Shown here one piece after another: positions 1 to 64,000 of a stretch of 64,000 nt of DNA (within the stretch, counting starts at the first letter, position 1; each line of letters starts with the position of its first letter). The notes below the pieces were generated by a model. It was not told the DNA's origin. It saw only the letters and a list, made by a program, of their open reading frames with translations, and searched no databases. The translations under genes and the position numbers were made by a program. The stretch comes from Brevundimonas sp. M20. Its GTDB lineage: Bacteria; Pseudomonadota; Alphaproteobacteria; Caulobacterales; Caulobacteraceae. Where the stretch lies: contig NZ_CP041243.1 of assembly GCF_006547065.1 (NCBI RefSeq), positions 1,503,001-1,567,000 on the forward strand. The letters are read 5' to 3'.

Positions 1-1732
1 GTAGCGCCTCGAAGGCGGCGGTCATTGCATCGGCCGGGCCGAAGGGCACGGTCAGGGGGGTATCTGATCCGGCGAACTTGATCTCGGCTCGAGCCGTCAC
101 AGCGATCCGGCTGTCAGCGAAGCCCTGCGCGATCAGTTCAGCGCGCGCCTGTTCCGACAGGCGTTCGATCCGGGCGGTCATCCGCGCATCGGCCGTGCCT
201 TCCAGCGGTATCGCCGCCGTCGCCTGTCGAATGGCCCGCACTTCGGCCAGTCCCATGCCGTAAGCTGACAGGACGCCCGCGAACGGGTGCAGCATCACCG
301 TGGTCATGCCGAGCGCGTCGGCCACCAGACATGCATGCTGTCCGCCCGCGCCGCCAAAGCAGTTCAGGACGTATCGGGTGACGTCGTAGCCGCGCTGGAT
401 CGAGATCGACTTGATCGCCTCGGCCATATTCTGCACGGCGATGGTGACGAAGCCCTCGGCCAGAGCTTCGGGCGTGGTGCTGCGACCGGTCGTGGCTTCG
501 ACTTCCGAGGCCAGTTCGGTGAAGCCGGTCCGGACGGCATCGGCGTCCAGCGGCTGGTCGGCGTTCGGCCCGAAGACGGCCGGAAAGAACTCCGGCTTCA
601 ACTTGCCCAGCAGGACGTTACAGTCGGTCACCGTCAGCGGGCCGCCCCGGCGATAGGCGCGAGGGCCGGGCACAGCGCCCGCCGACTCCGGCCCGACCCT
701 CAGCCGCGCGCCGTCGAAGCGGCAGATCGAGCCGCCGCCCGCGGCCACCGTGTGGATCGACAGCATGGGCGCGCGCAGACGCACGCCGGCGACCACGGCG
801 TCGGACGTCCGCTCATACTCGCCCGCGAAGTGGGAGACGTCGGTCGAGGTTCCGCCCATGTCGAAGCCGATGACGCGGTCGAAGCCCGCCGCCACCGCTG
901 TCTCGGCCATGCCGACCACGCCGCCCGCAGGACCGGACAGGATGGCGTCCTTGCCCCGGAAGGCGCCCGCCGCGGTCAGGCCGCCGTTCGACTGCATGAA
1001 CAGAAGCGGAGTGGCCCCGCCCAGTTCGTCCCCAACCTTGTCCACATAGGCCCGCAGCACGGGCGACAGGTAGGCGTCCGCCACCGTCGTATCGCCGCGT
1101 CCGACCAGCTTGATCAGCGCGCCGACCTCGTGGCTGACCGATATCTGTTCGAACCCCAGATCTCGGGCGATCCGTGCCACCTGCCGCTCATGGTCGGTGA
1201 AGCGCCAGCCGTGCAAGAAGGCGATCGCGACAGCGCGGAAACCGGCGTCGCGCGCGGCCTGTAGTGCCCGTCTTGTCCCCTCGATGTCCACAGGCTTGTC
1301 CACAGAGCCGTCGGCCCGGACCCGTTCGTCGATCTCGACGACATGATCGTAAAGCTGGTCGTTCAGCCGGATGTGGCGGGCGAACAGATCGGGGCGGCTC
1401 TGCCATCCGATGCGCAGGGCGTCTCCGAACCCGCGCGTGATCGCCAGCACGGTCGGCTCGCCCTTGCGCTCCAGCAGGGCGTTGGTCGCAACGGTGGTGC
1501 CCATGCGCACGGCCTCCACCATACCGGTGGGCAGAGGCCCCGGCGCGGCCTCCAGCACCCGGCGCACGCCCTCGACGGCGGCGTCGGCGTACTGTTCCGG
1601 GTTGACCGACAGGAGCTTGCGGGTGGTCAGGACGCCGTCAGGCGCGCGGGCGACCACGTCAGTGAAGGTGCCGCCCCGGTCGATCCAGAAACGCCAGCCG
1701 TCCACCTGATGCATCGCTTCGCTCCGACTCAT
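1..1732 (-). CDS. 5-oxoprolinase / hydantoinase A-type protein, C-terminus cut by window edge
   Basis: Reading the minus strand from an ATG at 1732 gives about 577 residues without a stop before the window begins, so the C-terminal part is missing. The N-terminus carries [13 protein letters not shown], the glycine-rich nucleotide-binding signature of the HyuA/5-oxoprolinase family, and residues near 270 contain SGPAGGVVG and [12 protein letters not shown], the second ATP-binding element. The family hydrolyses 5-oxoproline or hydantoins with ATP. The opening phrase [10 protein letters not shown] with NPEQY soon after resembles fused eukaryote-like 5-oxoprolinases (about 1200 residues) more than stand-alone HyuA, but the truncation prevents a decision. 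It follows the prepilin peptidase gene by 17 bp on the same strand, probably by chance rather than function. Confidence 0.88.
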
Positions 1733-1749
1733 TCAGCCAGCCTACCGCG

Positions 1750-2478
1750 TCACAGCCCTACTGGGCCCAAGATCCAGGTCATCCAGATACCGACGGCGAG
1801 AAAGACGCCGAACGCCAGCCGGTCATCGCCCGCGAGGGGCTTTTTCATGACGGCGCGCGCGAGGACCAGACTCAGGCCCGCGACCGCGGCCCAGAGCAGG
1901 ACCGACGGCAGGCCCATCCAGCCGACCCAGGCGCCGCCCGCGCCGAGCAGGAAGGGGTCGCCGCCGCCCAGCCCGTCGCGCCCCCGCACCTTGCGATAGG
2001 CGAAGGCAAGCAGCCACAGGGCCGCGAAGCCCGCGCCCGCGCCGATGGCGGCGTTCAGCAGACCTGTCCCGTTCGGAAGGATGGCCGCGCCCAGTCCGGC
2101 CGCGCCGAGCGGCAGGGTCAGTTGGTCGGGCAGCCAGAAATGCTCGGCGTCCACGGTCGCGATCAACAGCAGCAACCAGCCCAGCACGGCTGTCAGCAGG
2201 GCGGCGGACAGCAGGTCCTGCGACAGCGCGGCCCATGCGCCCAGACCGGCGCCGGCGAGGGCGAAGCCGACGTATCTGATCCATGCGCGGGCGGCGGGTT
2301 CGGGCTCCGCGGCCGGGAGCCGGGTGCTGATGCGGGCCAGCGCGGGGCCGACCGCCAGACCGGCCATTCCGAAAAAGACTGTGACAGTGACGCCGATCAC
2401 GATCCCTCCCGGGCGTTGCCCCAGCGTTGCGATAGGCGGCTCGTTCCGTCCCGGCAAGGGCTGGCCGACCGCGTTCAT
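1750..2478 (-). CDS. gspO: Prepilin peptidase (type IV leader peptidase, GspO/PilD family), compact form
   Basis: An inner-membrane aspartyl protease that would remove leader peptides from the pseudopilins GspG-K encoded downstream. The protein is hydrophobic with about six to seven membrane segments. The two catalytic aspartates are visible in TVDAEHFWLPD and in GLGGGDPFLLG (the family GxGD motif). The start is uncertain: I chose the ATG at 2478, while the same frame is open to 2535. Oddities: no cysteine anywhere, and the cytoplasmic N-methyltransferase domain with paired CxxC, present in classical PilD, is absent; only a remnant ISTRLP is visible where the usual N-terminal motif would be. 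It is transcribed away from the lipoprotein/TonB receptor/gsp genes. The family call is firm; the assignment to this T2SS is by proximity. Confidence 0.87.
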   Translation of the reverse strand: MNAVGQPLPGRNEPPIATLGQRPGGIVIGVTVTVFFGMAGLAVGPALARISTRLPAAEPEPAARAWIRYVGFALAGAGLGAWAALSQDLLSAALLTAVLGWLLLLIATVDAEHFWLPDQLTLPLGAAGLGAAILPNGTGLLNAAIGAGAGFAALWLLAFAYRKVRGRDGLGGGDPFLLGAGGAWVGWMGLPSVLLWAAVAGLSLVLARAVMKKPLAGDDRLAFGVFLAVGIWMTWILGPVGL

Positions 2479-2547
2479 TGTGACGGTTACGCCGTGTGAT
2501 GACGGTGTTTCATGAACTCGCGACGACAACTTCACGGAAGCGCGCGG

Positions 2548-2562
2548 GAACCGTCACGGTTC
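2548..2562. promoter_or_regulatory. 15-bp perfect palindrome in the gspO/lipoprotein divergent region
   Basis: GAACCG-TCA-CGGTTC is a perfect 6-3-6 dyad midway between the divergent prepilin peptidase and lipoprotein genes. Its position fits an operator serving one or both genes, but no regulator can be named and it could be a chance dyad in GC-rich DNA. The rest of 2479-2694 shows no convincing -35/-10 pair. Confidence 0.3.
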
Positions 2563-2694
2563 GGCGGCCTCGCTGTCATATCCGGCTCCTAACCACGGAC
2601 AGGGCAGGGCGGGGGCGATGCTTCGTCGGATCGGACGCATGGGCGTGCGGTCTCACCTGCCGTGAGTTCCTTCGGACCAGACACGGTGAAAACG

Positions 2695-4215
2695 ATGAAC
2701 GGCTTCAAACTGACCACGCTGCTGGCCCTGTCGGCCAGCGCCCTGACCCTGGCGGCCTGCGGCTCCGCTGAAGTCGCTTCGCCGGGCGAAGGCGATTTCG
2801 GCGGCGGCACCGGCGGTGGCGGCACTGGCCCGACCACCCCGCCCCCCGGCACGCCGGCGGCGGACTGCCCGACCGGCTTCGCCAACGTCGGCGTGGTCGC
2901 CGGCGGCACTCTGCGCGCCTGCCAGCTGCCGACCACGATCACCGGCAATCTGACCGTTCCGCTGCGCGCCGGCACTGTCTATTCGATCTCGGGCCGTACT
3001 GAAGTCGGCACCGACCGCGGCGCCGATCCGGCCGCTCCGGTCGCCGGTTCGCAGCAGGGCATCCTGACCATCGAGCCGGGCGTGCGTCTGTACGGTTCGG
3101 GCGGGTCGGACTACCTGCTGGTCAACCGCGGCTCGCAAATCTTCGCCGAAGGCACCGCGACCAACCCGATCATCTTCACCAGCCGCGCCAACATCGACGG
3201 CACCACCACCGAGAACTCGCAAGGCCAGTGGGGTGGCATCGTGATCGCCGGCCGCGCGCCGACGGCGGTTTGCCCGGTCGGCGTGACCGCGCCGAACATC
3301 GCCTGCGTGGGCCAGATCGAAGGCACCAGCGCCAACTACGGCGGCAACACCGTCTCGGATAACTCTGGCCGTCTCCGCTATGTGCAGATCCGTTACTCGG
3401 GCTTCGAAATCTCGCCGAACAACGAACTGCAGGCCCTGACCCTGGCCGGCGTCGGCAACGGCACCGTGGTTGAGTATGTCCAGGCCTACAACAGCTCGGA
3501 CGACGGCATCGAAATCTTTGGCGGAACGGTCAACCTGAGCCGCATCGTGATCAACGGCGCCGACGACGACGGTCTGGACACCGACACCGGCTGGCGCGGT
3601 GGCGCCCAGTTCGGCATCGTGACCCAGCGTCCGACCGCCGTCACCAACGGCAGCCGCGGCTTCGAGTGGTCGGCGGCGCCTTCGGGCACCGCCTTCTACG
3701 CCCAGCCGAAGGTCTCCAACTTCACCATCGTCGGCCGCAACGCCGCCGTGGCCGCTGACGCGCTGCTGACGCTGAACACCGGCACGCAGCCGACCATCAT
3801 CAACTCGGTCGTCACCAACCCGTCGACCTCGGCCGCGGCCTGCCTCGACATCGACGACGCGCAGACGGTTGCGAACAACCCGGTCTTCCGCTCGGTCTAC
3901 TTCGCCTGCTCGCGTCCCTACGAGAACGACTCGAACATCAATGCCGCGGCGACGGAGGCGGTGTTCATCAGCGCCACCAACATCGGCAACACCGCTGCGG
4001 GAACCTCGACCATGACGGCTCCGGCCGGCGCCACCCTGACGGCCCAGAGCCTGGCCTTCATCAACGGCGCCAACGAAACCGCCGTGACCCCGGCCAACGC
4101 GCCGGCGATCTACAGCTGGTTCACCACCGTGACCTACATCGGCGCCGTGCGTAACGCCTCCGACACCTGGTACCTGGGCTGGACCTGCGGCCTTCAGGCC
4201 GGCTCGACCTGCTGA
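2695..4215 (+). CDS. Secreted beta-helix-like lipoprotein next to T2SS and TonB receptor genes
   Basis: The ATG at 2695 gives a 506-residue protein starting MNGFKLTTLLALSAS and ending its signal in LTLAAC, a clear lipobox with the lipidated cysteine at residue 22; the next residue is G, not D, so export to the outer membrane is expected. An upstream GTG at 2662 would bury the signal and is rejected. A G-rich linker (residues about 31-45) follows. The body alternates short hydrophobic strands with N, G, D and T turns (for example RYVQIRYSGFEI, then VVEYVQAYNSSDDGIEIFGG), typical of right-handed parallel beta-helix proteins. Eight further cysteines suggest extracytoplasmic disulfides. It is followed by a TonB-dependent receptor and the T2SS operon, so it is a candidate T2SS substrate, perhaps like the T2SS-dependent surface lipoprotein ElpS of Caulobacter. 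No catalytic motif recognised. Confidence 0.8.
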   Translation: MNGFKLTTLLALSASALTLAACGSAEVASPGEGDFGGGTGGGGTGPTTPPPGTPAADCPTGFANVGVVAGGTLRACQLPTTITGNLTVPLRAGTVYSISGRTEVGTDRGADPAAPVAGSQQGILTIEPGVRLYGSGGSDYLLVNRGSQIFAEGTATNPIIFTSRANIDGTTTENSQGQWGGIVIAGRAPTAVCPVGVTAPNIACVGQIEGTSANYGGNTVSDNSGRLRYVQIRYSGFEISPNNELQALTLAGVGNGTVVEYVQAYNSSDDGIEIFGGTVNLSRIVINGADDDGLDTDTGWRGGAQFGIVTQRPTAVTNGSRGFEWSAAPSGTAFYAQPKVSNFTIVGRNAAVAADALLTLNTGTQPTIINSVVTNPSTSAAACLDIDDAQTVANNPVFRSVYFACSRPYENDSNINAAATEAVFISATNIGNTAAGTSTMTAPAGATLTAQSLAFINGANETAVTPANAPAIYSWFTTVTYIGAVRNASDTWYLGWTCGLQAGSTC

Positions 4216-4227
4216 TGACGGATGGGA

Positions 4228-4255
4228 CGGGCGGCGGCTTCTGCGCCGCCGCCCG
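4228..4255 (+). terminator. 11-bp perfect GC hairpin between lipoprotein and TonB receptor genes
   Basis: The arms CGGGCGGCGGC and GCCGCCGCCCG pair perfectly around the loop TTCTGC, 12 bases after the lipoprotein stop and about 40 bases before the receptor ATG. No T-run follows, so it is more likely an mRNA-stabilising hairpin or a weak or Rho-assisted terminator that lowers receptor expression relative to the lipoprotein. Confidence 0.5.
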
Positions 4256-4295
4256 GCTCGCCGAACCCTTCCGTTACTCCTTCGAGGCGCAGACC

Positions 4296-6929
4296 ATGAA
4301 GACCGTGAAAATGACCCTCGGCGGGCTGCTGCTCGCCACCACCGCCCTGGTCGCGCCGGGCGTCGCCCTGGCCCAGACCGCTCCCACTGCCCAATCCGCC
4401 GCCCAACAGGCCGAACCGCAAGTCGAACAGGACGTCGACCTGGGCGAAGTCGTTGTTCTGGGTCGCTATATTCCCCAGCCGAACCGCGAAAGCCCCGAGG
4501 TCGCGGCCTTCCTGACCGCCGAGGATCTGGAGCGCACCGGCGACGCCGACGCCGCCCAGGCCCTGTCGCGCGTCACCGGCCTGTCGATCGTCGAAGGCCG
4601 CTTCATCTATGTGCGGGGTCTGGGTGAGCGTTACTCCTCGGCCCTGCTGAACGGCTCGCCGCTGCCCAGCCCGGAGCCCCTGCAACGCGTCGTGCCGCTG
4701 GATCTGTTCCCGTCGGAAGTGCTTTCGGGTCTGACCGTCCAGAAGACCTATTCGGCGGCCTTCCCCGGTGAGTTCGGCGGCGGCGTCGTCGATCTGCAGA
4801 CCATCGACACGCCGGTCGATCCCTTCTTCAGCATGTCGGCCTCGCTGAGCGGCAACACCGAGACCTCGAACAAGGACGGGCTGATCTACTACGGATCGCG
4901 CACTGATTTCACGAGCTTCGACGACGGCACCCGCGACGTTCCGGGCCAACTGCAACTCGGCTTCAACAGCGGTCAGCGTATCTCGGCGGGCAACTTCACC
5001 GCCGACGAACTGCGGCTGATGGGTCAGTCGCTGGTCAACGCGCCCCTTCGCCTGCTGCAGCGCGAGACCACACCGGCCAACTTCGGCGTTCGCTTCATGG
5101 GCGGCGCCTCGAGCGAAACCGGCATGGGCACCCTGGGCGGCATTTTCGTCGCCTCATACGACAACAAGTGGACGGGCCGTCGCGGTGATCGTCAGTCGGG
5201 CCGGATCGACGCCGGCGAACTGGTGACGGCCAACGACTTCGACTTCGAGTCGAATCAGAATGACCTGACCCTGAACTTCCTGGGCGCGGTCAGCCTGACC
5301 AGCGACACCAACACCCTCAAATGGACGAACCTGTTCGTTCGCAATGTCTCGAAGGAGGCCCGTTCGGAGGCCGGCTTCGACGACGCTTCGGGTGGTCAGC
5401 GCCGGACGGATCACACCGAATGGTTTGTGCGTCAGCTTTTCTCGACCCAACTGGCCGGTGAGCACACCTTCGGTTCGGCGGGAGAATGGGAGTTCGACTG
5501 GCGGGCGGCCTACGCCCTGACGTCGCGCGACGCGCCCTACGAGAGCCGCTTCGGCTACGGCCAGAACGTGGCGGGTGACTGGATCCACGACATCGAAACG
5601 AACGCCATTTCCTTCAGCGAGCTGGAAGACGACATCATCTCGGGCGGCGCGGATGTGCACTACACCCTGCCGCTATCGGACGCCCGTGAAGCCGTGTTCT
5701 CCTTCGGTGTCGCCTATTCGGACAACAATCGTGAGTCCGAGCAGCGGACCCTGCGCTTCATCGCCCCGAACGGTCTGACGCAGGACCAGCTGGAATCGCG
5801 CGTCGACTACCTGTTCTCGGACGCCAACATCGGGCCATACCTCCAGATCGAGGAAATCACCGGCACAAACGGCGCCGCGGCGTTCGATGGTCAGATGACG
5901 GTAAAGGCGGCCTATGCCCAGGTGGCGGCGGAGTTCCTGCCGCTGCTGAACCTGAACCTCGGCGTGCGCTTCGAGCAGGGCGAACAGACCGTCACTCCGC
6001 GTGACCTCTTCGGGGGTTCGACCGGCTTCCTGCCGACCGAGATCAAGGAAGAGTACGTTCTGCCGGCGGGCACCATCACCTGGAACTTCGCCGAGGACAT
6101 GCAGCTGCGTCTCGGCGCGTCGAAAACGATCGGTCGTCCCCAGTTCCGCGAACTGGCGCCGCAGCAGTACACGGATGTCGAAAGCGACCGGACCTTCATC
6201 GGCAACCCGTATCTGGTCGATACGGAGATCCTCAACGTCGATGCGCGCTGGGAGTGGTACTTCGCCCGTCAGCAGTATGTGACCGCCGGTCTGTTCTACA
6301 AGGACCTGGACAAGCCCATCGAGTCCAGCGTCATCGACCAGGGCTCGTCGATCTCGCAGACCTTCCTCAACGCGCCGAACGCCACGATCATGGGCGCCGA
6401 GCTGGAAGTGAAGAAGTATTTCGAGTTCGGTTCGGGCATGGACTTCATCGCCAACAAGCGGTGGCTGGCCCAGGCGAACTACACCTGGTCCGACTCCGAG
6501 GTGAACGTCGACGCCGGTGACACCGTCATCACCCAGAACAGCCTGGGCGTCGCCCAACCGGCCTCGTTCTACGTGGTCGACGGCAGCCGCCTGCAAGGCC
6601 AGTCGGAACACGTCGTCAACGTCCAGCTGGGCTGGGAGGACGACACGGCCCGGTCGCAGGCGACCCTGATCGCCAACTATGTGTCGGAGCGCACCTCGGC
6701 GCGCGGCCGTCCGGGCGAGCCGGACCTGATCCAGGAGCCGGGCGTCCAGCTCGACTTCGTCTTCCGCAAGGATTTCGACTACGCCGGTCGCGAGTATGGC
6801 GTGTCGTTCGAACTGCGGAACCTGCTGGGTGAGGAGTTCCTCGAATATCAGGAGCTCGGCAACCGGGTGATCATCAACGGGTACGAACTGGGCACAAGCG
6901 GCTCGATCAGCCTGACCGCCCGCTTCTAA
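4296..6929 (+). CDS. TonB-dependent outer-membrane receptor associated with T2SS
   Basis: The ATG at 4296 opens an 877-residue protein with a Sec signal peptide ending VALAQ (residues 1-27); the ATG overlapping the lipoprotein stop (4215) would hide it and is rejected. A TonB-box-like stretch (LGEVVVLG) precedes the plug domain, where SRVTGLSIVEGRFIYVRGLG and FGGGVVDLQT are typical. The remainder is a beta-barrel of alternating strands ending in the aromatic F of LTARF. The receptor would import or move a ligand across the outer membrane using TonB energy. Substrate cannot be read from sequence; no iron-siderophore features stand out. Its place between a T2SS-type lipoprotein and gspC suggests it handles a ligand captured by, or the protein itself released by, the secretion system. 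A strong terminator follows. Confidence 0.92.
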   Translation: MKTVKMTLGGLLLATTALVAPGVALAQTAPTAQSAAQQAEPQVEQDVDLGEVVVLGRYIPQPNRESPEVAAFLTAEDLERTGDADAAQALSRVTGLSIVEGRFIYVRGLGERYSSALLNGSPLPSPEPLQRVVPLDLFPSEVLSGLTVQKTYSAAFPGEFGGGVVDLQTIDTPVDPFFSMSASLSGNTETSNKDGLIYYGSRTDFTSFDDGTRDVPGQLQLGFNSGQRISAGNFTADELRLMGQSLVNAPLRLLQRETTPANFGVRFMGGASSETGMGTLGGIFVASYDNKWTGRRGDRQSGRIDAGELVTANDFDFESNQNDLTLNFLGAVSLTSDTNTLKWTNLFVRNVSKEARSEAGFDDASGGQRRTDHTEWFVRQLFSTQLAGEHTFGSAGEWEFDWRAAYALTSRDAPYESRFGYGQNVAGDWIHDIETNAISFSELEDDIISGGADVHYTLPLSDAREAVFSFGVAYSDNNRESEQRTLRFIAPNGLTQDQLESRVDYLFSDANIGPYLQIEEITGTNGAAAFDGQMTVKAAYAQVAAEFLPLLNLNLGVRFEQGEQTVTPRDLFGGSTGFLPTEIKEEYVLPAGTITWNFAEDMQLRLGASKTIGRPQFRELAPQQYTDVESDRTFIGNPYLVDTEILNVDARWEWYFARQQYVTAGLFYKDLDKPIESSVIDQGSSISQTFLNAPNATIMGAELEVKKYFEFGSGMDFIANKRWLAQANYTWSDSEVNVDAGDTVITQNSLGVAQPASFYVVDGSRLQGQSEHVVNVQLGWEDDTARSQATLIANYVSERTSARGRPGEPDLIQEPGVQLDFVFRKDFDYAGREYGVSFELRNLLGEEFLEYQELGNRVIINGYELGTSGSISLTARF

Positions 6930-6938
6930 GTCTTTGAG

Positions 6939-6975
6939 AAAGGCCGGTTTCGAAAGGAGCCGGCCCTTTTTCTTT
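6939..6975 (+). terminator. Rho-independent terminator after TonB receptor gene
   Basis: GGCCGG (6942-6947) pairs with CCGGCC (6960-6965) around a 12-base loop and is followed by a T-rich tail (CTTTTTCTTT). It would separate the receptor transcript from the gsp operon, implying that gspC has its own promoter in 6976-7122. Confidence 0.8.
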
Positions 6976-7122
6976 GTGTGAAATCCATGACGATTGATCC
7001 GCGATCCGCGCAGTTGTCATGCTTGGTTCGCCGGGTCTTCATCTGGCGGTGAAGCCCGAACCCGGACGATTGGTCTAGGACCGCTTCGGGCCGTCGGGGC
7101 CCGTGTCGGGCGTCCCCTCGTG

Positions 7123-7989
7123 ATGGCTGTTCTTCGCAACTGGAGTTCGTCCGCCCGCGCGTTCGCGCAGGATGTCGCGGCGCGCCCGGTCCGGCTGCGT
7201 CCCTTTGTTGAGGGGGTGCTGGTCGCGGTTCTGCTGGTTCAGGCCGGCCGCATGGTATGGCTGTTCGTGGAGCCTTCCGCTCCGGCCTCGGCGGATGCGC
7301 CCGCCGCTGCACGTCTCGCGGATACCTCCATCTTCCAGCGCTTCGACGCCTTCTTCCGCACCGGCGGCCAGTCGAGCATGGCTGAAGACACCGCCACGGG
7401 CAGCAGCCAGATGCGGCTGTTCGGCGTTCGCGCCGACGGCGTGGGCGGCGGCTCGGCCATCATCGGACTGGCGGACGGCCGCCAGATTTCGGTCGGCGTG
7501 GGCGAGGAGGTCGAACCGGGCCTCGTTCTGCAATCGGTGGCCGCCGACCATGTGGTCCTGTCGCGCAATGGCGCGCTCAGCCGTCTGATCTTCGCTGAAA
7601 CGCCCGTCGGCGCCGCCGCTCCGCCTGCGCCCCCTGCCGGGGATCAGGTCGTCGCGCCGCCTAGCCCGCAGCCGACGCCCCAGACGACCTCGGCGCCGGG
7701 AGCCGCCGTGGTGGACCCGGCCCAGTTGATGGCACAGGCCTCGCTGCGTCCGCGCATGCGCGGGCTGGCGGTGAACGGCTTCACCGTCAACGCCTCGGGA
7801 GAAGCGCCCGCGCTGGGCGCGGCGGGGCTTCAGGCGGGGGACGTCATCCTCGCCGTCAATGGCATCGAACTGAACAGCGCGGGGCGGATCGCCGACCTGC
7901 GCCGCAACCTCGCGACCGCGCCTTCGGCCGAAATCCGCTTTGAGCGGGGCGGGCAGGCGCGCACCACCACCATAAGGACCGCCCGGTGA
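7123..7989 (+). CDS. gspC: T2SS inner-membrane protein GspC
   Basis: GspC links the outer-membrane secretin to the inner-membrane platform. The ATG at 7123 gives 288 residues: a cytoplasmic tail, one membrane segment at about 30-49 (EGVLVAVLLVQAGRMVWLF), a homology region at about 85-150 (MRLFGVRADG followed by GLADGRQISVGVGEEV), a proline-rich linker, and a C-terminal PDZ domain at about 210-288 (GAAGLQAGDVILAVNGIELN). The frame is open to 6994, but those residues have no membrane or domain character and the ATG gives the usual length. First gene of a tightly coupled gspC-M operon; its stop overlaps the gspD start (GTGA). Confidence 0.9.
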   Translation: MAVLRNWSSSARAFAQDVAARPVRLRPFVEGVLVAVLLVQAGRMVWLFVEPSAPASADAPAAARLADTSIFQRFDAFFRTGGQSSMAEDTATGSSQMRLFGVRADGVGGGSAIIGLADGRQISVGVGEEVEPGLVLQSVAADHVVLSRNGALSRLIFAETPVGAAAPPAPPAGDQVVAPPSPQPTPQTTSAPGAAVVDPAQLMAQASLRPRMRGLAVNGFTVNASGEAPALGAAGLQAGDVILAVNGIELNSAGRIADLRRNLATAPSAEIRFERGGQARTTTIRTAR

Positions 7990-10058
7990 CCCGCATCAGC
8001 CGCAATGCCGTCTGCGCCGTTCTGGCCGGACTGATGATCGCCCACGGACCGCTGGCCGCCGCGCCGGTTATGGCCCAGGCGAACCAGCGCCAGACCCTGA
8101 ACGTGCAGGGCGCAGACATCCGCGCCTTTATTCAGGATGTGGCCCGGATGACCGGCCGAACCTTCATTGTCGATCCGGCGGTGACCGGCACGGTGACGGT
8201 GACCAGTGAGCGCGCCCTGTCGCGGGCAGAGCTGTTCGAGGTCTTCCTGTCGACCCTGCGAGCCAATGGTCTGGTGGTGACCCGGACCGGCTCGGGCGCC
8301 TATCGCATCAGCCCGGCGCAGGGCGCCGCGCAAGGGCCGGCGACGGTGGGCGGAGAGCGCTTCACGACCGAGGTCTTCCAGCTGCGCAACATTGACGCCG
8401 CTTCGGCTGCCGAGACCATCCGTCCGCTGGTCGGCGCCCAGGGGCAGGTGCTGGCCAATCCGGGCGGCAACAGTGTCGTGGTCGCTGACTTCGCCGACAA
8501 CCTGACCCGCATCCGGGCCCTGATCGCCCGCATCGATGTGGATCGCGCCAGTTTCGACGTGATCACGCTGGAGAACTCGTCCGCGCGCGAGATCGCCGCC
8601 GTCCTGCAATCCGTTCTGACCCCTCCGGGCGGACAGCCGGGGCAGGGGATGGTCTCGGTTACGCCGGTCGACAGCTCCAACTCCGTCGTCCTGCGCGGCG
8701 ATCCCGCCGCCGTGGCCCGGGTGCGCCCGCTGGTCGAGGATCTGGATCGTCGCGCCCGCTCCGCCGACGACATCAGGGTGATCTTCCTTGAGCACGCCAA
8801 CGCAGAGCAGCTTCTGCCCGTGTTGCAACAGATCGTCGGCCAGCCGATCTCTCCGGCGCAAGCCAACGCCACTCCGGTCGCCGGCGCCGAAGGTGCGGCG
8901 CCTCCCGCGACCGCCGCTGCGGTGGCGCCCGCCGCGCCCGGCCAGCGCGCCACCATCGCCCGTTTCCCCGGCGCCAACGCGCTGGTGATCTCGGCCTCGG
9001 CCGAGACGCAGCGCACGCTGGCGGAGGTCATCCGGCAACTGGACCAGCGCCGCCAGCAGGTGCTGATCGAGGCCATCGTGGTCGAACTCAGCGACACCGC
9101 CGTGCGTGAACTGGGCGTCCAGTGGCTTCTCGCCGGCGAGGACGGCGCGCCTATCGGGCTGACCAACTACAGCGACAGCGCCACGCCGCTTCTGCCCATC
9201 GCGGGCGGGGCCGCGGCGACGCAACTGGATGAAGACGATCCGCTGCGCGAGCAACTGCAGAATCTGGCCATCAACTCCCTGCTGGGCGCCAACGGCTTCG
9301 TCGGCGGCGGTGGCGGGACCATCGGCAACGGGCTGTTCGGTTTCATCATCAATGCCGCCAAGACGGACAACGGCTCAAACCTGTTGCAGACGCCGTCGTT
9401 GATGACCCTCGACAACGAGGAGGCGACGATCCTCGTCGGTCAGGAAGTGCCGATCACCACCGGCGAGGCCCTCCTGGACGGGAACTCTAACCCCTTCCGC
9501 ACCACCCAGCGGCAGGACGTCGGGGTAAAGCTGGTGGTCCGGCCCCAGATCAACGCGGGCGGCTCCATCACCCTGCACCTGCGTCAGGAAGTGTCGAGCA
9601 TCAACGGCGTGCTGACAGCGTCGAGCAATGATCTGGTGCTGAACAAGCGCGAGCTGGAGACGACGCTGGTCGTCGATGACGGCGACATCGCCGTGGCCGG
9701 CGGCTTGCTGGACCAGAATGATCGTCTGGCCGTCGACAAGGTGCCGGGGCTGGGCGACATGCCGGTGATCGGCGCCCTGTTCCGCTCGACCAGCAACCAG
9801 CGCGGCCGCACCAATCTGATGGTCTTCCTGCGCCCGACCATCGTGCGCTCGAGCGCGGATTCCCGTCAGCTGGCCGCGGATCGCTGGGGATATATGCGCG
9901 ACCAGCAACTGGCCAATGATCCGACCCGCGAGCCGAGCCTGGACGAGATGCTGCGCGACTACATGCGCACCCAGCCGCCGGTCGCGCCTGCGCCGACGCT
10001 GGTTCCGGGCGAGGTGGTGATCTCGCCCCTGCCGCCCGTCACCGCGCCGCAGGAGTGA
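7986..10058 (+). CDS. gspD: T2SS outer-membrane secretin GspD
   Basis: A 690-residue secretin starting at a GTG inside the gspC stop. A signal peptide ends near residue 31 (VMAQA). The N0 domain starts at QTLNVQGADIRAFIQDVARM, followed by N1-N3 repeats (FQLRNIDAASAAETIRPL, VITLENSSAREIAAVLQSVL, VIFLEHANAEQLLPVLQQIV). The secretin core follows, with LLQTPSLMTLDNEEATILVG and VPGLGDMPVIGALFRS being the hallmark secretin signatures. The protein would form the multimeric outer-membrane channel. The C-terminus ends in a proline-rich tail without an obvious pilotin-binding motif, and no gspS-type pilotin gene lies in the window. Confidence 0.96.
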   Translation: MTRISRNAVCAVLAGLMIAHGPLAAAPVMAQANQRQTLNVQGADIRAFIQDVARMTGRTFIVDPAVTGTVTVTSERALSRAELFEVFLSTLRANGLVVTRTGSGAYRISPAQGAAQGPATVGGERFTTEVFQLRNIDAASAAETIRPLVGAQGQVLANPGGNSVVVADFADNLTRIRALIARIDVDRASFDVITLENSSAREIAAVLQSVLTPPGGQPGQGMVSVTPVDSSNSVVLRGDPAAVARVRPLVEDLDRRARSADDIRVIFLEHANAEQLLPVLQQIVGQPISPAQANATPVAGAEGAAPPATAAAVAPAAPGQRATIARFPGANALVISASAETQRTLAEVIRQLDQRRQQVLIEAIVVELSDTAVRELGVQWLLAGEDGAPIGLTNYSDSATPLLPIAGGAAATQLDEDDPLREQLQNLAINSLLGANGFVGGGGGTIGNGLFGFIINAAKTDNGSNLLQTPSLMTLDNEEATILVGQEVPITTGEALLDGNSNPFRTTQRQDVGVKLVVRPQINAGGSITLHLRQEVSSINGVLTASSNDLVLNKRELETTLVVDDGDIAVAGGLLDQNDRLAVDKVPGLGDMPVIGALFRSTSNQRGRTNLMVFLRPTIVRSSADSRQLAADRWGYMRDQQLANDPTREPSLDEMLRDYMRTQPPVAPAPTLVPGEVVISPLPPVTAPQE

Positions 10059-10062
10059 TCCG

Positions 10063-11574
10063 GTGATCACCCTCGTCAATCCGACACTGCCCTACGGCTT
10101 CGCAAAGCGGCACGGGGTGATCCTGCTCGACGCGGGCGAGATCGCGGTCGTCGGCCTGCGCGAGGGCGCGGACCCCTCGGCCCTGATCGAGACCCGCCGC
10201 GCGCTGGGCCGTCCGCTACGGATAGAGCCCCTGTCGCAGGCGGCCTTCGACCGACAGCTTTCGGAAGTCTATGCGGGCGACCATCTGAACGCCGCTGACG
10301 GCGATGATCTGGCCATGCCCGGCGGGCTGGACGGTCTGATCGACGACATTCCGGCCGCCGCCGACCTGCTGGACACAGCGGATGACGCTCCGGTCATCCG
10401 CCTGATCAACGGCGTCATCGCCGAGGCCGTGCGCACCGGAGCCTCGGACATCCATCTCGAGCCCTTCGAGAGCGCCCTGATTGTTCGGATGCGCGTGGAC
10501 GGGGTGCTGCGCGAGGCCCTGACGCTGAGCCCGCGCATCATCCCGCTGCTGGTCTCGCGCATCAAGGTCATGGCGCGGCTGGATATCGCCGAGAAGCGGG
10601 TGCCGCAGGACGGCCGTATCCCGTTGACTTTGGGCGGCAAGACGCTGGACGTGCGGGTTTCGACCCTGCCGTCGCGGGCGGGCGAGCGCGTCGTGCTGCG
10701 GATCCTCGACAAGGATCAGGCCGGTCTGTCGCTGGAGCAGCTCGGCATGGCTCCCGATGCACTGGACGTCTTCCGCATCGCGCTGAAGGAGCCGAACGGC
10801 ATCATTCTGGTCACCGGGCCGACGGGTTCGGGCAAGACCACCTCGCTGTATGCCGGTCTCAGCCTGCTGAATGACGCCACGCGGAATATCCTGACGGTCG
10901 AGGACCCGGTCGAATACGCCATCGACGGCATCGGCCAGACGCAGGTGAACACCAAGGTCGGCATGACCTTCGCCGCCGGGCTGCGCGCCATCCTGCGTCA
11001 GGACCCGGATGTGGTCATGGTCGGCGAAATCCGCGACGTCGAAACGGCGGGCATCGCCGTTCAGGCCTCGCTGACCGGCCACCTGGTGCTGTCGACCGTG
11101 CATACCAATGACGCGGTCGGGGCCATCACCCGCCTGCGCGACATGGGCATCGAGCCCTTCCTTCTGGCCTCCACCCTGCGTCTGATCGTGGCCCAGCGGC
11201 TGGTGCGCCGTCTGTGCGGGGAATGCCGCACGCCTGAGCCTGCCGACAAGGCGACGGCGAAACTGGCGGGGGTGAAGAAGGGCGATACCGTCTGGCGTCC
11301 CCACGGTTGCCCGCACTGCCAGAACACCGGCTACGTCGGCCGCGTCGGCCTGTACGAAACCATCCGTGTCGATGACCGCGTGCGCCGCCTGATCGCCTCG
11401 GAAGCAGGTGAGGACGCCATCGCCGCCGCTGCGTTCGAGACCTCCGGCACGCTGGCCCGGCGGGCGCGTGATCTGGTCCTGTCCGGCGTCACCTCGGTTG
11501 AGGAGGCCGTGCGCGTCACGCGTCAGGAAACCAGCGAGGCGCATGAGCCCGTCGCGGTGGAGGTCGCGGCCTGA
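10063..11574 (+). CDS. gspE: T2SS ATPase GspE
   Basis: A 503-residue cytoplasmic ATPase that powers pseudopilus assembly. The Walker A box GPTGSGKT is at residues 252-259, the Walker B region DPDVVMVGEIRD at 314-325, the Asp and His boxes lie around TVEDPVEY and LSTVHTND, and a zinc-binding tetracysteine is formed by C385/C388 and C416/C419. This set defines GspE rather than a pilus retraction ATPase, and the zinc motif matches the extension ATPases. The GTG start at 10063 lies 4 bases after the gspD stop; its stop overlaps the gspF ATG (TGATG). Confidence 0.97.
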   Translation: MITLVNPTLPYGFAKRHGVILLDAGEIAVVGLREGADPSALIETRRALGRPLRIEPLSQAAFDRQLSEVYAGDHLNAADGDDLAMPGGLDGLIDDIPAAADLLDTADDAPVIRLINGVIAEAVRTGASDIHLEPFESALIVRMRVDGVLREALTLSPRIIPLLVSRIKVMARLDIAEKRVPQDGRIPLTLGGKTLDVRVSTLPSRAGERVVLRILDKDQAGLSLEQLGMAPDALDVFRIALKEPNGIILVTGPTGSGKTTSLYAGLSLLNDATRNILTVEDPVEYAIDGIGQTQVNTKVGMTFAAGLRAILRQDPDVVMVGEIRDVETAGIAVQASLTGHLVLSTVHTNDAVGAITRLRDMGIEPFLLASTLRLIVAQRLVRRLCGECRTPEPADKATAKLAGVKKGDTVWRPHGCPHCQNTGYVGRVGLYETIRVDDRVRRLIASEAGEDAIAAAAFETSGTLARRARDLVLSGVTSVEEAVRVTRQETSEAHEPVAVEVAA

Positions 11575-12788
11575 TGGCGAGTTTCGACTATGTGGCGGTG
11601 GACGCCGGCGGGCGGACGGTGTCCGGAGCCGTGACGGCTGCTGACGAGATCGCCGCGCGGGCCCTGCTGGGCCGGCGGCGGCTGATGACGCTTGAGATAC
11701 TGCCCGCCCGTGCGGGAGCCGCCCGTGCCGCTGCACCCTCGGCGAAGGGCGCGAAGCTGGACGCCCGCACCCTTGCACTGACCACCCGTCAACTGGCCAC
11801 GCTGGTCTCTGTCAGTCCTCTGGAGGAGGCTCTTCGCACCATCGCCCTGCAGGCTGACCGTCCCGCGGTGCGCCGGGTGCTGGAAGGCGTGCATGCGGGC
11901 GTGCTGGAGGGGCGCCGCCTGTCGGACGCCATGGGATCGCAGGGACAGGCTTTCCCGCCGCTGTACAGGGCCATGGTGTCCGCCGGCGAGACGTCGGGCG
12001 CCCTGCAACCCATTCTGGAACGTCTGGCCGATGGCCTCGAGCGCAACCAGCAGGTCCAGGGCAAGGTGATCACAGCGCTCGTCTATCCCGCCGTGCTGGC
12101 CGTGGTGGCGTTGGGTGTCATCACCGCCCTCATGGCCTTCGTCGTGCCCAAGGTGGTCGATCAGTTCGACAGTATGAACCAGACCCTGCCCCTGCTGACG
12201 CGGGTGGTGATCGGCGTTTCCAACGGGATGCGTGACTGGGGCTGGCTGATGATCCTGCTGGGGGTGCTGGCGGGCGTGCTGGGCGTCGTCGCCCTGCGCA
12301 ATCCGGCGGTCCGGCTGAGGGCCGACACCTTGCTGCTGAAGTTGCCGTTGATCGGTCGCCTGACCCGCGACCTGCATGGGGCGAAGATGGCGCGGACGCT
12401 GGCGACAATGCTGACCTCGGGCCTGCCGGTGCTGGAGGGGCTGACCATCACCGCCCGCACCGTTTCGAACCGTCGCCTGCGGCAGGCGACCGAGACAATG
12501 GCGGACGCGGTGCGGGAAGGGGGAGGCCTGTCCGCCGCCATGCGCCGGGCCGACGTCTTCCCGCCAATCCTCGTCTACATGACCGCCTCGGGCGAAAGCA
12601 GCGGGCGGCTGGAGCCGATGATGGAACGCGCCGCCGACTATCTGGAGCGCGAGTTCTCGACCTTCACCGCCGTGATGCTGAGCCTGCTCGAGCCGGCGAT
12701 CATCGTGGTCATGGGCGGCGTCGTGGCGGTGATCGTCCTGTCGATCCTGCTGCCCATCCTGCAGATCAACACCTTGGCCATGGGCTGA
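11574..12788 (+). CDS. gspF: T2SS inner-membrane platform protein GspF
   Basis: A 404-residue polytopic protein with two tandem GspF/PilC domains. It starts FDYVAVDAGGRTVSGAVTA, the conserved N-terminal signature, and each half has a cytoplasmic helical part (LATLVSVSPLEEALRTIA; LATMLTSGLPVLEGL) followed by membrane segments (VITALVYPAVLAVVALGVIT; EPAIIVVMGGVVAVIVLSI). GspF transmits work from the GspE ATPase to the pseudopilus. Start codon overlaps the gspE stop. Confidence 0.95.
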   Translation: MASFDYVAVDAGGRTVSGAVTAADEIAARALLGRRRLMTLEILPARAGAARAAAPSAKGAKLDARTLALTTRQLATLVSVSPLEEALRTIALQADRPAVRRVLEGVHAGVLEGRRLSDAMGSQGQAFPPLYRAMVSAGETSGALQPILERLADGLERNQQVQGKVITALVYPAVLAVVALGVITALMAFVVPKVVDQFDSMNQTLPLLTRVVIGVSNGMRDWGWLMILLGVLAGVLGVVALRNPAVRLRADTLLLKLPLIGRLTRDLHGAKMARTLATMLTSGLPVLEGLTITARTVSNRRLRQATETMADAVREGGGLSAAMRRADVFPPILVYMTASGESSGRLEPMMERAADYLEREFSTFTAVMLSLLEPAIIVVMGGVVAVIVLSILLPILQINTLAMG

Positions 12789-12790
12789 AG

Positions 12791-13294
12791 ATGAGTGCTG
12801 TAATGACTGAAGTTGAAAAGAAAATCGAACAGCGCCGCCCTCGCGCTCAAGTAGCGTCGCGCCGCGCGCGACGCGGTAGTGGCCAAAAGAGAGCCGGTTT
12901 CACCCTTGTCGAGCTGATGGTGGTGATCGTCATCATCGGCCTGCTGGCCACGGTCGTCGTGATCAACGTCCTGCCCAGTCAGGACAAGGCCATGGTCGGC
13001 AAGGCGCGTGCGGACATCGCCACACTGGAGCAGGCCATCGAGACCTATCGCCTCGACAATCTGACCTTCCCGGACAGCCTTGAGGCGCTGGTGACAGCGC
13101 CGACCGGTCTGGCCAATCCCGAACGCTATCGTCAGGGCGGCTACATCCGTCGCCTGCCGAAAGACCCGTGGGGCGCGGACTACCAGTTCAACCGCGAAAG
13201 CCGTCACGGCGGAGCGTTCGATGTCTGGTCGTTCGGCGCCGACGGTCGTGAAGGGGGCGAAGGCAATGACGCCGACATCGGCAACTGGCGGTAA
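12791..13294 (+). CDS. gspG: Major pseudopilin GspG with unusually long leader
   Basis: The 167-residue preprotein carries the prepilin cleavage site at RAG/FTLVEL (residues 35-41), a hydrophobic N-terminal helix (VVIVIIGLLATVVVINVL) and the GspG C-terminal domain with DPWGADYQF and SFGADGREGGEGNDADIGNW, the loop that binds calcium in known GspG structures. It polymerises into the pseudopilus after cleavage by the prepilin peptidase. The leader before the cleavage site is about 36 residues and very basic (RRARRGSGQKR), much longer than the usual 5-10; an internal ATG at residue 5 shortens it only slightly. The gene starts 2 bases after gspF and overlaps gspH. Confidence 0.95.
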   Translation: MSAVMTEVEKKIEQRRPRAQVASRRARRGSGQKRAGFTLVELMVVIVIIGLLATVVVINVLPSQDKAMVGKARADIATLEQAIETYRLDNLTFPDSLEALVTAPTGLANPERYRQGGYIRRLPKDPWGADYQFNRESRHGGAFDVWSFGADGREGGEGNDADIGNWR

Positions 13295-13727
13295 GAGCCG
13301 TCAGGGCTTCACCCTGGTGGAGCTGCTGATGGTCGTGGCGATCATCGGGCTGGCTGCGGGGGCCGTGGTGCTGACCCTGCCGGACCCCAAACCGGCTGTG
13401 GCGGCTGAGGCCGAGCGGTTTGCCTCGCGGCTGGTTCGCGCGCGTGAAGAAGCCATCCTGACCAACCGTCCGGTCGCTGTTGAAGCGGGCGCGGCTGGTT
13501 ATGCCTTCTCGACATTTGACGGCTTGCAGTGGTCGCCGCTGGCGGACGGACCGTTCCGCGCGGAGGTCTGGAGCGACGGGGCGACCGTGTCCCCGTCCGG
13601 ACTTGCCGTGCGTGTCGTGTTCGATCCGTCAGGCGTGGCCGATCCCGCGACGGTGACCCTCGCTCGTGAAGGCCGCAGCCGCACGATCTCGGTCGACGGC
13701 GCCGGCGAGGTGCGCGTCGATGGCTGA
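13266..13727 (+). CDS. gspH: Minor pseudopilin GspH
   Basis: The ATG at 13266, inside the end of gspG (29-base overlap), gives a 153-residue preprotein with prepilin cleavage site RQG/FTLVELL after a short leader and the hydrophobic helix MVVAIIGLAAGAVVLTL. The C-terminal part (AERFASRLVRAREEAILTNRPVAV) matches the GspH family. It is a minor component of the pseudopilus tip complex. The frame is also open from 13221, but that start would lengthen the leader without need. Confidence 0.9.
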   Translation: MTPTSATGGKSRQGFTLVELLMVVAIIGLAAGAVVLTLPDPKPAVAAEAERFASRLVRAREEAILTNRPVAVEAGAAGYAFSTFDGLQWSPLADGPFRAEVWSDGATVSPSGLAVRVVFDPSGVADPATVTLAREGRSRTISVDGAGEVRVDG

Positions 13728-14076
13728 ACGCGGCGGTTTCACCCTGGTCGAGATGCTGGTGGCGCTGGCGGTATTCAGTCTGGCCGCCATGGCCCTGCTG
13801 AACCTGTCAGGCGAAAGCACCCGTTCGGCCCAGCGCGTTGAGACCCGCACCCTCGGCGGCATGGTGGCCGAGAATGTCGCGGTCGAGGCCGCCGTCGCAC
13901 CGTCTCTGGGCGAGGGTGAGACGTCTGGCCAGTCCGATCTGGGCGGGCGTCGCTGGGTCTGGACCCGCGCCGTTCTGCCGACCTCCGACGCCGACCTGCT
14001 GCGCATCGACGTCCGGGTGCGCGATGAGGAAGGGCAGGCGGCCGAGCGCACCCTGTTCTGCAGGCGCAACCCGTGA
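13720..14076 (+). CDS. gspI: Minor pseudopilin GspI
   Basis: A 118-residue preprotein with a very short leader (MAERGG) before FTLVEMLVALAVFSLAAMALL, the typical GspI N-terminus. Position between gspH and gspJ and the domain ending in a basic RTLFCRRNP match GspI, which nucleates the tip complex with GspJ and GspK. The start overlaps gspH by 8 bases; its stop overlaps the gspJ GTG. Confidence 0.88.
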   Translation: MAERGGFTLVEMLVALAVFSLAAMALLNLSGESTRSAQRVETRTLGGMVAENVAVEAAVAPSLGEGETSGQSDLGGRRWVWTRAVLPTSDADLLRIDVRVRDEEGQAAERTLFCRRNP

Positions 14077-14660
14077 ACCGCGCGGGATTCACTCTTGTGG
14101 AGGTGCTGATCTCCCTGATGATCTTCGCCATGCTGGCGGCGGCGGGGGCGGCGGTTCTGGCCGTGACCGTGGACAATCGCTTCGCCGTCAAGGCGCAGAG
14201 CGACCGCGTCGGCGATCTGCAAAGGATGCGCGCCCTGCTGCGCGCGGACATCGGTCAGGCGACAGGACGTCGGGCGAGGGGTGTGACGGGACGCCCCGCG
14301 CCGCAGGCGATGATCGGCCCGATGAGTTCGACCGATCCGCTGCTGACCCTGACCCGCGCGGGCTGGAGCAATCCGGGGGACCGCGCACGACCGTCATTGC
14401 AGCGGGTCGAATACAGCCTCGTCGATGGTCGGCTGGAGCGACGTGTGGCGGAGCAGCTGGACGGCGCGCGGCCGGGGCCGCCGCAGGTGCTCTATCGCGG
14501 CGTCCGCGATGTGACCGTCGCCTTCATCCGGGACGGGGAGGCGGCTCCGGCCTTCACCTCGACCACGGACAGGCCGCTGCCCGACGCCGTGCGCCTGACC
14601 ATGACCCTCGACGGGTACGGTCCGGTCGAGCAACTGTTTCTGGTCGGGGGCGGCCGATGA
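14073..14660 (+). CDS. gspJ: Minor pseudopilin GspJ
   Basis: A 195-residue preprotein starting at GTG with leader MNRAG before FTLVEVLISLMIFAMLAAAGAAVL. The E at +5 of the mature protein, needed for assembly, is present. The body (QRVEYSLVDGRLERRV, then VLYRGVRDVTVAFIRDG) fits GspJ. It forms the tip complex with GspI and GspK. The start and stop both overlap the neighbouring genes by 4 bases, so translation is probably coupled. Confidence 0.9.
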   Translation: MNRAGFTLVEVLISLMIFAMLAAAGAAVLAVTVDNRFAVKAQSDRVGDLQRMRALLRADIGQATGRRARGVTGRPAPQAMIGPMSSTDPLLTLTRAGWSNPGDRARPSLQRVEYSLVDGRLERRVAEQLDGARPGPPQVLYRGVRDVTVAFIRDGEAAPAFTSTTDRPLPDAVRLTMTLDGYGPVEQLFLVGGGR

Positions 14661-15640
14661 AGCGCCGACCCGACCGTGAGGGCATGGCCCTTCTGACCGT
14701 CCTGCTTCTGGTTGCGGTCATGTCGGTCGTCGCCGTGGCCCTGCTGGACGACGTTCGTTTTTCGGTGCGCCGTGCGACCAACGCCGAGACGGGCGGACAG
14801 GCCCAGTGGCTGGCTTCAGGCGCTGAACTGATGGCGCGCGACCGCATCAGGCGGCTGATGCTGATGGATCCGACCCGCACGCCGCTTGAGCCCGATTGGA
14901 ACGGTCGTCGTCTGGACTTTCCCATCGACAACGGCGCGATCAGCGCCACGGTCTCCGACGGTCAGGCCTGCTTCAATCTGAACAGCGTGGTGCTGGGCGT
15001 GGGCGAGGACCTGATCGCCCGGCCGGAAGGGGCGGCGCAGTTCCGGGCGCTGGGCCGCGCGGTCGGCGTGCCTGACAGCCGGATGCGTGCGATCACCGAC
15101 GCCCTGACCGACTGGCTGGACGCTGACAATGTCGCCTTGCCGCTGGGCGCCGAGGACGGAGCCTATGCGGGCTTGTCCACGCCCTACCGCACGGCAGGGG
15201 TGATGATGGCCGAGACCAGTGAGCTGCGCGCCGTGAAGGGTGTGGATGAGGACGCCTACCGTCGCCTGCGGCCCTACGTCTGCGCCCTGCCGACCAGCCA
15301 GTTGTCGCCGTTGAACGTGAACACCCTCAGCGCTGATCAGGCCCCTCTGATCTCCATGCTGACCCTGGGCCAGGTCACGCCGCAGCAGGCCCGAGCCGTG
15401 ATCGCCCGTCGCCCGCGCGACGGCTGGGCGAACAGCGAGGCCTTCTGGAGCCAGCCGGCCCTTTCGAACTTCACGCCCGACGAAGGTACCCGTGCGCAGG
15501 CCGTTGTCCTGACGCGCTTTTTCCGCCTCCGGGTGGACGTGGAATATGGCGGCGCGCGCGCCGTCCGCACCGCCCTGCTGGAGGCCCGCCCCGACGGCGC
15601 CGTCCGCACCGTCATCCAGCGTTGGACACCCGAAGAATGA
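14657..15640 (+). CDS. gspK: Minor pseudopilin GspK (tip subunit)
   Basis: The ATG at 14657 overlaps the gspJ stop and gives 327 residues. The leader MKRRPDREG precedes MALLTVLLLVAVMSVVAVAL; as is usual in GspK, no glutamate stands at position +5. The large globular part contains ITDALTDWLDADN and NVNTLSADQAPLISML, matching the helix-rich insert that caps the pseudopilus. The open frame extends upstream to 13838, but those residues are an off-frame reading of gspI/gspJ. Confidence 0.92.
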   Translation: MKRRPDREGMALLTVLLLVAVMSVVAVALLDDVRFSVRRATNAETGGQAQWLASGAELMARDRIRRLMLMDPTRTPLEPDWNGRRLDFPIDNGAISATVSDGQACFNLNSVVLGVGEDLIARPEGAAQFRALGRAVGVPDSRMRAITDALTDWLDADNVALPLGAEDGAYAGLSTPYRTAGVMMAETSELRAVKGVDEDAYRRLRPYVCALPTSQLSPLNVNTLSADQAPLISMLTLGQVTPQQARAVIARRPRDGWANSEAFWSQPALSNFTPDEGTRAQAVVLTRFFRLRVDVEYGGARAVRTALLEARPDGAVRTVIQRWTPEE

Positions 15641-16740
15641 AGCCCACACGTCTGATCCTCATTCCCGCCCTGGCGGGTGACCCGGCGCCGTATCTGGTGA
15701 TCGGAACCGGCGGCTATGTGCTTGAGCGGGGCGTCCTGTCGATGGAGGCCGTCGAGCAGCCGGAGCCGATGCGCACCGTCGCTGTCGCGCCCGGCGCGGA
15801 CGTCCTGATCCGTTGGGTGGACCTGCCACCCGCCAGCGCCGCACAGCAGCGGGCCGCGGCCCTTTGGGCGCTCAAGGACGATCTGGCGGCCGCCCCGGAC
15901 CGCCTGTCGGTCGCGCTGGGTCCGGTTCCGGCGTCGGGCGAGCCGCGTCTGGTCACGGTCGTCAGCCTGTCGCTGCTGGATGCGTGGACCGACTATCTGT
16001 CGGGACTGGGCGTGCGGGCGGATGTGCTGGTCCCGGATGTTCTGACCCTGACCGAACCGCTGGACGACAGTCTGACCGCCGTGGCGTTCGGCGACGCCAT
16101 CGCCCTGCGGGGGCGGCGGTTCGCCGCCTCGGTGCAGTCGGATCTGGTCGATCTGGTCGCCCACGGCCGCACAGTGGAGCCGGTGGATGACACCGCCTTG
16201 ATCGAGCGCGCCCTGGTGCAGGCGGCATTGGCGCCGCTGGTCGATCTGACTCCCACCCGCCAGCGGGAGGCTGCCGAAAGCCGTCGGGGCTGGGGGCGGG
16301 CCGCCGCTCTGGCCGCCGCCGTCGTGCTTTCGCCGCTGGTGCTGATGATCGCCGGCGCCGCGCGCGATGACATGGCTGCTTCTCACGCTGACGATCAGGC
16401 GCTGTCCGAGATCGCCCGCGTCGATCCCGAACTGGCCCGGACCTCAGACCCCGTCGCCGCCCTGCGTGGCCGGGTTCGCGCCGCGCCGCCGCCCGGGGGC
16501 GTCATGGCCGCGACCGCCGCCTTGTTCACCGCCGTGGAGGGCGTGCCGGACGCCGAACTGGACATGCTGGTCGTCGATCCCGAGGATGGGATGAAGGCGG
16601 CGGTCACCCATGCCGACTACAGCGACATCCAGACCATCGACGCGGCCATGCGCGCTTCGGGACTGACGGTCACGGAGACCGGAACCGAGGACAACGCCGG
16701 ACGCGTGGTCAGCGACATCACGATCGGAGCCGCCCGATGA
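15637..16740 (+). CDS. gspL: T2SS inner-membrane protein GspL
   Basis: The ATG at 15637 overlaps the gspK stop (ATGA) and gives 367 residues; a TTG at 15622 is possible but less likely. The N-terminal cytoplasmic half has an actin-like fold pattern (LIRWVDLPPASAAQQRAAAL, ALWALKDDL), followed by a membrane segment (AAVVLSPLVLMIAGAA) near residue 235 and a periplasmic ferredoxin-like domain. GspL recruits the GspE ATPase to the membrane and pairs with GspM. Sequence conservation in this family is low; position and topology carry much of the call. Confidence 0.87.
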   Translation: MKPTRLILIPALAGDPAPYLVIGTGGYVLERGVLSMEAVEQPEPMRTVAVAPGADVLIRWVDLPPASAAQQRAAALWALKDDLAAAPDRLSVALGPVPASGEPRLVTVVSLSLLDAWTDYLSGLGVRADVLVPDVLTLTEPLDDSLTAVAFGDAIALRGRRFAASVQSDLVDLVAHGRTVEPVDDTALIERALVQAALAPLVDLTPTRQREAAESRRGWGRAAALAAAVVLSPLVLMIAGAARDDMAASHADDQALSEIARVDPELARTSDPVAALRGRVRAAPPPGGVMAATAALFTAVEGVPDAELDMLVVDPEDGMKAAVTHADYSDIQTIDAAMRASGLTVTETGTEDNAGRVVSDITIGAAR

Positions 16741-17234
16741 GCGCCCTTTTCTCCCGCGCCCACGGTTGGTGGGACGGCCGCACCGTGCGCGAGCGCCGGA
16801 TGCTGGCGGTGATGTTGCTGCTGATCGCCGGCGTGCTGATCTGGCTGGTCGTGGTGCGACCGGTGCAGGCCTGGCGGGTCGCGGCGGCGGATCGCCGGGC
16901 CGAAGCGGAGACGGTGCTGGCCGAGGTCCGTTCCGGCCTGCGCGTGGTCGCGCCGTCGTCGACGCCTGCGTCCGCCGATACGGAAGGTCTGGAGCCCTTG
17001 GTGCGTCGCACGGCGGAGACAGCGGGGCTGACGGTTGTCACCACCATGGCCCCCGGCGGGGGGCTGGGCATCCAGATGTCGCAGGCCCCCGGTCGCGAGA
17101 CCTTCGCCTGGCTGGCGTCCCTCGAGGCGGATCACGGGGTGAAGGTCTGCGCTCTGGGTGTCATGGAGAACACCGACGCCACCCTCAACATCGACGGCTC
17201 ACTCGGCCGGAACGGTTGTTCCACTGTCGGCTGA
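16737..17234 (+). CDS. gspM: T2SS inner-membrane protein GspM
   Basis: A 165-residue bitopic protein: a short cytoplasmic segment with ERRMLAVML, one membrane span at about 24-42 (VMLLLIAGVLIWLVVV), then a periplasmic helix and small ferredoxin-like domain. It is the last gene of the gsp operon; no gspN follows. The start overlaps gspL by 4 bases. Its last 36 bases overlap the convergent DUF1365 gene, so the two transcripts are complementary at their 3' ends. Confidence 0.85.
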   Translation: MSALFSRAHGWWDGRTVRERRMLAVMLLLIAGVLIWLVVVRPVQAWRVAAADRRAEAETVLAEVRSGLRVVAPSSTPASADTEGLEPLVRRTAETAGLTVVTTMAPGGGLGIQMSQAPGRETFAWLASLEADHGVKVCALGVMENTDATLNIDGSLGRNGCSTVG

Positions 17235-17972
17235 CGTCTTTTTCGGGTCCGGCGCCAGCGGCACACCCTTGAGCCACAGCCGAAGCGCCTCCCAGTGGAT
17301 GGCCGCGACGACCTTCAGCGTCTCGAAGGGCAGGGCCAGGGTCGCCTTGAGGATTTCCCGGTCGGTCAGCGCCCGCTGCTCGCCCTGCATGGCCGTGGCG
17401 ATGACCAGACCCTCCGGATCGTGGCCGTCGATGGTGAGGTGCATGAGGTCGCCCGGCGTCTTGCCCTTGAAGGCGTAGGCCATGTCCATCTTCATGAAGG
17501 GCGAGACGTGCAGTGTCTTCTCGCAGCCGTGTCGGAACAGCTCGCCGCCATCGGCGCCCAGAACATAGGACCGGCGCTCGCCGAAGGTGCTTGTGACTTC
17601 GTAGATGACGCCGGCCAATCCGCCGTCGGCCCGGTGCGCGTAATAGACACTGATCGGATTGAAGACGAAGCCCAGCACGCGCGGCAGGGTCAGCAGACGG
17701 ATCGGTCCGTCCACATCGGTGATCCCGGCGGCTTCGAGTCTCGCCAGCGCCTGCTCGCGCAGCTCGCCTGATGCGCCGTCGCCATGGTCCCGGGGCTGGA
17801 AGGACAGCAGGTTGAACCGTCCGATGGAGAACAGCCGGGTCTTCGCGGCGGCCTCCTCCAGACGGTCAATGTCGAGCAGAATCCAGAACAGCCTGTAGCG
17901 GAAGGCATGCACGCGCGGACGAACGCGCCGGTGCATCACCTCGCCGCGATACAGGCTGCCGGCGTCGATCAT
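17199..17972 (-). CDS. DUF1365 family protein, stress-locus partner
   Basis: The ATG at 17972 overlaps the stop of the upstream FAD oxidase gene (ATGA), giving 257 residues. It opens SLYRGEVMHRRVRPRVHAFRYRLFW, the conserved DUF1365 N-terminus, and contains VLGFVFNPISVYYAHR and KTLHVSPFMKMDM, further family blocks. Biochemical function is not established for most members. DUF1365 genes are repeatedly linked to FAD amine oxidases, cyclopropane fatty-acid synthase-like enzymes and ChrR-controlled ECF sigma factors, which suggests a role in membrane-lipid modification during oxidative or photo-oxidative stress; here the synthase-like gene is not in the window. It overlaps gspM convergently by 36 bases. 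Confidence 0.85.
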   Translation of the reverse strand: MIDAGSLYRGEVMHRRVRPRVHAFRYRLFWILLDIDRLEEAAAKTRLFSIGRFNLLSFQPRDHGDGASGELREQALARLEAAGITDVDGPIRLLTLPRVLGFVFNPISVYYAHRADGGLAGVIYEVTSTFGERRSYVLGADGGELFRHGCEKTLHVSPFMKMDMAYAFKGKTPGDLMHLTIDGHDPEGLVIATAMQGEQRALTDREILKATLALPFETLKVVAAIHWEALRLWLKGVPLAPDPKKTSADSGTTVPAE

Positions 17973-19306
17973 GCGCTCAGCCGTTCCGGTTCGGACGCGG
18001 GCGCCAGATGGATGCGGCCGCTCTCGTCCTCGACCTCCCACGGACGGCGAACACCGCCCAGTTGCTCGGCCACCGCCAGCCCGGATTGCAGGCCGTCCTC
18101 ATGGAAGCCCGCGCCGAAATGGGCGCCGCAGAACCAGACGCCGCCCTGACCCTGCAGGCTCCACAGCTCTTTCTGGGCCGCGACGGCGGCGTTGTCGAAG
18201 ATCGGGTGTTCGTACACCTCGGTCCGAAGCAGGGTTTCAGGTCGGGGAGGGCGGGGCGGGTTCAGGGTCACGAACAGATCCGTTCCGGGCAGACCTTGCA
18301 GCTTGTTCATCCAGTAGCTGACGCACAGGCCGTTATCCGTACCCATGTAGTTCCAGCTGGCCCAGGCGCGCCGACGCTTCGGCATCAGTTCCGGGTCGGA
18401 ATGCAGGATGGTCAGGTTGCGGCTGTAGCGGAAGGCTCCCAGCAGGCGCTGCTCCTCCGGCGTCGGCTCGGCCAACATGGCCAGCGCCTGATCGGCATGG
18501 GCGCCGATGACGACATGGTCGAAGGTCTGCTCGTCGCCGCGCGCATCCCGCACGACCACGCCGTCGGCGACGCGTCGGATCGAGGTCACTTCACGGCTCA
18601 GACGGACAGAATCGCCCAGCGCCTGCGCCAGCTTCTCCACATAGACGCGGCTGCCGCCAATGATGGTCCGCCACATCGGGCGGTTCAGGAATTGCAGCAG
18701 GCCGTGGTTGCTGCAGAAGCGGACGAAGGCTTCGGCGGGATAGTCGTTGATGGTCTGGGCGGGGGACGACCAGATGGCGGCGGCCATCGGCAGCAGGTGA
18801 TCGTCACGGAACGCCGCGCCGAACTTCTGCGACTTCAGATAATCCCCCAGGCTGATGTTCGGGTCCGCCATGGCGGCGATGTCGCCCGGCGCCCGGCGAT
18901 AGAAGCGAACCAGTTCGCTCAGCATCTTCCAGAAGCGCGGACGGAAAACATTGCGGCGCTGGGCGAACAGGGCGGGGGCGGCGTACTCGAAGTCGCCGTC
19001 ATCCAGCGAGACCGCGAACGACATATCCGTCTCCCGGGTCTCGACCTTCAGATGATCCAGCAGGGCGCAGAGGTTGGGATAGGTCGCGCCGTTGAAGACG
19101 ATGAAGCCGGTATCGACCGCGACCTCGCCGTCGGGCATCCGCGCCGTGACCGTGTTGGAATGACCGCCCAGCCGTGGTTCGCGCTCATAAAGCGTCACTT
19201 CATGCCGGCTTTTCAGCAGCCAGGCGCAGGACAGGGCCGACACGCCGGACCCCACCACGGCGATGCGCAGGCGACGGTTGCTGGAAGCGGGATGTACGAG
19301 GGTCAA
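17969..19306 (-). CDS. FAD-dependent amine oxidase-like NAD(P)-binding protein
   Basis: The N-terminal dinucleotide fold reads RIAVVGSGVSALSCAWLL, then EREPRLGGHSNTV, typical of the COG2907-type flavin amine oxidase family. Further blocks are VDTGFIVFNGATYPNLCALL and WSLQGQGGVWFCGAHFGAGFHEDGLQS near the C-terminus, where the flavin is completed. The exact reaction is unknown; relatives lie in ChrR/RpoE regulons with DUF1365 and fatty-acid-modifying enzymes. The start is ambiguous: an ATG at 19399 adds 31 residues but lies upstream of a predicted promoter, whereas a TTG at 19306 begins shortly before the Rossmann motif. I list the TTG form (445 residues). Neither start has a clear Shine-Dalgarno sequence. 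Confidence 0.8.
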   Translation of the reverse strand: MTLVHPASSNRRLRIAVVGSGVSALSCAWLLKSRHEVTLYEREPRLGGHSNTVTARMPDGEVAVDTGFIVFNGATYPNLCALLDHLKVETRETDMSFAVSLDDGDFEYAAPALFAQRRNVFRPRFWKMLSELVRFYRRAPGDIAAMADPNISLGDYLKSQKFGAAFRDDHLLPMAAAIWSSPAQTINDYPAEAFVRFCSNHGLLQFLNRPMWRTIIGGSRVYVEKLAQALGDSVRLSREVTSIRRVADGVVVRDARGDEQTFDHVVIGAHADQALAMLAEPTPEEQRLLGAFRYSRNLTILHSDPELMPKRRRAWASWNYMGTDNGLCVSYWMNKLQGLPGTDLFVTLNPPRPPRPETLLRTEVYEHPIFDNAAVAAQKELWSLQGQGGVWFCGAHFGAGFHEDGLQSGLAVAEQLGGVRRPWEVEDESGRIHLAPASEPERLSA

Positions 19307-19347
19307 GGACGTGGTCTCAGGCAGGACGGCCCGTGGGCCCGGTGTCC

Positions 19348-19377
19348 TTGTTACGTCGTTCAACGCATTCCGGATGA
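19348..19377 (-). promoter_or_regulatory. Putative ECF sigma promoter for the FAD oxidase/DUF1365 operon
   Basis: On the minus strand TCATCC (19377-19372) is followed after 18 bases by TAACAA (19353-19348). This resembles the TGATCC-type -35 and TA-rich -10 of RpoE/ChrR-controlled promoters and lies back to back with a similar element for the sigma gene. Predicted transcription would begin near 19341. Confidence 0.45.
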
Positions 19378-19381
19378 CGCG

Positions 19382-19411
19382 TGATCCAGACGAGGGCACA
19401 ACACGTATGAT
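19382..19411 (+). promoter_or_regulatory. Putative autoregulated ECF sigma promoter (TGATCC-N18-TATGAT)
   Basis: TGATCC at 19382-19387, an 18-base spacer and TATGAT at 19406-19411 lie directly before the sigma factor ATG at 19417. The -35 matches the TGATCC element known for RpoE of Rhodobacter. The -10 is so close to the ATG that the mRNA would be nearly leaderless, or translation starts at a later GTG. Confidence 0.55.
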
Positions 19412-19416
19412 GTTGC

Positions 19417-20022
19417 ATGCACGGCTCCGTGACGATCTCCGGCCCTCAATCCGTCCGCGCGGCGCGCGTGGCTGACGGCGTGGAAGATTTTGACCGGTTG
19501 ATTGTGGCGGTGGCGCAGACGCGGGACCGCGACGCCTTCGCTCAGCTATTCCAGCATTTCGCTCCGCGCCTGAAAGCCTGGCTGATTCGTGGCGGGGCGG
19601 CCGAGGCGGCGGCGGAAGAGTTTGCGCAGGAAGCCATGCTGACCGTCTGGCGCAAGGCGGACCTGTTCGATCCGCGCATGGCGCGCGCCTCGACCTGGAT
19701 TTTCACCATCGCGCGCAATCGCCGGCTGGACGCCCTGCGAAAGGATGCGAGAGCTCCGCTTATCGACCTGGCCCCGCCGCCGCTCGATCCCGAGCGCCCG
19801 GATGACCTGCTGGAAGAGCGGCAGGATGCGGCGCGTATCCGGCAGGCGATAGCGTCCCTGAACCCTGAACAGGCGCAGGTGCTGCACCTGTCCTTTTTCC
19901 TCGATGAACCTCATTCCGCGATCGCCGAGCGGCTGTGTCTGCCGCTGGGGACCGTCAAATCCAGAATCCGAAAGGCCATGCTGAAACTACGCGTCATGCT
20001 GGAACAGGAGGGCGGTCGATGA
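19417..20022 (+). CDS. rpoE: ECF RNA polymerase sigma factor (RpoE/ECF11-like)
   Basis: A 201-residue sigma-70 family ECF factor. Region 2 is visible as FAQLFQHFAPRLKAWLIRGG, AEEFAQEAMLTVWRKADLFD and ASTWIFTIARNRRLDALRK; region 4 as LNPEQAQVLHLSFFLDEPHSAIAERL with the recognition helix LPLGTVKSRIRKAMLKLR. It is followed, with a 4-base overlap, by a ChrR-type cupin anti-sigma, which defines the ECF11-like group that responds to singlet oxygen and organic peroxides in Rhodobacter and Caulobacter relatives. The ATG at 19417 sits only 5 bases after the predicted -10; GTG codons 12 to 60 bases downstream are alternative starts. It probably drives its own operon and the divergent FAD oxidase/DUF1365 operon. 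Confidence 0.9.
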   Translation: MHGSVTISGPQSVRAARVADGVEDFDRLIVAVAQTRDRDAFAQLFQHFAPRLKAWLIRGGAAEAAAEEFAQEAMLTVWRKADLFDPRMARASTWIFTIARNRRLDALRKDARAPLIDLAPPPLDPERPDDLLEERQDAARIRQAIASLNPEQAQVLHLSFFLDEPHSAIAERLCLPLGTVKSRIRKAMLKLRVMLEQEGGR

Positions 20023-20657
20023 ACGCGCGTCCGTCTCCGTCTGAAGAGCGCCTGCTGGCCTATGCCGCGGGCACGCTCAGCCCGCCCGAGGCGGTGGTCG
20101 TCTCCACCTGTCTGGCCATGCGGCCGGACGCCGACGTCTGGGTGCGTCAGTTGCAGGGCGTCGGCGGCGCCATTCTGGAAGACCTTGAGCCGACAGCGAT
20201 GCAGCCCGACGCCCTGAGCCGGGCGCTCGCCCGGGTCGGCTCCGACACCGGCGAGGTGGTGGCCGAGCCGCCGCTGAACGACATGCCGGAGCTGCCGGAG
20301 CCTCTGCGCCGCTATCCGTTGGGGCACTGGCGCAGGTTGGGTGGCGGCGTCGAGGTTCGGGACGTGCACGCGCCACGCGACGGCGATACGCGCGTCATCC
20401 TGCTGCGGATCGCCCCTGGTCAGGCTACGCCGAAGCATACGCACGGCGGGGTTGAACTGACCTGCGTTATTTCAGGGGCGTATGCGACCGAGAATCAGTC
20501 TTATTTCGCCGGTGACTTCGAGGAAGCTGATGGAGAAACCCTCCATCAGCCGCGTGTGATCTCGGATGAGCCTTGCCTCTGCGTAGCGGCCCTTGACGGC
20601 CAGATCATCCTGGACGGCTGGTTCGGTCGTCTCATCCAGCCTTTTGTACGATTGTAG
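20019..20657 (+). CDS. chrR: ChrR-type cupin anti-sigma factor lacking N-terminal zinc ligands
   Basis: A 212-residue anti-sigma factor. The N-terminal anti-sigma domain opens RLLAYAAGTLSPPEAVVVST, aligning without gaps to Rhodobacter ChrR, whose zinc ligands are H6, H31, C35 and C38; here these positions are S6, C31, R35 and A38, so that zinc site is not formed. The C-terminal cupin retains its ligands: H140, H142 and E146 in KHTHGGVE and H176 in ETLHQP. The protein should hold the sigma factor inactive and release it upon stress sensed in the cupin. Start codon overlaps the sigma stop (ATGA); an upstream start at 19935 is off-frame reading of the sigma gene. The next gene begins immediately after its stop. 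Confidence 0.86.
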   Translation: MNARPSPSEERLLAYAAGTLSPPEAVVVSTCLAMRPDADVWVRQLQGVGGAILEDLEPTAMQPDALSRALARVGSDTGEVVAEPPLNDMPELPEPLRRYPLGHWRRLGGGVEVRDVHAPRDGDTRVILLRIAPGQATPKHTHGGVELTCVISGAYATENQSYFAGDFEEADGETLHQPRVISDEPCLCVAALDGQIILDGWFGRLIQPFVRL

Positions 20658-21461
20658 ATGCCGGAAATTTTGCTCTGGGGCGCGTCGGCGCTTCTGCTTG
20701 TGGTGTTGATGTCCGTCGCTTGGCTGGTCCAGTGGCGGACGGGGCAGGGGGCGTGGGTCGATGCGGTCTGGACGTTCGGGGTTGGCCTGGCCGGCCTTCT
20801 GGTCGCCCTGTGGCCGCTCAGCGCCGGTGAACTTCATTTCCGACAAGGCGCGGTGGCGGGGCTGATCGCCCTGTGGAGCCTGCGTCTGGGCGGCCATCTG
20901 GTCGAGCGGGCGCTTAAGGGGGCGCCGGACGAACGCTATGAGGGGCTGAAGCGCCAGTGGGGCAAGAAGGCCCAGCCGCTGTTGTTCGGCTTCCTGATGC
21001 TGCAGGCGGGGGCGGGCGCGTTTCTGGTGGTCAGCCTGCTCGTCGCCGCGCGAAATCCGACGCCGGGACCGACGGTCATGGACCTGCTGGGCGTCGCCAT
21101 CATGCTGGGCGCCCTGTGGGGCGAGGCCGCAGCGGACCGCCAGTTGGCCGTCTTCAAGGCCAACCCCGCCAACAGGGGCAAGATTTGCGACACCGGCCTT
21201 TGGGCGTGGTCCCGCCACCCGAACTATTTCTTCGAGTGGCTGGGCTGGTGCGCCTGGCCGGTGATGGCGATCAGCTTCGGCGGCCAGTGGCCATGGGGCT
21301 GGCTGGCCCTGACCGGGCCGGTCTACATCTACTGGCTGCTGACCCGCGTTTCCGGTGTGCCCCCACTGGAGGCGCACATGAAGAAGACCCGGCCAGAGGC
21401 CTTCGCCGCCTATGCCGCCCGGACCAGCATTTTCTTCCCGCGTCCGCCGAAGAAGGACTGA
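20658..21461 (+). CDS. DUF1295 membrane protein (steroid 5-alpha-reductase-like fold)
   Basis: A 267-residue polytopic protein with about six membrane segments. The C-terminal block GKICDTGLWAWSRHPNYFFEWLGWCAW is the signature of DUF1295/ICMT-like membrane reductases and methyltransferases, where the RHPNY segment contacts a cofactor. Third gene of the sigma/anti-sigma operon: its ATG immediately follows the chrR stop. DUF1295 genes are recurrent members of ChrR-linked stress regulons, probably acting on membrane lipids; substrate unknown. Convergent with the DUF2855 gene, leaving three bases between them. Confidence 0.85.
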   Translation: MPEILLWGASALLLVVLMSVAWLVQWRTGQGAWVDAVWTFGVGLAGLLVALWPLSAGELHFRQGAVAGLIALWSLRLGGHLVERALKGAPDERYEGLKRQWGKKAQPLLFGFLMLQAGAGAFLVVSLLVAARNPTPGPTVMDLLGVAIMLGALWGEAAADRQLAVFKANPANRGKICDTGLWAWSRHPNYFFEWLGWCAWPVMAISFGGQWPWGWLALTGPVYIYWLLTRVSGVPPLEAHMKKTRPEAFAAYAARTSIFFPRPPKKD

Positions 21462-21464
21462 CGG

Positions 21465-22568
21465 TCAGCGGTTGATCCGCACGACAGCGCCTTCAGCCGG
21501 GTCCGACACGCCGTCGGCCAGCGCCCGCACGACCTTGGCGGCGGCCTCCAGACCCTGATGCTCAACAATGCTGATCCATGGCGAAGTCGGCTCGATAACG
21601 CGCGCGAAGAAGGTCTTCTGATCCGCCAGGAAGCGCTCGTAGAACGCATGTAGCGTCCCGCGCTCGCGATGCTGATCCAGACAGGTGGCGGCGAAGAAGA
21701 AGACCGGCTTGGGTCCGACCAGTTCGGGATCGTCGAGGGTGAAGCCATCGCTCTGAGTCGAGCCGACCAGACAGTCATAGGTCAGGTGTCGGCCGAAATG
21801 GGCATGCACTCGCCGCCGCAACGCCGGGTCTCCCGCCAGATCGAGATAGAGGGTCGGGACATCGGCGCTCAGGCTCTCCAACGCATCATACTCGTGTACG
21901 GCGTCATAGGCGCCGAGGCTTTCAACGAAGGCGCGGTTCCGCGCTCCGGTCAGGGCCACCACCTCGATGTCGTCCTGCTCCAGACACCAGGCGGCGCCGT
22001 AGGCGGTCTTGGATGAGGCGCTGGACACCACGATCCGCTTCGCGCCGAAGAAGCGGGCGTCCCGCAGGAAGTCGACGGCGGTGTAGGAGGTCACAAACAG
22101 GGGGCGGAAGATCGCCTCGCTGTTCTCCAGAGCCGGATCATAGTGGCGGTCGGCGGCGCACAGGACATAGCGATTGTAGATGTCCGGCACCGCCTTGCGC
22201 CACGGCGAGGCGTCGGCGAAGCCGCCACGCGACACCTTTTCGGCCTGGACCAGCAGGGTGTCCGCCATCGGGAAGTACCCGAAGACCCGCGCCCCGACCT
22301 CGACGCCCTCAGCGCGAGAGGCGGCGACATCGGCGAAACCCCAGACGGGCATCAGGCCATAGTCGTCGCGTCCTGTCGGAAAGACCTTCCAGTAGCCGAT
22401 GGCGTCGCCATAGGCCGCGTAGGTGATGTTGTTGGTGGTCAGGGAGAAGCGGTCCAGCGCCAGCAGGACCTCGCCCTCGACCAGTTCGCCCTGATCCGGG
22501 ATCGCCGTGTTCAGCGTGTCGCCGATATCCGCCTTGCGCGTCATCAGGCGGTGGTTCGCATCGGTCAT
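21465..22568 (-). CDS. DUF2855 family protein (alcohol-dehydrogenase-like fold)
   Basis: A 367-residue protein starting ATG at 22568. Blocks such as LDRFSLTTNNITYAAYGD, YGLMPVWGFADV and ARVFGYFPMADTLLV match DUF2855, a family resembling the quinone-oxidoreductase branch of MDR dehydrogenases without the catalytic zinc site. The stretch IVVSSASSKTAYGAAWCL is the expected nucleotide-binding segment. No reaction is established. It faces the DUF1295 gene and lies beside the ChrR locus, so it may belong to the same stress regulon, but I did not find a TGATCC-type promoter before it. Confidence 0.83.
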   Translation of the reverse strand: MTDANHRLMTRKADIGDTLNTAIPDQGELVEGEVLLALDRFSLTTNNITYAAYGDAIGYWKVFPTGRDDYGLMPVWGFADVAASRAEGVEVGARVFGYFPMADTLLVQAEKVSRGGFADASPWRKAVPDIYNRYVLCAADRHYDPALENSEAIFRPLFVTSYTAVDFLRDARFFGAKRIVVSSASSKTAYGAAWCLEQDDIEVVALTGARNRAFVESLGAYDAVHEYDALESLSADVPTLYLDLAGDPALRRRVHAHFGRHLTYDCLVGSTQSDGFTLDDPELVGPKPVFFFAATCLDQHRERGTLHAFYERFLADQKTFFARVIEPTSPWISIVEHQGLEAAAKVVRALADGVSDPAEGAVVRINR

Positions 22569-22637
22569 GGCGGCTCGTCCCGTTTGTCTGGTCTGTTTCG
22601 CGTCAGACTAACAGGAACGGCGGTTGACGCAGGAGAA

Positions 22638-22673
22638 GGATCGGGGCGGCCGCCGGTGCGAACCGCCCCATCC
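22638..22673 (-). terminator. Hairpin terminator after the LVIVD gene
   Basis: Read on the minus strand, GGATGGGGCGG (22673-22663) pairs with CCGCCCC-G-ATCC (22649-22638), eleven pairs with one bulge around a 13-base loop, 5 bases after the LVIVD stop. No T-run follows, as is common in this GC range. It would insulate the DUF2855 gene. Confidence 0.5.
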
Positions 22674-22678
22674 TGACA

Positions 22679-24526
22679 TCAGGCCGAGATGCGGCCGAAC
22701 AGGTCGGCCAGTGCGTTCATACGGCCGCGCTGAACCGGCTGGGCCTTTTCGGCGGCCGCGCGCAGGGTGGCGGCCAGACGGCTGGCCGAGCGCTTGTCCA
22801 CGCGTCCGCCGCGCCAGCCGGTCACCACCGCGCCGGCTTGGGTCGCGACATCAGCTTCCAGCGCGTTCCCGCGGGCCAATTGATCCAGATAGGACTGGGC
22901 CACGTCCGGGGTGTCCGACCAGCTGATGCGGGTCTGCAGTTGCGGGTTGATCTCCTCGGCCATGATGGCCTCGGCCGCCGCGATCTCGGCCGCCGACAGG
23001 TTCTCGTTCGGAACCAGACGCAGGACGTCCAGACCACGCGCGATCTCGCTGGAGTAGATCCGGCCGTTCAACCAGTAGGCTGACCACGATCCGCCGACGT
23101 ACAGGCGCTCGGCGCTGATCGGGCCACGGTCGAAATAGGCGATTTCGGTCGGCTTGGTCGGGTCCGAGAAGTCCATGACCGACACGCCGCCCTGATACCA
23201 GGACTGAACCATCAGGTCGCGGCCCGGGACCGGGATGATGTTGCCGTTGTGAGCCACGCAGTTCTCGGTCGCGCCCTGGGCCGAAGGCAGCTTGTGGAAG
23301 CTGCGGCCCGTCAGGGTGCGGTTCTCGATCGTGGCGACCATGTTGGCGCCCCAGGTGGCCGGGTCTTCGGCCCGGCACCGCGCGCCGATGCCGCCGCCCC
23401 ATTCATCGGTGAAGACGACCGAGGTGCCGGCGTTGTTGAAGGTGGCCGAGTGCCAGTAGGCCATGTCCGGATCGAAGATGTCCGACACGCGCGCCGGATG
23501 TTCGGGGTCCGAGATGTCCAGCAGGATGCCGTTGCCGCTGCACGCGCCGCCGGCCAGTCCGATGGCCGGATAGACGGTGATGTCGTGGCACTGGTTGGTC
23601 TGGGCGGTATTCTGGCTGGCGACCCCGGCCCGGCCCCCGCGCCACAGGCCCGCGACCCGGCCCGTGGTGGCGTCGGCGAAGATGCGCGGACGGTTGACGA
23701 TGGCGGCGTCCTGCGGGTGCGTCAGGTCGACCTTGATCACGTCGATGGAGAACAGGGCGGTCTCGGGGTTCGAGTCCGGCTGCCCGTCCGTGCAGATCGA
23801 CAGCTCGTCGGTCTTGCGGACGCTCGAGGTGCCCTGACCGTAGACATACAGGATGTTGGAGTCGGTCGGATGCGGGACCAGCGTGTGGGTGTGCGAGCCA
23901 CGGCAGGTCTGGATCGCCGCGATCTGACGCGGAGCGTTCAGATTGCTGATGTCGAAGATGCGAACGCCGCGGAAGCGGGTGGGATTGACCTCTTCACTGG
24001 AGGTCGCGGTGCTGCAGTCCAGCTGGCCGCGGCCTTCCTCGACCGACATGAACAGCAGGTTGCCGTGCACGGACACGTCGCCCTGACCGCCTGGACAGAC
24101 CACGGACATGACCAGTTGCGGTGCGCCGCCGCTGCTGATGTCATAGGCGTTGAAGCCGTTGAAGTTGCCGACGAACAGCTTGCCGTTCGACAGGGCCATG
24201 TCGGTGTTCGCCATGCCCAGAACGCTGAAGTTCGGATTGCCGCGCGCGCGGGTCATCAGCGCCTGACCTTCGGCCTGGCTGGTCGGGGGCGAGAAGCCGA
24301 TCTCGGGATCGACGAAGCCCTCCGGTTTGCCGAGCGTGTGCTCCAGCACCATTCCCGATGTCGCGATACCGGCGTCGTTCAGGCCGGCCGACAGGGCGCT
24401 GCGGGCGTCGGCCGTGATCCTCTGGGCGTCGCCGGGGCCGGAGGACTGCTGGGCGGCCGCGGCGCTGGCGCCCAGAAGCATGCCGAGAACGGCGACTGAG
24501 GACAGCAGGGTCTTGCGGATGGTCAT
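22679..24526 (-). CDS. Exported LVIVD/beta-propeller repeat protein
   Basis: A 615-residue protein with a clear Sec signal peptide (VAVLGMLLGASAAAAQQ). The body has repeated short blocks ending in AYDIS, IFDIS, LLDISDPEHPARV and VMDFSDPTKPTEIAYF, the LVIVD-type repeat that folds as a beta-propeller. Several cysteines (SVVCPGG, QTCRGSHTHT, SICTDG, NQCHDI, GACSGNG, ENCVAHNG) imply disulfides. A histidine cluster SHTHTLVPH is present. No enzymatic motif is recognised. It is encoded 25 bases after a DUF305 protein on the same strand, a recurrent pairing, which suggests a joint periplasmic or surface function, possibly in metal handling. Confidence 0.8.
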   Translation of the reverse strand: MTIRKTLLSSVAVLGMLLGASAAAAQQSSGPGDAQRITADARSALSAGLNDAGIATSGMVLEHTLGKPEGFVDPEIGFSPPTSQAEGQALMTRARGNPNFSVLGMANTDMALSNGKLFVGNFNGFNAYDISSGGAPQLVMSVVCPGGQGDVSVHGNLLFMSVEEGRGQLDCSTATSSEEVNPTRFRGVRIFDISNLNAPRQIAAIQTCRGSHTHTLVPHPTDSNILYVYGQGTSSVRKTDELSICTDGQPDSNPETALFSIDVIKVDLTHPQDAAIVNRPRIFADATTGRVAGLWRGGRAGVASQNTAQTNQCHDITVYPAIGLAGGACSGNGILLDISDPEHPARVSDIFDPDMAYWHSATFNNAGTSVVFTDEWGGGIGARCRAEDPATWGANMVATIENRTLTGRSFHKLPSAQGATENCVAHNGNIIPVPGRDLMVQSWYQGGVSVMDFSDPTKPTEIAYFDRGPISAERLYVGGSWSAYWLNGRIYSSEIARGLDVLRLVPNENLSAAEIAAAEAIMAEEINPQLQTRISWSDTPDVAQSYLDQLARGNALEADVATQAGAVVTGWRGGRVDKRSASRLAATLRAAAEKAQPVQRGRMNALADLFGRISA

Positions 24527-24551
24527 GGCCGGTCTTTCAGGTGAAAGGAGA

Positions 24552-25226
24552 TCAGAGATCGGAAAGCAGGGACTGCATGCGCAGGATTTCGGTGGACTGG
24601 TCCGCCACCACGGAATTGGTGAAGTCCGACAGCAGGGTGTCGCGACCCGCGTCGGGGTGTTCCAGCAGGTCGGCGACCATGTCGATGGCCCCTTGGTGGT
24701 GCTGGATCATGCCGGTCAGGAACAGCCGGTCGAACGCGTTGCCCCGCGCCGCCGCCAGCCGCGCCATCTGGGCGGGGGACAGCATGCCCGGCATCAGGGG
24801 AGTTTCGGACGGCGCCATGGCGTGACCGGCGTGTGCCGAGTGATCCATGCTTCCATGGCCCATCCCGTGACCGGAGTGGTCCGTCTGCATTTCGGTCGAT
24901 TGATCGCGCGCGATCAGCCAACTGCGCATCAGCTCCATCTCGGCCTCCTGCGACAGGGCGATCCGGCGGCCCAGCAGCTTGACCCGGCTGTTTTCGCCCT
25001 GGGTCTCCAGCAGCGCGACCATCTCCACCGCCTGGGCGTGATGGACGATCATATGCTGCATGAACTGCACGTCTTCGGCGGTGTAGCTGGTCCGGGCCAG
25101 AGCCAGGGCCTGATCGGCGGTGATGACGCGCGACGGCTGTCCGGGCGCCCCCGGCTGAAAGATCGGAGGGGCGCTCTGCGGCGCCAGAAGCGCCGCGGTC
25201 GCAATCAGTCCGGCCAGATACGACAA
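24552..25226 (-). CDS. DUF305 family exported protein with His/Met-rich linker
   Basis: The frame starts at a TTG (25226) preceded by GGGGAG at 6-base spacing, giving 224 residues with a signal peptide (LAGLIATAALLAPQSAP). Two copies of the DUF305 helix motif are visible: FMQHMIVHHAQAVEM (55-69) and FLTGMIQHHQGAIDM (169-183), ferritin-like helices with paired histidines and methionines. Between them lies a His/Met-rich stretch at 112-138 (DHSGHGMGHGSMDHSAHAGH). Such composition suggests copper or other soft-metal binding; this is inference. It is the first gene of a two-gene operon with the LVIVD protein. Confidence 0.84.
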   Translation of the reverse strand: MSYLAGLIATAALLAPQSAPPIFQPGAPGQPSRVITADQALALARTSYTAEDVQFMQHMIVHHAQAVEMVALLETQGENSRVKLLGRRIALSQEAEMELMRSWLIARDQSTEMQTDHSGHGMGHGSMDHSAHAGHAMAPSETPLMPGMLSPAQMARLAAARGNAFDRLFLTGMIQHHQGAIDMVADLLEHPDAGRDTLLSDFTNSVVADQSTEILRMQSLLSDL

Positions 25227-25418
25227 ACGCTACTCCCCAGCCGCGACATCGAAGGCGTCCAGACTAGGGGGCGTTTTCGGATCGACGCAAGCGCGCGAGT
25301 ATTAAAAGGAAGCAAGGCTGATCGAACGTTCCGGACTTTCACCCGCGCGATGCTCTGGTGCTAGGTTGCCGCGAGTTGAATCAGCGCCGGCGCCCGGCGT
25401 GTCATCGGGAGGCCCGAC

Positions 25419-26195
25419 ATGACCAGCGAGACGACCAAGCGCCGCGCGGGCATCCAGTCGGTCGGCATCGGCCTGCGCGTGCTCGATGCTCTGGCCTCCT
25501 ATGAGGAACCACAGGCGCTCGGGACCATCGCCGCCGCCTCTGATCTGTCGCCGTCGCAGGCGCACCGCTATCTGGCCAGCCTGTGCGCGGCCGGAATGGC
25601 GCGTCAGGACGCGGGCAGCGGGCGTTACGATCTCGGCCCGGCGGCCTTGCGTCTGGGACTCGGCGCGCTCAGCCGCATCGACGCCTTTCAGGAGGCGAAC
25701 CAGCGCATCACCGACTTCGTCCACGAGACCGGTCGCACGGTGCAGATGGCGTCGCTGGGGCCCAGCGGTCCGATCGTCGTGCGCTGGGTGATGGGCTCAC
25801 CGCCGATCTCGACCTCGCTGATGGTCGGCTCGCCCCTGCCGCTTTTGCGTTCGGCGACGGGGCACCTGTACCTTGCGTTCCGCCCCGACAGCCATACGCG
25901 GCACATGATCGAACGGGAGACCGCCGAGGACCGGGGGCTGACCCCCGTGGATGTCGAGGCCATCCGCGAGCGGGTGCGGGCCGACGGCTATTCCGGCGTC
26001 AGCGGCACCCTGATCCCGGGCTTGCGCGCGACAGCTGTACCGATCTTCGACCTGCAGGCGGAGGTCACGCTGACCGCGACGGTGCTCGCCACCGACGCTT
26101 TCCGGCCCGACCGCGACGATCAGGTGCGTGAGCGCCTGATCGCCGTCTGTGATGAGATCACGGCCGCCATCGGCGGTCGCCGCCCGGTCGTCTAG
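25419..26195 (+). CDS. IclR-family transcriptional regulator
   Basis: A 258-residue regulator with an N-terminal winged helix (GIGLRVLDALASYEE, DLSPSQAHRYLASLCAAGMARQD, RYDLGPAALRLG) and a C-terminal IclR ligand domain (VRWVMGS, SATGHLYLAF, VSGTLIPGLRATAVPIFD). IclR proteins often control aromatic catabolic operons in response to the pathway substrate. A GGGAGG Shine-Dalgarno precedes the ATG. It lies next to, and convergent with, the ferredoxin reductase gene of the salicylate/gentisate island, sharing a CTAG in which both stop codons lie. Likely regulator of the divergent promoter region at 27383-27510. Confidence 0.9.
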   Translation: MTSETTKRRAGIQSVGIGLRVLDALASYEEPQALGTIAAASDLSPSQAHRYLASLCAAGMARQDAGSGRYDLGPAALRLGLGALSRIDAFQEANQRITDFVHETGRTVQMASLGPSGPIVVRWVMGSPPISTSLMVGSPLPLLRSATGHLYLAFRPDSHTRHMIERETAEDRGLTPVDVEAIRERVRADGYSGVSGTLIPGLRATAVPIFDLQAEVTLTATVLATDAFRPDRDDQVRERLIAVCDEITAAIGGRRPVV

Positions 26196-27382
26196 GCGGC
26201 CGCCTTGCGCAGATCGGTCGCCGGATCGCTCGCCCGGTCCGCGACCAGCGCCTTGCCGATCAGCCGCTTCGCCGTGCCGAAGTCGCGGGGTTGGTCCAGA
26301 CAGACGGCGCCGACCAGCACGTCATCGCGCACATACAGCCGGACGCCGTCGCCGCGCGCGATGACGGTGTCGCCCGCGCCCGGATCGCCGACGATCTGCA
26401 GCATGTGGCCACACTGGGCGGTCCAGAACCACGGCGCCGGCTCGGGCTCGGCGGGCAGGCCGAGGATGGCCAGAGCCGCTGCGCGCGCCGAAGTCTGGGC
26501 GTGGGCCCAGGTCTCCATCCGTCGCGGGTTCGGCTCGTCGCCCCAGGTGCGCGCCGCCAGATCGCCGATGGCGAACACCCGTTCATCGCCGAGCGAGCGA
26601 TAGCTCGAATCGACCAGCACGCCGCCCGCGGTCGGCAGGCCCGACGCCTCGGCCAGCTCCGCACAGGGAATGATGCCGATGCCGACCACCATCAGGTCGG
26701 CCTCCAGCGTCTCGCCGCCGTCCAGCTGAATCTTGAGGTCGTTCGCGCGGTGCTCGATGGCGCGCACCGAGCGGCCCAGACGCACATCCACCCCGATTCT
26801 GGCGTGAGCCGACGCCAGCCAGCCGGCGGCTTCTCCCGGAATGTTGCGGCCCAGCAAACGATCCCCGGCCTCCAGAACCATCGCCGTCAGGCCCAGATCA
26901 ACCAGGGTCGACGCGGTTTCCAGGCCGATGACGCCACCGCCGACGATGACGGCGCGTGCGCCCGGTTTCGCGGCCTTCGCCAACGCGCGGGCGTCGTCTG
27001 TGGTGCGCAGATGGTGGATGCGCGGATGGTCCGGCGTGTCCAGACGACGCACTCGCCCGCCGGTCGCGAGGATGAGCCGGTCATAGGGAGCTGATGAGCC
27101 GTTCGATAGGGTGACGGAACGGCTTTCCCGGTCGATGGCGATTCCGCTGACGCCGAGCGTCAATTGCACATTGAGATCGCGCCATCGCGCATCATTCGCC
27201 AACCAGACCGGCTCCGGGTCCGCGCCTGAGAGGAACGCCTTCGACAGGGTAGGGCGCTCATAAGGTGCGTCGGTTTCTTCTCCGATCAGACTGATTTCGC
27301 CGGAAAATCCAAGATCACGCAAAGCGATGGCGGCGGACCCGCCCGCGTGTCCGGCGCCCAGAATGACGATGCGTTCGTCCAT
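26192..27382 (-). CDS. Ferredoxin reductase component of aromatic oxygenase (NagAa/BphA4-like)
   Basis: A 396-residue FAD/NAD(P)H reductase. The FAD motif ILGAGHAGGSAAIALRDLG is at the N-terminus; a second dinucleotide fold, AVIVGGGVIGLETASTL, begins near residue 142; VFAIGDLAA is the conserved C-terminal FAD contact. The length and layout match BphA4-type reductases that pass electrons from NAD(P)H to a Rieske ferredoxin. It should serve the oxygenase encoded on the other strand, starting 129 bases away; the ferredoxin gene lies in that operon. Placement of the reductase divergently, rather than as first gene as in nag operons, is a local rearrangement. Confidence 0.87.
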   Translation of the reverse strand: MDERIVILGAGHAGGSAAIALRDLGFSGEISLIGEETDAPYERPTLSKAFLSGADPEPVWLANDARWRDLNVQLTLGVSGIAIDRESRSVTLSNGSSAPYDRLILATGGRVRRLDTPDHPRIHHLRTTDDARALAKAAKPGARAVIVGGGVIGLETASTLVDLGLTAMVLEAGDRLLGRNIPGEAAGWLASAHARIGVDVRLGRSVRAIEHRANDLKIQLDGGETLEADLMVVGIGIIPCAELAEASGLPTAGGVLVDSSYRSLGDERVFAIGDLAARTWGDEPNPRRMETWAHAQTSARAAALAILGLPAEPEPAPWFWTAQCGHMLQIVGDPGAGDTVIARGDGVRLYVRDDVLVGAVCLDQPRDFGTAKRLIGKALVADRASDPATDLRKAAA

Positions 27383-27398
27383 GTCGTTTCAATCCCTG

Positions 27399-27411
27399 TG
27401 TGCGACGCACA
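27399..27411. promoter_or_regulatory. Perfect palindrome, possible IclR-family operator
   Basis: TGTGCG-A-CGCACA is a perfect 6-1-6 dyad 17 bases upstream of the reductase ATG and about 100 bases upstream of the oxygenase gene. Size and position fit an IclR-type operator controlling one or both divergent operons. Not proven. Confidence 0.4.
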
Positions 27412-27424
27412 ATATGCAACGCGT

Positions 27425-27438
27425 TTGACATAGATCAA
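27425..27438. promoter_or_regulatory. FNR/FixK/DNR-type box
   Basis: TTGAC-ATAG-ATCAA on the plus strand reads TTGAT-CTAT-GTCAA on the minus strand, an exact fit to the TTGAT-N4-GTCAA half-site pattern of CRP/FNR-superfamily regulators. It lies in the divergent region between the reductase and oxygenase genes. It could couple the oxygen-consuming pathway to oxygen supply. The left half also resembles a -35 hexamer (TTGACA), but I see no good -10 at the right spacing. Confidence 0.5.
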
Positions 27439-27510
27439 AAACCACGACATCAGTGCGGTCAACGGCGACCTCAGATCGTCGATGGAATTGCTGCGCCGGG
27501 AGCCGTGATC

Positions 27511-28752
27511 TTGAACATTTCCGTTCGTCCGCCTGAGGGCAGGGTGTGGCCGGCCGACGCCGACGCCGCGGTGCCCTACTGGGTCTATACGGACCCCGAA
27601 ACCTACGCCGAGGAGCTCCGGAAGATCTGGTACGGGCCACACTGGCTGTACGTGGGTCTGGAGTGCGAGCTGCCGAACGTCGGCGACTGGAAGACGACCA
27701 CGCTGGGCGAAAAGCCGGTGGTCATGGTCCGGTCAGCCGAGGGCGAGATCTCGGTCGTCGAGAACCGCTGCGCCCACAAGGGCGTGAAGTTCTGCCAGGC
27801 CCGCTTCGGCCATTCGCAGGAACTGATCTGCCCGTATCACCAGTGGTCCTACGCCCTGAACGGCGACCTGCAGGGCGTGCCGTTCCGTCGTGGCGTGAAG
27901 CGTCAGGGCGGTATGCCCGCCGACTTCGACCTGTCGCAGAATGGGCTGAACAGGCTGCGCGTCGAAGAGGTCAACGGCGTTGTCTGGGCGACCTTCTCGG
28001 ACGAAACCCCGGCCTTCCGGGAGTACCTCGGCGAGAAGTTCTGGAAGCATTACACCCGCGTCTATGACGGCCGGAAGCTGGAGGTGCTGGGCTACAACCG
28101 TCAGCACATTCCGGCCAACTGGAAGCAGATGCAGGAGAACATCAAGGACCCGTATCACGCGGGCCTGCTGCACGTGTTCTTCGCCACCTTTGGCCTGTTC
28201 CGCGCCGACCAGAAGTCCGCCGTCGATATCGATGACGAGGGCCGTCACGGCATCCTGATCTCGCGCAAGGGCGAGCAGGAAAAAACCGAGGCCATGGCCG
28301 ATATCCGCAACTTCCAGGGTGATCTGGTGCTGGAAGACCCGCGCGTCATGGACGTGGTGCAGGAGTTCCCCGGGGAAGAGACCGTCGGGATGATCACCAT
28401 CTTCCCCAGCGTGATACTGCAGCAGCAGGTGAACAGCCTGACCACCCGTCAGATCGTCCCCAAGGGCGTCGGCGGATTCGACTTCCACTGGACCCACTGG
28501 TGCTACGCCGACGACACGCCGGAGATGCGCCTGCGCCGCACGCGTCAGGCCAATCTGTTCGGCCCCGCCGGCTTCGTCTCGGCCGATGACGGCGAGGTTC
28601 TCGAGATGACCCAGCAGGGCGCCTGCGGTTCGCCGGACGAGCACTTCATCCTGCAGATGGGCGGCCGCGAGATCGCGCCGACCGATCACCAGGTCACCGA
28701 AACCGCCGTGCGCGGCATGTATCGCTACTGGCGCAAGGTGATGGGCCTGTGA
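27511..28752 (+). CDS. nagG: Salicylate 5-hydroxylase-like Rieske oxygenase, large subunit
   Basis: A 413-residue Rieske non-heme iron oxygenase alpha subunit. Rieske cluster ligands are C87/H89 and C107/H110 (CAHKGVKFC and CPYHQW). The mononuclear-iron motif is DPYHAGLLH with H216 and H221 next to the bridging D213. The overall pattern resembles NagG, which converts salicylate to gentisate, and the genes that follow encode gentisate breakdown, supporting this substrate. Anthranilate or hydroxybenzoate oxygenases are alternatives. Start: TTG at 27511 has GGGAG eight bases upstream; a GTG at 27505 is also possible. The frame is open to an ATG at 27400, which lies in the regulatory region and is rejected. 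Confidence 0.87.
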   Translation: MNISVRPPEGRVWPADADAAVPYWVYTDPETYAEELRKIWYGPHWLYVGLECELPNVGDWKTTTLGEKPVVMVRSAEGEISVVENRCAHKGVKFCQARFGHSQELICPYHQWSYALNGDLQGVPFRRGVKRQGGMPADFDLSQNGLNRLRVEEVNGVVWATFSDETPAFREYLGEKFWKHYTRVYDGRKLEVLGYNRQHIPANWKQMQENIKDPYHAGLLHVFFATFGLFRADQKSAVDIDDEGRHGILISRKGEQEKTEAMADIRNFQGDLVLEDPRVMDVVQEFPGEETVGMITIFPSVILQQQVNSLTTRQIVPKGVGGFDFHWTHWCYADDTPEMRLRRTRQANLFGPAGFVSADDGEVLEMTQQGACGSPDEHFILQMGGREIAPTDHQVTETAVRGMYRYWRKVMGL

Positions 28753-29258
28753 GCGCCGAGACCCTGACCCGTCCCGCCGCGATCACGCGTGATGCGATCC
28801 GCGACCTGTTCGACGACTATTACGCCACCCTGGATGACGTCCGCCTGCACGATTGGCCGGACTTCTTCACCGAGGACTGCCTCTATCGGGTGATCCCGCG
28901 CGAGAATTATGAGGCGGGCTACACGCTGTGCACCATGCAGGCCGAGAGCCGGGGGATGCTGAAGGACCGGGTCACCGGCCTGACGCGGACCCAGATGTAC
29001 GCCCCGCGCTACTACCGCCGCTTCCCGACCGCGCCGCGCATCGTGGCTGAAGGGGAGGGCCCCGATGCGAAGCCTTACGTTCAGGTCCGGCACAATCTGC
29101 TGCTGGTCCAGACCCTGATCGACAAGACCTCCGACATCGTCCTGTCCGCCGTCTGCCACGACAAGGTGGTGGTGGATGAGGGCCGCCTCCGGTTCGTCGA
29201 GCGGATCGTGGTCTTCGATTCCGAAATGATCCCCAACAGTCTCGTGTACCCCGCATGA
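28749..29258 (+). CDS. nagH: Aromatic oxygenase small subunit (NagH-like)
   Basis: A 169-residue beta subunit of the ring-hydroxylating oxygenase, starting at a GTG that overlaps the alpha-subunit stop (GTGA). It shows the small SnoaL/NTF2-like fold pattern (IRDLFDDYYATLDDVRLHDWPDFFTEDCLYRV) and the C-terminal strands of the family. The beta subunit is structural, stabilising the alpha3beta3 hexamer. Order alpha-beta-ferredoxin is followed by gentisate genes. Confidence 0.87.
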   Translation: MSAETLTRPAAITRDAIRDLFDDYYATLDDVRLHDWPDFFTEDCLYRVIPRENYEAGYTLCTMQAESRGMLKDRVTGLTRTQMYAPRYYRRFPTAPRIVAEGEGPDAKPYVQVRHNLLLVQTLIDKTSDIVLSAVCHDKVVVDEGRLRFVERIVVFDSEMIPNSLVYPA

Positions 29259-29578
29259 TCGCCACCCTGACCTGGCAGCCGACGCTGCCCCCTTCGGATC
29301 TTGAGCAATACGGCGTGGCCCAGGCCGTCGTCGGCGGCCTGAAGATCGCGCTCTATGCGGTGGACGGCGAATATTACGCCACCGCCGACCTGTGCACCCA
29401 CGGCGCCGCCAGCCTGGCCGACGGCTATCTGGACGGCGACCTGATCGAATGCCCGCTGCATCAGGGCACGTTCAACGTGAAGACCGGCGCGGCTGTCGGC
29501 GCGCCTTGCAGCATCGCTGTGAAGACCTTCCCGGTGAAGCTGGAAGACGGCCTGCTTCACGTCGGCGTGGAGAGCTGA
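29255..29578 (+). CDS. nagAb: Rieske-type ferredoxin of aromatic oxygenase (NagAb-like)
   Basis: A 107-residue Rieske [2Fe-2S] protein with ligands C47/H49 in LCTHGAASL and C66/H69 in ECPLHQGTF. It carries electrons from the reductase to the oxygenase. The ATG overlaps the beta-subunit stop (ATGA). Single-domain size matches biphenyl/naphthalene-type ferredoxins. Confidence 0.9.
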   Translation: MIATLTWQPTLPPSDLEQYGVAQAVVGGLKIALYAVDGEYYATADLCTHGAASLADGYLDGDLIECPLHQGTFNVKTGAAVGAPCSIAVKTFPVKLEDGLLHVGVES

Positions 29579-29579
29579 C

Positions 29580-30641
29580 ATGCACAATGCCGAACCGCTG
29601 AAGAACGACCAGCAAGCCCAACTGAACGCCCTTTACGAGCAGATGGAGCCGGAAGGCCTCTATCCGCTGTGGGAGAAGCTGGCTGCCCTCGTGCTGCCCA
29701 AGCCGGACAGCCCGGCCAAGGTGCACAAATGGTCGTATGACAACGCCCGCGAATACCTGATGCGCGCCGGCGACCTGATCAGCGCCAGACAGGCCGAGCG
29801 CCGGGTGCTGATCCTCGAGAACCCGGGCCTGCCGGGCCACTCGGGCATCACGCCCAGCCTGTACGCTGGCCTGCAATTGATCCTGCCGGGCGAGGTGGCT
29901 CCGGCGCACAAACACACCCAGTGCGCCCTTCGCTTCGTCATCGAGGGTGAGAACGCCTACACCTCGGTCGATGGCGAAAAGGCCGTGATGCGTCCGTTCG
30001 ATCTGGTGCTGACCCCGGGCGGCCAGTGGCACGATCACGGCAATCCTACGGACAAGCCGATGATTTGGCTGGACGGTCTCGACATCCCGACCGTGCGCCA
30101 CTTCGACGCCAGCTTCGCCGAGGGCTATCCCGAGGATCAGTTGCCTGAACAGGTCCCGCCCGGCGACAGCATCAATCGCTACGGCCGCAACATGCGGCCG
30201 CTGAAGGGGCATACGGCGGATCGCCGTCCGGCCCACCAGCCCCTGTTCCACTATCCCTACACCGACTGGCGTCCGGCGCTGGACGGTCTGGCTGGCAGCG
30301 GCGCCGAGATCGACCCGCATCTGGGCCACGCGCTCGAGTTCCTGAATCCGGTCAACGGCGGCTCGATCATGGCCACCATCTCGGCTCACGTCCGCCTGAT
30401 GCCGGCGGGCTTCGAGACCCGGCCGCGCCGCTCCACTGACGGCACTATCTTCGTTGTCGTCGAGGGAACCGGCGAAGCCGTCGTCGAGGGCGAGACCATC
30501 GCCCTGAACCCCCGCGAAATCCTGGTCGTCCCCTCGTGGAAACAGGTCGTCTTCAAGGCGACCGACCAACTGGTTCTGTTCGGTTACTCGGACAAGGCCT
30601 GTCAGGAAAAACTGAACCTCTACAGAGAAGAAAACGCATGA
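29580..30641 (+). CDS. nagI: Gentisate 1,2-dioxygenase
   Basis: A 353-residue bicupin dioxygenase. The first cupin contains PAHKHTQCALRFVIEG with iron ligands H110 and H112 and a third histidine in the following WHDHGNP; the second cupin (HVRLMPAGFETRPRRSTDGTIFVVVEGTG) has lost the histidine pair, as in known gentisate dioxygenases. The enzyme opens gentisate to maleylpyruvate. It is the first ring-cleavage gene after the oxygenase and starts one base after the ferredoxin stop. Assignment is strong from family pattern and flanking maleylpyruvate and fumarylpyruvate genes. Confidence 0.93.
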   Translation: MHNAEPLKNDQQAQLNALYEQMEPEGLYPLWEKLAALVLPKPDSPAKVHKWSYDNAREYLMRAGDLISARQAERRVLILENPGLPGHSGITPSLYAGLQLILPGEVAPAHKHTQCALRFVIEGENAYTSVDGEKAVMRPFDLVLTPGGQWHDHGNPTDKPMIWLDGLDIPTVRHFDASFAEGYPEDQLPEQVPPGDSINRYGRNMRPLKGHTADRRPAHQPLFHYPYTDWRPALDGLAGSGAEIDPHLGHALEFLNPVNGGSIMATISAHVRLMPAGFETRPRRSTDGTIFVVVEGTGEAVVEGETIALNPREILVVPSWKQVVFKATDQLVLFGYSDKACQEKLNLYREENA

Positions 30642-31336
30642 GCCTGCTGTTCGACACCCCGGCGCCTGTGCTGGCCGCGACCACGACCGGAGACGATTTC
30701 CCGGTTCGCCGCGTGATCTGCGTCGGTCGCAACTACGCCGCCCATGCCCGCGAGATGGGGCGCGACCCGGACCGTGAACCGCCGTTCTTCTTCACCGCCT
30801 GGGCCGAGACCGTCGTGCCGTCTGGTACGGTGATCGCCTATCCGACCGAGACCGGGAATTTCCATTACGAGGCCGAACTTGTGGTCGCCGTCGGCAAGGG
30901 CGGTCGGAACATCGCCGTCGAGAACGCGAAGGACCACGTCTGGGGTTACGCCACCGGTCTGGACATGACCCGCCGCGACCTGCAGCTCGACGCCCGCGCG
31001 CAGGGCCGTCCGTGGGATACCGGCAAGAACGTCGAGCAATCCTCGCCCCTGGGCCTGATCCACAAGGCGGGCGAGGGCGATTTCGATCCGGCCAAGGGCG
31101 CGATCAAGCTGACCGTTAACGGCGAGACCAGACAGGACGCCGATCTGGCCGAGCTGATCTGGCCGGTCGATGACATTGTCGCCTTCGCTTCGCGTCTGTG
31201 GAAGCTGGAGCCCGGCGACCTGATCTACACCGGCACCCCCGCGGGCGTGGGCGCCGTGGTCGAAGGCGACGACATCGTCGTCACCATCGACGGACTGACG
31301 CCGCTTGAAATCAAGGTTGGGCCGAAAGCGGCCTGA
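30638..31336 (+). CDS. nagK: Fumarylpyruvate hydrolase (FAH family)
   Basis: The ATG at 30638 overlaps the gentisate dioxygenase stop and gives 232 residues. FAH-family motifs are present: ICVGRNYAAHAREMG, FHYEAELVVAVG (metal-binding E-x-E) and GDLIYTGTPAGVGAV. The enzyme splits fumarylpyruvate into fumarate and pyruvate, ending the gentisate pathway. A longer frame from 30536 reads through the dioxygenase and is not used. Confidence 0.92.
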   Translation: MSLLFDTPAPVLAATTTGDDFPVRRVICVGRNYAAHAREMGRDPDREPPFFFTAWAETVVPSGTVIAYPTETGNFHYEAELVVAVGKGGRNIAVENAKDHVWGYATGLDMTRRDLQLDARAQGRPWDTGKNVEQSSPLGLIHKAGEGDFDPAKGAIKLTVNGETRQDADLAELIWPVDDIVAFASRLWKLEPGDLIYTGTPAGVGAVVEGDDIVVTIDGLTPLEIKVGPKAA

Positions 31337-31414
31337 TCGGGACCACCATCAACATCATCATCGGGGATGAAGCGGGCAGGGAAGATCCGCGCGTCCCGCA
31401 GGGGAGGAACAACA

Positions 31415-32755
31415 ATGGCTACCATTTCCGGAACCGGCGGCGGCAACACCGTCATCGACCGGGCGAAATTCGGCCCGCTCCAGTTCGGCGTCACGGCGCT
31501 GTGCTTCATCATCGCGATGCTCGACGGATTCGACACCCAGTCGATCGCCTTTGTCGCGCCCAAGATCGCCGAGGACTGGGGGCTGAAGCCTTCCGAGTTT
31601 GGTCCGATCTTCGCCATCGGCCTGCTGGGCCTTACGGTCGGCGCCTTCACCCTCAGCCCTGCGGCTGACCGGTTCGGCCGCAAGACCGTCATCCTGATCT
31701 CGACCGCCATATTCGGTCTGTTCGCCCTGCTGACGGCCTTCTCGACCTCCATGCACGAACTGCTGATCTACCGTTTCATCACGGGGATCGGTCTGGGCGC
31801 GGCCATGCCGAACATCATCGCCCTGACCAGCGAGTACGGCCCGGCCCGGCTGCGCGCCACGCTCGTCACCGTCATGTTCTGCGGCTTCCCGCTGGGCTCC
31901 ACCATCGGCGGCCTGGTCTCGACCTGGCTGATCGCCGAGTTCGACTGGCACTCGGTCTTCGTCGTCGGCGGCGTCCTTCCGCTGCTGCTGCTGCCGGTCC
32001 TGTGGTTCATGCTGCCGGAGTCCGTTCGCTTCCTCGTCGCCAAGGGCGCGCCGGAATCGAAGATCGCCCCCATCGTGGCCAAGATCGACGCCAACGCCTC
32101 GGTCAGCGAGTTCATCGCCGGCCTGAAGGACGAACAGTCGTCGGCCGCCAAGGGCTTCTCGGTCTTCCAGCTGTTCCGTGAAGGCCGCACGCCCACGACC
32201 CTGCTGCTGTGGGTCGCCTTCTTCATGAACCTGCTGGTCATGTACTTCCTGGTGAACTGGCTGCCGACCCTGCTGAAGGGCGCCGGTCTGCCGCTGTCGC
32301 TGGCCATCCTGTCGACCGCTACCCTGAACCTCGGCGGGGTCGTCGGCGCCGTCGCCCTGGGCCGGATGATCGACAAGATCAGCCCCTATCTGGTGCTGGG
32401 CACGGCCTACGCCGCCTCGGCCGCTTTCATCGCCCTGCTGGCCTTCGGCGGAACCAACCTGACCGTCCTGCTGGTCGGCGCGGCCCTGTCCGGCTTCGGC
32501 GTCGTCGGCGCGCAGATCGGCTGCAACGCCCTGACCGCCTCGGTCTATCCGACCGCCATCCGCGCCACGGGCGTGGGCTGGGCGCTGGGCGTCGGCCGCA
32601 TCGGCGCCATCGTCGGCCCGCTGGTGGGCGGCATGCTGCTGGCCCGCGAGTGGTCGCCGCAGTCGCTGATCCTGCTGGCTGTCGTACCCGCTGTGATCGC
32701 TTCGATCGCGGTCTTCACCCTCGGCGCCGTGCGCCGCAACGCGCCCGGAGCCTGA
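31415..32755 (+). CDS. MFS aromatic acid:H+ symporter (AAHS family)
   Basis: The ATG at 31415 follows a strong GGGGAGGA ribosome-binding site and gives 446 residues with 12 predicted membrane segments. The first helix contains MLDGFDTQSIAFVAP, the conserved D-G-x-D of aromatic acid/H+ symporters such as PcaK and BenK, and the loop after helix 2 has SPAADRFGRKTVIL. It probably imports salicylate, gentisate or a related hydroxybenzoate. Located inside the operon, between hydrolase and isomerase genes. Confidence 0.88.
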   Translation: MATISGTGGGNTVIDRAKFGPLQFGVTALCFIIAMLDGFDTQSIAFVAPKIAEDWGLKPSEFGPIFAIGLLGLTVGAFTLSPAADRFGRKTVILISTAIFGLFALLTAFSTSMHELLIYRFITGIGLGAAMPNIIALTSEYGPARLRATLVTVMFCGFPLGSTIGGLVSTWLIAEFDWHSVFVVGGVLPLLLLPVLWFMLPESVRFLVAKGAPESKIAPIVAKIDANASVSEFIAGLKDEQSSAAKGFSVFQLFREGRTPTTLLLWVAFFMNLLVMYFLVNWLPTLLKGAGLPLSLAILSTATLNLGGVVGAVALGRMIDKISPYLVLGTAYAASAAFIALLAFGGTNLTVLLVGAALSGFGVVGAQIGCNALTASVYPTAIRATGVGWALGVGRIGAIVGPLVGGMLLAREWSPQSLILLAVVPAVIASIAVFTLGAVRRNAPGA

Positions 32756-32760
32756 CGTCC

Positions 32761-33390
32761 ATGATCCTGCACGGCTACTTCCGTTCCACTGCGTCGTGGC
32801 GCGTGCGGATCGCCCTGAACCTCAAGGGGCTCGTCGCGGAGCAGGTCTTCCACCACCTGCGCAAGGGCGAGCAACGGGCGCCGGAGTATCTGGCGATCAA
32901 CCCCCAGGGGCTGGTTCCGGCCCTGATCACCGACGACGGCGCGGTCCTGACGCAGTCGCTGGCGATCTGCGAGTATCTGGACGAGCTTCACCCGGAGACC
33001 GCCCTGCTGCCCGCCGATCCGCTGGAGCGGGCCCGCGTCCGCGCCGTGGCCCAGGTGATCGCCTGCGACATCCATCCGGTCCAGAACCTGAAGGTCCTTC
33101 AGAACCTTCGCGATCTGGGTCTGGCGGAGGAGGCGGTCCAATCCTGGGCCGCAGCGGTGATCGAGCAGGGGCTGGACGCCGTCGACCGCCTTCTGGTCGA
33201 CAGCCCGGGCCCCTTCGCCTTCGGCTCCGCTCCGACGCTCGCCGACATCGTCATCGTGCCTCAACTGGGCAACGCCCGCCGGTTCAGCGTGGACCTGCGC
33301 TGGCCGCGCCTGCTCGAGATCGAGGCCGCCTGCCTTGAACTCGACGCCTTCAGATCCGCTGCGCCGGGCGCCCAGCCCGACGCCGAATAA
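32761..33390 (+). CDS. nagL: Maleylpyruvate/maleylacetoacetate isomerase (zeta-class GST)
   Basis: A 209-residue glutathione transferase-like enzyme. The zeta-class signature is STASWRVRIALNLKG at residues 9-23, and the GSH-binding loop INPQGLVPALITDDGAVLTQSLAI is present. In the gentisate pathway it isomerises maleylpyruvate to fumarylpyruvate with glutathione. Begins 5 bases after the transporter stop. Reading upstream from 32209 is off-frame. Confidence 0.92.
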   Translation: MILHGYFRSTASWRVRIALNLKGLVAEQVFHHLRKGEQRAPEYLAINPQGLVPALITDDGAVLTQSLAICEYLDELHPETALLPADPLERARVRAVAQVIACDIHPVQNLKVLQNLRDLGLAEEAVQSWAAAVIEQGLDAVDRLLVDSPGPFAFGSAPTLADIVIVPQLGNARRFSVDLRWPRLLEIEAACLELDAFRSAAPGAQPDAE

Positions 33391-33447
33391 CCATCCATCA
33401 AGGCAACGCGCCCGGAGCCAACCGGGCCAGCTCCAGAGGGGAAACCT

Positions 33448-34893
33448 ATGCTGCTCAACACTGCGGCCGCCGCCGCCATGATCCTTGCCGCCTCATCGCC
33501 TGAGGCCGCTCCTGCCGCCGATGCGCCGATCGTCACCGCCCCGGCTGCGGTGCAGGCTGCTCCCGCCGCGGCTCCGGCCGCGCGCCCGGCGCCGGCGTTC
33601 CGCCCGATCAATCACGACGAGGACTGGACCGCCTACCGTAACCTCGGAGAAGACGCCTCCAACTGGGCGCAGATGAAGGCCATTCCGGTCGGTTCGACCT
33701 GGCTCAGCCTCGGCGGTGAAGCCCGCTGGCGCGCCGAGTATCGTGGCAATGAACGTTTCGGTCGGGGTCTCCAGGACGACGACGGCGATCTGCAACAACG
33801 TCTGCGCCTGTGGGCCGACTGGCGCCTGACGCCCAATCTGCGCGCTTTTGTCGATATCCAGGACGCCCGCAGCCACGGCCTCGACAGCGGCGAACCCTTC
33901 ACCGAGGAAAGCCGCGCGGACGTCCATCAGGCCTTCCTCGAGACGAAGCATTCGCTGGGGCAGGGCGCCCTGCGTGTTCGTGTCGGACGTCAGGAGTTCG
34001 GCGTCGGCGCCTTCCGCATCTTCGAACCGCGTGAAGGCGCCAACGCCCGCACGGCTTTCGATATGGCGCGCGTGATCTACGACAACCCGAACGGCTGGTC
34101 GGGCGGCGTCTTCGCCGGCTATGCGATCCGCGAGAGCAAGGCCTCGTTCGACGACGCGACCAACTACGACTACCGCATCTACGGCGGCACGGCGTCGCGC
34201 CGTCTGGGTTCGGGCGCCACCGCGCCGAAGCTGGAGGTCCTGTACGCCAACACCGACCGGATCGGCGTCGCCTTCGACACGGGTCTGGCCGGTCGCGACG
34301 ACCGTGACACCCTCTCGCTGCGGCTCGATGGTCGCGTCGCGCCCTGGGACTACGACGTCGAGGCGGTGATCCAGACCGGTGACTTCCGTGGACTGGATAT
34401 CGAGGCTTGGTATCTGTCCGGCACGGTCGGGCGCACCTTCAACCATGCCTGGGCGCCGCGCGTCGCCGTGCGCTTCGACGCAGCCTCGGGCGATGAAGAC
34501 CGCACCGACGGCAAGCTGAACACCTACAACCAGCTCTACGTGCCGCCGATTTCGCTGCGCACCGATCTGGGCGTGTCCAACCTGGTGTCGATCCAGCCGC
34601 AGGTGACCTTCCGCCCGCTGCCGAAGACGACCGTGGGTCTGCTCACCGCCGGTCTGTGGCGTCAGAGCAAGGAGGACGGTGTCTATCTGCTGTCGGGCCA
34701 ACTGCTGCGCAGCGGGGCCGAGGGCGACTCCGCCTACGTCGGCTGGCGCTATGCCGGTTTCACGACCTACCAGGTCAATCCGTTCGTCACCGTGACCGGC
34801 GTGCTCAACTACACCAAGGCCGGTGACTTCCTGAAGCAGAGCGACGCTGATGATCAGTCCTACGCGGGCCTGATCGTGGGCGTTAAGTTCTGA
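33448..34893 (+). CDS. Outer-membrane beta-barrel channel (alginate-export-like), aromatic operon
   Basis: A 481-residue exported protein, preceded by GAGGGGAAA. The N-terminus is a signal-like hydrophobic stretch followed by an Ala/Pro-rich linker (about residues 18-50), then a beta-barrel with many amphipathic strands (WLSLGGEARWRAEYRGNERF, LRVRVGRQEFGVGAFRIFEP, AWAPRVAVRFDAASGDED) and terminal VGVKF. This matches the alginate_exp family of outer-membrane channels. As the penultimate gene of the salicylate/gentisate operon it is likely an uptake channel for aromatic acids. Confidence 0.82.
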   Translation: MLLNTAAAAAMILAASSPEAAPAADAPIVTAPAAVQAAPAAAPAARPAPAFRPINHDEDWTAYRNLGEDASNWAQMKAIPVGSTWLSLGGEARWRAEYRGNERFGRGLQDDDGDLQQRLRLWADWRLTPNLRAFVDIQDARSHGLDSGEPFTEESRADVHQAFLETKHSLGQGALRVRVGRQEFGVGAFRIFEPREGANARTAFDMARVIYDNPNGWSGGVFAGYAIRESKASFDDATNYDYRIYGGTASRRLGSGATAPKLEVLYANTDRIGVAFDTGLAGRDDRDTLSLRLDGRVAPWDYDVEAVIQTGDFRGLDIEAWYLSGTVGRTFNHAWAPRVAVRFDAASGDEDRTDGKLNTYNQLYVPPISLRTDLGVSNLVSIQPQVTFRPLPKTTVGLLTAGLWRQSKEDGVYLLSGQLLRSGAEGDSAYVGWRYAGFTTYQVNPFVTVTGVLNYTKAGDFLKQSDADDQSYAGLIVGVKF

Positions 34894-34907
34894 TCCGGAG
34901 CAGGCCG

Positions 34908-35147
34908 GTGAGCACGCCTCCCCGTTTGCCGGCCCGCTTCGCTCCTCTGGTGATGGCGCTGCTGCTGTCCATCGTCATGACGATGGTGGTGTCCGGCGTC
35001 TCCACCCTCAGGGGCGTCGGCCTGACCGACGCCTTCCTGCGGGTCTGGCTGTCCGCCTGGGGGTTGTCCTGGCTGGCGGCCTTCCCGACGCTTCTGCTGA
35101 TCCTGCCGTTCGTGCGTCGGCTCACCACCCGCCTCTGTTCCGGATAG
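34908..35147 (+). CDS. Small DUF2798-like membrane protein
   Basis: A 79-residue protein beginning at a GTG 14 bases after the channel gene. Two membrane helices are evident (FAPLVMALLLSIVMTMVVSG and VWLSAWGLSWLAAFPTLLLIL) with the short amphipathic link STLRGVGL and a basic C-terminus, the DUF2798 layout. Function unknown; likely co-transcribed with the aromatic operon but may be incidental. Convergent with recG, with a three-base gap. Confidence 0.7.
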   Translation: MSTPPRLPARFAPLVMALLLSIVMTMVVSGVSTLRGVGLTDAFLRVWLSAWGLSWLAAFPTLLLILPFVRRLTTRLCSG

Positions 35148-35150
35148 GAC

Positions 35151-37238
35151 CTAGTCGAGCGCAAACCTGTCGTTGCGCCAGTCGAACAGCGCTTCCAGAA
35201 CCTTCACCGCTTCGCCCCGCGGCGACAGCAGGTCCGGATCGCGACCCAGAACCAGCCGCGCGTCATCCGCCGCCGCCAGCATCAGTCCCCTGTGGCGGAT
35301 CGGGTCGGCGAAACGATAGGCGGGGAAACCGCTCTGCTTCAGCCCCAGCGGATCGCCGCCGCCGCGCAGGCGGAAGTCTTCCTCGGCGATCTCGAACCCG
35401 TCCTCGGTGCGCCGCAGGGTCTCCAGCCGGGTCTTCGCCGTCTCGCCCAACCCGTCATCTCCGCCGCCATAGAGCAGCAGGCAGGTCGAGGCCTTTGCGC
35501 CACGTCCGACCCGTCCGCGAAGCTGGTGCAACTGCGCCAGGCCGAAACGGTCCGCGTGCTCAATGACCATGATCGAGGCGTTGGGCACATCGACCCCGAC
35601 CTCGACCACCGTGGTGGCGACCAGCAGGGGCGTGCGACCGTCCGCGAAGTCGGCCATGACGGCCTCGCGTTCCGGCCCGGGCATCTGGCCGTGCGCCAAT
35701 CCGACCTCGACCTGCAGGATGCGGCGCAGGTCCGCCGCCCGTGCCTCGGCGGCGGCGAGATCGCTGGCCTCGCTCTCGGCGACCAGCGGGCAGATCCAGT
35801 AGGCCTGCGCCCCGTCGTCCAGCGCCGCCTTCAGCCGCCGGGCCACCTCGCCGATGCGCGCCAGCGGCAGCACGGCCGTCGTCACGGGCGTCCGGCCCGG
35901 CGGTTTCTCCGTCAGGCGCGACACATCCAGTTCGCCGTACTGGGTCAGCTCCAGCGTGCGCGGGATCGGCGTCGCCGACATGGTCAGCAGGTGAACTCCG
36001 CCCGTGCGCGGGTCGCCCTTGGCCTGCAGTCGCGCGCGCTCGTTCACCCCGAACCGGTGCTGCTCGTCGATCACCGCCAGCCCCAAGCGGTCAAAGCGGA
36101 CCGCGTCCTGGAACAGGGCATGGGTGCCGATGGCCACCTTGGCCTGACCATCCGCCAGCGCCGCCAGTTTCGGCCGCCGCTCGGCCTGACTGTCACGCCC
36201 GGTCAGCAGCACGGTCGGGACCCCCGCCGCCTCGAGCATCGGGGCCAGCCGTTGATAGTGCTGTCGCGCCAGGATTTCAGTCGGGGCCATCAGGGCCGCC
36301 TGGAAGCCCGAGGCCGCCGCATCGGCCAGCGCCAGCGCCGCAACCGCCGTCTTGCCCGAGCCGACGTCGCCCTGGAGCAGTCGGCCCATCTGCTCGCCCG
36401 ACGCGAGGTCATGGCGGATGTCCTCGACGGCCCTCTGCTGCGCGCCGGTCAGGGTGAAGGGCAGGGCGGTCAGCAGGCGATCCGATGCCTCGCCCGGACG
36501 GATCACCGGGGCGGGCGTGATCAGCCGCGCCCGTCGCCGCCGGGCCAGCGCCAGTTGGTGGGCGAACAGTTCGTCATAGGCCAGCCGCTCGCGCGCGGGC
36601 GCGTCCGGCTCCAGATCGCGCTCGCCGGTCGGGGTATGCAAGGCGGCGATGGCCTCGCGCCAGCTGGCCCACTGCTGCTTCGCCAGCCAGGCCGGGTCCT
36701 GCCACTCCGGGAGCTCCGGCGCGAGAGCCAGCGCCTGCTGCGCCAGCTTGCGAATGGTGCGCGAGGTCAGGCCCTGCGTCGCCGGGTAGACCGGCTCCAC
36801 CGCCGCGATCTCATCGGCCTCGCTGGGTTTGAACACATCCGGATGGACGATCTGGACCTCGTTGTTGAACCGCTCGACCTTGCCCGAGACCAATCGCGTT
36901 TCGCCGCGGGGCAACAGGCGGTCGATGTGCTGGCCTGATCCCCCGAACCAGATCAGGTGCACGAAGCCGGTCTGGTCCGAGGCCCGCACCTTGATCGGCA
37001 CGCCGGGCTTTCCGGGCAGGATCAGCCGGTCGATCATCACCTCGAAAATACCGACCTGTCCCTCGACCGCGTTCACGGCCGTCATCGGGCGACGCACGAC
37101 CACGCCAGACGGCGACAGGAACAGCACGTCCCGCACCAGCGGCCCCGCCAGCTTCTGCACCAGCGGCAGCGCCTTCGGTCCGACACCCTTCAGGGTCGAG
37201 ACGTCGGCGAACAGGGGAAAGAGGATCGGCGGCCGCAT
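35151..37238 (-). CDS. recG: ATP-dependent DNA helicase RecG
   Basis: A 695-residue helicase. The N-terminal wedge/OB domain starts LKGVGPKALPLVQKL; helicase motif I is LLQGDVGSGKTAVAAL, motif II IDEQHRFG, motif III TMSATPIPRTL, and motif VI QLRGRVGRG. RecG remodels stalled replication forks and branched DNA. The gene is transcribed away from the endolysin/sdhE/mfd genes; recG beside sdhE-mfd is a common alphaproteobacterial order. Confidence 0.96.
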   Translation of the reverse strand: MRPPILFPLFADVSTLKGVGPKALPLVQKLAGPLVRDVLFLSPSGVVVRRPMTAVNAVEGQVGIFEVMIDRLILPGKPGVPIKVRASDQTGFVHLIWFGGSGQHIDRLLPRGETRLVSGKVERFNNEVQIVHPDVFKPSEADEIAAVEPVYPATQGLTSRTIRKLAQQALALAPELPEWQDPAWLAKQQWASWREAIAALHTPTGERDLEPDAPARERLAYDELFAHQLALARRRRARLITPAPVIRPGEASDRLLTALPFTLTGAQQRAVEDIRHDLASGEQMGRLLQGDVGSGKTAVAALALADAAASGFQAALMAPTEILARQHYQRLAPMLEAAGVPTVLLTGRDSQAERRPKLAALADGQAKVAIGTHALFQDAVRFDRLGLAVIDEQHRFGVNERARLQAKGDPRTGGVHLLTMSATPIPRTLELTQYGELDVSRLTEKPPGRTPVTTAVLPLARIGEVARRLKAALDDGAQAYWICPLVAESEASDLAAAEARAADLRRILQVEVGLAHGQMPGPEREAVMADFADGRTPLLVATTVVEVGVDVPNASIMVIEHADRFGLAQLHQLRGRVGRGAKASTCLLLYGGGDDGLGETAKTRLETLRRTEDGFEIAEEDFRLRGGGDPLGLKQSGFPAYRFADPIRHRGLMLAAADDARLVLGRDPDLLSPRGEAVKVLEALFDWRNDRFALD

Positions 37239-37335
37239 GAATTCAGTCGGAGGTCATTCTTTGTGACGCGCAAGAGTTGCGAACGATGTTATTCAGAGTT
37301 GAGATTGAGGGCGTTCAGCAGGAATGGGGGCATCC

Positions 37336-38028
37336 ATGTCGATAGCGAAGCTACAGCAGAATCTCACGGACAGGGGCTACGATGTCGGCATCGTGGACGG
37401 CAAGCTTGGGGCGCGGACTTTTCAGGGGCTGGCGGAGTATGTCTCCGGCGGCGTCGCGCCCGACGGGACGGGTGGTCTGATCGCGCTCGACGCCCGTGGC
37501 GTGCTGGTGGACCGCCTGCACTTCATCCACTTCTTCGCCCAGATTTCGCATGAGAGCGGGTTCCGACCGCGCGAGGAGAACCTGAACTATTCGATCGACG
37601 GGCTGGTGAAGACCTTCCCCGGGCGGATCACCGCGGCGCAGGCCCGGAAGATCGGCCGAACGGGCACGCAGCGGGCCGACAAGGAAGCCATCGGAAATAC
37701 GGTCTACGGCGGTGAATGGGGCAAGAAGAACCTGGGCAATGTGGAGCCCGGCGACGGCTACAAATATCGCGGTCGTGGAATGATCCAGCTGACCGGGCGG
37801 GCCAATTACGCGGCGCTCGGCGCGGCCTACGAGCTTAATCCCGACCTCCTGCTGACGCCGGCAGGGTCGATGCGGGCGGCGATCGAGTTCTGGAAAAGCC
37901 GCAAGATCAATGTCCCGGCCGCGAAGGATGACGTGAAGGCCGTGACGAAGCTGATCAACGGCGGAAGCAATGGACTGGCGGAACGCATCGCCCTGACTGA
38001 CAAGCTCAAGGCCATCTGGCCCGCCTGA
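37336..38028 (+). CDS. GH19 endolysin-like peptidoglycan/chitin hydrolase
   Basis: The ATG at 37336 gives 230 residues; the frame also has an ATG 12 bases upstream. The first about 45 residues (IAKLQQNLTDRGYDVGIVDGKLGARTF) resemble a peptidoglycan-binding repeat. The rest matches GH19 lysozyme-like domains: FAQISHESGFRPREENLNYS with catalytic glutamate in HES, and YKYRGRGMIQLTGRANY with the second acid nearby. No signal peptide, as in phage endolysins that rely on a holin. It interrupts recG and sdhE-mfd and has no other phage gene around it: a captured lysin or a remnant of a mobile element. Confidence 0.82.
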   Translation: MSIAKLQQNLTDRGYDVGIVDGKLGARTFQGLAEYVSGGVAPDGTGGLIALDARGVLVDRLHFIHFFAQISHESGFRPREENLNYSIDGLVKTFPGRITAAQARKIGRTGTQRADKEAIGNTVYGGEWGKKNLGNVEPGDGYKYRGRGMIQLTGRANYAALGAAYELNPDLLLTPAGSMRAAIEFWKSRKINVPAAKDDVKAVTKLINGGSNGLAERIALTDKLKAIWPA

Positions 38029-38127
38029 CTTTTGGCAGCAATCTGAGCTGATCCGCTGGCGGTCGGGGGGCAGGAACGCTATCTGCACCCCGACTGTTTT
38101 CACCTAGCTGACCGGGCAAGGATTCTT

Positions 38128-38445
38128 GTGGCCGATACGAACGCGCGTCCGACTGAAACCCGTGAACAACGGCTGGGCCGGATCGCCTTCCGCGCATGGC
38201 GTCGTGGCTTCCGCGAAGCCGATCTGGTGCTCGGGCCGTTCGCTGATCAGGTCGCGCCGACACTGACGCCCGAGGAGCTGGATCTGTTCGAAGACCTGCT
38301 GCTGGAGGACGACGATCACGCCCTTTACGCCTGGATCATCCAGACCGCGCCGACCCCCGAGAAATACGACGGCAGCCTGATGACGAAGATCCGCGCCTTC
38401 ATGGCCGCGCATGTCGCCGCTGAAGTCGCGAAGGGCGCCGGTTGA
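38128..38445 (+). CDS. sdhE: Succinate dehydrogenase assembly factor SdhE (DUF339)
   Basis: A 105-residue protein starting at GTG 38128. The RGxxE signature appears as RRGFREADLVLGPFAD, followed by the five-helix pattern (LTPEELDLFEDLLLEDDDHALYAWII). SdhE promotes FAD attachment to the flavoprotein subunit of succinate dehydrogenase. The stop overlaps the mfd ATG (TGATG), an arrangement conserved in many alphaproteobacteria. Confidence 0.9.
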   Translation: MADTNARPTETREQRLGRIAFRAWRRGFREADLVLGPFADQVAPTLTPEELDLFEDLLLEDDDHALYAWIIQTAPTPEKYDGSLMTKIRAFMAAHVAAEVAKGAG

Positions 38446-41400
38446 TGGATGTGATGACCCCGACGCGCGGCGATCTGGAACTGGGCGGCGCCCCGGAAGG
38501 TCTCGACGCCCTGACTGTGGCGGACCGCCTGCGCGCTGTCGGCGGCATTGGCGTCTTTGTCGCCCGCGACTACGCCCGCATGGGTGAGTTCGCCCAGGCG
38601 TTCCGGTTCTTCGCGAACGATATTGAAGTTCTTGAGTTTCCGGCCTGGGATTGTCTGCCCTATGACCGCCTGAGCCCCACCGCCTCGGTGTCGGCCGAGC
38701 GGATGGCGGCCCTGACCAGACTGGCCGGGCGCGCCGTGGATGACAGTCACCCTCTGCTGGTCGTCACGACGGTCGCCGCCGCCACCCAGCGCACGCCCCC
38801 GCGTGAGGTGACCACGGCCGCCGGCTTCGAAACCACGGTCGGCCTCGACCTCGATACGACGGCGCTGGAACGCTATTTCGGGGCGAACGGCTATGTGCGG
38901 GCCTCGACCGTGTCGGAGCGGGGCGAGTTCGCCGTGCGCGGCGGCGTCATCGACGTCTTCCCGCCGGGCTTCGAGGAGCCGGTGCGTCTGGACATGTTCG
39001 GGTCCGAGCTGGAGACGATCCGCACCTTCGATCCCGCGACCCAGCGCTCCACCGGCCAGATGCGCTCCATTTCGCTGGCCCCGGTGTCCGAGGCGCTGCT
39101 GACGCCCGAGGGTATTTCCCGTTTCCGGACCGGCTATCTGAACCTGTTCGGCGCCGGCGGCGATGATCCGCTGTACGCCGCCGTCAGCGAGGGCGCGCGC
39201 CGTCAGGGCATGGAGCACTGGCTGCCGCTGCTCTACGACCGGCTGGAGACCCTGTTCGACTATCTGCCGGATCAGGCGCCGGTCTTCCTCGACAATCAGG
39301 CGGAGGCCGCGCGCGCCGAGCGCTGGACCCTGACCGCCGACGCTTACGAAGCCCGTCGCGATGCCTCCCGGACCAAGACCGGGGCCGCCAACCGCGCCCT
39401 GCCGCCCGAACGACTCTATCTGCCGGAAGCGGACTGGAACTCGGCGCTTGCGGGCCGCGCCGTGCGTCGGCTGTCGCCCTTCGCGGCCAACGACCAGGTC
39501 GGTGGCGAGGATGCGGGCGGTCGTCTGGGCCGCGCCTTCACCGCCGAGCGGTCGCAGGACAGCGTCAATCTGTTCGAGGCTGTGGCCAGACACGCCCAGA
39601 GCCTGAAGGCGGCGGGCAAGCGCGTCCTGTTCGCCTCATGGACCGAGGGTTCTTCCGAACGTCTGGCGGCCATGCTGTCCGATCACGGGCTGGAGCATGT
39701 GGTCGCCGTGCGCGACTGGGCCGATGTTCAGAAGGCGCCCGACGGCCTGTTCCTGCGCGGCGTTCTGCCGGTCGAGCATGGCTTCGAGACCGAGGCTCTG
39801 GCGGTCATCTCCGAGACCGACATCCTCGGCGACCGTCTGGCGCGACCGCGCAAGAAGCGCCGGGCGTCGAACTTCCTCGCCGAGGCGTCCGCCCTGACCG
39901 CGGGCGATCTGGTCGTCCACCTGGATCACGGCATCGGCCGTTATGACGGGCTGAAGACGCTCGAAATCCAGGATGCCCCGCACGACTGTCTGGAGCTGAT
40001 GTACGCGGGCGAGAGCAAGCTCTACCTGCCGGTCGAGAACATCGACCTGCTGACCCGCTACGGCTCCGATACTGACGGGGCGCAACTGGATCGGCTGGGC
40101 GGCGCGGGCTGGCAGGCGCGCAAGGCCAAGGCCAAACAGCGTCTGCGCGACATGGCCGAGGGCCTGATCGCGTTGGCCGCCAAGCGCTCGCTGCGCACCT
40201 CGGACGCCATCACCCCGCCGCAGGGGCTGTTCGATGAGTTCTGCGCCCGCTTCCCGTATGAGGAGACGGACGACCAGCTCAACGCCATCGGCGACGTGCT
40301 GGAGGATCTGGGCAAGGGCACGCCGATGGATCGCCTGATCTGCGGCGATGTCGGCTTCGGCAAGACCGAGGTGGCCCTGCGCGCCGCCTTTGTCGTGGCC
40401 ATGAGCGGGCAGCAGGTGGCCGTGGTCTGCCCCACGACCCTGCTGGCGCGCCAGCACTTCAAGACCTTCTCAGAGCGGTTCGCGGGCTGGCCGATCAAGG
40501 TCCGCCACCTGTCGCGCATGGTCACGGCCAAGGACGCGGCCGAGACGCGCGCGGGTTTGAAGGACGGCTCGTTCGAGATCGTCGTCGGCACCCATGCGGT
40601 GCTGAGCGAGCAGGTCGGCTTCAAGGACCTGGGCCTCGTCATCGTCGACGAGGAGCAGCACTTCGGGGTCAAGCACAAGGAGAAGCTCAAGTCGCTTCGC
40701 GCCGACGTGCACCTGCTGACCCTGACCGCGACCCCGATCCCGCGCACGCTCCAGATGGCCCTGTCCGGCATCCGCGAGATGTCGATCATCGCCACCCCGC
40801 CGGTGGATCGTCTGGCCGTCCGCACCTACGTCACTCCGTGGGACCCGGTGCTGGTTCGCGAAGCCCTGCTGCGCGAGAAGTATCGCGGCGGGCAGGCCTA
40901 TTACGTGGTGCCGCGCCTCAACGACCTGCCGGATATCGAGAAATTCCTGCGCGAGCAGGTGCCCGAGATCAAGTTCGTGGTCGGTCACGGCCAGATGACG
41001 CCGACCCAGCTGGAAGACGTGATGAGCGCCTTCTACGACGGCAGCTACGACCTGCTGCTGTCCACGACCATTGTTGAGTCCGGACTTGATGTTCCGACGG
41101 CTAACACCCTGATTGTGCATAGGGCGGACATGTTCGGTCTGGCGCAACTGCACCAGATCAGAGGCCGCATCGGCCGGGCCAAGGCGCGCGCCTTCGCCTA
41201 TCTGACCACGGACGCGACCAAACCCCTGTCGCTGTCGTCCGAGCGCCGTCTGCAGGTGCTGCAGTCGCTGGACAACCTCGGCGCCGGCTTCCAGCTGGCC
41301 AGCCACGACCTGGACCAGCGCGGCGGCGGCAATCTGCTGGGCGACGAACAGTCCGGCCACATCCGCGAGGTGGGCGTCGAACTGTATCAACAGATGCTCG

Positions 41401-41909
41401 AGGACGCGGTCGCCGAGCTGCGTCAGGCGGGCGAAGGCGGCGTGGTTGATCGCGGCTGGTCTCCGGCCATCAATGTCGGCGCGGCTGTTTTGATTCCAGA
41501 GGATTATGTCCCGGACCTGAACGTTCGTCTGAGCCTGTACCGCCGCCTGTCGGACGCCGAGAACACCGAAAGTCGCGAGGCTCTGGCTGCCGAACTGATC
41601 GACCGCTTCGGTCCTCTGCCCGATGAAGCGAAACAGCTTCTGCGCATCGTCGGCATCAAGGCCAACTGCAAGACGGCTCACGTCGAACGCATTGACGTCG
41701 GACCCAAGGGCGCGGTGCTGACCCTGCGCGACAATACCTTCCCGAACCCGATGGGGCTGGTCGGCCTGATCCAGAAGAACCACGCCTTCTGGAAGATCCG
41801 CCCCGATCAGAAGATCGTCGTGAAGGGCGACTGGGATACGCCGGAGGACCGCCTGAAGGTCGCCGAACGCATCACCGCCGATCTGGCGCGGGTGGCGGGA
41901 GCGGCGTGA
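38445..41909 (+). CDS. mfd: Transcription-repair coupling factor Mfd
   Basis: A 1154-residue translocase. The N-terminal UvrB-like part has FPAWDCLPYDRLSP; the RNA polymerase-binding domain is in LTAGDLVVHLDHGIGRYDGL; the motor contains ICGDVGFGKTEVALRAAF, VDEEQHFGVKHKE, TATPIPRTL and QIRGRIGRAKARAFAYL; a TRCF C-terminal domain follows. Mfd removes stalled RNA polymerase and recruits UvrA. The ATG at 38445 overlaps the sdhE stop; a TTG one codon earlier is possible. Confidence 0.97.
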   Translation: MDVMTPTRGDLELGGAPEGLDALTVADRLRAVGGIGVFVARDYARMGEFAQAFRFFANDIEVLEFPAWDCLPYDRLSPTASVSAERMAALTRLAGRAVDDSHPLLVVTTVAAATQRTPPREVTTAAGFETTVGLDLDTTALERYFGANGYVRASTVSERGEFAVRGGVIDVFPPGFEEPVRLDMFGSELETIRTFDPATQRSTGQMRSISLAPVSEALLTPEGISRFRTGYLNLFGAGGDDPLYAAVSEGARRQGMEHWLPLLYDRLETLFDYLPDQAPVFLDNQAEAARAERWTLTADAYEARRDASRTKTGAANRALPPERLYLPEADWNSALAGRAVRRLSPFAANDQVGGEDAGGRLGRAFTAERSQDSVNLFEAVARHAQSLKAAGKRVLFASWTEGSSERLAAMLSDHGLEHVVAVRDWADVQKAPDGLFLRGVLPVEHGFETEALAVISETDILGDRLARPRKKRRASNFLAEASALTAGDLVVHLDHGIGRYDGLKTLEIQDAPHDCLELMYAGESKLYLPVENIDLLTRYGSDTDGAQLDRLGGAGWQARKAKAKQRLRDMAEGLIALAAKRSLRTSDAITPPQGLFDEFCARFPYEETDDQLNAIGDVLEDLGKGTPMDRLICGDVGFGKTEVALRAAFVVAMSGQQVAVVCPTTLLARQHFKTFSERFAGWPIKVRHLSRMVTAKDAAETRAGLKDGSFEIVVGTHAVLSEQVGFKDLGLVIVDEEQHFGVKHKEKLKSLRADVHLLTLTATPIPRTLQMALSGIREMSIIATPPVDRLAVRTYVTPWDPVLVREALLREKYRGGQAYYVVPRLNDLPDIEKFLREQVPEIKFVVGHGQMTPTQLEDVMSAFYDGSYDLLLSTTIVESGLDVPTANTLIVHRADMFGLAQLHQIRGRIGRAKARAFAYLTTDATKPLSLSSERRLQVLQSLDNLGAGFQLASHDLDQRGGGNLLGDEQSGHIREVGVELYQQMLEDAVAELRQAGEGGVVDRGWSPAINVGAAVLIPEDYVPDLNVRLSLYRRLSDAENTESREALAAELIDRFGPLPDEAKQLLRIVGIKANCKTAHVERIDVGPKGAVLTLRDNTFPNPMGLVGLIQKNHAFWKIRPDQKIVVKGDWDTPEDRLKVAERITADLARVAGAA

Positions 41910-41911
41910 CG

Positions 41912-41929
41912 ACGGGGGTCAATCCCCGT
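41912..41929. terminator. Small hairpin between convergent mfd and DUF1311 genes
   Basis: ACGGGG and CCCCGT pair perfectly around the loop GTCAAT, 3 bases after the mfd stop and across the DUF1311 stop. It could end transcription in both directions, but there is no T-run. Confidence 0.35.
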
Positions 41930-42314
41930 ATTCGCGCTCGAACTCCAGAGCGTGCTGCAACTGGTCGGCGCGCTCGGCGGTGAAGCTGAGCCAGCAGCTG
42001 TCGATGATCACGGCCTGGAGGGTGCCACCGCCCTGCTGTTCCCCGCGGTAGTCGCATTCGGCTTCCCGGAAAGCGATCCAGGCGCGCTGGGCGTCGCGGA
42101 GGCCTGCACGCCGCGATTCCGGCAGGCGTCGCATCAGCTCGCGATAGGTCGCATTGAGCCGGCTGTCCTGACGCCGGTGCTCCTGCGATGTACACGCCCG
42201 AACCTCCACCGTGATGCCTCGCGCGCGGGCGAGGCAGGCGTCGTAGGCGGCGCTGAGATTGGATTTCTCCTGCATCAGGGCCGCGCCGAACAGCAGGCTC
42301 GCCAGAACCGGCAT
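41919..42314 (-). CDS. DUF1311 / LprI-like exported protein
   Basis: The ATG at 42314 gives 131 residues with a short signal-like start (MPVLASLLFGAALMQ). The DUF1311 pattern is clear: C in EVRACTSQ, then DSRLNATYRELMRRL, then LRDAQRAWIAFREAECDY and a final SCWLSFTAERADQL. Members are small secreted proteins; some inhibit lysozyme. The start overlaps the stop of the upstream PopA-like gene. The frame is open much further upstream (to 43043), but that is an off-frame reading of the PopA-like gene. Confidence 0.8.
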   Translation of the reverse strand: MPVLASLLFGAALMQEKSNLSAAYDACLARARGITVEVRACTSQEHRRQDSRLNATYRELMRRLPESRRAGLRDAQRAWIAFREAECDYRGEQQGGGTLQAVIIDSCWLSFTAERADQLQHALEFEREYGD

Positions 42315-43633
42315 CAGCGCTTCTCCGACGCGCCCACGTCCGCCGAGGCGCGTTCCAGAACGACAGCCGGCGACTCGCCCGGCATGACCTCCGCCACCCC
42401 GACCTCGAACTCGACCACGAAGGGCGCGCGGTCGGGGCCGGCGTCGAAGGCGGTGCAGCTGATGACGGCGGCGATGCGGTCGGCGGCGATCCGGGCGGCC
42501 GGGCCCTTGGTGGCGGGCAGGGCCAGGGCGAAGACGTCGGCGGACAGGCGGGCCGCGGTATCCTCTGTGCGGATCAGGCGCGAGACCATGGCGCCGATCT
42601 GGGGCAGGGCGCGATCCAGCCAGCCGCCCTCGCGCGCGGCGGTCACCGCGTCCGTCTCCGACACCCGCAGCACGGCCACTGAGAGCGGCCGACGGCGCAG
42701 GCGCGCCCCCTCCGCAACGCGGGCCAGATGGCTGGCGAACAGCTCGGGCGTGAACAGGCCGGTCGAGGGATCGGTCAGGCCCGATCCGCGTGCGCTCTCC
42801 AGCGCCCTGCGGATGGCCACGTGGCGACGGTGCGCCCGCGCCAGCGCCACGATCCGCTGGGCCGTTTCCTCTTCCGGCGTGTCGGCGGCAGCCACGTCCG
42901 CGAAGCCGCGATTGTACAGTTCGGCCAGATTGATCTCGCCCGCGCCGCGCAGATAGAGGATCGCCGGCACGTGATAGAGCCGGGTGTTCCGCTTCATGCC
43001 TGAGGCGATGGACAGGGCCGGTGCGTGATCCTCGGCGCCCCACAGGACGGCGGCGTCGAACGGGCGTTCATGCAGATAGTCGAAGGCTGTATAGGGCGTC
43101 GGCGCGGCCACGACCTCGCAATCCAGCGCGGTCAGGGCGTTGGACAGGGCCAGGAAATGCCGGTCCGGCTTGCCCGCCGCCAGCACCCGCAGCGGCGCGG
43201 TCTCGACCTCCGGCGTGGCCAGCGGCTCGCCCCGCGCGGTGAAGGTGGCCTCCCGCAGGGTCACTTCCTCTTCCGCGATGGCCGTGCGGACCATATGCTC
43301 CAGCCGCAGCGCGGCCTGCGCCGCGTGCGGGGTCTGGGTCATGGCGATGTCGGCCAGTCCCGGCTCCCAGGCCGGGGTCATCTCGCCGATGGCCAGAACC
43401 GGCAGGCGGCGAGGGGAGACGGTCTGGCGCATGGCGCGCACCCCGTCGTCGGCGTTTTCGAGCCGGGCGTCGAGGACCACCGCCTCCAGCGGCCAGTCGA
43501 TCAGAACCTGCACCGCTCCGGCCAGCGACCGCGCCGTCACCGTGCGCCAGCCGAGCGCATCCAGACCCTGACACAGGGGGCCGATCAGGTCGTCATCGGG
43601 CGCGACGACCAGAATACGCGGATCAAGGACCAA
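42314..43633 (-). CDS. popA: PopA-like c-di-GMP effector: two receiver domains and degenerate GGDEF
   Basis: About 439 residues when started at the TTG 43633, which has GGAG ten bases upstream; an ATG at 43690 adds 19 residues. The first receiver (RILVVAPDDDLIGPLCQGL, AVVLDARLENADDGV) keeps the acidic pocket, its phospho-acceptor being D55 with the TTG start. The second receiver (LRVLAAGKPDRHFLALSNAL) has lost the aspartate (AVLWGAED). The C-terminal GGDEF domain (LTDPSTGLFTPELFASHLARV) has SADVF in place of GGDEF and cannot make c-di-GMP, but retains the inhibitory-site RTED exactly five residues upstream. This is the architecture of Caulobacter PopA, which binds c-di-GMP and brings CtrA to the ClpXP protease. 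Orthology is likely, not proven. Confidence 0.72.
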   Translation of the reverse strand: MVLDPRILVVAPDDDLIGPLCQGLDALGWRTVTARSLAGAVQVLIDWPLEAVVLDARLENADDGVRAMRQTVSPRRLPVLAIGEMTPAWEPGLADIAMTQTPHAAQAALRLEHMVRTAIAEEEVTLREATFTARGEPLATPEVETAPLRVLAAGKPDRHFLALSNALTALDCEVVAAPTPYTAFDYLHERPFDAAVLWGAEDHAPALSIASGMKRNTRLYHVPAILYLRGAGEINLAELYNRGFADVAAADTPEEETAQRIVALARAHRRHVAIRRALESARGSGLTDPSTGLFTPELFASHLARVAEGARLRRRPLSVAVLRVSETDAVTAAREGGWLDRALPQIGAMVSRLIRTEDTAARLSADVFALALPATKGPAARIAADRIAAVISCTAFDAGPDRAPFVVEFEVGVAEVMPGESPAVVLERASADVGASEKR

Positions 43634-43761
43634 AGGACGGATTCTCCGGATCGCCCCCGCCCCGGCGGCGCTCTCATGAGGGGGGACCATAGCGATGACC
43701 CCTGTCCGGAAGCAACGGGCCAATCAGCGGTTTTTCCGCAGCGGCGGCGAGGCTGGTTCCA

Positions 43762-44769
43762 ATGGGGCCGAATTGCGGTAAACGTCTCGCCTTGGGTGGC
43801 GCGAGTACAGGTTTGCAGGCGAACACGGACATTGATGCGGCGGTGCGCTGGGCCATGCCCAGGCTCTGGGGCCGTCTTGCGGTCAGGGCTTTCACCCGCA
43901 GCTGGGGTCGCGACGTCATGCTCTATACGGGCGGCGTCTCCTTCTTCGCCCTGCTGGCCGTCTTCCCCGCCATCGCCATCCTGATCGGCTTCTACAAGGT
44001 CGTCCTGTCGATCGGTCAGGTCAGTGAGCAGGCCGCGGCGCTGGCCGATGTCATGCCGCATGCCGCCCGCGCCATCTTTCAGCAGGAGATCGAGCGGCTG
44101 GCCAACGCCTCGGCCCGCACCGTGTCGGCCCAGAGCTTCTTCGCCCTCGTGATCGGCGGGTATGCCGCCCACCGGGGCTTCAAGGCCCTGCTGGCGGGAC
44201 TGAACCTGATCCATGACGAGACCGAGCCCCACGGCTTCTTCAAGTTCAATCTGCTGGCCTTCTTCGTCGCCCTGTTCGCCTTCGCCCTGTTCACCGTGGT
44301 GTCGGGCGCCGTCGTCACCTCACGGCTGATGGAGCATACCGGCCCGGGCTCCGTCGCTTCCGCCAACGGCTTTTCACTGGACGGTTTGTGGCCCGCCATC
44401 GGTCTCGCGATCGGGCTGACCATGCTCTACCGCTACGCCATGTCCCACACCGCGCCGGTCGCCTGGGCGCCGTCCATCGTCGGGGGTCTGGTGGCCACGG
44501 TGATGTCCACGGTCTCGTCCTGGCTGTGCGCCATCTACGTTGAGCAGATCGCTCCGCTGGGCGCCACCTACGGCTCGGTCGGCGCCGTCGTCGTACTGCT
44601 GATCTGGCTGTCGTGGAACGTCAACGCCATCTTCTACGGCGGCGCCTTCACCACCGAGATGGAGATCGCCGCTCGCGAGATGGACGCGCCCGCGCCGGAC
44701 GCAAGCGCGGATACCGGTGAAAAGACGGTGGTCAGCCTGTCGGAGCGTCGGGCGTCGCGACCACGATAG
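43762..44769 (+). CDS. YihY/BrkB-family inner-membrane protein
   Basis: A 335-residue protein with six predicted membrane segments and the family blocks MLYTGGVSFFALLAVFPAI, NLIHDETEPHGFFKFNLLAF and GSVGAVVVLLIWLSWNVNAIFYGGAF. Function is unsettled: the family was once called ribonuclease BN in error. The start is uncertain: ATG 43762 is listed, while an ATG at 43855 (MPRLWGRLAVRAF) matches the usual family start better. Its 3' end overlaps the convergent TusA-like gene by 38 bases. Confidence 0.85.
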   Translation: MGPNCGKRLALGGASTGLQANTDIDAAVRWAMPRLWGRLAVRAFTRSWGRDVMLYTGGVSFFALLAVFPAIAILIGFYKVVLSIGQVSEQAAALADVMPHAARAIFQQEIERLANASARTVSAQSFFALVIGGYAAHRGFKALLAGLNLIHDETEPHGFFKFNLLAFFVALFAFALFTVVSGAVVTSRLMEHTGPGSVASANGFSLDGLWPAIGLAIGLTMLYRYAMSHTAPVAWAPSIVGGLVATVMSTVSSWLCAIYVEQIAPLGATYGSVGAVVVLLIWLSWNVNAIFYGGAFTTEMEIAAREMDAPAPDASADTGEKTVVSLSERRASRPR

Positions 44770-44965
44770 TCAGGACGCCGTCGGCCTCCTTGATCGACAC
44801 CACTTCGCCGCCCAGATCCCGCATCAGGAAGGGTACGTCGATCCGCGCCATCGGATCGGTCGCCAGCAGGGTCAGGCGCTGGCCGGGCGCGGCGGCGTTA
44901 TACGCCTTCTGGAGTTTCAGGCTGGGGGTCGGACAGCGGTGCCCCCGCGCGTCGATCACCGTCAT
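44732..44965 (-). CDS. TusA/SirA-family sulfur carrier protein
   Basis: A 77-residue protein with the conserved CPxP motif (DARGHRCPTPSLKLQKA) and the GQRLTLLATDPMARIDVP segment of the TusA fold. TusA-type proteins carry sulfur as a cysteine persulfide for tRNA thiolation or other sulfur transfer. Its ATG overlaps the stop of the CinA-like gene (ATGA), so the two are co-transcribed. Which member of the family it is cannot be decided without the other tus genes. Confidence 0.85.
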   Translation of the reverse strand: MTVIDARGHRCPTPSLKLQKAYNAAAPGQRLTLLATDPMARIDVPFLMRDLGGEVVSIKEADGVLTIVVATPDAPTG

Positions 44966-45453
44966 GCGCGGATGCGGTCCAGCAGCAGGTTCAGCGCCAC
45001 GCGCACGCTCTCGAGCCGAACGGCCTCGCGTCCGATGTCGCCGAAGCGATGCTCGGCATGGACCACGCCCGCCGGTCCGGCTGCGGCGAAGTGAACCAGT
45101 CCCACCGGCTTTTCAGGCGACCCGCCGCCCGGTCCGGCGATGCCCGTTATGGCCACCGAAACGGTCGCGTCGGAGCGGGCGACCGCGCCTTCCGCCATCG
45201 CTCGCGCCACGGGTTCCGACACCGCGCCGTGCGCCTCGATCATCGCGGCCGGAACGCCCACCAGCGCGGTCTTCGCGGCGTTGCTGTAGGTGACGAAGCC
45301 CCGGTCCACCACGGTAGACGACCCGGCGATCTCGGTCAGGGCGCCGGCCACCAGCCCGCCGGTGCAGCTTTCCGCCGTGGCCGCCATCAGTCCGCGCGCC
45401 GAGGCCTCCGTAATGATCTGTTGAGCGAGGGCTCTGATATCTGTCGGGAACAT
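44962..45453 (-). CDS. pncC: CinA C-terminal domain protein, nicotinamide-nucleotide amidase
   Basis: A 163-residue stand-alone CinA C-terminal domain. Motifs are ATAESCTGGLVAGALTEIAGSS, with the catalytic serine in ESCTGG, and VSVAITGIAGPGGGSPEKPVGLVHFA. The enzyme deamidates nicotinamide mononucleotide to nicotinic acid mononucleotide in NAD recycling. It is the first gene of a pair with the TusA-like gene, divergent from the membrane/spermidine-synthase fusion gene. Confidence 0.9.
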   Translation of the reverse strand: MFPTDIRALAQQIITEASARGLMAATAESCTGGLVAGALTEIAGSSTVVDRGFVTYSNAAKTALVGVPAAMIEAHGAVSEPVARAMAEGAVARSDATVSVAITGIAGPGGGSPEKPVGLVHFAAAGPAGVVHAEHRFGDIGREAVRLESVRVALNLLLDRIRA

Positions 45454-45533
45454 CCGGGCTTTCCGATGGGGCGACGAGTCGGTCTAGTCTGACCGTGCGC
45501 TGTTCGGGCGCCAGCATACGGGACGGCGCGGGC

Positions 45534-47828
45534 ATGAGCGAGACCAGCATGGACACGGTGACGCGGCCGGCCGACCGGTTGACCCCGATCCTGTTCGCCG
45601 TGGCCATCTTCGTTTCGGCCTCGCTGGTCTTCGTGGTCCAGCCGATGGTGACCAAGCTGGTTCTGCCCATGCTCGGCGGATCGCCGTCGGTGTGGAACAC
45701 TTCGATGGTCTTCTTCCAGACCGCGCTGCTCGCCGGATATGGTTATGCTCACGGCCTGCAGCGGATCGGCTCGATCAGGCTCCAGGTGGCGATCCATCTG
45801 ACCCTTTTGCTGGCCGCGGCCCTGTTCCTCCCCCTGCACATCAACGGCTGGTTGGGAGACCCCAACCCGTCCGCGCCGATCGGCTGGCTGCTGGCCACGC
45901 TGACGCTTTCGGTGGGGGCGCCGTTCGCCATCCTGTCCGCCACCGCCCCCCTGCTTCAGGCCTGGTACGCCCGCGTCCGGGCCGGGCATTCGGACGGCAA
46001 GAACCCCTACGTCCTTTACGCCGCCTCGAACCTCGGCAGCTTCCTGGCCCTGCTGTCCTATCCGATCCTGATCGAGCCGCTCTCGACCCTGTCCGGCCAG
46101 CGCTGGAGCTGGACCGGCGGCTACGGCGTCTTCGTCCTGCTGGTGGCGGCGCTGGCTTTGGTGGTCTGGAGTCGCCGTCTGGATCGCGCCGCCGAGCCCG
46201 CGCCTCTGGAAAAGAGCGCCCCGATCCCCTGGAAGGAAAAGGGCCTGCTGGTCCTGCTCGCCGCCGCGCCGTCCAGCCTAATGCTGGGGGTGACCACCCA
46301 CCTGTCCACCGACGTCGCCTCGGCGCCCTTCCTGTGGGTGATCCCGTTGGCGCTCTACCTGCTGACCTTCGTCATCGCCTTCCAGAACAGGCCGTGGATA
46401 CCGCTGCCGATCACCCTGGTCATCCAGGCGGGTGCAGGGGCGGTCGGCGTTCTGCTGGTCGCCTTCCGGTCGGGGGACTGGGGGTTGGCTTTCGCGATCA
46501 ATCTGGTCGCCTTCTTCTTCGCGACCCTGATGTGTCACCAGCTGCTGGCTGCGCGTCGACCCGCGCCGGACCGGCTGACCGAGTTCTATCTGCTGATGTC
46601 GTTCGGCGGCGTGGTCGGGGGCGCCTTCACGGCTCTTGTGGCGCCGGTGATCTTCGACATGGTGTGGGAGTACCCGCTGGTGCTGGTGCTGGTCGGCCTT
46701 CTGCGGCCGTGGGGAAGGGGGCGGATCGACGGCCAGTATGTCGGCGCCATGGTCGGCGCCGCCGTCGTGGCGCTGATCCCCGTGCTGCTCTCTGTCTGGC
46801 TGAACTCAAACGACGCGGCGCGCGGGTTCTTCTACGACACCTTCCCGCTCAACATGTCGCAACTGACGATGGTGATCCTTGTGCCGGCGGTGGTCTGCGC
46901 CTTTCTGGCGCGGGATCGGGCGGTCGTCTTCACCGCCATCCTGGTGATGATCGCCCTGTCGTCCCAGTGGATCACCCGCGGCTATGACTGGAGTTATTCG
47001 GAGCGCAGCTTCTTCGGCGTGATGCGGGTGGCGAATGTGCCCGATCAGGGCATGGGCGGCGACGTCCATGTGTTGATGCACGGCACGACCCTGCATGGCG
47101 CGCAGGCTCAACAGGGCCAGAATGTCTGCGCCCCGACCCTGTACTACAACGTCAACACCCCCATCGGTCAGTCCGCGCTGATGGTGCGCGGGCGCGGGCC
47201 GATGAATATCGGCGTCGTCGGTCAGGGCTCCGGCGCCATGGCGACCTACAAACGTCCGCAGGACACCCTGACCTTCTTCGAGATCGATCCGATGGTGGAC
47301 CGGCTGTCGCGTGATCCACGCTGGTTCAGCTACATCTCGGCCTGCGCGGAGGGGCCGGTGAAGACCGTGCTGGGCGACGCCCGCCTGACGCTCAATCACC
47401 AACGGGCGGGCAGCTATGATCTGCTGATCATCGACGCCTTCTCGTCGGACGCCGTCCCGACCCACCTGCTGACGGTCGAGGCGATCCGCGGGTATCTGCG
47501 GTTGCTCAAGCCGAACGGGGTGGTGCTGCTGCACCTGTCGAACCGGAACCTTGAGATCACCCTGCCGACCGTCGCGGCGGCGCAGGATCTCGGCGTTCCG
47601 GCCCTGCACCAGCTCTACATCGAAAGCGGGGACATGCCGACGATGGCCGAGGCCTCGACCGAGGCCCTGATCATCTCGCCGACCGAAGCGGGGCTGGCTG
47701 ACTTCCGCCGGGACGCGCGCTGGAAGCAGCCCGCCGAGACCTCCGTTCGCGCCTGGACTGACGACTATGTGAACCTGCTCGGGGCGATCTGGCGCAGCCG
47801 CTTCCCGCCGCCGGAGCGCCCGTACTAG
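45534..47828 (+). CDS. Membrane transporter-like / spermidine synthase-like fusion protein
   Basis: The ATG at 45534 gives 764 residues. The N-terminal part up to about residue 480 has many membrane helices ([53 protein letters not shown]). The C-terminal part is a spermidine synthase-like SAM-binding domain: [50 protein letters not shown]. This fusion is widespread in proteobacteria but its substrate is unknown; polyamine production cannot be assumed. The 3' end shares the tetranucleotide CTAG with the stop of ispDF. Confidence 0.85.
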
Positions 47829-48982
47829 AGCGCGGCCGGCAGCTCCACCGTCGCCACGGCCTGGGCCGCCAGACCTTCGCCTCGACCGGTGAACCCCAGT
47901 CCTTCGGAGGTCGTGGCCTTCACGCTGACGGCGTCCAGCGGGATGTCGAGGATTGCGGCCAGCCGTTCGCGCATCGCCTGACGGTGCGGCTTCACCTTGG
48001 GCCGCTCGCAGATCAGGGTCACGTCCACATTCGAGATGCGACCGCCGCGCGCGGTGACCAGACCGACCGCGTGTTTCAGAAACAGGTCCGACGGCGCGCC
48101 CTTCCAGGTGTCGTCGGTGGGCGGGAAGTGATCGCCGATGTCGCCTTCGCCGATCGCGCCCAGAATGGCGTCGGTCAGGGCGTGCAGTCCGGCGTCGGCG
48201 TCGGAGTGGCCGATCAGGGTCTGGTCGTGCGGGATTTCCAGTCCGCACAGCCACACCGACTGGCCCGGGCCCCAGCGATGCACGTCATAGCCCTGACCGA
48301 TGCGGACGGTGCGGGGGATCAGGGCCTCGGCCATGGCGAAATCCTCGGGATAGGTCAGCTTCATCAGGCGGGCGTCGCCCTCGACGATCTTCACACGCCC
48401 GCCCGCGCGTTCCACAACGGTCGCCTCATCGGTGGCGGCTTCGTCCGAAGGCCATGCGGCCCAGGCGTCGGTCAGGGTCTTCAGGCGGAAGGTCTGTGGG
48501 GTCTGGGCCCGCCACAGGGCCTCGCGCTCCACCGAACCGGCGACGATCCCGTCCACGGCGCGGCGCAGGCTGTCGGCGACCGGCAGGGCGGGCAGGACGC
48601 CGTCCGCCTCTTTCAGGGCCTCGATACAACGCGCGATCACGGCGGGAGACAGGAAGGGGCGCGCCGCATCGTGCACCAGCACGGGGCGATCCTCGGGGCC
48701 GCCCAGCGCGGCCAGCCCGGCCTTCACCGAGTCGGCGCGCGCGGCCCCTCCGGTGACGGTCCGCCAGCCGGCCAGGCCGCTCAATGCGGCTGCCGCTTCG
48801 GCTTCCGCGCCGGTGGAAATCACCACGACGACGTCCTGTGCGCCCGCCTTCAGCAGGGCTTCGACAGACCAGCGGATCACCGGCTTGCCGCCCAGCAGAC
48901 GCCATTGCTTGACGCCGCCCGAGCGGGTTCCGGAGCCTGCTGCGACGACGACGGCGGCGAAGGCGGGGAGGGAAGAGGTCAT
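47825..48982 (-). CDS. ispDF: Bifunctional IspDF (MEP pathway)
   Basis: A 385-residue fusion. The N-terminal cytidylyltransferase has [34 protein letters not shown] and [11 protein letters not shown]; the C-terminal MECDP synthase has [47 protein letters not shown] and [20 protein letters not shown]. It makes CDP-ME from MEP and later MEcPP from CDP-MEP in isoprenoid synthesis. Such fusions are typical of alphaproteobacteria. The ATG at 48982 is chosen; the frame extends to 49039. Divergent from dusB. Confidence 0.96.
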
Positions 48983-49046
48983 GTCCGGCCTTCTAATCGC
49001 CGCCGTCATGCTTGACGAGAGCGGTTCGAACCGCCTCAAGGAGCCG

Positions 49047-50099
49047 ATGAGCGCAGGCCTTCAGATTGGTGACGTGTGGGTGCCCGGACGGGTGCTGACC
49101 GCGCCCATGACCGGGATCACCGATCTCCCGTTCCGTCTGCTCGCCTCGCGGCTGGGCGCGGCCTATGTCGCGACCGAGATGGTCGCCGCCGCCGAACTGG
49201 CCCGGGCCCGTCCGGATGTCGTGCGCCGCGCCGCCGTCGGCGAAGGCCTGCCCCTGACGGTGATCCAGCTCGTCGGTCGCGATCCTGACGCCATGGGCGA
49301 AGGCGCGCGCATGGCCGAAAAGGCCGGAGCCGACATCGTCGATCTCAATTTCGGCTGCCCGGCCAAGGAAGTGACCGGCGCCGCCTGCGGCTCGGCTCTG
49401 ATGCGGACGCCCGATCTGGCCTGCCGTCTGATCGAGGCTGCGGTGAACGCGACCTCGCGCCCCGTGACGGTGAAGATGCGTCTCGGCTGGGACGACGCCA
49501 GCCGCAATGCGCCCCTGATCGCCCGTCGCGCCGAGGAAATCGGCGTGAAGGCCGTCACCGTCCATGGCCGCACGCGCCAGCAGTTCTATACGGGCAAGGC
49601 CGACTGGACCGCCGTGGCGGACGTGAAGGCCGCTGTCTCAATCCCCGTCGTCGTGAACGGCGACATCCTGACCGCTGACGACGCCCGCGAGGCTTTGCGC
49701 CAGTCAGGCGCTGACGCCCTGATGCTCGGGCGCGGCGTCTACGGCCGCCCGTGGCTGGCGGCCCATCTGGAGCGGGCGCTGGCCGACGGGACCGTGCTGC
49801 AGGAGCCGGATCGTGAGGAACGGCTGGCCATCGTCATCGAACACCTACGTGGGTCGGTCGCCTTCTACGGCCTGCCGCTGGGGCTGAAGATGTTCCGCAA
49901 ACATCTCGGCTGGTACGTCGAACAGGCGCCCTGGCCGGCCGATCCGCTGGACCGTCGGGCCGCCAAGAGCCGCCTCTGTCGGCTGGACAGTCCGGAGGAG
50001 GTGGAGGCGGCGCTCACGGAGCTGTGGTCAGTCGTGACGCATTCCTGCAACTCTGCTGTTGATATCGAGCCACAGCTGGTCAACTCTGACGCGGCATGA
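49047..50099 (+). CDS. dusB: tRNA-dihydrouridine synthase DusB (NifR3)
   Basis: The ATG at 49047, after AAGGAG, gives 350 residues starting [27 protein letters not shown], the typical NifR3/DusB opening. FMN-binding TIM-barrel motifs follow: [73 protein letters not shown] and [13 protein letters not shown]. It reduces uridines in tRNA D-loops. In-frame ATGs at 48981 and 49008 would add an unlikely extension. Its stop overlaps ntrY directly; in most alphaproteobacteria ntrB and ntrC lie between. Confidence 0.93.
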
Positions 50100-52378
50100 C
50101 GGACACACCCGCCGCCGACGTCGAACCCGAACCGACCGCCCCGCGCGGTCCGGCGCGCTGGTTCGCAGGCTGGTCGGAAACACGCCGTCGCAACGTCTTC
50201 CTCATCGCCTTCGCCCTGGCCCTGATCACCAACATCGGCGCGATCTGGCTGGTCGCCGTCGCGCCGGACGTGGGCGGGGAGGGCGCGCGCGCCTCTGTCA
50301 GCCAGCTGATGTTGCTGATCCTGATCGCCAATCTGGTCCTGATCGGCGGTCTGGCGGCGGTGGTCGGTCGACGCGCCTTCAGTCTGGTCCGGCGCAGACG
50401 TGGTGATGCCGGCGCGCGTCTGCACCTGCGCTTCGTGGTTCTGTTCTCGTCCGTGGCCCTGGTTCCCGCCATCCTGATCGCCCTGGTGTTCGGCGTGCTG
50501 GTCAATCGGGGCGTGGACCAGTGGTTCAGCGACAATGTGCAGGCGGCGGTCGACAATGGCGCGGCCATCGGCCTGGCCTATACCAGCGACGTCTCGCAGG
50601 AGATCGACGCCGACATCTCCGTGATCTCCGAACAGCTGGAGGGCATCCGCCCCCTGTTCGGCAATCGCATCCAGTTCTCCGACGCCCTCAGTCAGGTCGG
50701 CCAGCTGTTCGGCTACCCCGCCGTCTACATCCTCGATGAGAACGGCGAGGTGCTGGCCAGCGGGGAAGGGCCAAACGCCCCGCCCTATGTCGCCCCCTCC
50801 CGGGACGCGCTGGAAGAGGCCCAGGGTCAGGAAGCGCCTTCGGTCCAGCAACTGACCGAGGGGCCGGACGCCATTCGCGGCCTGCGCGCCTTCCCGGCCT
50901 ATGGCGACGCCTACCTCTATCTGGTCCGTCCCCTGCAGCCCGGTCTGATCGGTCAGGTGGCCTCGGCCCGCGAGTCCATCGTCGCCTACAAGGAGGCGCA
51001 GGACAGTCGCGCCCGCATCCAGGCCGTGTTCACCCTCAGCTATCTGGAGACCGCGCTTCTGGTGCTGGTCGGCGCCGTCTGGCTGGGCATGTCGGCGGCC
51101 AACTCCATTTCGGCGCCGATCGGGCGTCTCGTCGTGGCGGCGGATCGTGTCGCGGGCGGCGATCTGGCCGCTCGGGTTGATGCGGGAGACGGCCCGGGCG
51201 AGATCCGCACCCTGTCCGACGCCTTCAACCGCATGACCGGCGACCTTGAGGCCCAGCAGGCCGCCCTGCGCGCCGCCAGCGAGGAGGCCACCGGCCGCTC
51301 CCGCTTCATCGAGACCGTGCTGTCCGGCGTCTCGGCCGGCGTCATAGGCGTGGATCGCCAGCGGCGCGTCTCGGCCATCAACGACAGCGCCGTCGACCTT
51401 CTCGGCATTTTCGGAGAAGGCGTCATCGGGCGTCTTCTGGGCGAAGTCTCGCCCGAACTCAGCGAACTGGCCCGCCGCGCCGAGGCCCATATCGAGGAAG
51501 AGATCGACGTCAGCACCGACGGAGAGACCCGCCGCCTGCGCGTCCGGATCGAGGGCGGCGTCGGCGGTGAGATGGTCCTGACCTTCGACGACATCACCCG
51601 TCTGGTCACCGCCCAGCGCAACGCCGCCTGGCGCGACGTGGCCCGCCGCATCGCCCACGAGATCAAGAACCCTCTCACCCCCATCCAGCTTTCGGCCGAG
51701 CGCCTGCGCCGCCGCTATCGCAAGATGGTCGAGGAGGATGTCGAGGTCTTCGACCGCTGCACCGAGACCATCATCCGTCAGGTCGGCGACATCGGCCGGA
51801 TGGTGGACGAGTTCTCGTCCTTCGCCCGCATGCCCGCCCCCCGCTTCACCGCCGCCAACCCGGCGGAGCTGTTGCGCGAGGCGGTCTTCGCCCAGCGGGT
51901 TGCCGCGCCGGACATCGATATTGATCTGGTCGAGCCCCTGCCCAGGGTCACCATCCACGCCGACCGCCAGATGGTCGGTCAGGCCCTGACCAACATTCTC
52001 AAGAACGCGGGCGAGGCCGTGGCGGCCCGGCGCGAGGCCAACCCGAAGAGCGATGAAGGCGTCGGCATCTCGGCCCGCCTGTCGGTCGAGGACGCCATTG
52101 TCACCTTCGTCATCGAGGATGACGGTCCGGGTCTGCCGGCCAGGGATCGGGACCGCCTTACCGAACCCTATGTGACCACGCGCGAGAAGGGTACGGGCCT
52201 CGGCCTGGCCATCGTCAAGCGCATCTGCGAGGAGCACGGCGGCGAGCTGAAGCTGGCCGATGCCGAGACCCTGTCCGGCGCCCGTGTGTGTCTGATCTTC
52301 CCCCTGAAATCCCCAGTGAAGGCTCCGGGGCCGAAGGACGCGAAAGCGTCCGGCGGCGTGATCCCGGCGGCCGAATAA
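50096..52378 (+). CDS. ntrY: Membrane sensor histidine kinase NtrY
   Basis: A 760-residue kinase. Membrane segments include residues about 34-54 (VFLIAFALALITNIGAIWLV), about 68-90 and about 112-132, then a periplasmic sensor region, a further segment near residue 318-338, and a HAMP-like stretch (AADRVAGGDLAARVDAGDGPGEI). A PAS region follows (GVSAGVIGVDRQRRVSAIND), the H-box ARRIAHEIKNPLTPIQLSAE, and the ATPase domain with NILKNAGEAV, EDDGPGLP and GTGLGLAIVKRI. It should phosphorylate NtrX, encoded 10 bases downstream, in control of nitrogen or redox responses. ATG overlaps the dusB stop. Confidence 0.95.
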   Translation: MTDTPAADVEPEPTAPRGPARWFAGWSETRRRNVFLIAFALALITNIGAIWLVAVAPDVGGEGARASVSQLMLLILIANLVLIGGLAAVVGRRAFSLVRRRRGDAGARLHLRFVVLFSSVALVPAILIALVFGVLVNRGVDQWFSDNVQAAVDNGAAIGLAYTSDVSQEIDADISVISEQLEGIRPLFGNRIQFSDALSQVGQLFGYPAVYILDENGEVLASGEGPNAPPYVAPSRDALEEAQGQEAPSVQQLTEGPDAIRGLRAFPAYGDAYLYLVRPLQPGLIGQVASARESIVAYKEAQDSRARIQAVFTLSYLETALLVLVGAVWLGMSAANSISAPIGRLVVAADRVAGGDLAARVDAGDGPGEIRTLSDAFNRMTGDLEAQQAALRAASEEATGRSRFIETVLSGVSAGVIGVDRQRRVSAINDSAVDLLGIFGEGVIGRLLGEVSPELSELARRAEAHIEEEIDVSTDGETRRLRVRIEGGVGGEMVLTFDDITRLVTAQRNAAWRDVARRIAHEIKNPLTPIQLSAERLRRRYRKMVEEDVEVFDRCTETIIRQVGDIGRMVDEFSSFARMPAPRFTAANPAELLREAVFAQRVAAPDIDIDLVEPLPRVTIHADRQMVGQALTNILKNAGEAVAARREANPKSDEGVGISARLSVEDAIVTFVIEDDGPGLPARDRDRLTEPYVTTREKGTGLGLAIVKRICEEHGGELKLADAETLSGARVCLIFPLKSPVKAPGPKDAKASGGVIPAAE

Positions 52379-52388
52379 GCGAGGCGAT

Positions 52389-53804
52389 ATGCGTTCCACC
52401 GGAGCTGACATTCTGGTCGTCGACGACGAGGCGGACATCCGTGAGCTTGTCTCGGGCCTGCTCGAGGATGAGGGGCACGCCGTCCGCGTCGCCTCCAATT
52501 CGGACGAGGCCATGGCCGCCATCCGCGCGCGCCGTCCCTCGCTGGCCCTGCTCGATATCTGGATGCAGGGCGGGGGCCTCGACGGGCTGGAGCTGCTGGA
52601 CGTCATCAAGGAACTCGACCCCGACCTGCCGGTGGTCATGATCTCGGGCCACGGCAATATCGAAACCGCCGTCAGCGCGCTTCAGCGCGGCGCCTATGAC
52701 TTCATCGAAAAGCCGTTCAAGTCGGATAGGCTGGTGGTCGTGGTTCAGCGCGCGCTCGAGGCCTCGGCCCTGATGCGCGAGAACCGCCGCCTGCGCGCCC
52801 AGGTGGCGGTGCCGACGGGCCTGATCGGCAAGTCCGCCGCCGCCCAGACCCTGCGCAGCACCATCGCCAAGGTCGCCCCGGCCAACAGCCGCGTCCTGAT
52901 CTCGGGCCCGCCCGGCTCGGGCAAGGAGCTTGTGGCCCGCCAGATCCATGACGCCAGCGCCCGCGCGCGCGGCGAGTTCGTCGCCATCGCCGCCGCCGGC
53001 ATGACCCCCGAACGCCTCGACGTCGAACTGTTCGGTGAAGAGGGCGTCGATGGTCGCCCGCGCAAGATCGGCGTGTTCGAGCGCGCCCACGGCGGCACCC
53101 TGTATCTGGACGACGTCGGCGACATGCCGCGCGAAAGCCAGAGCCGCATCCTGCGTGTGCTGGTCGAACAGCGCTTCCGTCGCGTCGGGGGCGAGCAGGA
53201 CGTGCAGGTCGATGTCCGCGTCATCACCTCCACCTCGCGCGACCTCAAGCAGGAGATCGCCGAGGGCCGCTTCCGCGAGGACCTGTTCCATCGCCTGAAT
53301 GTCGTGCCGATCCGCGTCCCGGCCCTGTCCGAGCGCCGTGAGGACATTCAGGAACTGGTCGACTACTTCATCGAAAGCCTGTCGTCCTCGCAGGGCCTGC
53401 CGCGTCGCCGTCTGGGCGATGACGCCATCGCCGTGCTGCAGGTCCATCCCTGGCCCGGCAACGTCCGCCAGCTGCGCAACAACGTCGAGCGGCTGCTGAT
53501 CCTCGCCACCGGAGACGTGAACGATCCAATCGGCGCCGACGCCCTGCCGCAGGAGGCGACCCACGCCGGGTCGAACACCGCCCTCGGCGCCGAACGCATC
53601 ATCGCCCTGCCGCTGCGCGAGGCGCGCGAGGTGTTCGAGCGCGAATATCTGGCCGCCCAGATCATGCGGTTCGGCGGAAACATCTCGCGCACCGCCGCCT
53701 TCATCGGCATGGAGCGTTCGGCGCTCCACCGCAAACTGAAGTCGCTGGGGGTCTCGCCGTCGCGTGGCGGCGAGGAAGAGGAAGAAGGACCCGTCGAGGA
53801 ATGA
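52389..53804 (+). CDS. ntrX: Response regulator NtrX (NtrC family without GAFTGA)
   Basis: A 471-residue regulator: receiver domain (ILVVDDEADIRELVSGLLED, phospho-acceptor in LALLDIWM, KPF lysine), AAA+ domain (Walker A GPPGSGKELVARQIH, Walker B GGTLYLDDVGDM) and a Fis-type helix-turn-helix (FGGNISRTAAFIGMERSALHRKLKSLG). The GAFTGA loop that contacts sigma-54 is missing: LFGEEGVDGRPRKIGVFERAHGG runs straight through its position, as in other alphaproteobacterial NtrX proteins, so it probably acts without sigma-54. An acidic tail ends the protein. The stop overlaps the aminotransferase ATG. Confidence 0.95.
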   Translation: MRSTGADILVVDDEADIRELVSGLLEDEGHAVRVASNSDEAMAAIRARRPSLALLDIWMQGGGLDGLELLDVIKELDPDLPVVMISGHGNIETAVSALQRGAYDFIEKPFKSDRLVVVVQRALEASALMRENRRLRAQVAVPTGLIGKSAAAQTLRSTIAKVAPANSRVLISGPPGSGKELVARQIHDASARARGEFVAIAAAGMTPERLDVELFGEEGVDGRPRKIGVFERAHGGTLYLDDVGDMPRESQSRILRVLVEQRFRRVGGEQDVQVDVRVITSTSRDLKQEIAEGRFREDLFHRLNVVPIRVPALSERREDIQELVDYFIESLSSSQGLPRRRLGDDAIAVLQVHPWPGNVRQLRNNVERLLILATGDVNDPIGADALPQEATHAGSNTALGAERIIALPLREAREVFEREYLAAQIMRFGGNISRTAAFIGMERSALHRKLKSLGVSPSRGGEEEEEGPVEE

Positions 53805-54664
53805 GCCGCGTCGCCTACGTCAACGGCCAGTACGTCCCCCACGGACAGGCCAGCGTCCACATCGAGGACCGGGGCTTCCAGTTCGCCGACGGCGTCTATG
53901 AGGTCTGGTCGGTCTTCGACGGCCGCATGGCCGACTTTGACGGCCACATGACCCGCCTGCATCGCAGCCTCGGCGAACTGCGTATCGACATTCCCATGTC
54001 GCGCGAAGCCCTGACCGCCGTGCTCAAGGAGACCATCCGGCGCAACCGGGTCCGTAACGGCATCGTCTATCTGCAGGTCACGCGCGGCACGTCGCGCCGC
54101 GACCACCCGTTCCCGCCCGAGGGCACCCCGCCCAGCGTGGTCATCACCTCCAGGTCGATCAATCCGATGAAGACCGACGCCACCGCCGCCAATGGCGTGG
54201 CCGTGGTCACGACGCCGGACATCCGCTGGGGCCGTTGCGACATCAAGACGGTCGGCCTGCTGGCCAACGTCCTCGCCAAGCAGCACGCGAAGGACCGCGG
54301 CGCCTATGAGGCGTGGATGGTCGACGACATGGGGCTGGTGACCGAGGGCTCCTCGACCAATGCCTGGATCATCGACGAGAACGGCAAGCTGCGGACCCGC
54401 GACACCCAGGCCAACATCCTGCGCGGCTGCACCCGCACGACCCTGCTCGACATCCTCAAGGAAGAGGGCATCGAGCTGGAGGAGCGCGCCTTCACCGTCG
54501 AGGAAGCCCAGCGTGCGAAGGAAGCCTTCTTCACCGCCGCCGGCGCCTTCGTCATGCCCGCGATCTCCATCGACGGCGTGAAGATCGGCGACGGCAAGCC
54601 AGGCCCGGTCGCGACGCGTTTGCGTCAACTCTACATCGAACGCGGCACGCGCGACGCGGTGTAG
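53801..54664 (+). CDS. dat: D-amino acid aminotransferase (PLP fold type IV)
   Basis: A 287-residue class IV aminotransferase. It begins [32 protein letters not shown], and the catalytic PLP lysine lies in [16 protein letters not shown], followed by [20 protein letters not shown], the hallmark block of D-alanine/branched-chain transaminases. DGVYEV favours D-amino acid aminotransferase over IlvE. It supplies D-alanine or D-glutamate for cell wall synthesis. The ATG overlaps the ntrX stop; the same gene lies between ntrX and hfq in Caulobacter relatives, as I recall. Confidence 0.9.
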
Positions 54665-54679
54665 CCGCGACGCTTCTGA

Positions 54680-54703
54680 AGCGCGGACCGGGAGGTCCGC
54701 GCT
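54680..54703 (+). terminator. 10-bp perfect hairpin after the aminotransferase gene
   Basis: AGCGCGGACC pairs with GGTCCGCGCT around a GGGA loop, 16 bases after the aminotransferase stop. No T-run follows. It likely limits read-through from the ntrYX-dat operon into hfq, which would then use a promoter in 54704-54890. Confidence 0.5.
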
Positions 54704-54890
54704 CCATCGGCTTGTCCGGTCCGGCGCTGTTCGGGATGACGGTGGCCCGCTCTGCGAACAATCAATAGGCGACGATGGGGCATTCACGGTTGCGACCCTC
54801 GTCCGGGCCGTTAAGGTGGGCGAACCGGCGCCGACCGGTCCCGCGCCGCTCCTCCGGCCGGAGAACAATCAAGAACGGGAACTACCCGCC

Positions 54891-55136
54891 ATGTCGCAAG
54901 ACAAGCGTCAAAACCTTCAGGACACCTTCCTCAACTCGGTTCGCAAGACCAAGACGCCGCTGACCATCTTCCTGGTCAACGGGGTCAAGCTGCAGGGCAT
55001 CGTCACCTGGTTCGACAACTTCTGTGTGCTGCTGCGCCGCGATGGCCAGTCCCAGCTGGTCTACAAGCACGCCATCTCGACCATCATGCCCTCGGCCCCG
55101 GTCCAGCTGTACGAGCCGGACGCCGACGAGGACTGA
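54891..55136 (+). CDS. hfq: RNA chaperone Hfq
   Basis: An 81-residue Hfq. The Sm1 motif is [35 protein letters not shown] and the Sm2 signature [10 protein letters not shown] is intact; the tail is short and acidic (YEPDADED). It forms a hexamer that pairs small RNAs with mRNAs. The ATG at 54891 is preceded by a GGGAACTACCCGCC leader; the frame is open to 54816, but the extra residues are not Hfq-like. hflX follows after an intergenic region containing a long inverted repeat. Confidence 0.96.
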
Positions 55137-55147
55137 TTTCGGCTTTT

Positions 55148-55256
55148 AGTGGCGAGTGACGAGTGGCGAGCGCGTTTCCGAAGGGATGCGCCTTATGACG
55201 CTCGTCACTACATAGTGTGAGAGCAGGCCTGAACTCGCCACTCGTCACTCACCACT
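55148..55256. repeat. 23-bp imperfect inverted repeat between hfq and hflX
   Basis: The left arm 55148-55170 and right arm 55234-55256 are inverted copies matching at 22 of 23 positions; the repeated unit is built from GAGTGACGAG and GAGTGGCGAG words. The 63-base loop contains a third partial copy (CTCGTCACT at 55201-55209) that could pair with the left arm instead, and a small dyad CACTA-CA-TAGTG. Composition is unlike neighbouring coding DNA. It may act as a terminator/attenuator or be a dispersed repeat. Confidence 0.7.
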
Positions 55257-55302
55257 CACCACTCCGAGACCCGATCTGACCACCAAACTCATCGACCATT
55301 CC

Positions 55303-56577
55303 GTGCCGCTCATCCGTGCGGTCGTCATCCATCCTGACGGACGTTCCGACAGCCCCCGGCTGGCGGAGGAGCGTTTGCAGGAAGCCGTGGGTCTGGCCGC
55401 CGCGCTGGACCTCGACGTGCGCGCCGAGGAAATCGTGCGCGTGCGCAAGACCACGCCCGCCACCCTGTTCGGCTCGGGCAAGGTCGAGGAACTGGCCGCC
55501 CTCGTGCGCGCCGCCGAGGCGGAGGCTGTCGTCGTCGACGACCAGCTGACCCCCGTCCAGCAACGCAATCTGGAGAAGGCGTGGGAGTGCAAGGTCATCG
55601 ACCGCACCGGCCTGATCCTTGAAATCTTCGGTCGTCGCGCCCGCACCAAGGAAGGCCGTCTGCAGGTGGAACTGGCGCGGCTCGACTATGAGCGCTCGCG
55701 TCTGGTCCGCACCTGGACCCACCTTGAACGCCAGCGCGGCGGCACCGGCTCGACCGGCGGTCCGGGTGAAACCCAGATCGAAATCGACCGCCGCCTGATC
55801 GCCGACCGCATCGTCCGCCTGAAGGCCGAGCTGGAGGAGGTGCGCCGCACGCGCGGCCTGCACCGCAAGGCCCGCCAGAAGGTCCCGTTCCCGACCGTCG
55901 CTCTGGTCGGCTACACCAACGCGGGCAAGTCGACCCTGTTTAACCGGCTGACGGGCTCGGAGGTCTTCGCCAAGGACCTGCTGTTCGCGACGCTGGACAC
56001 GACCCAGCGCACCATCCGTCTGCCGCAGGGTCGCCCGGCGATCGTGGCCGATACGGTCGGCTTCATCTCCGACCTGCCGCACGAACTGGTCGAGAGCTTC
56101 CGCGCCACGCTGGAAGAGGTGGGCGAGGCCGACCTGATCCTGCACGTCCGCGACATCGCCAGCCCCGACACCGAGGCGCAGGCCGGGGACGTCGAGACGG
56201 TGCTGGACCAGATCCCGGCCATCGAAGGCAAGACCCGCAAGATTCTCGAGGTCTGGAACAAGATCGACCTGCTGGATGAAGACGCCCGCGAGGCCACCCT
56301 CGGCCACGCCGAACGCCTGCGGGGGCAGGGCAAGGCCGTGGCGGTCTCGGCCTGGACCGGGGAGGGGATCGATCTCCTGCGCGAGACGATCGCCGGTCTG
56401 ATCGACGACGATCCCGAAAGCGACTTCACCCTCGAACCGCATCAGGGCGAGGCGCTGGCCTGGCTCTATGCCAACGGCCGGGTCACGGGCCGCGAAACGG
56501 ACGACGAGGGGCGCACCCACGTCACCGTCCGCCTGCACCCGGCGGCGCTGGGACGGTACGAGCGGCAGTTCAGCTGA
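55303..56577 (+). CDS. hflX: Ribosome-associated GTPase HflX
   Basis: A 424-residue GTPase from GTG 55303. The N-terminal HflX domain has FGSGKVEELAALVRAAEAE and VVVDDQLTPVQQRNLEKAW; GERGGTG-type residues appear as QRGGTGSTGGPGETQIE; the G domain has LVGYTNAGKSTLFN (G1), DTVGFISDLP (G3) and VWNKIDLLD (G4). HflX splits or rescues stalled ribosomes. In-frame codons upstream of the GTG read TTKLIDHS after a CTG at 55276, so translation may begin there; no Shine-Dalgarno is visible for either start. Confidence 0.94.
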   Translation: MPLIRAVVIHPDGRSDSPRLAEERLQEAVGLAAALDLDVRAEEIVRVRKTTPATLFGSGKVEELAALVRAAEAEAVVVDDQLTPVQQRNLEKAWECKVIDRTGLILEIFGRRARTKEGRLQVELARLDYERSRLVRTWTHLERQRGGTGSTGGPGETQIEIDRRLIADRIVRLKAELEEVRRTRGLHRKARQKVPFPTVALVGYTNAGKSTLFNRLTGSEVFAKDLLFATLDTTQRTIRLPQGRPAIVADTVGFISDLPHELVESFRATLEEVGEADLILHVRDIASPDTEAQAGDVETVLDQIPAIEGKTRKILEVWNKIDLLDEDAREATLGHAERLRGQGKAVAVSAWTGEGIDLLRETIAGLIDDDPESDFTLEPHQGEALAWLYANGRVTGRETDDEGRTHVTVRLHPAALGRYERQFS

Positions 56578-56745
56578 CGATACGTCCGTTTTTGCCGCAT
56601 CGCCGTGCCATACTGCGACACAGAATGATTCCGGCAGGGAAGCAGAACGAACAGTGCAATCGCAAGTCTTTGAAATAACAGGGACAAGCCTGCACGAATT
56701 ACACTCTTCACACCCGGTTTTTTCGCGCGTGCTTGAGGCGGTGCG

Positions 56746-58383
56746 GTGCATCTGATCGAAACCACACTTCTGCTGCTTCTGGCCGTGGTGGTGTCGGGGT
56801 CTATCGCCCGCATCACCCGCATCGCCCTGCCGCTGGTCCAGATCGGGCTGGGGGCCGGCATCGTTCTGGTCACCGGCCAGACGGTGGACCTCGAGCCGGA
56901 CATTTTCTTCCTGCTCTTCCTGCCGCCACTGCTGTTCCTCGACGGCTGGCGCATCCCCAAGGAGGCGCTGGTCCGCGACCGGGCCGTCATTCTCGAACTG
57001 GCGCTGGGGCTGGTGATCTTCACCGTTGTCGGTCTGGGCTTCCTGCTCTGGTGGATGATCCCCGAGATGCCGTTGGCGGTGGCTTTCGCACTGGCCGCCA
57101 TCCTGTCGCCGACCGATCCCATCGCGGTGCAGGCCATCGCCGCCCGCGCGCCGATCCCCAAACGTCTGATGCACATCCTCGAAGGCGAGTCCCTGCTCAA
57201 CGACGCCACCGGCCTGACCGCCATGCGGCTGGCCATCGTCGCCGCCTCGACCGGGACCTTCGTCCTGACGCAGGCGATCGGCAGCTTCATGTGGCTGGCC
57301 CTGGCCGGGGTCGCGGCAGGCGTCGGCGTCACCCTGGTCATCAGCACCGTCAAGGGCTGGATCAGCCGCCGCTGGGGTGAAGACGTCGGCGCCCAGATCC
57401 TCATCAGCCTGCTGATCCCGTTTGCGGCCTATCTGGTGGCCGAGGAACTCCACGCCTCCGGCATCCTCGCCGCCGTCGCGGCGGGCGTGACCATGAGCTT
57501 CACCGAGCGGGGCGGGGCGCGGGGCCAGTCGCTGGCCATGACTCGCATCCGCCGCGCCGTGGTCTGGGATACGGTCCAGTTCGTCGCCAACGGCATGATC
57601 TTCGTCATCCTCGGCGAACAGATGCCGTCGATCCTGTCCCGCTCGGCCGAGATCGTGGCCGGGACCAGCCGCCCCGAGGTCTGGTGGCTGGCGGTCTATG
57701 TCGCCGCCACCTTCGCGGCGCTGGCGGCGCTCCGCTTCATCTGGGTGTGGACCTCCCTGCGCCTGACCCTGTTCCGCAGACGCCGGTCGGGGCCGCCGCC
57801 CAAGGTCGGCCTGCGCCTGACCGCCGTCATGTCGCTGGCCGGTGTGCGCGGGGCGATCACGCTGGCCGGTATCCTGACCGTCCCCTTCGCGCTGGACGAC
57901 GGCACGCCCATGCCGGCCCGCACCCTGGCGATCTTCCTGGCCGCCTCGGTCATCATCGTCTCGCTGGTCGTCGCGACCATCGCCCTGCCGAAGCTGCTGA
58001 AGGGCGTCGAACTGCCGCCCGAGCCTTCACACCAGCGCGAGGAGGACCATGGCCGGGTCACCGCTGCGCAGGCGGCCCTGATCGCCATTGAAGACGCCTC
58101 CCACGACATGGCCGAGGGCAAGTCCAATCCCGATCTCTACAGCGATGTCGCCAGCCGTCTGATGGAGTTCTACCGTCACCGCATCGAGAGCCGGACCCGC
58201 ACCGACGACGACGACGTCGAACTGGCCCGCCTCGGCGACGAGGTGGAGCGGCGCCTGCGCATCGTCGGCCTGAACGCCGAACGGGAAGAACTCCGCCGAC
58301 TCGCCCGCAGCCGCGAGATCGACGAGGTCACGGCCAGGAAACTGATCCGCGAGATCGACCTGCAGGAGCTAAGATATAGCTAA
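56746..58383 (+). CDS. CPA1-family Na+/H+ antiporter
   Basis: A 545-residue protein from GTG 56746 with about 12 membrane segments. The ion-site motif AAILSPTDPIAVQAI and the following LEGESLLNDATGLTAMRLAI are classic for the CPA1 sodium/proton exchangers; RGAITLAG lies in a later helix. A cytoplasmic C-terminal tail of about 130 residues is rich in charged helices. It serves pH and sodium homeostasis. The 168-base region before it is relatively AT-rich and may hold the promoter, but I cannot name -35/-10 elements with confidence. The stop overlaps that of the convergent DUF1643 gene. Confidence 0.9.
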   Translation: MHLIETTLLLLLAVVVSGSIARITRIALPLVQIGLGAGIVLVTGQTVDLEPDIFFLLFLPPLLFLDGWRIPKEALVRDRAVILELALGLVIFTVVGLGFLLWWMIPEMPLAVAFALAAILSPTDPIAVQAIAARAPIPKRLMHILEGESLLNDATGLTAMRLAIVAASTGTFVLTQAIGSFMWLALAGVAAGVGVTLVISTVKGWISRRWGEDVGAQILISLLIPFAAYLVAEELHASGILAAVAAGVTMSFTERGGARGQSLAMTRIRRAVVWDTVQFVANGMIFVILGEQMPSILSRSAEIVAGTSRPEVWWLAVYVAATFAALAALRFIWVWTSLRLTLFRRRRSGPPPKVGLRLTAVMSLAGVRGAITLAGILTVPFALDDGTPMPARTLAIFLAASVIIVSLVVATIALPKLLKGVELPPEPSHQREEDHGRVTAAQAALIAIEDASHDMAEGKSNPDLYSDVASRLMEFYRHRIESRTRTDDDDVELARLGDEVERRLRIVGLNAEREELRRLARSREIDEVTARKLIREIDLQELRYS

Positions 58384-58928
58384 GCTTCGAAGGGCCTCAG
58401 GGGCGTATCAGCCCGCAGGTAGAGCGGGTGCTTAGGGCTGCCGTCGCCATTGGTCCCGAGGCACCACAGGGGAATGCCGTCCTCGCGCAGGGCCTCGATC
58501 AGGGCCTTGCCCGCCGGGGCCAGCGCCTTGTTCAGCTTGCCGTGGCACAGGACCACCAGCCCGGCCCCCGCCGCCGCCTTGCGGATGGCGGGCAGGTTGT
58601 CGGGCGAGGAGGCCTCGACCCCCGGGGCCAGCAGCATCTTGGGGTCGGTCGCCCGGTAGTCGCCGACGTTGGCCTTGACCATGGCGTCGAAGCCCTCGCG
58701 CTGGGCGAAGGTCCATTCGCGGGCGCAGGTGGGGTCGTTGACCGTGGCGTCCGCCGTCGAGGGGTTCATGCCGATGAACAGGATGTAGCGATCCGGGAAC
58801 ACCGGCCCCAGCCAGCGTCGCATCAGCTGGCGATACCGCCCGTCGGCGCTGAAGATCGCGTCGCCGTTGACGCCGGGCATCAGGGCCAGCCGGACCTTGC
58901 CGCCCGGGTCGTGCTTGTCCGCGGTCAT
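58380..58928 (-). CDS. DUF1643 family protein
   Basis: The ATG at 58928 overlaps the mazG stop (ATGA) and gives 182 residues. The DUF1643 core is visible: YRQLMRRWLGP, ILFIGMNPSTADATVNDPTCARE, ANVGDYRATDP and WCLGTNGDGSPKHPLYLR. Function unknown; the fold resembles uracil-DNA glycosylase relatives. Translation is coupled to mazG. Confidence 0.87.
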   Translation of the reverse strand: MTADKHDPGGKVRLALMPGVNGDAIFSADGRYRQLMRRWLGPVFPDRYILFIGMNPSTADATVNDPTCAREWTFAQREGFDAMVKANVGDYRATDPKMLLAPGVEASSPDNLPAIRKAAAGAGLVVLCHGKLNKALAPAGKALIEALREDGIPLWCLGTNGDGSPKHPLYLRADTPLRPFEA

Positions 58929-59713
58929 GCCCGCTCCGCGACCTTGGCCGCGTCCCACAGGCCGTCCATCTCGGCGAGGTCCGATTGCTCAGGCGTTTTG
59001 CCCGCCTTGGCCAGCTCCGCCTCGATGAAGCCAAAGCGGCGCACGAACTTGGCGTTCGACCCCCGCAAGGCGTCCTCGGGCTCGACCCCCAGCTTGCGGG
59101 CCAGGTTGGCGACAACGAACAGCAGGTCGCCGATCTCGCCCTTCGCCTTGTCCAGATCGCCCGCGGCGATCTCGGCCCGCAGTTCGGCGACTTCCTCATG
59201 GAGCTTGTCGAAGACCTCATCGGTCGAGGGCCAGTCGAAGCCGACGCGGGCCGCCCGCTTGGTCAGCTTGGCGGCGCGGGCGAGGGCGGGCAGGCCGACG
59301 GGCACGTCGTCAAGCACCCCGTGCTGGGCCTTGGCCTTTCGCTCGGCGGCCTTGATGTCCTCCCAGCGGGCCTTCTGGGCCACGCCGTCCGCCTTGGCCG
59401 CCTCATCGCCGAAGACATGCGGATGGCGGCGCTCCAGCTTGTCGGCGATGGCGTTGGCCACGTCGTCGAAGACGAACAGCCCCTGCTCTTCGGCCATGCG
59501 GGCGTGGAAAACCACCTGGAACAGCAGGTCGCCCAGCTCGGACTTCAACTCGGTCCAGTCCTTGCGCTCGATGGCGTCGGCGACCTCATAGGCCTCCTCG
59601 AGCGTATAGGGGGCGATGGTCTCGAAGGTCTGCTCGAGGTCCCACGGGCAGCCGCCCACGGGGGCGCGCAGGCGGGCCATGATGGCGTTCAGGCGGTCGA
59701 TAGGGGTGGTCAT
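58925..59713 (-). CDS. mazG: Nucleoside triphosphate pyrophosphohydrolase MazG
   Basis: A 262-residue full-length MazG with two tandem domains. The first has RAPVGGCPWDLEQTFETIAPYTLEEAYEVADAI and ELKSELGDLLFQVVFHARMA, carrying the EExxE and ExxD metal-binding acids; the second has EVFDKLHEEVAELRAEI and EIGDLLFVVANLARKL. It hydrolyses non-canonical NTPs and can lower ppGpp levels. Start ATG at 59713. Confidence 0.95.
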   Translation of the reverse strand: MTTPIDRLNAIMARLRAPVGGCPWDLEQTFETIAPYTLEEAYEVADAIERKDWTELKSELGDLLFQVVFHARMAEEQGLFVFDDVANAIADKLERRHPHVFGDEAAKADGVAQKARWEDIKAAERKAKAQHGVLDDVPVGLPALARAAKLTKRAARVGFDWPSTDEVFDKLHEEVAELRAEIAAGDLDKAKGEIGDLLFVVANLARKLGVEPEDALRGSNAKFVRRFGFIEAELAKAGKTPEQSDLAEMDGLWDAAKVAERA

Positions 59714-59727
59714 CAGTTCAGGCTTGC

Positions 59728-61098
59728 TCAGGTCGTCGGATTGGCGTCGCGGGCTTCAAGCGCCTTGCGGATCTCGTCATGGCGGGCGGGGGTGAGGGGA
59801 TAGTTCTTCAGCACCAGCGCCGCCGCCGCCAGCAGCAGCCCGGGCAGCAGGATGAAGAGCACCTGCAGGGCGATCAGCGAGAACTCGCTATTGCCCCCCG
59901 TCGGCGGGATGGCCTTGAAGCCCACCCATTGCAGGATCAGGTAGGGGATGAGGGCGACCACATGGCCGATCTTGGTGGTGGCGGACAGGATGGAGAACAT
60001 CAGACCCGTCCGGTCAACGCCGGTCTCCAGCCGCACCTCGTCGCCCACGTCCGCCATCATGGCGCGCAGCAGGAACAGCCCCGCCGCATAGGGCAGGCCC
60101 GCGAGGAACATCACGACCGCCGTCAGGGCGAAATTGCCGCCGGGCACAAGCGTCGCGCCGATATAGAGGGCCGCGAAGGCCAGGCTGGCGATGGCCAGCG
60201 CCTTGTCCTTGCCGACCCGCGTCGCCAGCCATGCCCAGAACGGCGCGCCGACCAGTCCGGCGACGAAGTACAGCAGCATGAACAGCGAGGCCTCGGTGTG
60301 CCCGTAGCCCTTGATCTGGCCGAAGAAGAAGAACAGCAGCGAGCCGGTGATGCCCGGTGCGACACCAAGCAGGACGTCGGCGAACAGCAGCTTGCGGACC
60401 GCCTTGCGTTTGAACAGGCTCAGGTAGGCGCCCGGTCCTCCATGCGGCGCGGCTCCCGTATTGACCGGCTCGGGCACCACCAGAAGCGCCAGCCCCATGG
60501 TGACCGGCAGGAAGATCAGGATCGCCCAGCCCATGATCCGCACGCCGTCGGCGTAATCGCCGATCCTGAGCTGGATCACCACCGTGGGCAGAATCAGGAT
60601 GGCGATCACCCCGATGATGTTGAACACCTGCCACCAGCCGTAGACCCGGCTGCGCTGGTCGTACTCCGGCGCCAGCACCGAGGCCCAGCCGAGCTGTCCG
60701 AGGGTGGCGATCGAGAAGCCGAGGTACAGCACCAACAGCCAGCCGAAGAGATAGCCCGCACCCGCGCCCGGCTGGACCATCACGAACATCATCAGGGCGG
60801 CCAGCATCAGGATCGGCGTCGAGGCGACCATCCACGGACGATAGCGGCCGAACCGGGTCTTCGTCCGGTCCATCGCCCAGCCGATGAAGGGGTCGAAGGT
60901 GATGTCGATCAGGCGCACGGCCATGAACATCGTCGCGACCACGCCCAGCTCCAGCTTGACGAAGGTCGCATAGAACTCCGGCAGGGTGACGGGCAGGGCC
61001 ACGCCGAACGCCGCCAGCGGCAGGCAGACGGTCGAGAAGGCGGCCAGCACGGCATTGGAGCGCCGCTGCGGCGTGGTGGTTTGGGCGGCGACGGTCAT
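59728..61098 (-). CDS. MFS sugar:cation symporter (GPH/MelB-like)
   Basis: The ATG at 61098 gives 456 residues with 12 membrane segments; the frame is open to 61197 but the extra residues are Arg-rich and unconvincing. The motif DITFDPFIGWAMDRTKTRFGRYRPWM is the signature of the glycoside-pentoside-hexuronide:cation symporter family. LPYAAGLFLLRAMMADVGDE and the final helix complete the fold. Substrate is unknown, perhaps an oligosaccharide or glycoside. Lies 14 bases upstream of mazG on the same strand. Confidence 0.87.
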   Translation of the reverse strand: MTVAAQTTTPQRRSNAVLAAFSTVCLPLAAFGVALPVTLPEFYATFVKLELGVVATMFMAVRLIDITFDPFIGWAMDRTKTRFGRYRPWMVASTPILMLAALMMFVMVQPGAGAGYLFGWLLVLYLGFSIATLGQLGWASVLAPEYDQRSRVYGWWQVFNIIGVIAILILPTVVIQLRIGDYADGVRIMGWAILIFLPVTMGLALLVVPEPVNTGAAPHGGPGAYLSLFKRKAVRKLLFADVLLGVAPGITGSLLFFFFGQIKGYGHTEASLFMLLYFVAGLVGAPFWAWLATRVGKDKALAIASLAFAALYIGATLVPGGNFALTAVVMFLAGLPYAAGLFLLRAMMADVGDEVRLETGVDRTGLMFSILSATTKIGHVVALIPYLILQWVGFKAIPPTGGNSEFSLIALQVLFILLPGLLLAAAALVLKNYPLTPARHDEIRKALEARDANPTT

Positions 61099-61220
61099 GG
61101 ACGGGTCCGGAGCAACGGTCCCGAGTCGACCGTCTCGCCCACCATGCCGCCTTTGCCGCCCGCGCGCGAGCGCTCCGACAGGCCTTGCGGCGAACACAGT
61201 CTCCGGGCCACCATCGCCTC

Positions 61221-62120
61221 ATGATCCGGGGCGTATTCCTGTCGAAGCTGATGGCCTGCGTCGCGCTCGCGACGGGGCTCGGCATGGCTGAAGCCGCGTC
61301 CGCGCAGACCCGTGGCGGCGAAGCCTGTGACGTGGATGCGGTTGACTGGGCCGCGCCGGCCTTCGCCAACGGCATATCCTTCCAGCGAATGGAATGGGCC
61401 CCGTTCAGCGCGCGGGAGTTCGGATGGGAGACCTATCTGCCGCTGATCCAGAAGGAGCTCGCCACCGACTGCGCGCCGACCTCGCCGCGCTTCGCCCGCG
61501 TGCTGGCCGAGTTCCAGTACAGTCACGGCCTGCCCGCCACCGGCTGGTTCGACGTGGCGACGTTCCAGGTCTTCCGGGGTGTCTGGCAGGAACGGCGGCC
61601 TTTCATCATGGCACGGGTCAATCAGCAGCCGTGTCCGGATCCGCCACCGCTGTACCAGCTGGGCTACCTCGTTGAGTCTGAGGAACACGCCGACCGACTG
61701 ACCCGCCTGCTGCGTCGTGATGTGCTGGAGGCCTATCGCGAGTTGGTCGCCGCCGCTCGCGCGGAAGTGCCCGAGGTGGCCGCCAATCCCGAGTTGCTGC
61801 AGATATTCTCCGGCTTCCGCGACCCCGAGGCCGACGCCGCCCGCTGCGCCCAGCAGGGCAATTGCGACGGCCTGCGTCGCGCCGCCTGTTCCCCGCATCG
61901 CACCGGTACTGCGGTAGATCTCTACGTCGGCCAGATCGAGGGGCTGGGCGTCGACAACACCTCGGCGGTCAGCCGCCTGCACATGACCCGGACCGAGACC
62001 TACCGGTGGCTGGTGAAGAACGCCGGGCGTTTCGGCTTCGTACCCTATGTTTACGAGCCTTGGCATTGGGAGTGGGTCAGTCCGACCGGCGGCTATGTCG
62101 GGCCGCCTCCACCGACCTGA
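61221..62120 (+). CDS. Exported M15-family peptidoglycan peptidase (D-Ala-D-Ala carboxypeptidase-like)
   Basis: The ATG at 61221 gives 299 residues with a signal peptide ending EAASAQ near residue 29. Residues about 60-120 resemble a peptidoglycan-binding repeat (FARVLAEFQYSHGLPATGWFDVATFQVF). The C-terminal domain has the M15B zinc motif SPHRTGTAVDLY with H226 and D233 and the third ligand H282 in EPWHWEW. Such enzymes trim peptidoglycan stem peptides in the periplasm. Six or more cysteines suggest disulfides. The stop overlaps the ATG of the HELTH-motif gene, suggesting co-expression. Confidence 0.87.
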   Translation: MIRGVFLSKLMACVALATGLGMAEAASAQTRGGEACDVDAVDWAAPAFANGISFQRMEWAPFSAREFGWETYLPLIQKELATDCAPTSPRFARVLAEFQYSHGLPATGWFDVATFQVFRGVWQERRPFIMARVNQQPCPDPPPLYQLGYLVESEEHADRLTRLLRRDVLEAYRELVAAARAEVPEVAANPELLQIFSGFRDPEADAARCAQQGNCDGLRRAACSPHRTGTAVDLYVGQIEGLGVDNTSAVSRLHMTRTETYRWLVKNAGRFGFVPYVYEPWHWEWVSPTGGYVGPPPPT

Positions 62121-62575
62121 TGCGCCCGTTGACGCCCGGCGAGATCGAACTGGCCCGCGAGGCGTTCGGGGAGACGCTGGACTATCCGCCGATCCGCTTC
62201 CTGCCGTCGCCCTGGCCTTTTGATCGCGCCTTCGTGCCGGGTCGCTGGTTCGGGCGGGACTGGATCGTCTGGCCCAAGGCGACCTTGGTGGCCGATCTGT
62301 CGACAGCGCCGCTGAAGCTTCAGTCGACCTTCATCCATGAGCTCACTCATGTGTGGCAGGCCCAGCGAGGCGTGAACCTGCTGACCGCCAAGCTGCGGGC
62401 GGGCGACAGCGACGCCAGCTATGCCTATCCCCTTGCCGACGACTGTGACTGGGACCATCTCAACATCGAACAGCAGGCCATGGTGATCGAGCACCGGTTC
62501 CGTCTGTCGCATGGGTTGGGCGCGCCCGCGGACAAGGCCTTCTACGACCGGGTTTGTCCCATTCATCACCACTGA
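62120..62575 (+). CDS. HExxH metalloprotein of the Vgr-related/DUF4157-like type
   Basis: A 151-residue protein without a signal peptide. It begins LTPGEIELAREAFGETLDYPPIRF and contains HELTH at 73-77 (STFIHELTHVWQAQRG), a zinc-peptidase motif in a short DUF4157-like domain. Such proteins are named Vgr-related in some annotations, as I recall, but no vgrG or type VI gene lies here. A zinc-binding HEL-H without a clear third ligand leaves catalytic activity open. Start overlaps the M15 peptidase stop by one base. Confidence 0.7.
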   Translation: MRPLTPGEIELAREAFGETLDYPPIRFLPSPWPFDRAFVPGRWFGRDWIVWPKATLVADLSTAPLKLQSTFIHELTHVWQAQRGVNLLTAKLRAGDSDASYAYPLADDCDWDHLNIEQQAMVIEHRFRLSHGLGAPADKAFYDRVCPIHHH

Positions 62576-62616
62576 ATTTGCTTCAGCCTCTTGCGCGGGC
62601 GCCCGCATCATCCGAA

Positions 62617-62640
62617 ATAAGCACTGCAACTGTTGCTTAT
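62617..62640. promoter_or_regulatory. Nested dyad symmetry upstream of wrbA
   Basis: ATAAGCA (62617-62623) and TGCTTAT (62634-62640) form a 7-base inverted repeat around 10 bases. Overlapping its right half is a perfect dyad GCAAC-T-GTTGC (62626-62636). The AT-rich site lies 20 bases before the wrbA ATG, suiting a repressor operator of a quinone or redox sensor. A perfect 12-bp palindrome GCGGGC-GCCCGC at 62595-62606 just upstream may terminate the previous transcript. Confidence 0.4.
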
Positions 62641-62659
62641 GTCTTTCAGGAGATGGCCG

Positions 62660-63262
62660 ATGGCCCGCGTTCTGGTTCTCTATCATTCGACCTATGGCCA
62701 TATCGAAACCATGGCTGAAGCCGTCGCTGAAGGCGCGGGCTCGGTCGAAGGCGTGACTGTCGATATCAAGCGCGTGCCGGAAACCGTGCCGGAAGAACTG
62801 GCCAAGGCCTCGCACTACAAGCTCGACCAGAAGGCTCCGATCGCCAGGATCGACGACCTGAAGGACTATGACGCAATCATCATCGGCGCCGGCACCCGTT
62901 TCGGTTCGGCCGCGTCGCAGATGCGGGCCTTTCTGGATCAGGCCGGCGGGCTCTGGTTCACCGGCGCGCTGATCGGGAAGGTGGGCGGCGCTTTCACCGC
63001 CAGCGCCACCCAGCACGGCGGTCAGGAAACGACCTTCCAGGGCCTGCACAACTTCTTCATGCACCACGGCATGCCGGTGGTGGGTCTGCCCTATTCCTAT
63101 CAGGCCATGATGACGCTGGACTCGGTCGAGGGCGGGTCTCCCTACGGCGCCACCACGATCACCGCCGGCGACGGTTCGCGTCAGCCGAGCGAGATTGAAC
63201 TGGGCGGCGCCCGGTTCCAGGGCAAGCACATTGCCGAACTGGCGAAGAAGCTGCACGGGTAA
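62660..63262 (+). CDS. wrbA: NAD(P)H:quinone oxidoreductase WrbA
   Basis: A 200-residue flavodoxin-like protein. The FMN phosphate loop is [18 protein letters not shown] at the N-terminus; [26 protein letters not shown] and [21 protein letters not shown] are WrbA signatures. It reduces quinones by two electrons, protecting against semiquinone stress. AGGAG lies 7 bases before the ATG at 62660; another in-frame start is not needed. Likely co-transcribed with the next gene, which starts 4 bases after its stop. Confidence 0.94.
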
Positions 63263-63266
63263 GACA

Positions 63267-64000
63267 ATGCGCCAGCCGGCGATCTTCTTCGGGCACGGCT
63301 CTCCGATGAATGCTCTGGGCGGTCCCTATGCGGACGCCTGGCGTGCTCTGGGCGAGGCTGTGGGCAAGCCGAAGGGCGTGGTCATGATCTCGGCTCACTG
63401 GGAAACCGGCGGGCTGGGCGTGACGGCGCAGGCCAAACCGGAAACCATCCATGATTTCGGCGGCTTCCCTGCTGAACTGCATGCGATGCAGTATCCGGCG
63501 CCGGGATCGCCGGACCTCGCCGCGCGGGTGTCGGAGCTGACCGGGGCCGTCCAGACCGATCAATGGGGGCTGGATCACGGTACATGGTCCGTTCTGGCCC
63601 ACGTGTGGCCCGAGGCCGATGTACCGGTCGTGCAGCTTTCGCTGAACCGTCGGCTGACCCCGCGGGAACACTATGATCTCGCCAAGCGGCTGGCGCCGTT
63701 GCGGGACGAGGGTGTCATCATCGCCGGGTCCGGTGATTTCGTGCACAACCTGCGGACTTGGAAGCGTGCTGGCGGCGAGCCCTACGGGTGGGCCGGTCAC
63801 TTCAATGAGGCGGTGAAGGCCGCCTTCATGCGCGGAGATGACGACGCCCTGATCGACTGGGTCAATCTGGCCGAGGACGCCCAGCTGAGCGTGCCGACGG
63901 ATGAGCATTATCTCCCGCTGCTCTACATCGCCGCCCAGCGCGCGCCGGGCGACGATGTGAGCTTCTTCAACGACGTCATCGAGGGTGGATCAATCTCGAT
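63267..64000 (+). CDS. DODA-type extradiol dioxygenase (YgiD/LigB-like), truncated by window end
   Basis: At least 244 residues, running off the window. It begins MRQPAIFFGHGSPMNAL, followed by VVMISAHWETGG, LDHGTWSVLAHVWPEADVPVVQLSL, GSGDFVHNLRTWK and DEHYLPLLYIAA, the metal-ligand and active-site blocks of zinc/iron DODA-type enzymes. The family includes 4,5-DOPA extradiol dioxygenase YgiD and aromatic ring-opening relatives. The substrate is unknown; pairing with wrbA suggests a role in quinone or catechol detoxification. Confidence 0.9.
   Translation, partial: MRQPAIFFGHGSPMNALGGPYADAWRALGEAVGKPKGVVMISAHWETGGLGVTAQAKPETIHDFGGFPAELHAMQYPAPGSPDLAARVSELTGAVQTDQWGLDHGTWSVLAHVWPEADVPVVQLSLNRRLTPREHYDLAKRLAPLRDEGVIIAGSGDFVHNLRTWKRAGGEPYGWAGHFNEAVKAAFMRGDDDALIDWVNLAEDAQLSVPTDEHYLPLLYIAAQRAPGDDVSFFNDVIEGGSIS

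Follow-up and report, generated by a model that had tools for sequence, protein, structure and literature searches.

Organization of the locus

The window analysed here is a 64,000-nucleotide stretch of the Brevundimonas sp. M20 genome. In it, a prepilin peptidase gene and the gspC of a type II secretion system (T2SS; Table 1) flank the genes for a lipobox protein and a TonB-dependent receptor (TBDR). The ORF map and the Pfam and NCBIfam profiles agree with an earlier, sequence-only reading of this DNA, both in gene order and strands and in the position of these two genes. The gspC of the window falls below the cut-off of the NCBIfam model TIGR01713. Since the combination of lipoprotein, receptor and T2SS recurs in many genomes, we do not regard the linkage as chance.

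Table 1. Features of the locus, in window coordinates. The names H to M were given from gene order and tblastn between loci, not from profiles.
Feature	Position	Strand	Basis or remark
Prepilin peptidase gene, gspO/pilD-like, divergent from elpS	1750..2535	-	ORF; PF01478, E 6.5e-18
Pho-box-like direct repeat CCGTCAC-N15-CTGTCAT	2551..2579	+	12/14 matches, 22-bp period
elpS-family lipoprotein gene, 506 aa	2695..4215	+	Likely start ATG 2695; lipobox Cys22
TBDR gene, CC0171-type, 877 aa from likely start	4296..6929	+	PF07715, PF00593
Weaker Pho-box-like repeat TTGTCAT-N15-TCTTCAT, before gspC	7014..7042	+	10/14
gspC	7123..7989	+	Start inferred, ORF opens at 6994; PF11356 and PDZ
gspD, secretin	7986..10058	+	TIGR02517, 579.6 bits
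gspE, gspF and gspG, followed by ORFs at the H-M positions	10063..17234	+	E, F, G by NCBIfam

The lipoprotein and the receptor

The lipobox (LAAC, with the lipid cysteine encoded at 2758-2760) and the eight additional cysteines attributed to the lipoprotein (58, 76, 193, 204, 383, 405, 498 and 506) are present. The lipid cysteine opens the sequence CGSAEV, and the motif that follows it reads EVASPG. Profile searches gave no family for the protein in Pfam and NCBIfam at E<=0.001 or in PHROGs at E<=1, and sequence searches of the PDB gave no convincing relative (best E 0.23 and 1.1). Its AlphaFold2 model (mean pLDDT 90.3) consists mainly of strands, and the top Foldseek matches include the right-handed beta-helix proteins Pel9A (probability 0.98) and AlgE4, in line with the beta-helix-like body that had been proposed; none of the 286 matches reached E<=0.001, and TM was at most 0.36 among the 50 matches listed.

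The body models as a beta-helix and bears two rows of acidic residues, D269 D270 E273 and D291 D292 D295, which are conserved in the family and, judging from their 22-residue spacing, would be stacked. These rows are perhaps a Ca2+ site; the D-D-x-x-D row may resemble that of Pel9A. Disulfides probably stiffen the helix. Membership of the SusD family, which has a helical SusD-like fold, was considered and rejected given the mainly stranded model, the beta-helix matches and the lack of a Pfam match.

By gene order and family homology, the window lipoprotein is a member of the ElpS family. Homologues that align over the body and share its conserved core were found in 79 of 101 genomes (the window's own counted), and the gene combines a lipobox with an adjoining TBDR upstream of gspC. 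The sequence-only reading had missed that the lipoprotein itself belongs to this family. A script found a lipobox in all but eight of the loci read, although three of its picks (L042, L050, L150) were wrong, being internal cysteines. It found none in L097-L099, L101 and L110, which counts against the role in import proposed below.

The receptor has plug and barrel domains by Pfam, and its likely start was placed by eye where the signal peptide begins. The model (pLDDT 88.2) matches TonB-dependent transporters in Foldseek (best E 1.8e-25), including chains of BtuB-BtuG, XusA-XusB and SusCD (5fq6, 8bmx, 9gbc). Based on this model, the receptor is of the importer type, an ordinary plug-and-barrel transporter.

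A constant pair

The proposal that lipoprotein and receptor belong together is upheld by adjacency, joint divergence and correlated distances. A TBDR adjoins elpS on the same strand in all 20 order-level loci, in 27 of 30 wider loci (exceptions L098, L101 and L110) and in 75/75 named loci with at least 3 kb downstream, out of 80. Both gene orders occur, and the adjacency holds in Proteobacteria as well as in Bacteroidota. In L110 and L098 a TBDR is absent beside the lipoprotein gene, which counts against joint import. Distance matrices for 51 loci, near-duplicate rows (L037/L121, L086/L189, L187/L188) included, gave a partial correlation given GspE of 0.79 for lipoprotein and TBDR and of 0.41 for lipoprotein and GspD; the latter, reached by none of 2000 permutations, counts against joint import.

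Three Brevundimonas T2SS loci (L039, L194 and the fragment L195) illustrate the joint divergence. Their GspD is 80-81% identical to that of the window, whereas the TBDR is only 35-36% and the lipoprotein 36-39% identical. In L039 and L194 both pair genes share their nearest, distant relatives (Indioceanicola, Kordiimonas). On these identities, it is as if the pair had been swapped as a cassette inside a conserved T2SS locus.

Some gammaproteobacterial pairs adjoin phoBR or ExbB-ExbD-TonB genes. In Alteromonas the order is phoB-phoR-phosphate-binding protein-2OG oxygenase-elpS-TBDR-DUF3450-ExbB-ExbB-ExbD-TonB, and the 2OG-Fe(II) oxygenase may be a third partner. GspD was found in none of the Alteromonas-type loci examined. 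What is new here is that the TBDR is the constant neighbour of elpS, Bacteroidota included, and GspD is not. This suggests that elpS and the TBDR travel together as a unit, with a nearby T2SS as a frequent but optional companion.

Linkage to the T2SS

In many alphaproteobacteria, and in those xanthomonads that were seen, the pair is indeed linked to the T2SS. The sequence-only reading had gone further, proposing that this T2SS exports the lipoprotein and naming homologues mostly unlinked to T2SS genes as evidence to the contrary. GspD was found in 55 of 138 loci, a lower bound since some stretches were short, and this contrary evidence is thus borne out by half. The export claim itself is weakened and, as worded, lacks support. 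Caulobacter ElpS was still accessible to proteinase with gspC-N deleted (PMC2996285; this and the other papers are cited for the excerpts drawn on here), and the pair also occurs in some genomes without a T2SS secretin over the cut-off. A GspC match was found in 0/8 of the pair-bearing genomes lacking GspD over the cut-off.

Raw counts, which ignore descent, show co-occurrence of pair and T2SS. Both, the pair only, the T2SS only and neither were found in 70, 9, 4 and 18 of 101 relatives, and in 43, 8, 167 and 180 of 398 genomes of the phylum. A T2SS requirement for keeping the pair was rejected, as some genomes keep the pair without a detected T2SS. The SPG motif after the lipid cysteine was also considered as a T2SS signal. 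It is present in Phycosocius L049 and L145, where GspD over the cut-off was not found, and it is unlikely to be such a signal because it is kept in L049, a genome without a detected T2SS.

A second GspC gene directly upstream of elpS was found in eight loci, four from Brevundimonas and four from Sphingomonadales (the automatic survey found 7 in 166 loci and missed L205). All eight genomes retain another GspC adjoining gspD, and an extra GspD was not seen beside the pair-linked GspC. The eight extra copies form one tree group, separate from the copies next to gspD; its support is moderate and unstarred (91/88, 86/71), and in a second tree the sphingomonad genomes' own GspC also fall apart from the extra ones. 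The four that were scanned have an HR domain and a PDZ domain, three over the PF11356 cut-off and L144 below it at 20 bits; all four are below the TIGR01713 cut-off, like the window's own GspC. Together with the co-occurrence of pair and T2SS, the extra GspC favours some coupling. We tentatively propose, at well below even confidence, that the module of ElpS and receptor can include a T2SS specificity subunit of its own, coupling secretion to TonB-driven uptake. If true, an exchangeable GspC adaptor would plug into the host T2SS under phosphate starvation, making a secretion-uptake system. The pair-linked GspC would also lend itself to studying what this subunit recognises during type II secretion.

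Pho-box-like sites

Pho-box-like sites scoring at least 11/14 at the classical 11-bp spacing lie upstream of elpS in 55 of 115 loci, a set that holds near-duplicate loci and three mis-picked starts (L042, L050, L150); the shuffle mean was 1.9. Among control upstreams, which are mechanical ORF calls and surely include some that are not genes, 54 of 1180 (4.6%) carry such a site. Nearly all of the elpS sites (53/55) lie in gene orientation. The other 60 upstreams score below 11 at this spacing, the window's own among them with a best score of 10/14, and this counts against joint import. The repeat upstream of the window's elpS is the best of its 44 upstream regions (next 10) at a 22-bp spacing that was chosen post hoc, with the sequences already seen. 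The weaker repeat before gspC may be chance, since the same score of 10 is reached by four others among the 44 upstreams. A Pho-box-like site is lacking in the four Brevundimonas loci that carry an extra GspC (best 7-9), which again speaks against joint import.

In Caulobacter, phosphate starvation induces elpS expression (PMC2996285), and the PhoB regulon is described as including the T2SS and various TBDRs (PMC11208175). However, cc0171 is constitutively expressed, unlike elpS, which counts against joint import (PMC2996285). Also against it, no change in intracellular phosphate was detected, by a method that the authors call insensitive (PMC2996285). ElpS has further been tied to alkaline phosphatase activity found in the medium (PMC2996285), and this link could reflect a released helper instead of a tethered binder.

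Proposed function and alternatives

Based on these observations, we consider the chances roughly even that the lipoprotein, a surface protein of the ElpS family, and a TBDR dedicated to it scavenge phosphate jointly. When phosphate is limiting, PhoB would raise elpS, an induction known in Caulobacter and here presumed to act through the putative site. The lipid and a flexible linker would anchor ElpS on the outer face, where its beta-helix may capture a phosphorus-rich or anionic ligand and hand it to the receptor for import with TonB-ExbB-ExbD energy. The T2SS, where present, would be an accessory, exporting whichever factor frees ElpS and probably also ligand-producing enzymes. With the receptor rather than the T2SS as constant partner, bacterial uptake of large phosphorus compounds becomes a testable question, which is sharpened by the frequent Pho-box-like sites and the joint change of both genes inside a conserved T2SS locus.

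A less probable explanation, to which we give only minor weight, is that the T2SS handles ElpS: GspC would recruit either ElpS itself or one of its binding partners, sometimes through a pair-dedicated GspC, and the machine would export or release it. The direct gspC/gspD linkage in many alphaproteobacteria and xanthomonads, the co-occurrence in both genome sets and the separate tree group of the extra GspC all fit, as does the toxicity that ElpS overproduction is stated to have when the T2SS is missing (data not shown by the authors; PMC2996285). Nevertheless, Caulobacter ElpS is surface-exposed without the T2SS (PMC2996285). Pairs also occur where a T2SS was not found, and L049 keeps the SPG motif. 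Further, Gly and not the PulA-type Asp of inner-membrane retention follows the lipid cysteine of the window lipoprotein, and the co-occurrence counts take no account of descent.

It is improbable, though supported by analogy with Oar-PopC (PMC6434023), that the receptor is instead an exporter, with the TonB-powered TBDR moving ElpS across the outer membrane. Caulobacter ElpS does reach the surface by a T2SS-independent route; cc0171 deletion left its production intact, and the excerpts of PMC2996285 contain no surface test of that strain. The near-constant pairing and joint divergence would also fit. However, the TBDR models as an ordinary transporter, and L110 has no adjoining TBDR. Usual surface lipoproteins of Bacteroidota have acidic residues after the cysteine; such residues occur in three of four Bacteroidota loci, and thus no special exporter would be needed there. 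Least likely of all is operon inertia without function, in which outer-membrane traffic genes happen to stay together: FastTree trees of 138 loci show a labile T2SS linkage, with at least 25 changes, and the Caulobacter receptor and lipoprotein are differently regulated (PMC2996285), but pair adjacency survives across both phyla and gene orders, and both genes diverge jointly inside a conserved T2SS locus.

Comparison with known systems

The locus has the arrangement of ElpS and CC0171 that was described in 2010 (PMC2996285), and the guess that similar linkages may already be known was right. Caulobacter crescentus has the same gene order (ElpS (CC0170)-CC0171-gspC-N) and ElpS is likewise a lipobox protein, of about 50 kDa; in contrast, gspO follows gspN there, whereas the window has its peptidase gene upstream of elpS (PMC2996285). 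The T2SS was needed only for ElpS release, which the authors credit to a secreted protease, and a like arrangement was described in Xanthomonas campestris, Sphingomonas alaskensis and Hyphomonas neptunium (PMC2996285). The xcs-type T2SS of Xanthomonas has a TBDR gene and two hypothetical genes upstream of xcsC, and its cluster was called closer to that of Caulobacter than to xps (PMC2585010). Loci L120 and L168, with elpS-TBDR-gspC, resemble this layout.

Pseudomonas aeruginosa XphA/XqhA is an orphan GspC-GspD pair, whose GspC likewise comes in addition to the main T2SS cluster; here, the extra copy adjoins elpS-TBDR, and a second GspD was not seen next to it. PulA (pullulanase) is likewise a lipoprotein encoded beside T2SS genes and is exported by the T2SS, but Caulobacter ElpS crosses the outer membrane without one (PMC2996285) and ElpS, with Gly at +2 in the window protein, has no known signal for retention in the inner membrane. 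Oar-PopC of Myxococcus xanthus also ties a TonB-dependent transporter functionally to an extracellular protein, Oar being required for PopC secretion (PMC6434023); for the window receptor such a role is hypothetical. SusC-SusD, BtuB-BtuG and XusA-XusB also join a TonB-dependent transporter to a surface lipoprotein partner, and the window pair shares their plug and beta-barrel transporter and conserved lipoprotein adjacency. It differs from them in that ElpS models as a beta-helix and the pair is linked to Pho-box-like sites and the T2SS.

Gene organization of the elpS locus

The sequence-only reading had placed a lipoprotein gene and a TonB-dependent receptor (TBDR) gene between a prepilin peptidase gene and gspC of a type II secretion system (T2SS). 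This layout was confirmed; gspC follows the TBDR gene and is itself followed by gspD and more T2SS genes. The lipobox and beta-helix-like body ascribed to the lipoprotein, and its eight cysteines besides that of the lipobox, were likewise borne out, and gene order and family homology identify it as a predicted member of the ElpS family. In Caulobacter, cc0170 (elpS) and cc0171 (TBDR) are described immediately 5′ of gspC, with similar gene organization in Xanthomonas campestris, Sphingomonas alaskensis and Hyphomonas neptunium (Le Blastier et al. 2010, PMC2996285), and a TBDR and two hypothetical genes were placed 5′ of Xanthomonas xcsC in 2008 (PMC2585010). Because the Caulobacter and Xanthomonas reports already describe such an organization, the window is one more case of the published elpS-TBDR-gspC arrangement. 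Its 3.3-Mb single-contig genome holds one ElpS copy, and TIGR02517 found two GspD proteins above the cut-off plus one weaker match.

Positions of the genes discussed, in the window unless another locus (L) or genome (G000, genome of the window) is named
Feature	Location	Strand	Basis
Prepilin peptidase gene	1750-2535	minus	ORF and profile search
Lipoprotein gene (elpS family)	ATG 2695 to 4215		
TBDR gene	ATG 4296 to 6929		
Second GspD above cut-off	G000:C1:411700-413409		TIGR02517
Extra GspC, Brevundimonas	L201 10953-11762		open frame
Extra GspC, Brevundimonas	L202 7153-8004		open frame
Extra GspC, Brevundimonas	L203 7119-8261		open frame
Extra GspC, Brevundimonas	L205 7717-8538		open frame
Extra GspC, other	L126 5371-6180		open frame
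Extra GspC, other	L136 8997-9806		open frame
Extra GspC, other	L144 9054-9806		open frame
Extra GspC, other	L159 8905-9810		open frame

Linkage of the pair and the T2SS

The pair, and not the pair plus the T2SS, is the unit. Conserved linkage to gsp genes was the survey question raised by the sequence-only reading, and a TBDR was present in 75 of the 75 named loci with at least 3 kb downstream (out of 80), while GspD lay within the stretch in 55 of 138 pooled loci (window counted; three repeats, short loci L005-L033 and short matches excluded). The 80 named loci are the best 80 of at least 551 relatives in a genome-contig scan, are thus biased toward close kin, and have GspD near the pair in 29 cases. 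The TBDR follows elpS in 20/20 order-level loci (GspD within the stretch in 14) and is its same-strand neighbor in 27 of 30 wider loci (GspD in seven), the exceptions being L098, L101 and L110; in that survey no TBDR was found beside the ElpS-like gene of L098 or L110. These sets overlap slightly, since L114, L116, L121, L145 and L189 are genomes already present in other sets. Presence of GspD in the stretch requires at least 25 changes on the FastTree tree of either gene (138 loci). Of five Bacteroidota plasmid-record matches, four were viewed, from Hymenobacter, Parabacteroides, Aureibacter and Phocaeicola; the pair is present in all four, in either gene order, with no T2SS match in any of the stretches. 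A 2OG-Fe(II) oxygenase match recurs on either side of the pair (L089, L107, L120-L123, L125, L130, L134, L138, L139, L141, L168, L179, L180, L183, L185, L188), and is PF13640 in the three examples checked (L107, L123, L168).

Cross-reading of the ElpS and GspD searches in 101 relatives, with G092 and G094 taken to be two ElpS-negative genomes absent from the listing, gave ElpS with GspD above the cut-off in 70, ElpS alone in nine, GspD alone in four and neither in 18. The nine include several incomplete assemblies as well as G023, whose GspD is split over contigs; in G062, G070, G078 and G098, all of one genus, the absence of GspD looks genuine. Across the phylum ElpS occurs in 51/398 genomes, eight of them without a T2SS secretin above the cut-off (by E-value). 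Given these counts and Fisher tests that ignore descent (6e-10 for the 101 relatives, 7.5e-7 for the 398 genomes), pair and T2SS occur together above chance, yet the pair can occur alone. Another type of T2SS, its genes arranged in a different order, was seen in the window's genus (L196, L214-L216; genomes G049, G053, G034, G050); its GspD is 33-34% identical to the window's, and these genomes also carry the pair.

The two genes also diverge together. Distance matrices of lipoprotein and TBDR correlate at r 0.87, or 0.79 after removing GspE (51 loci); the lipoprotein-GspD value falls from 0.69 to 0.41 in the same loci and still exceeds all 2000 permutations. Three Brevundimonas T2SS loci, L039, L194 and the fragment L195, are 80-81% identical to the window in GspD, 35-36% in the TBDR and 36-39% in the lipoprotein. 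L039 and L194 cluster in both trees, with Indioceanicola and Kordiimonas nearest by path at long distance (L195 fell to the length filter). The simplest reading is replacement of both genes at once; rapid divergence of both is a possible alternative.

An extra GspC beside elpS

Eight loci carry a GspC-like gene immediately 5′ of elpS: four from Brevundimonas (L201, L202, L203, L205) and four from records named Sandarakinorhabdus, Parasphingopyxis and Sphingosinicella (L126, L136, L144, L159). The automatic survey found seven in 166 loci and missed L205. The four Brevundimonas genomes keep gspC beside gspD in a separate full cluster elsewhere, and the other four also have another GspC beside gspD. 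PF11356 gave two matches in seven of the eight genomes, one (L126's) below the cut-off; in that of L144 only the copy near gspD matched, the extra copy scoring 20 bits. The profile had no match in any of the eight pair-bearing genomes without GspD above the cut-off. In both GspC trees a single branch sets the extra copies apart from all others, its support being moderate and unstarred (91/88, 89% of bootstraps; 86/71, 95% of bootstraps in a thinned set), L126 being a long row and one of the hosts' own copies (L223) a 188-aa fragment; the hosts' own GspC cluster with T2SS GspC of their lineages. ElpS and TBDR of the eight loci are not one clade (five changes), which leaves two histories for the extra GspC: an old origin with frequent loss, or separate gains. 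No report of an elpS-linked extra GspC was found in the open-access papers searched.

Probable phosphate link

The Pho box consists of two half-sites, and the consensus used for scoring has 14 positions. Sites scoring at least 11/14 at 11-bp spacing preceded elpS in 55 of 115 upstreams versus 54 of 1180 control upstreams taken from other ORFs of these loci; the set was limited to loci with a recognizable lipobox and sufficient upstream DNA, and its rows, where related, do not count as independent. Shuffled elpS upstreams gave a mean of 1.9 such sites and at most three (20 rounds). At a score of at least 12 the counts were 14/115 versus 24/1180. Nearly all sites (53/55) are oriented toward the gene, at a median of 151 bp before the start, and they occur in 18 of 46 loci with GspD and 37 of 69 without it. 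The window's elpS site scores 10 at 11-bp spacing and 12 at 22-bp, a spacing picked post hoc at which it is the best of 44 window upstreams. Scores of at least 10 at 22 bp were found in 12 of 14 Brevundimonas elpS upstreams (window counted; 16 of 29 loci were dropped, having no usable start) versus 6 of 44 window upstreams, elpS's own counted. Among the extra-GspC loci, L136 scores 12, L159 11 (22-bp spacing), L126 10 and L144 9; no Pho-box-like site was found in the scored upstreams of L201, L202, L203 and L205. These four instead share a CTATACTT-N3-GTATAAT-like inverted repeat before elpS (TTATAAT in L201).

In the Alteromonas plasmid locus L107 the pair is preceded by phoB, phoR and a gene for a phosphate-binding protein and followed downstream by DUF3450-ExbB-ExbB-ExbD-TonB; divergent phoB-phoR-like genes adjoin the pair in L093, L166 and L167. 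A DUF3450-ExbB-ExbD set lies within the stretches of L094-L096, L106, L107, L113, L174 and L184; the full set was not found in those of L100-L103, L173, L176 and L192. Phosphate starvation is described as leading to ElpS production in Caulobacter (PMC2996285), and the PhoB regulon functions named in a 2024 Caulobacter study include the T2SS and various TBDRs (PMC11208175).

Features of the two proteins

The lipoprotein model has a mean pLDDT of 90 (65-row alignment); the segment that includes the lipid Cys and continues beyond it (residues 19-45) is below 50. Two pairs of cysteines, 58 with 76 and 193 with 204, co-occur in every row that is ungapped at both positions; 383 and 405 agree in 63/65 rows, three of these lacking both. 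D269, D270, E273, D291, D295, E324 and E209 are invariant in 65/65 rows, and position 292 has D or E; D269, D270, E273, D291, D292, D295 and E324 are kept in 16/16 rows of an alignment with the four Bacteroidota sequences. The two acidic rows lie 22 residues apart, which would correspond to one beta-helix turn, and may form a putative Ca2+-type site for an anionic ligand. The motif [SN]PG lies within about ten residues of the lipid Cys in 87/117 loci; gammaproteobacterial types have CGG(G)D, mostly then IN, and three of the four Bacteroidota loci have acidic residues there. A scripted search found no lipobox in the ElpS-like proteins of L097, L098, L099, L101 and L110. Tandem ElpS matches, two each, occur in L040-L053, L086, L087, L093-L096 and L105-L107, and in the loci checked both lie within a single fused protein of roughly 900-1000 aa; a protein of L107 has three in 1356 aa. 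The TBDR model (47 rows, pLDDT 88) shows a plug and barrel resembling known transporters.

Comparison with known systems

The sequence-only reading proposed a joint secretion-uptake system, in which the T2SS would export the lipoprotein to bind ligand at the surface and hand it to the receptor. This idea is partly supported: the lipoprotein-receptor pairing stands, and the claim of export by the T2SS is weakened. Caulobacter ElpS is described as surface-exposed both with and without the T2SS, while its release depends on the T2SS and is sensitive to protease inhibitors, the probable cleavage point lying immediately ahead of residue 38 (PMC2996285). The T2SS is a common yet not obligatory partner, and the Caulobacter data give it a role in release, not in display. 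A functional interaction behind the co-occurrence of elpS and cc0171 was already suggested by the same authors (PMC2996285). Among these findings, the best pointer to a genuine physical connection between pair and T2SS is the pair-linked GspC. The core is a lipoprotein-receptor pair with a probable tie to phosphate, of the same kind as those known from TBDT-lipoprotein systems.
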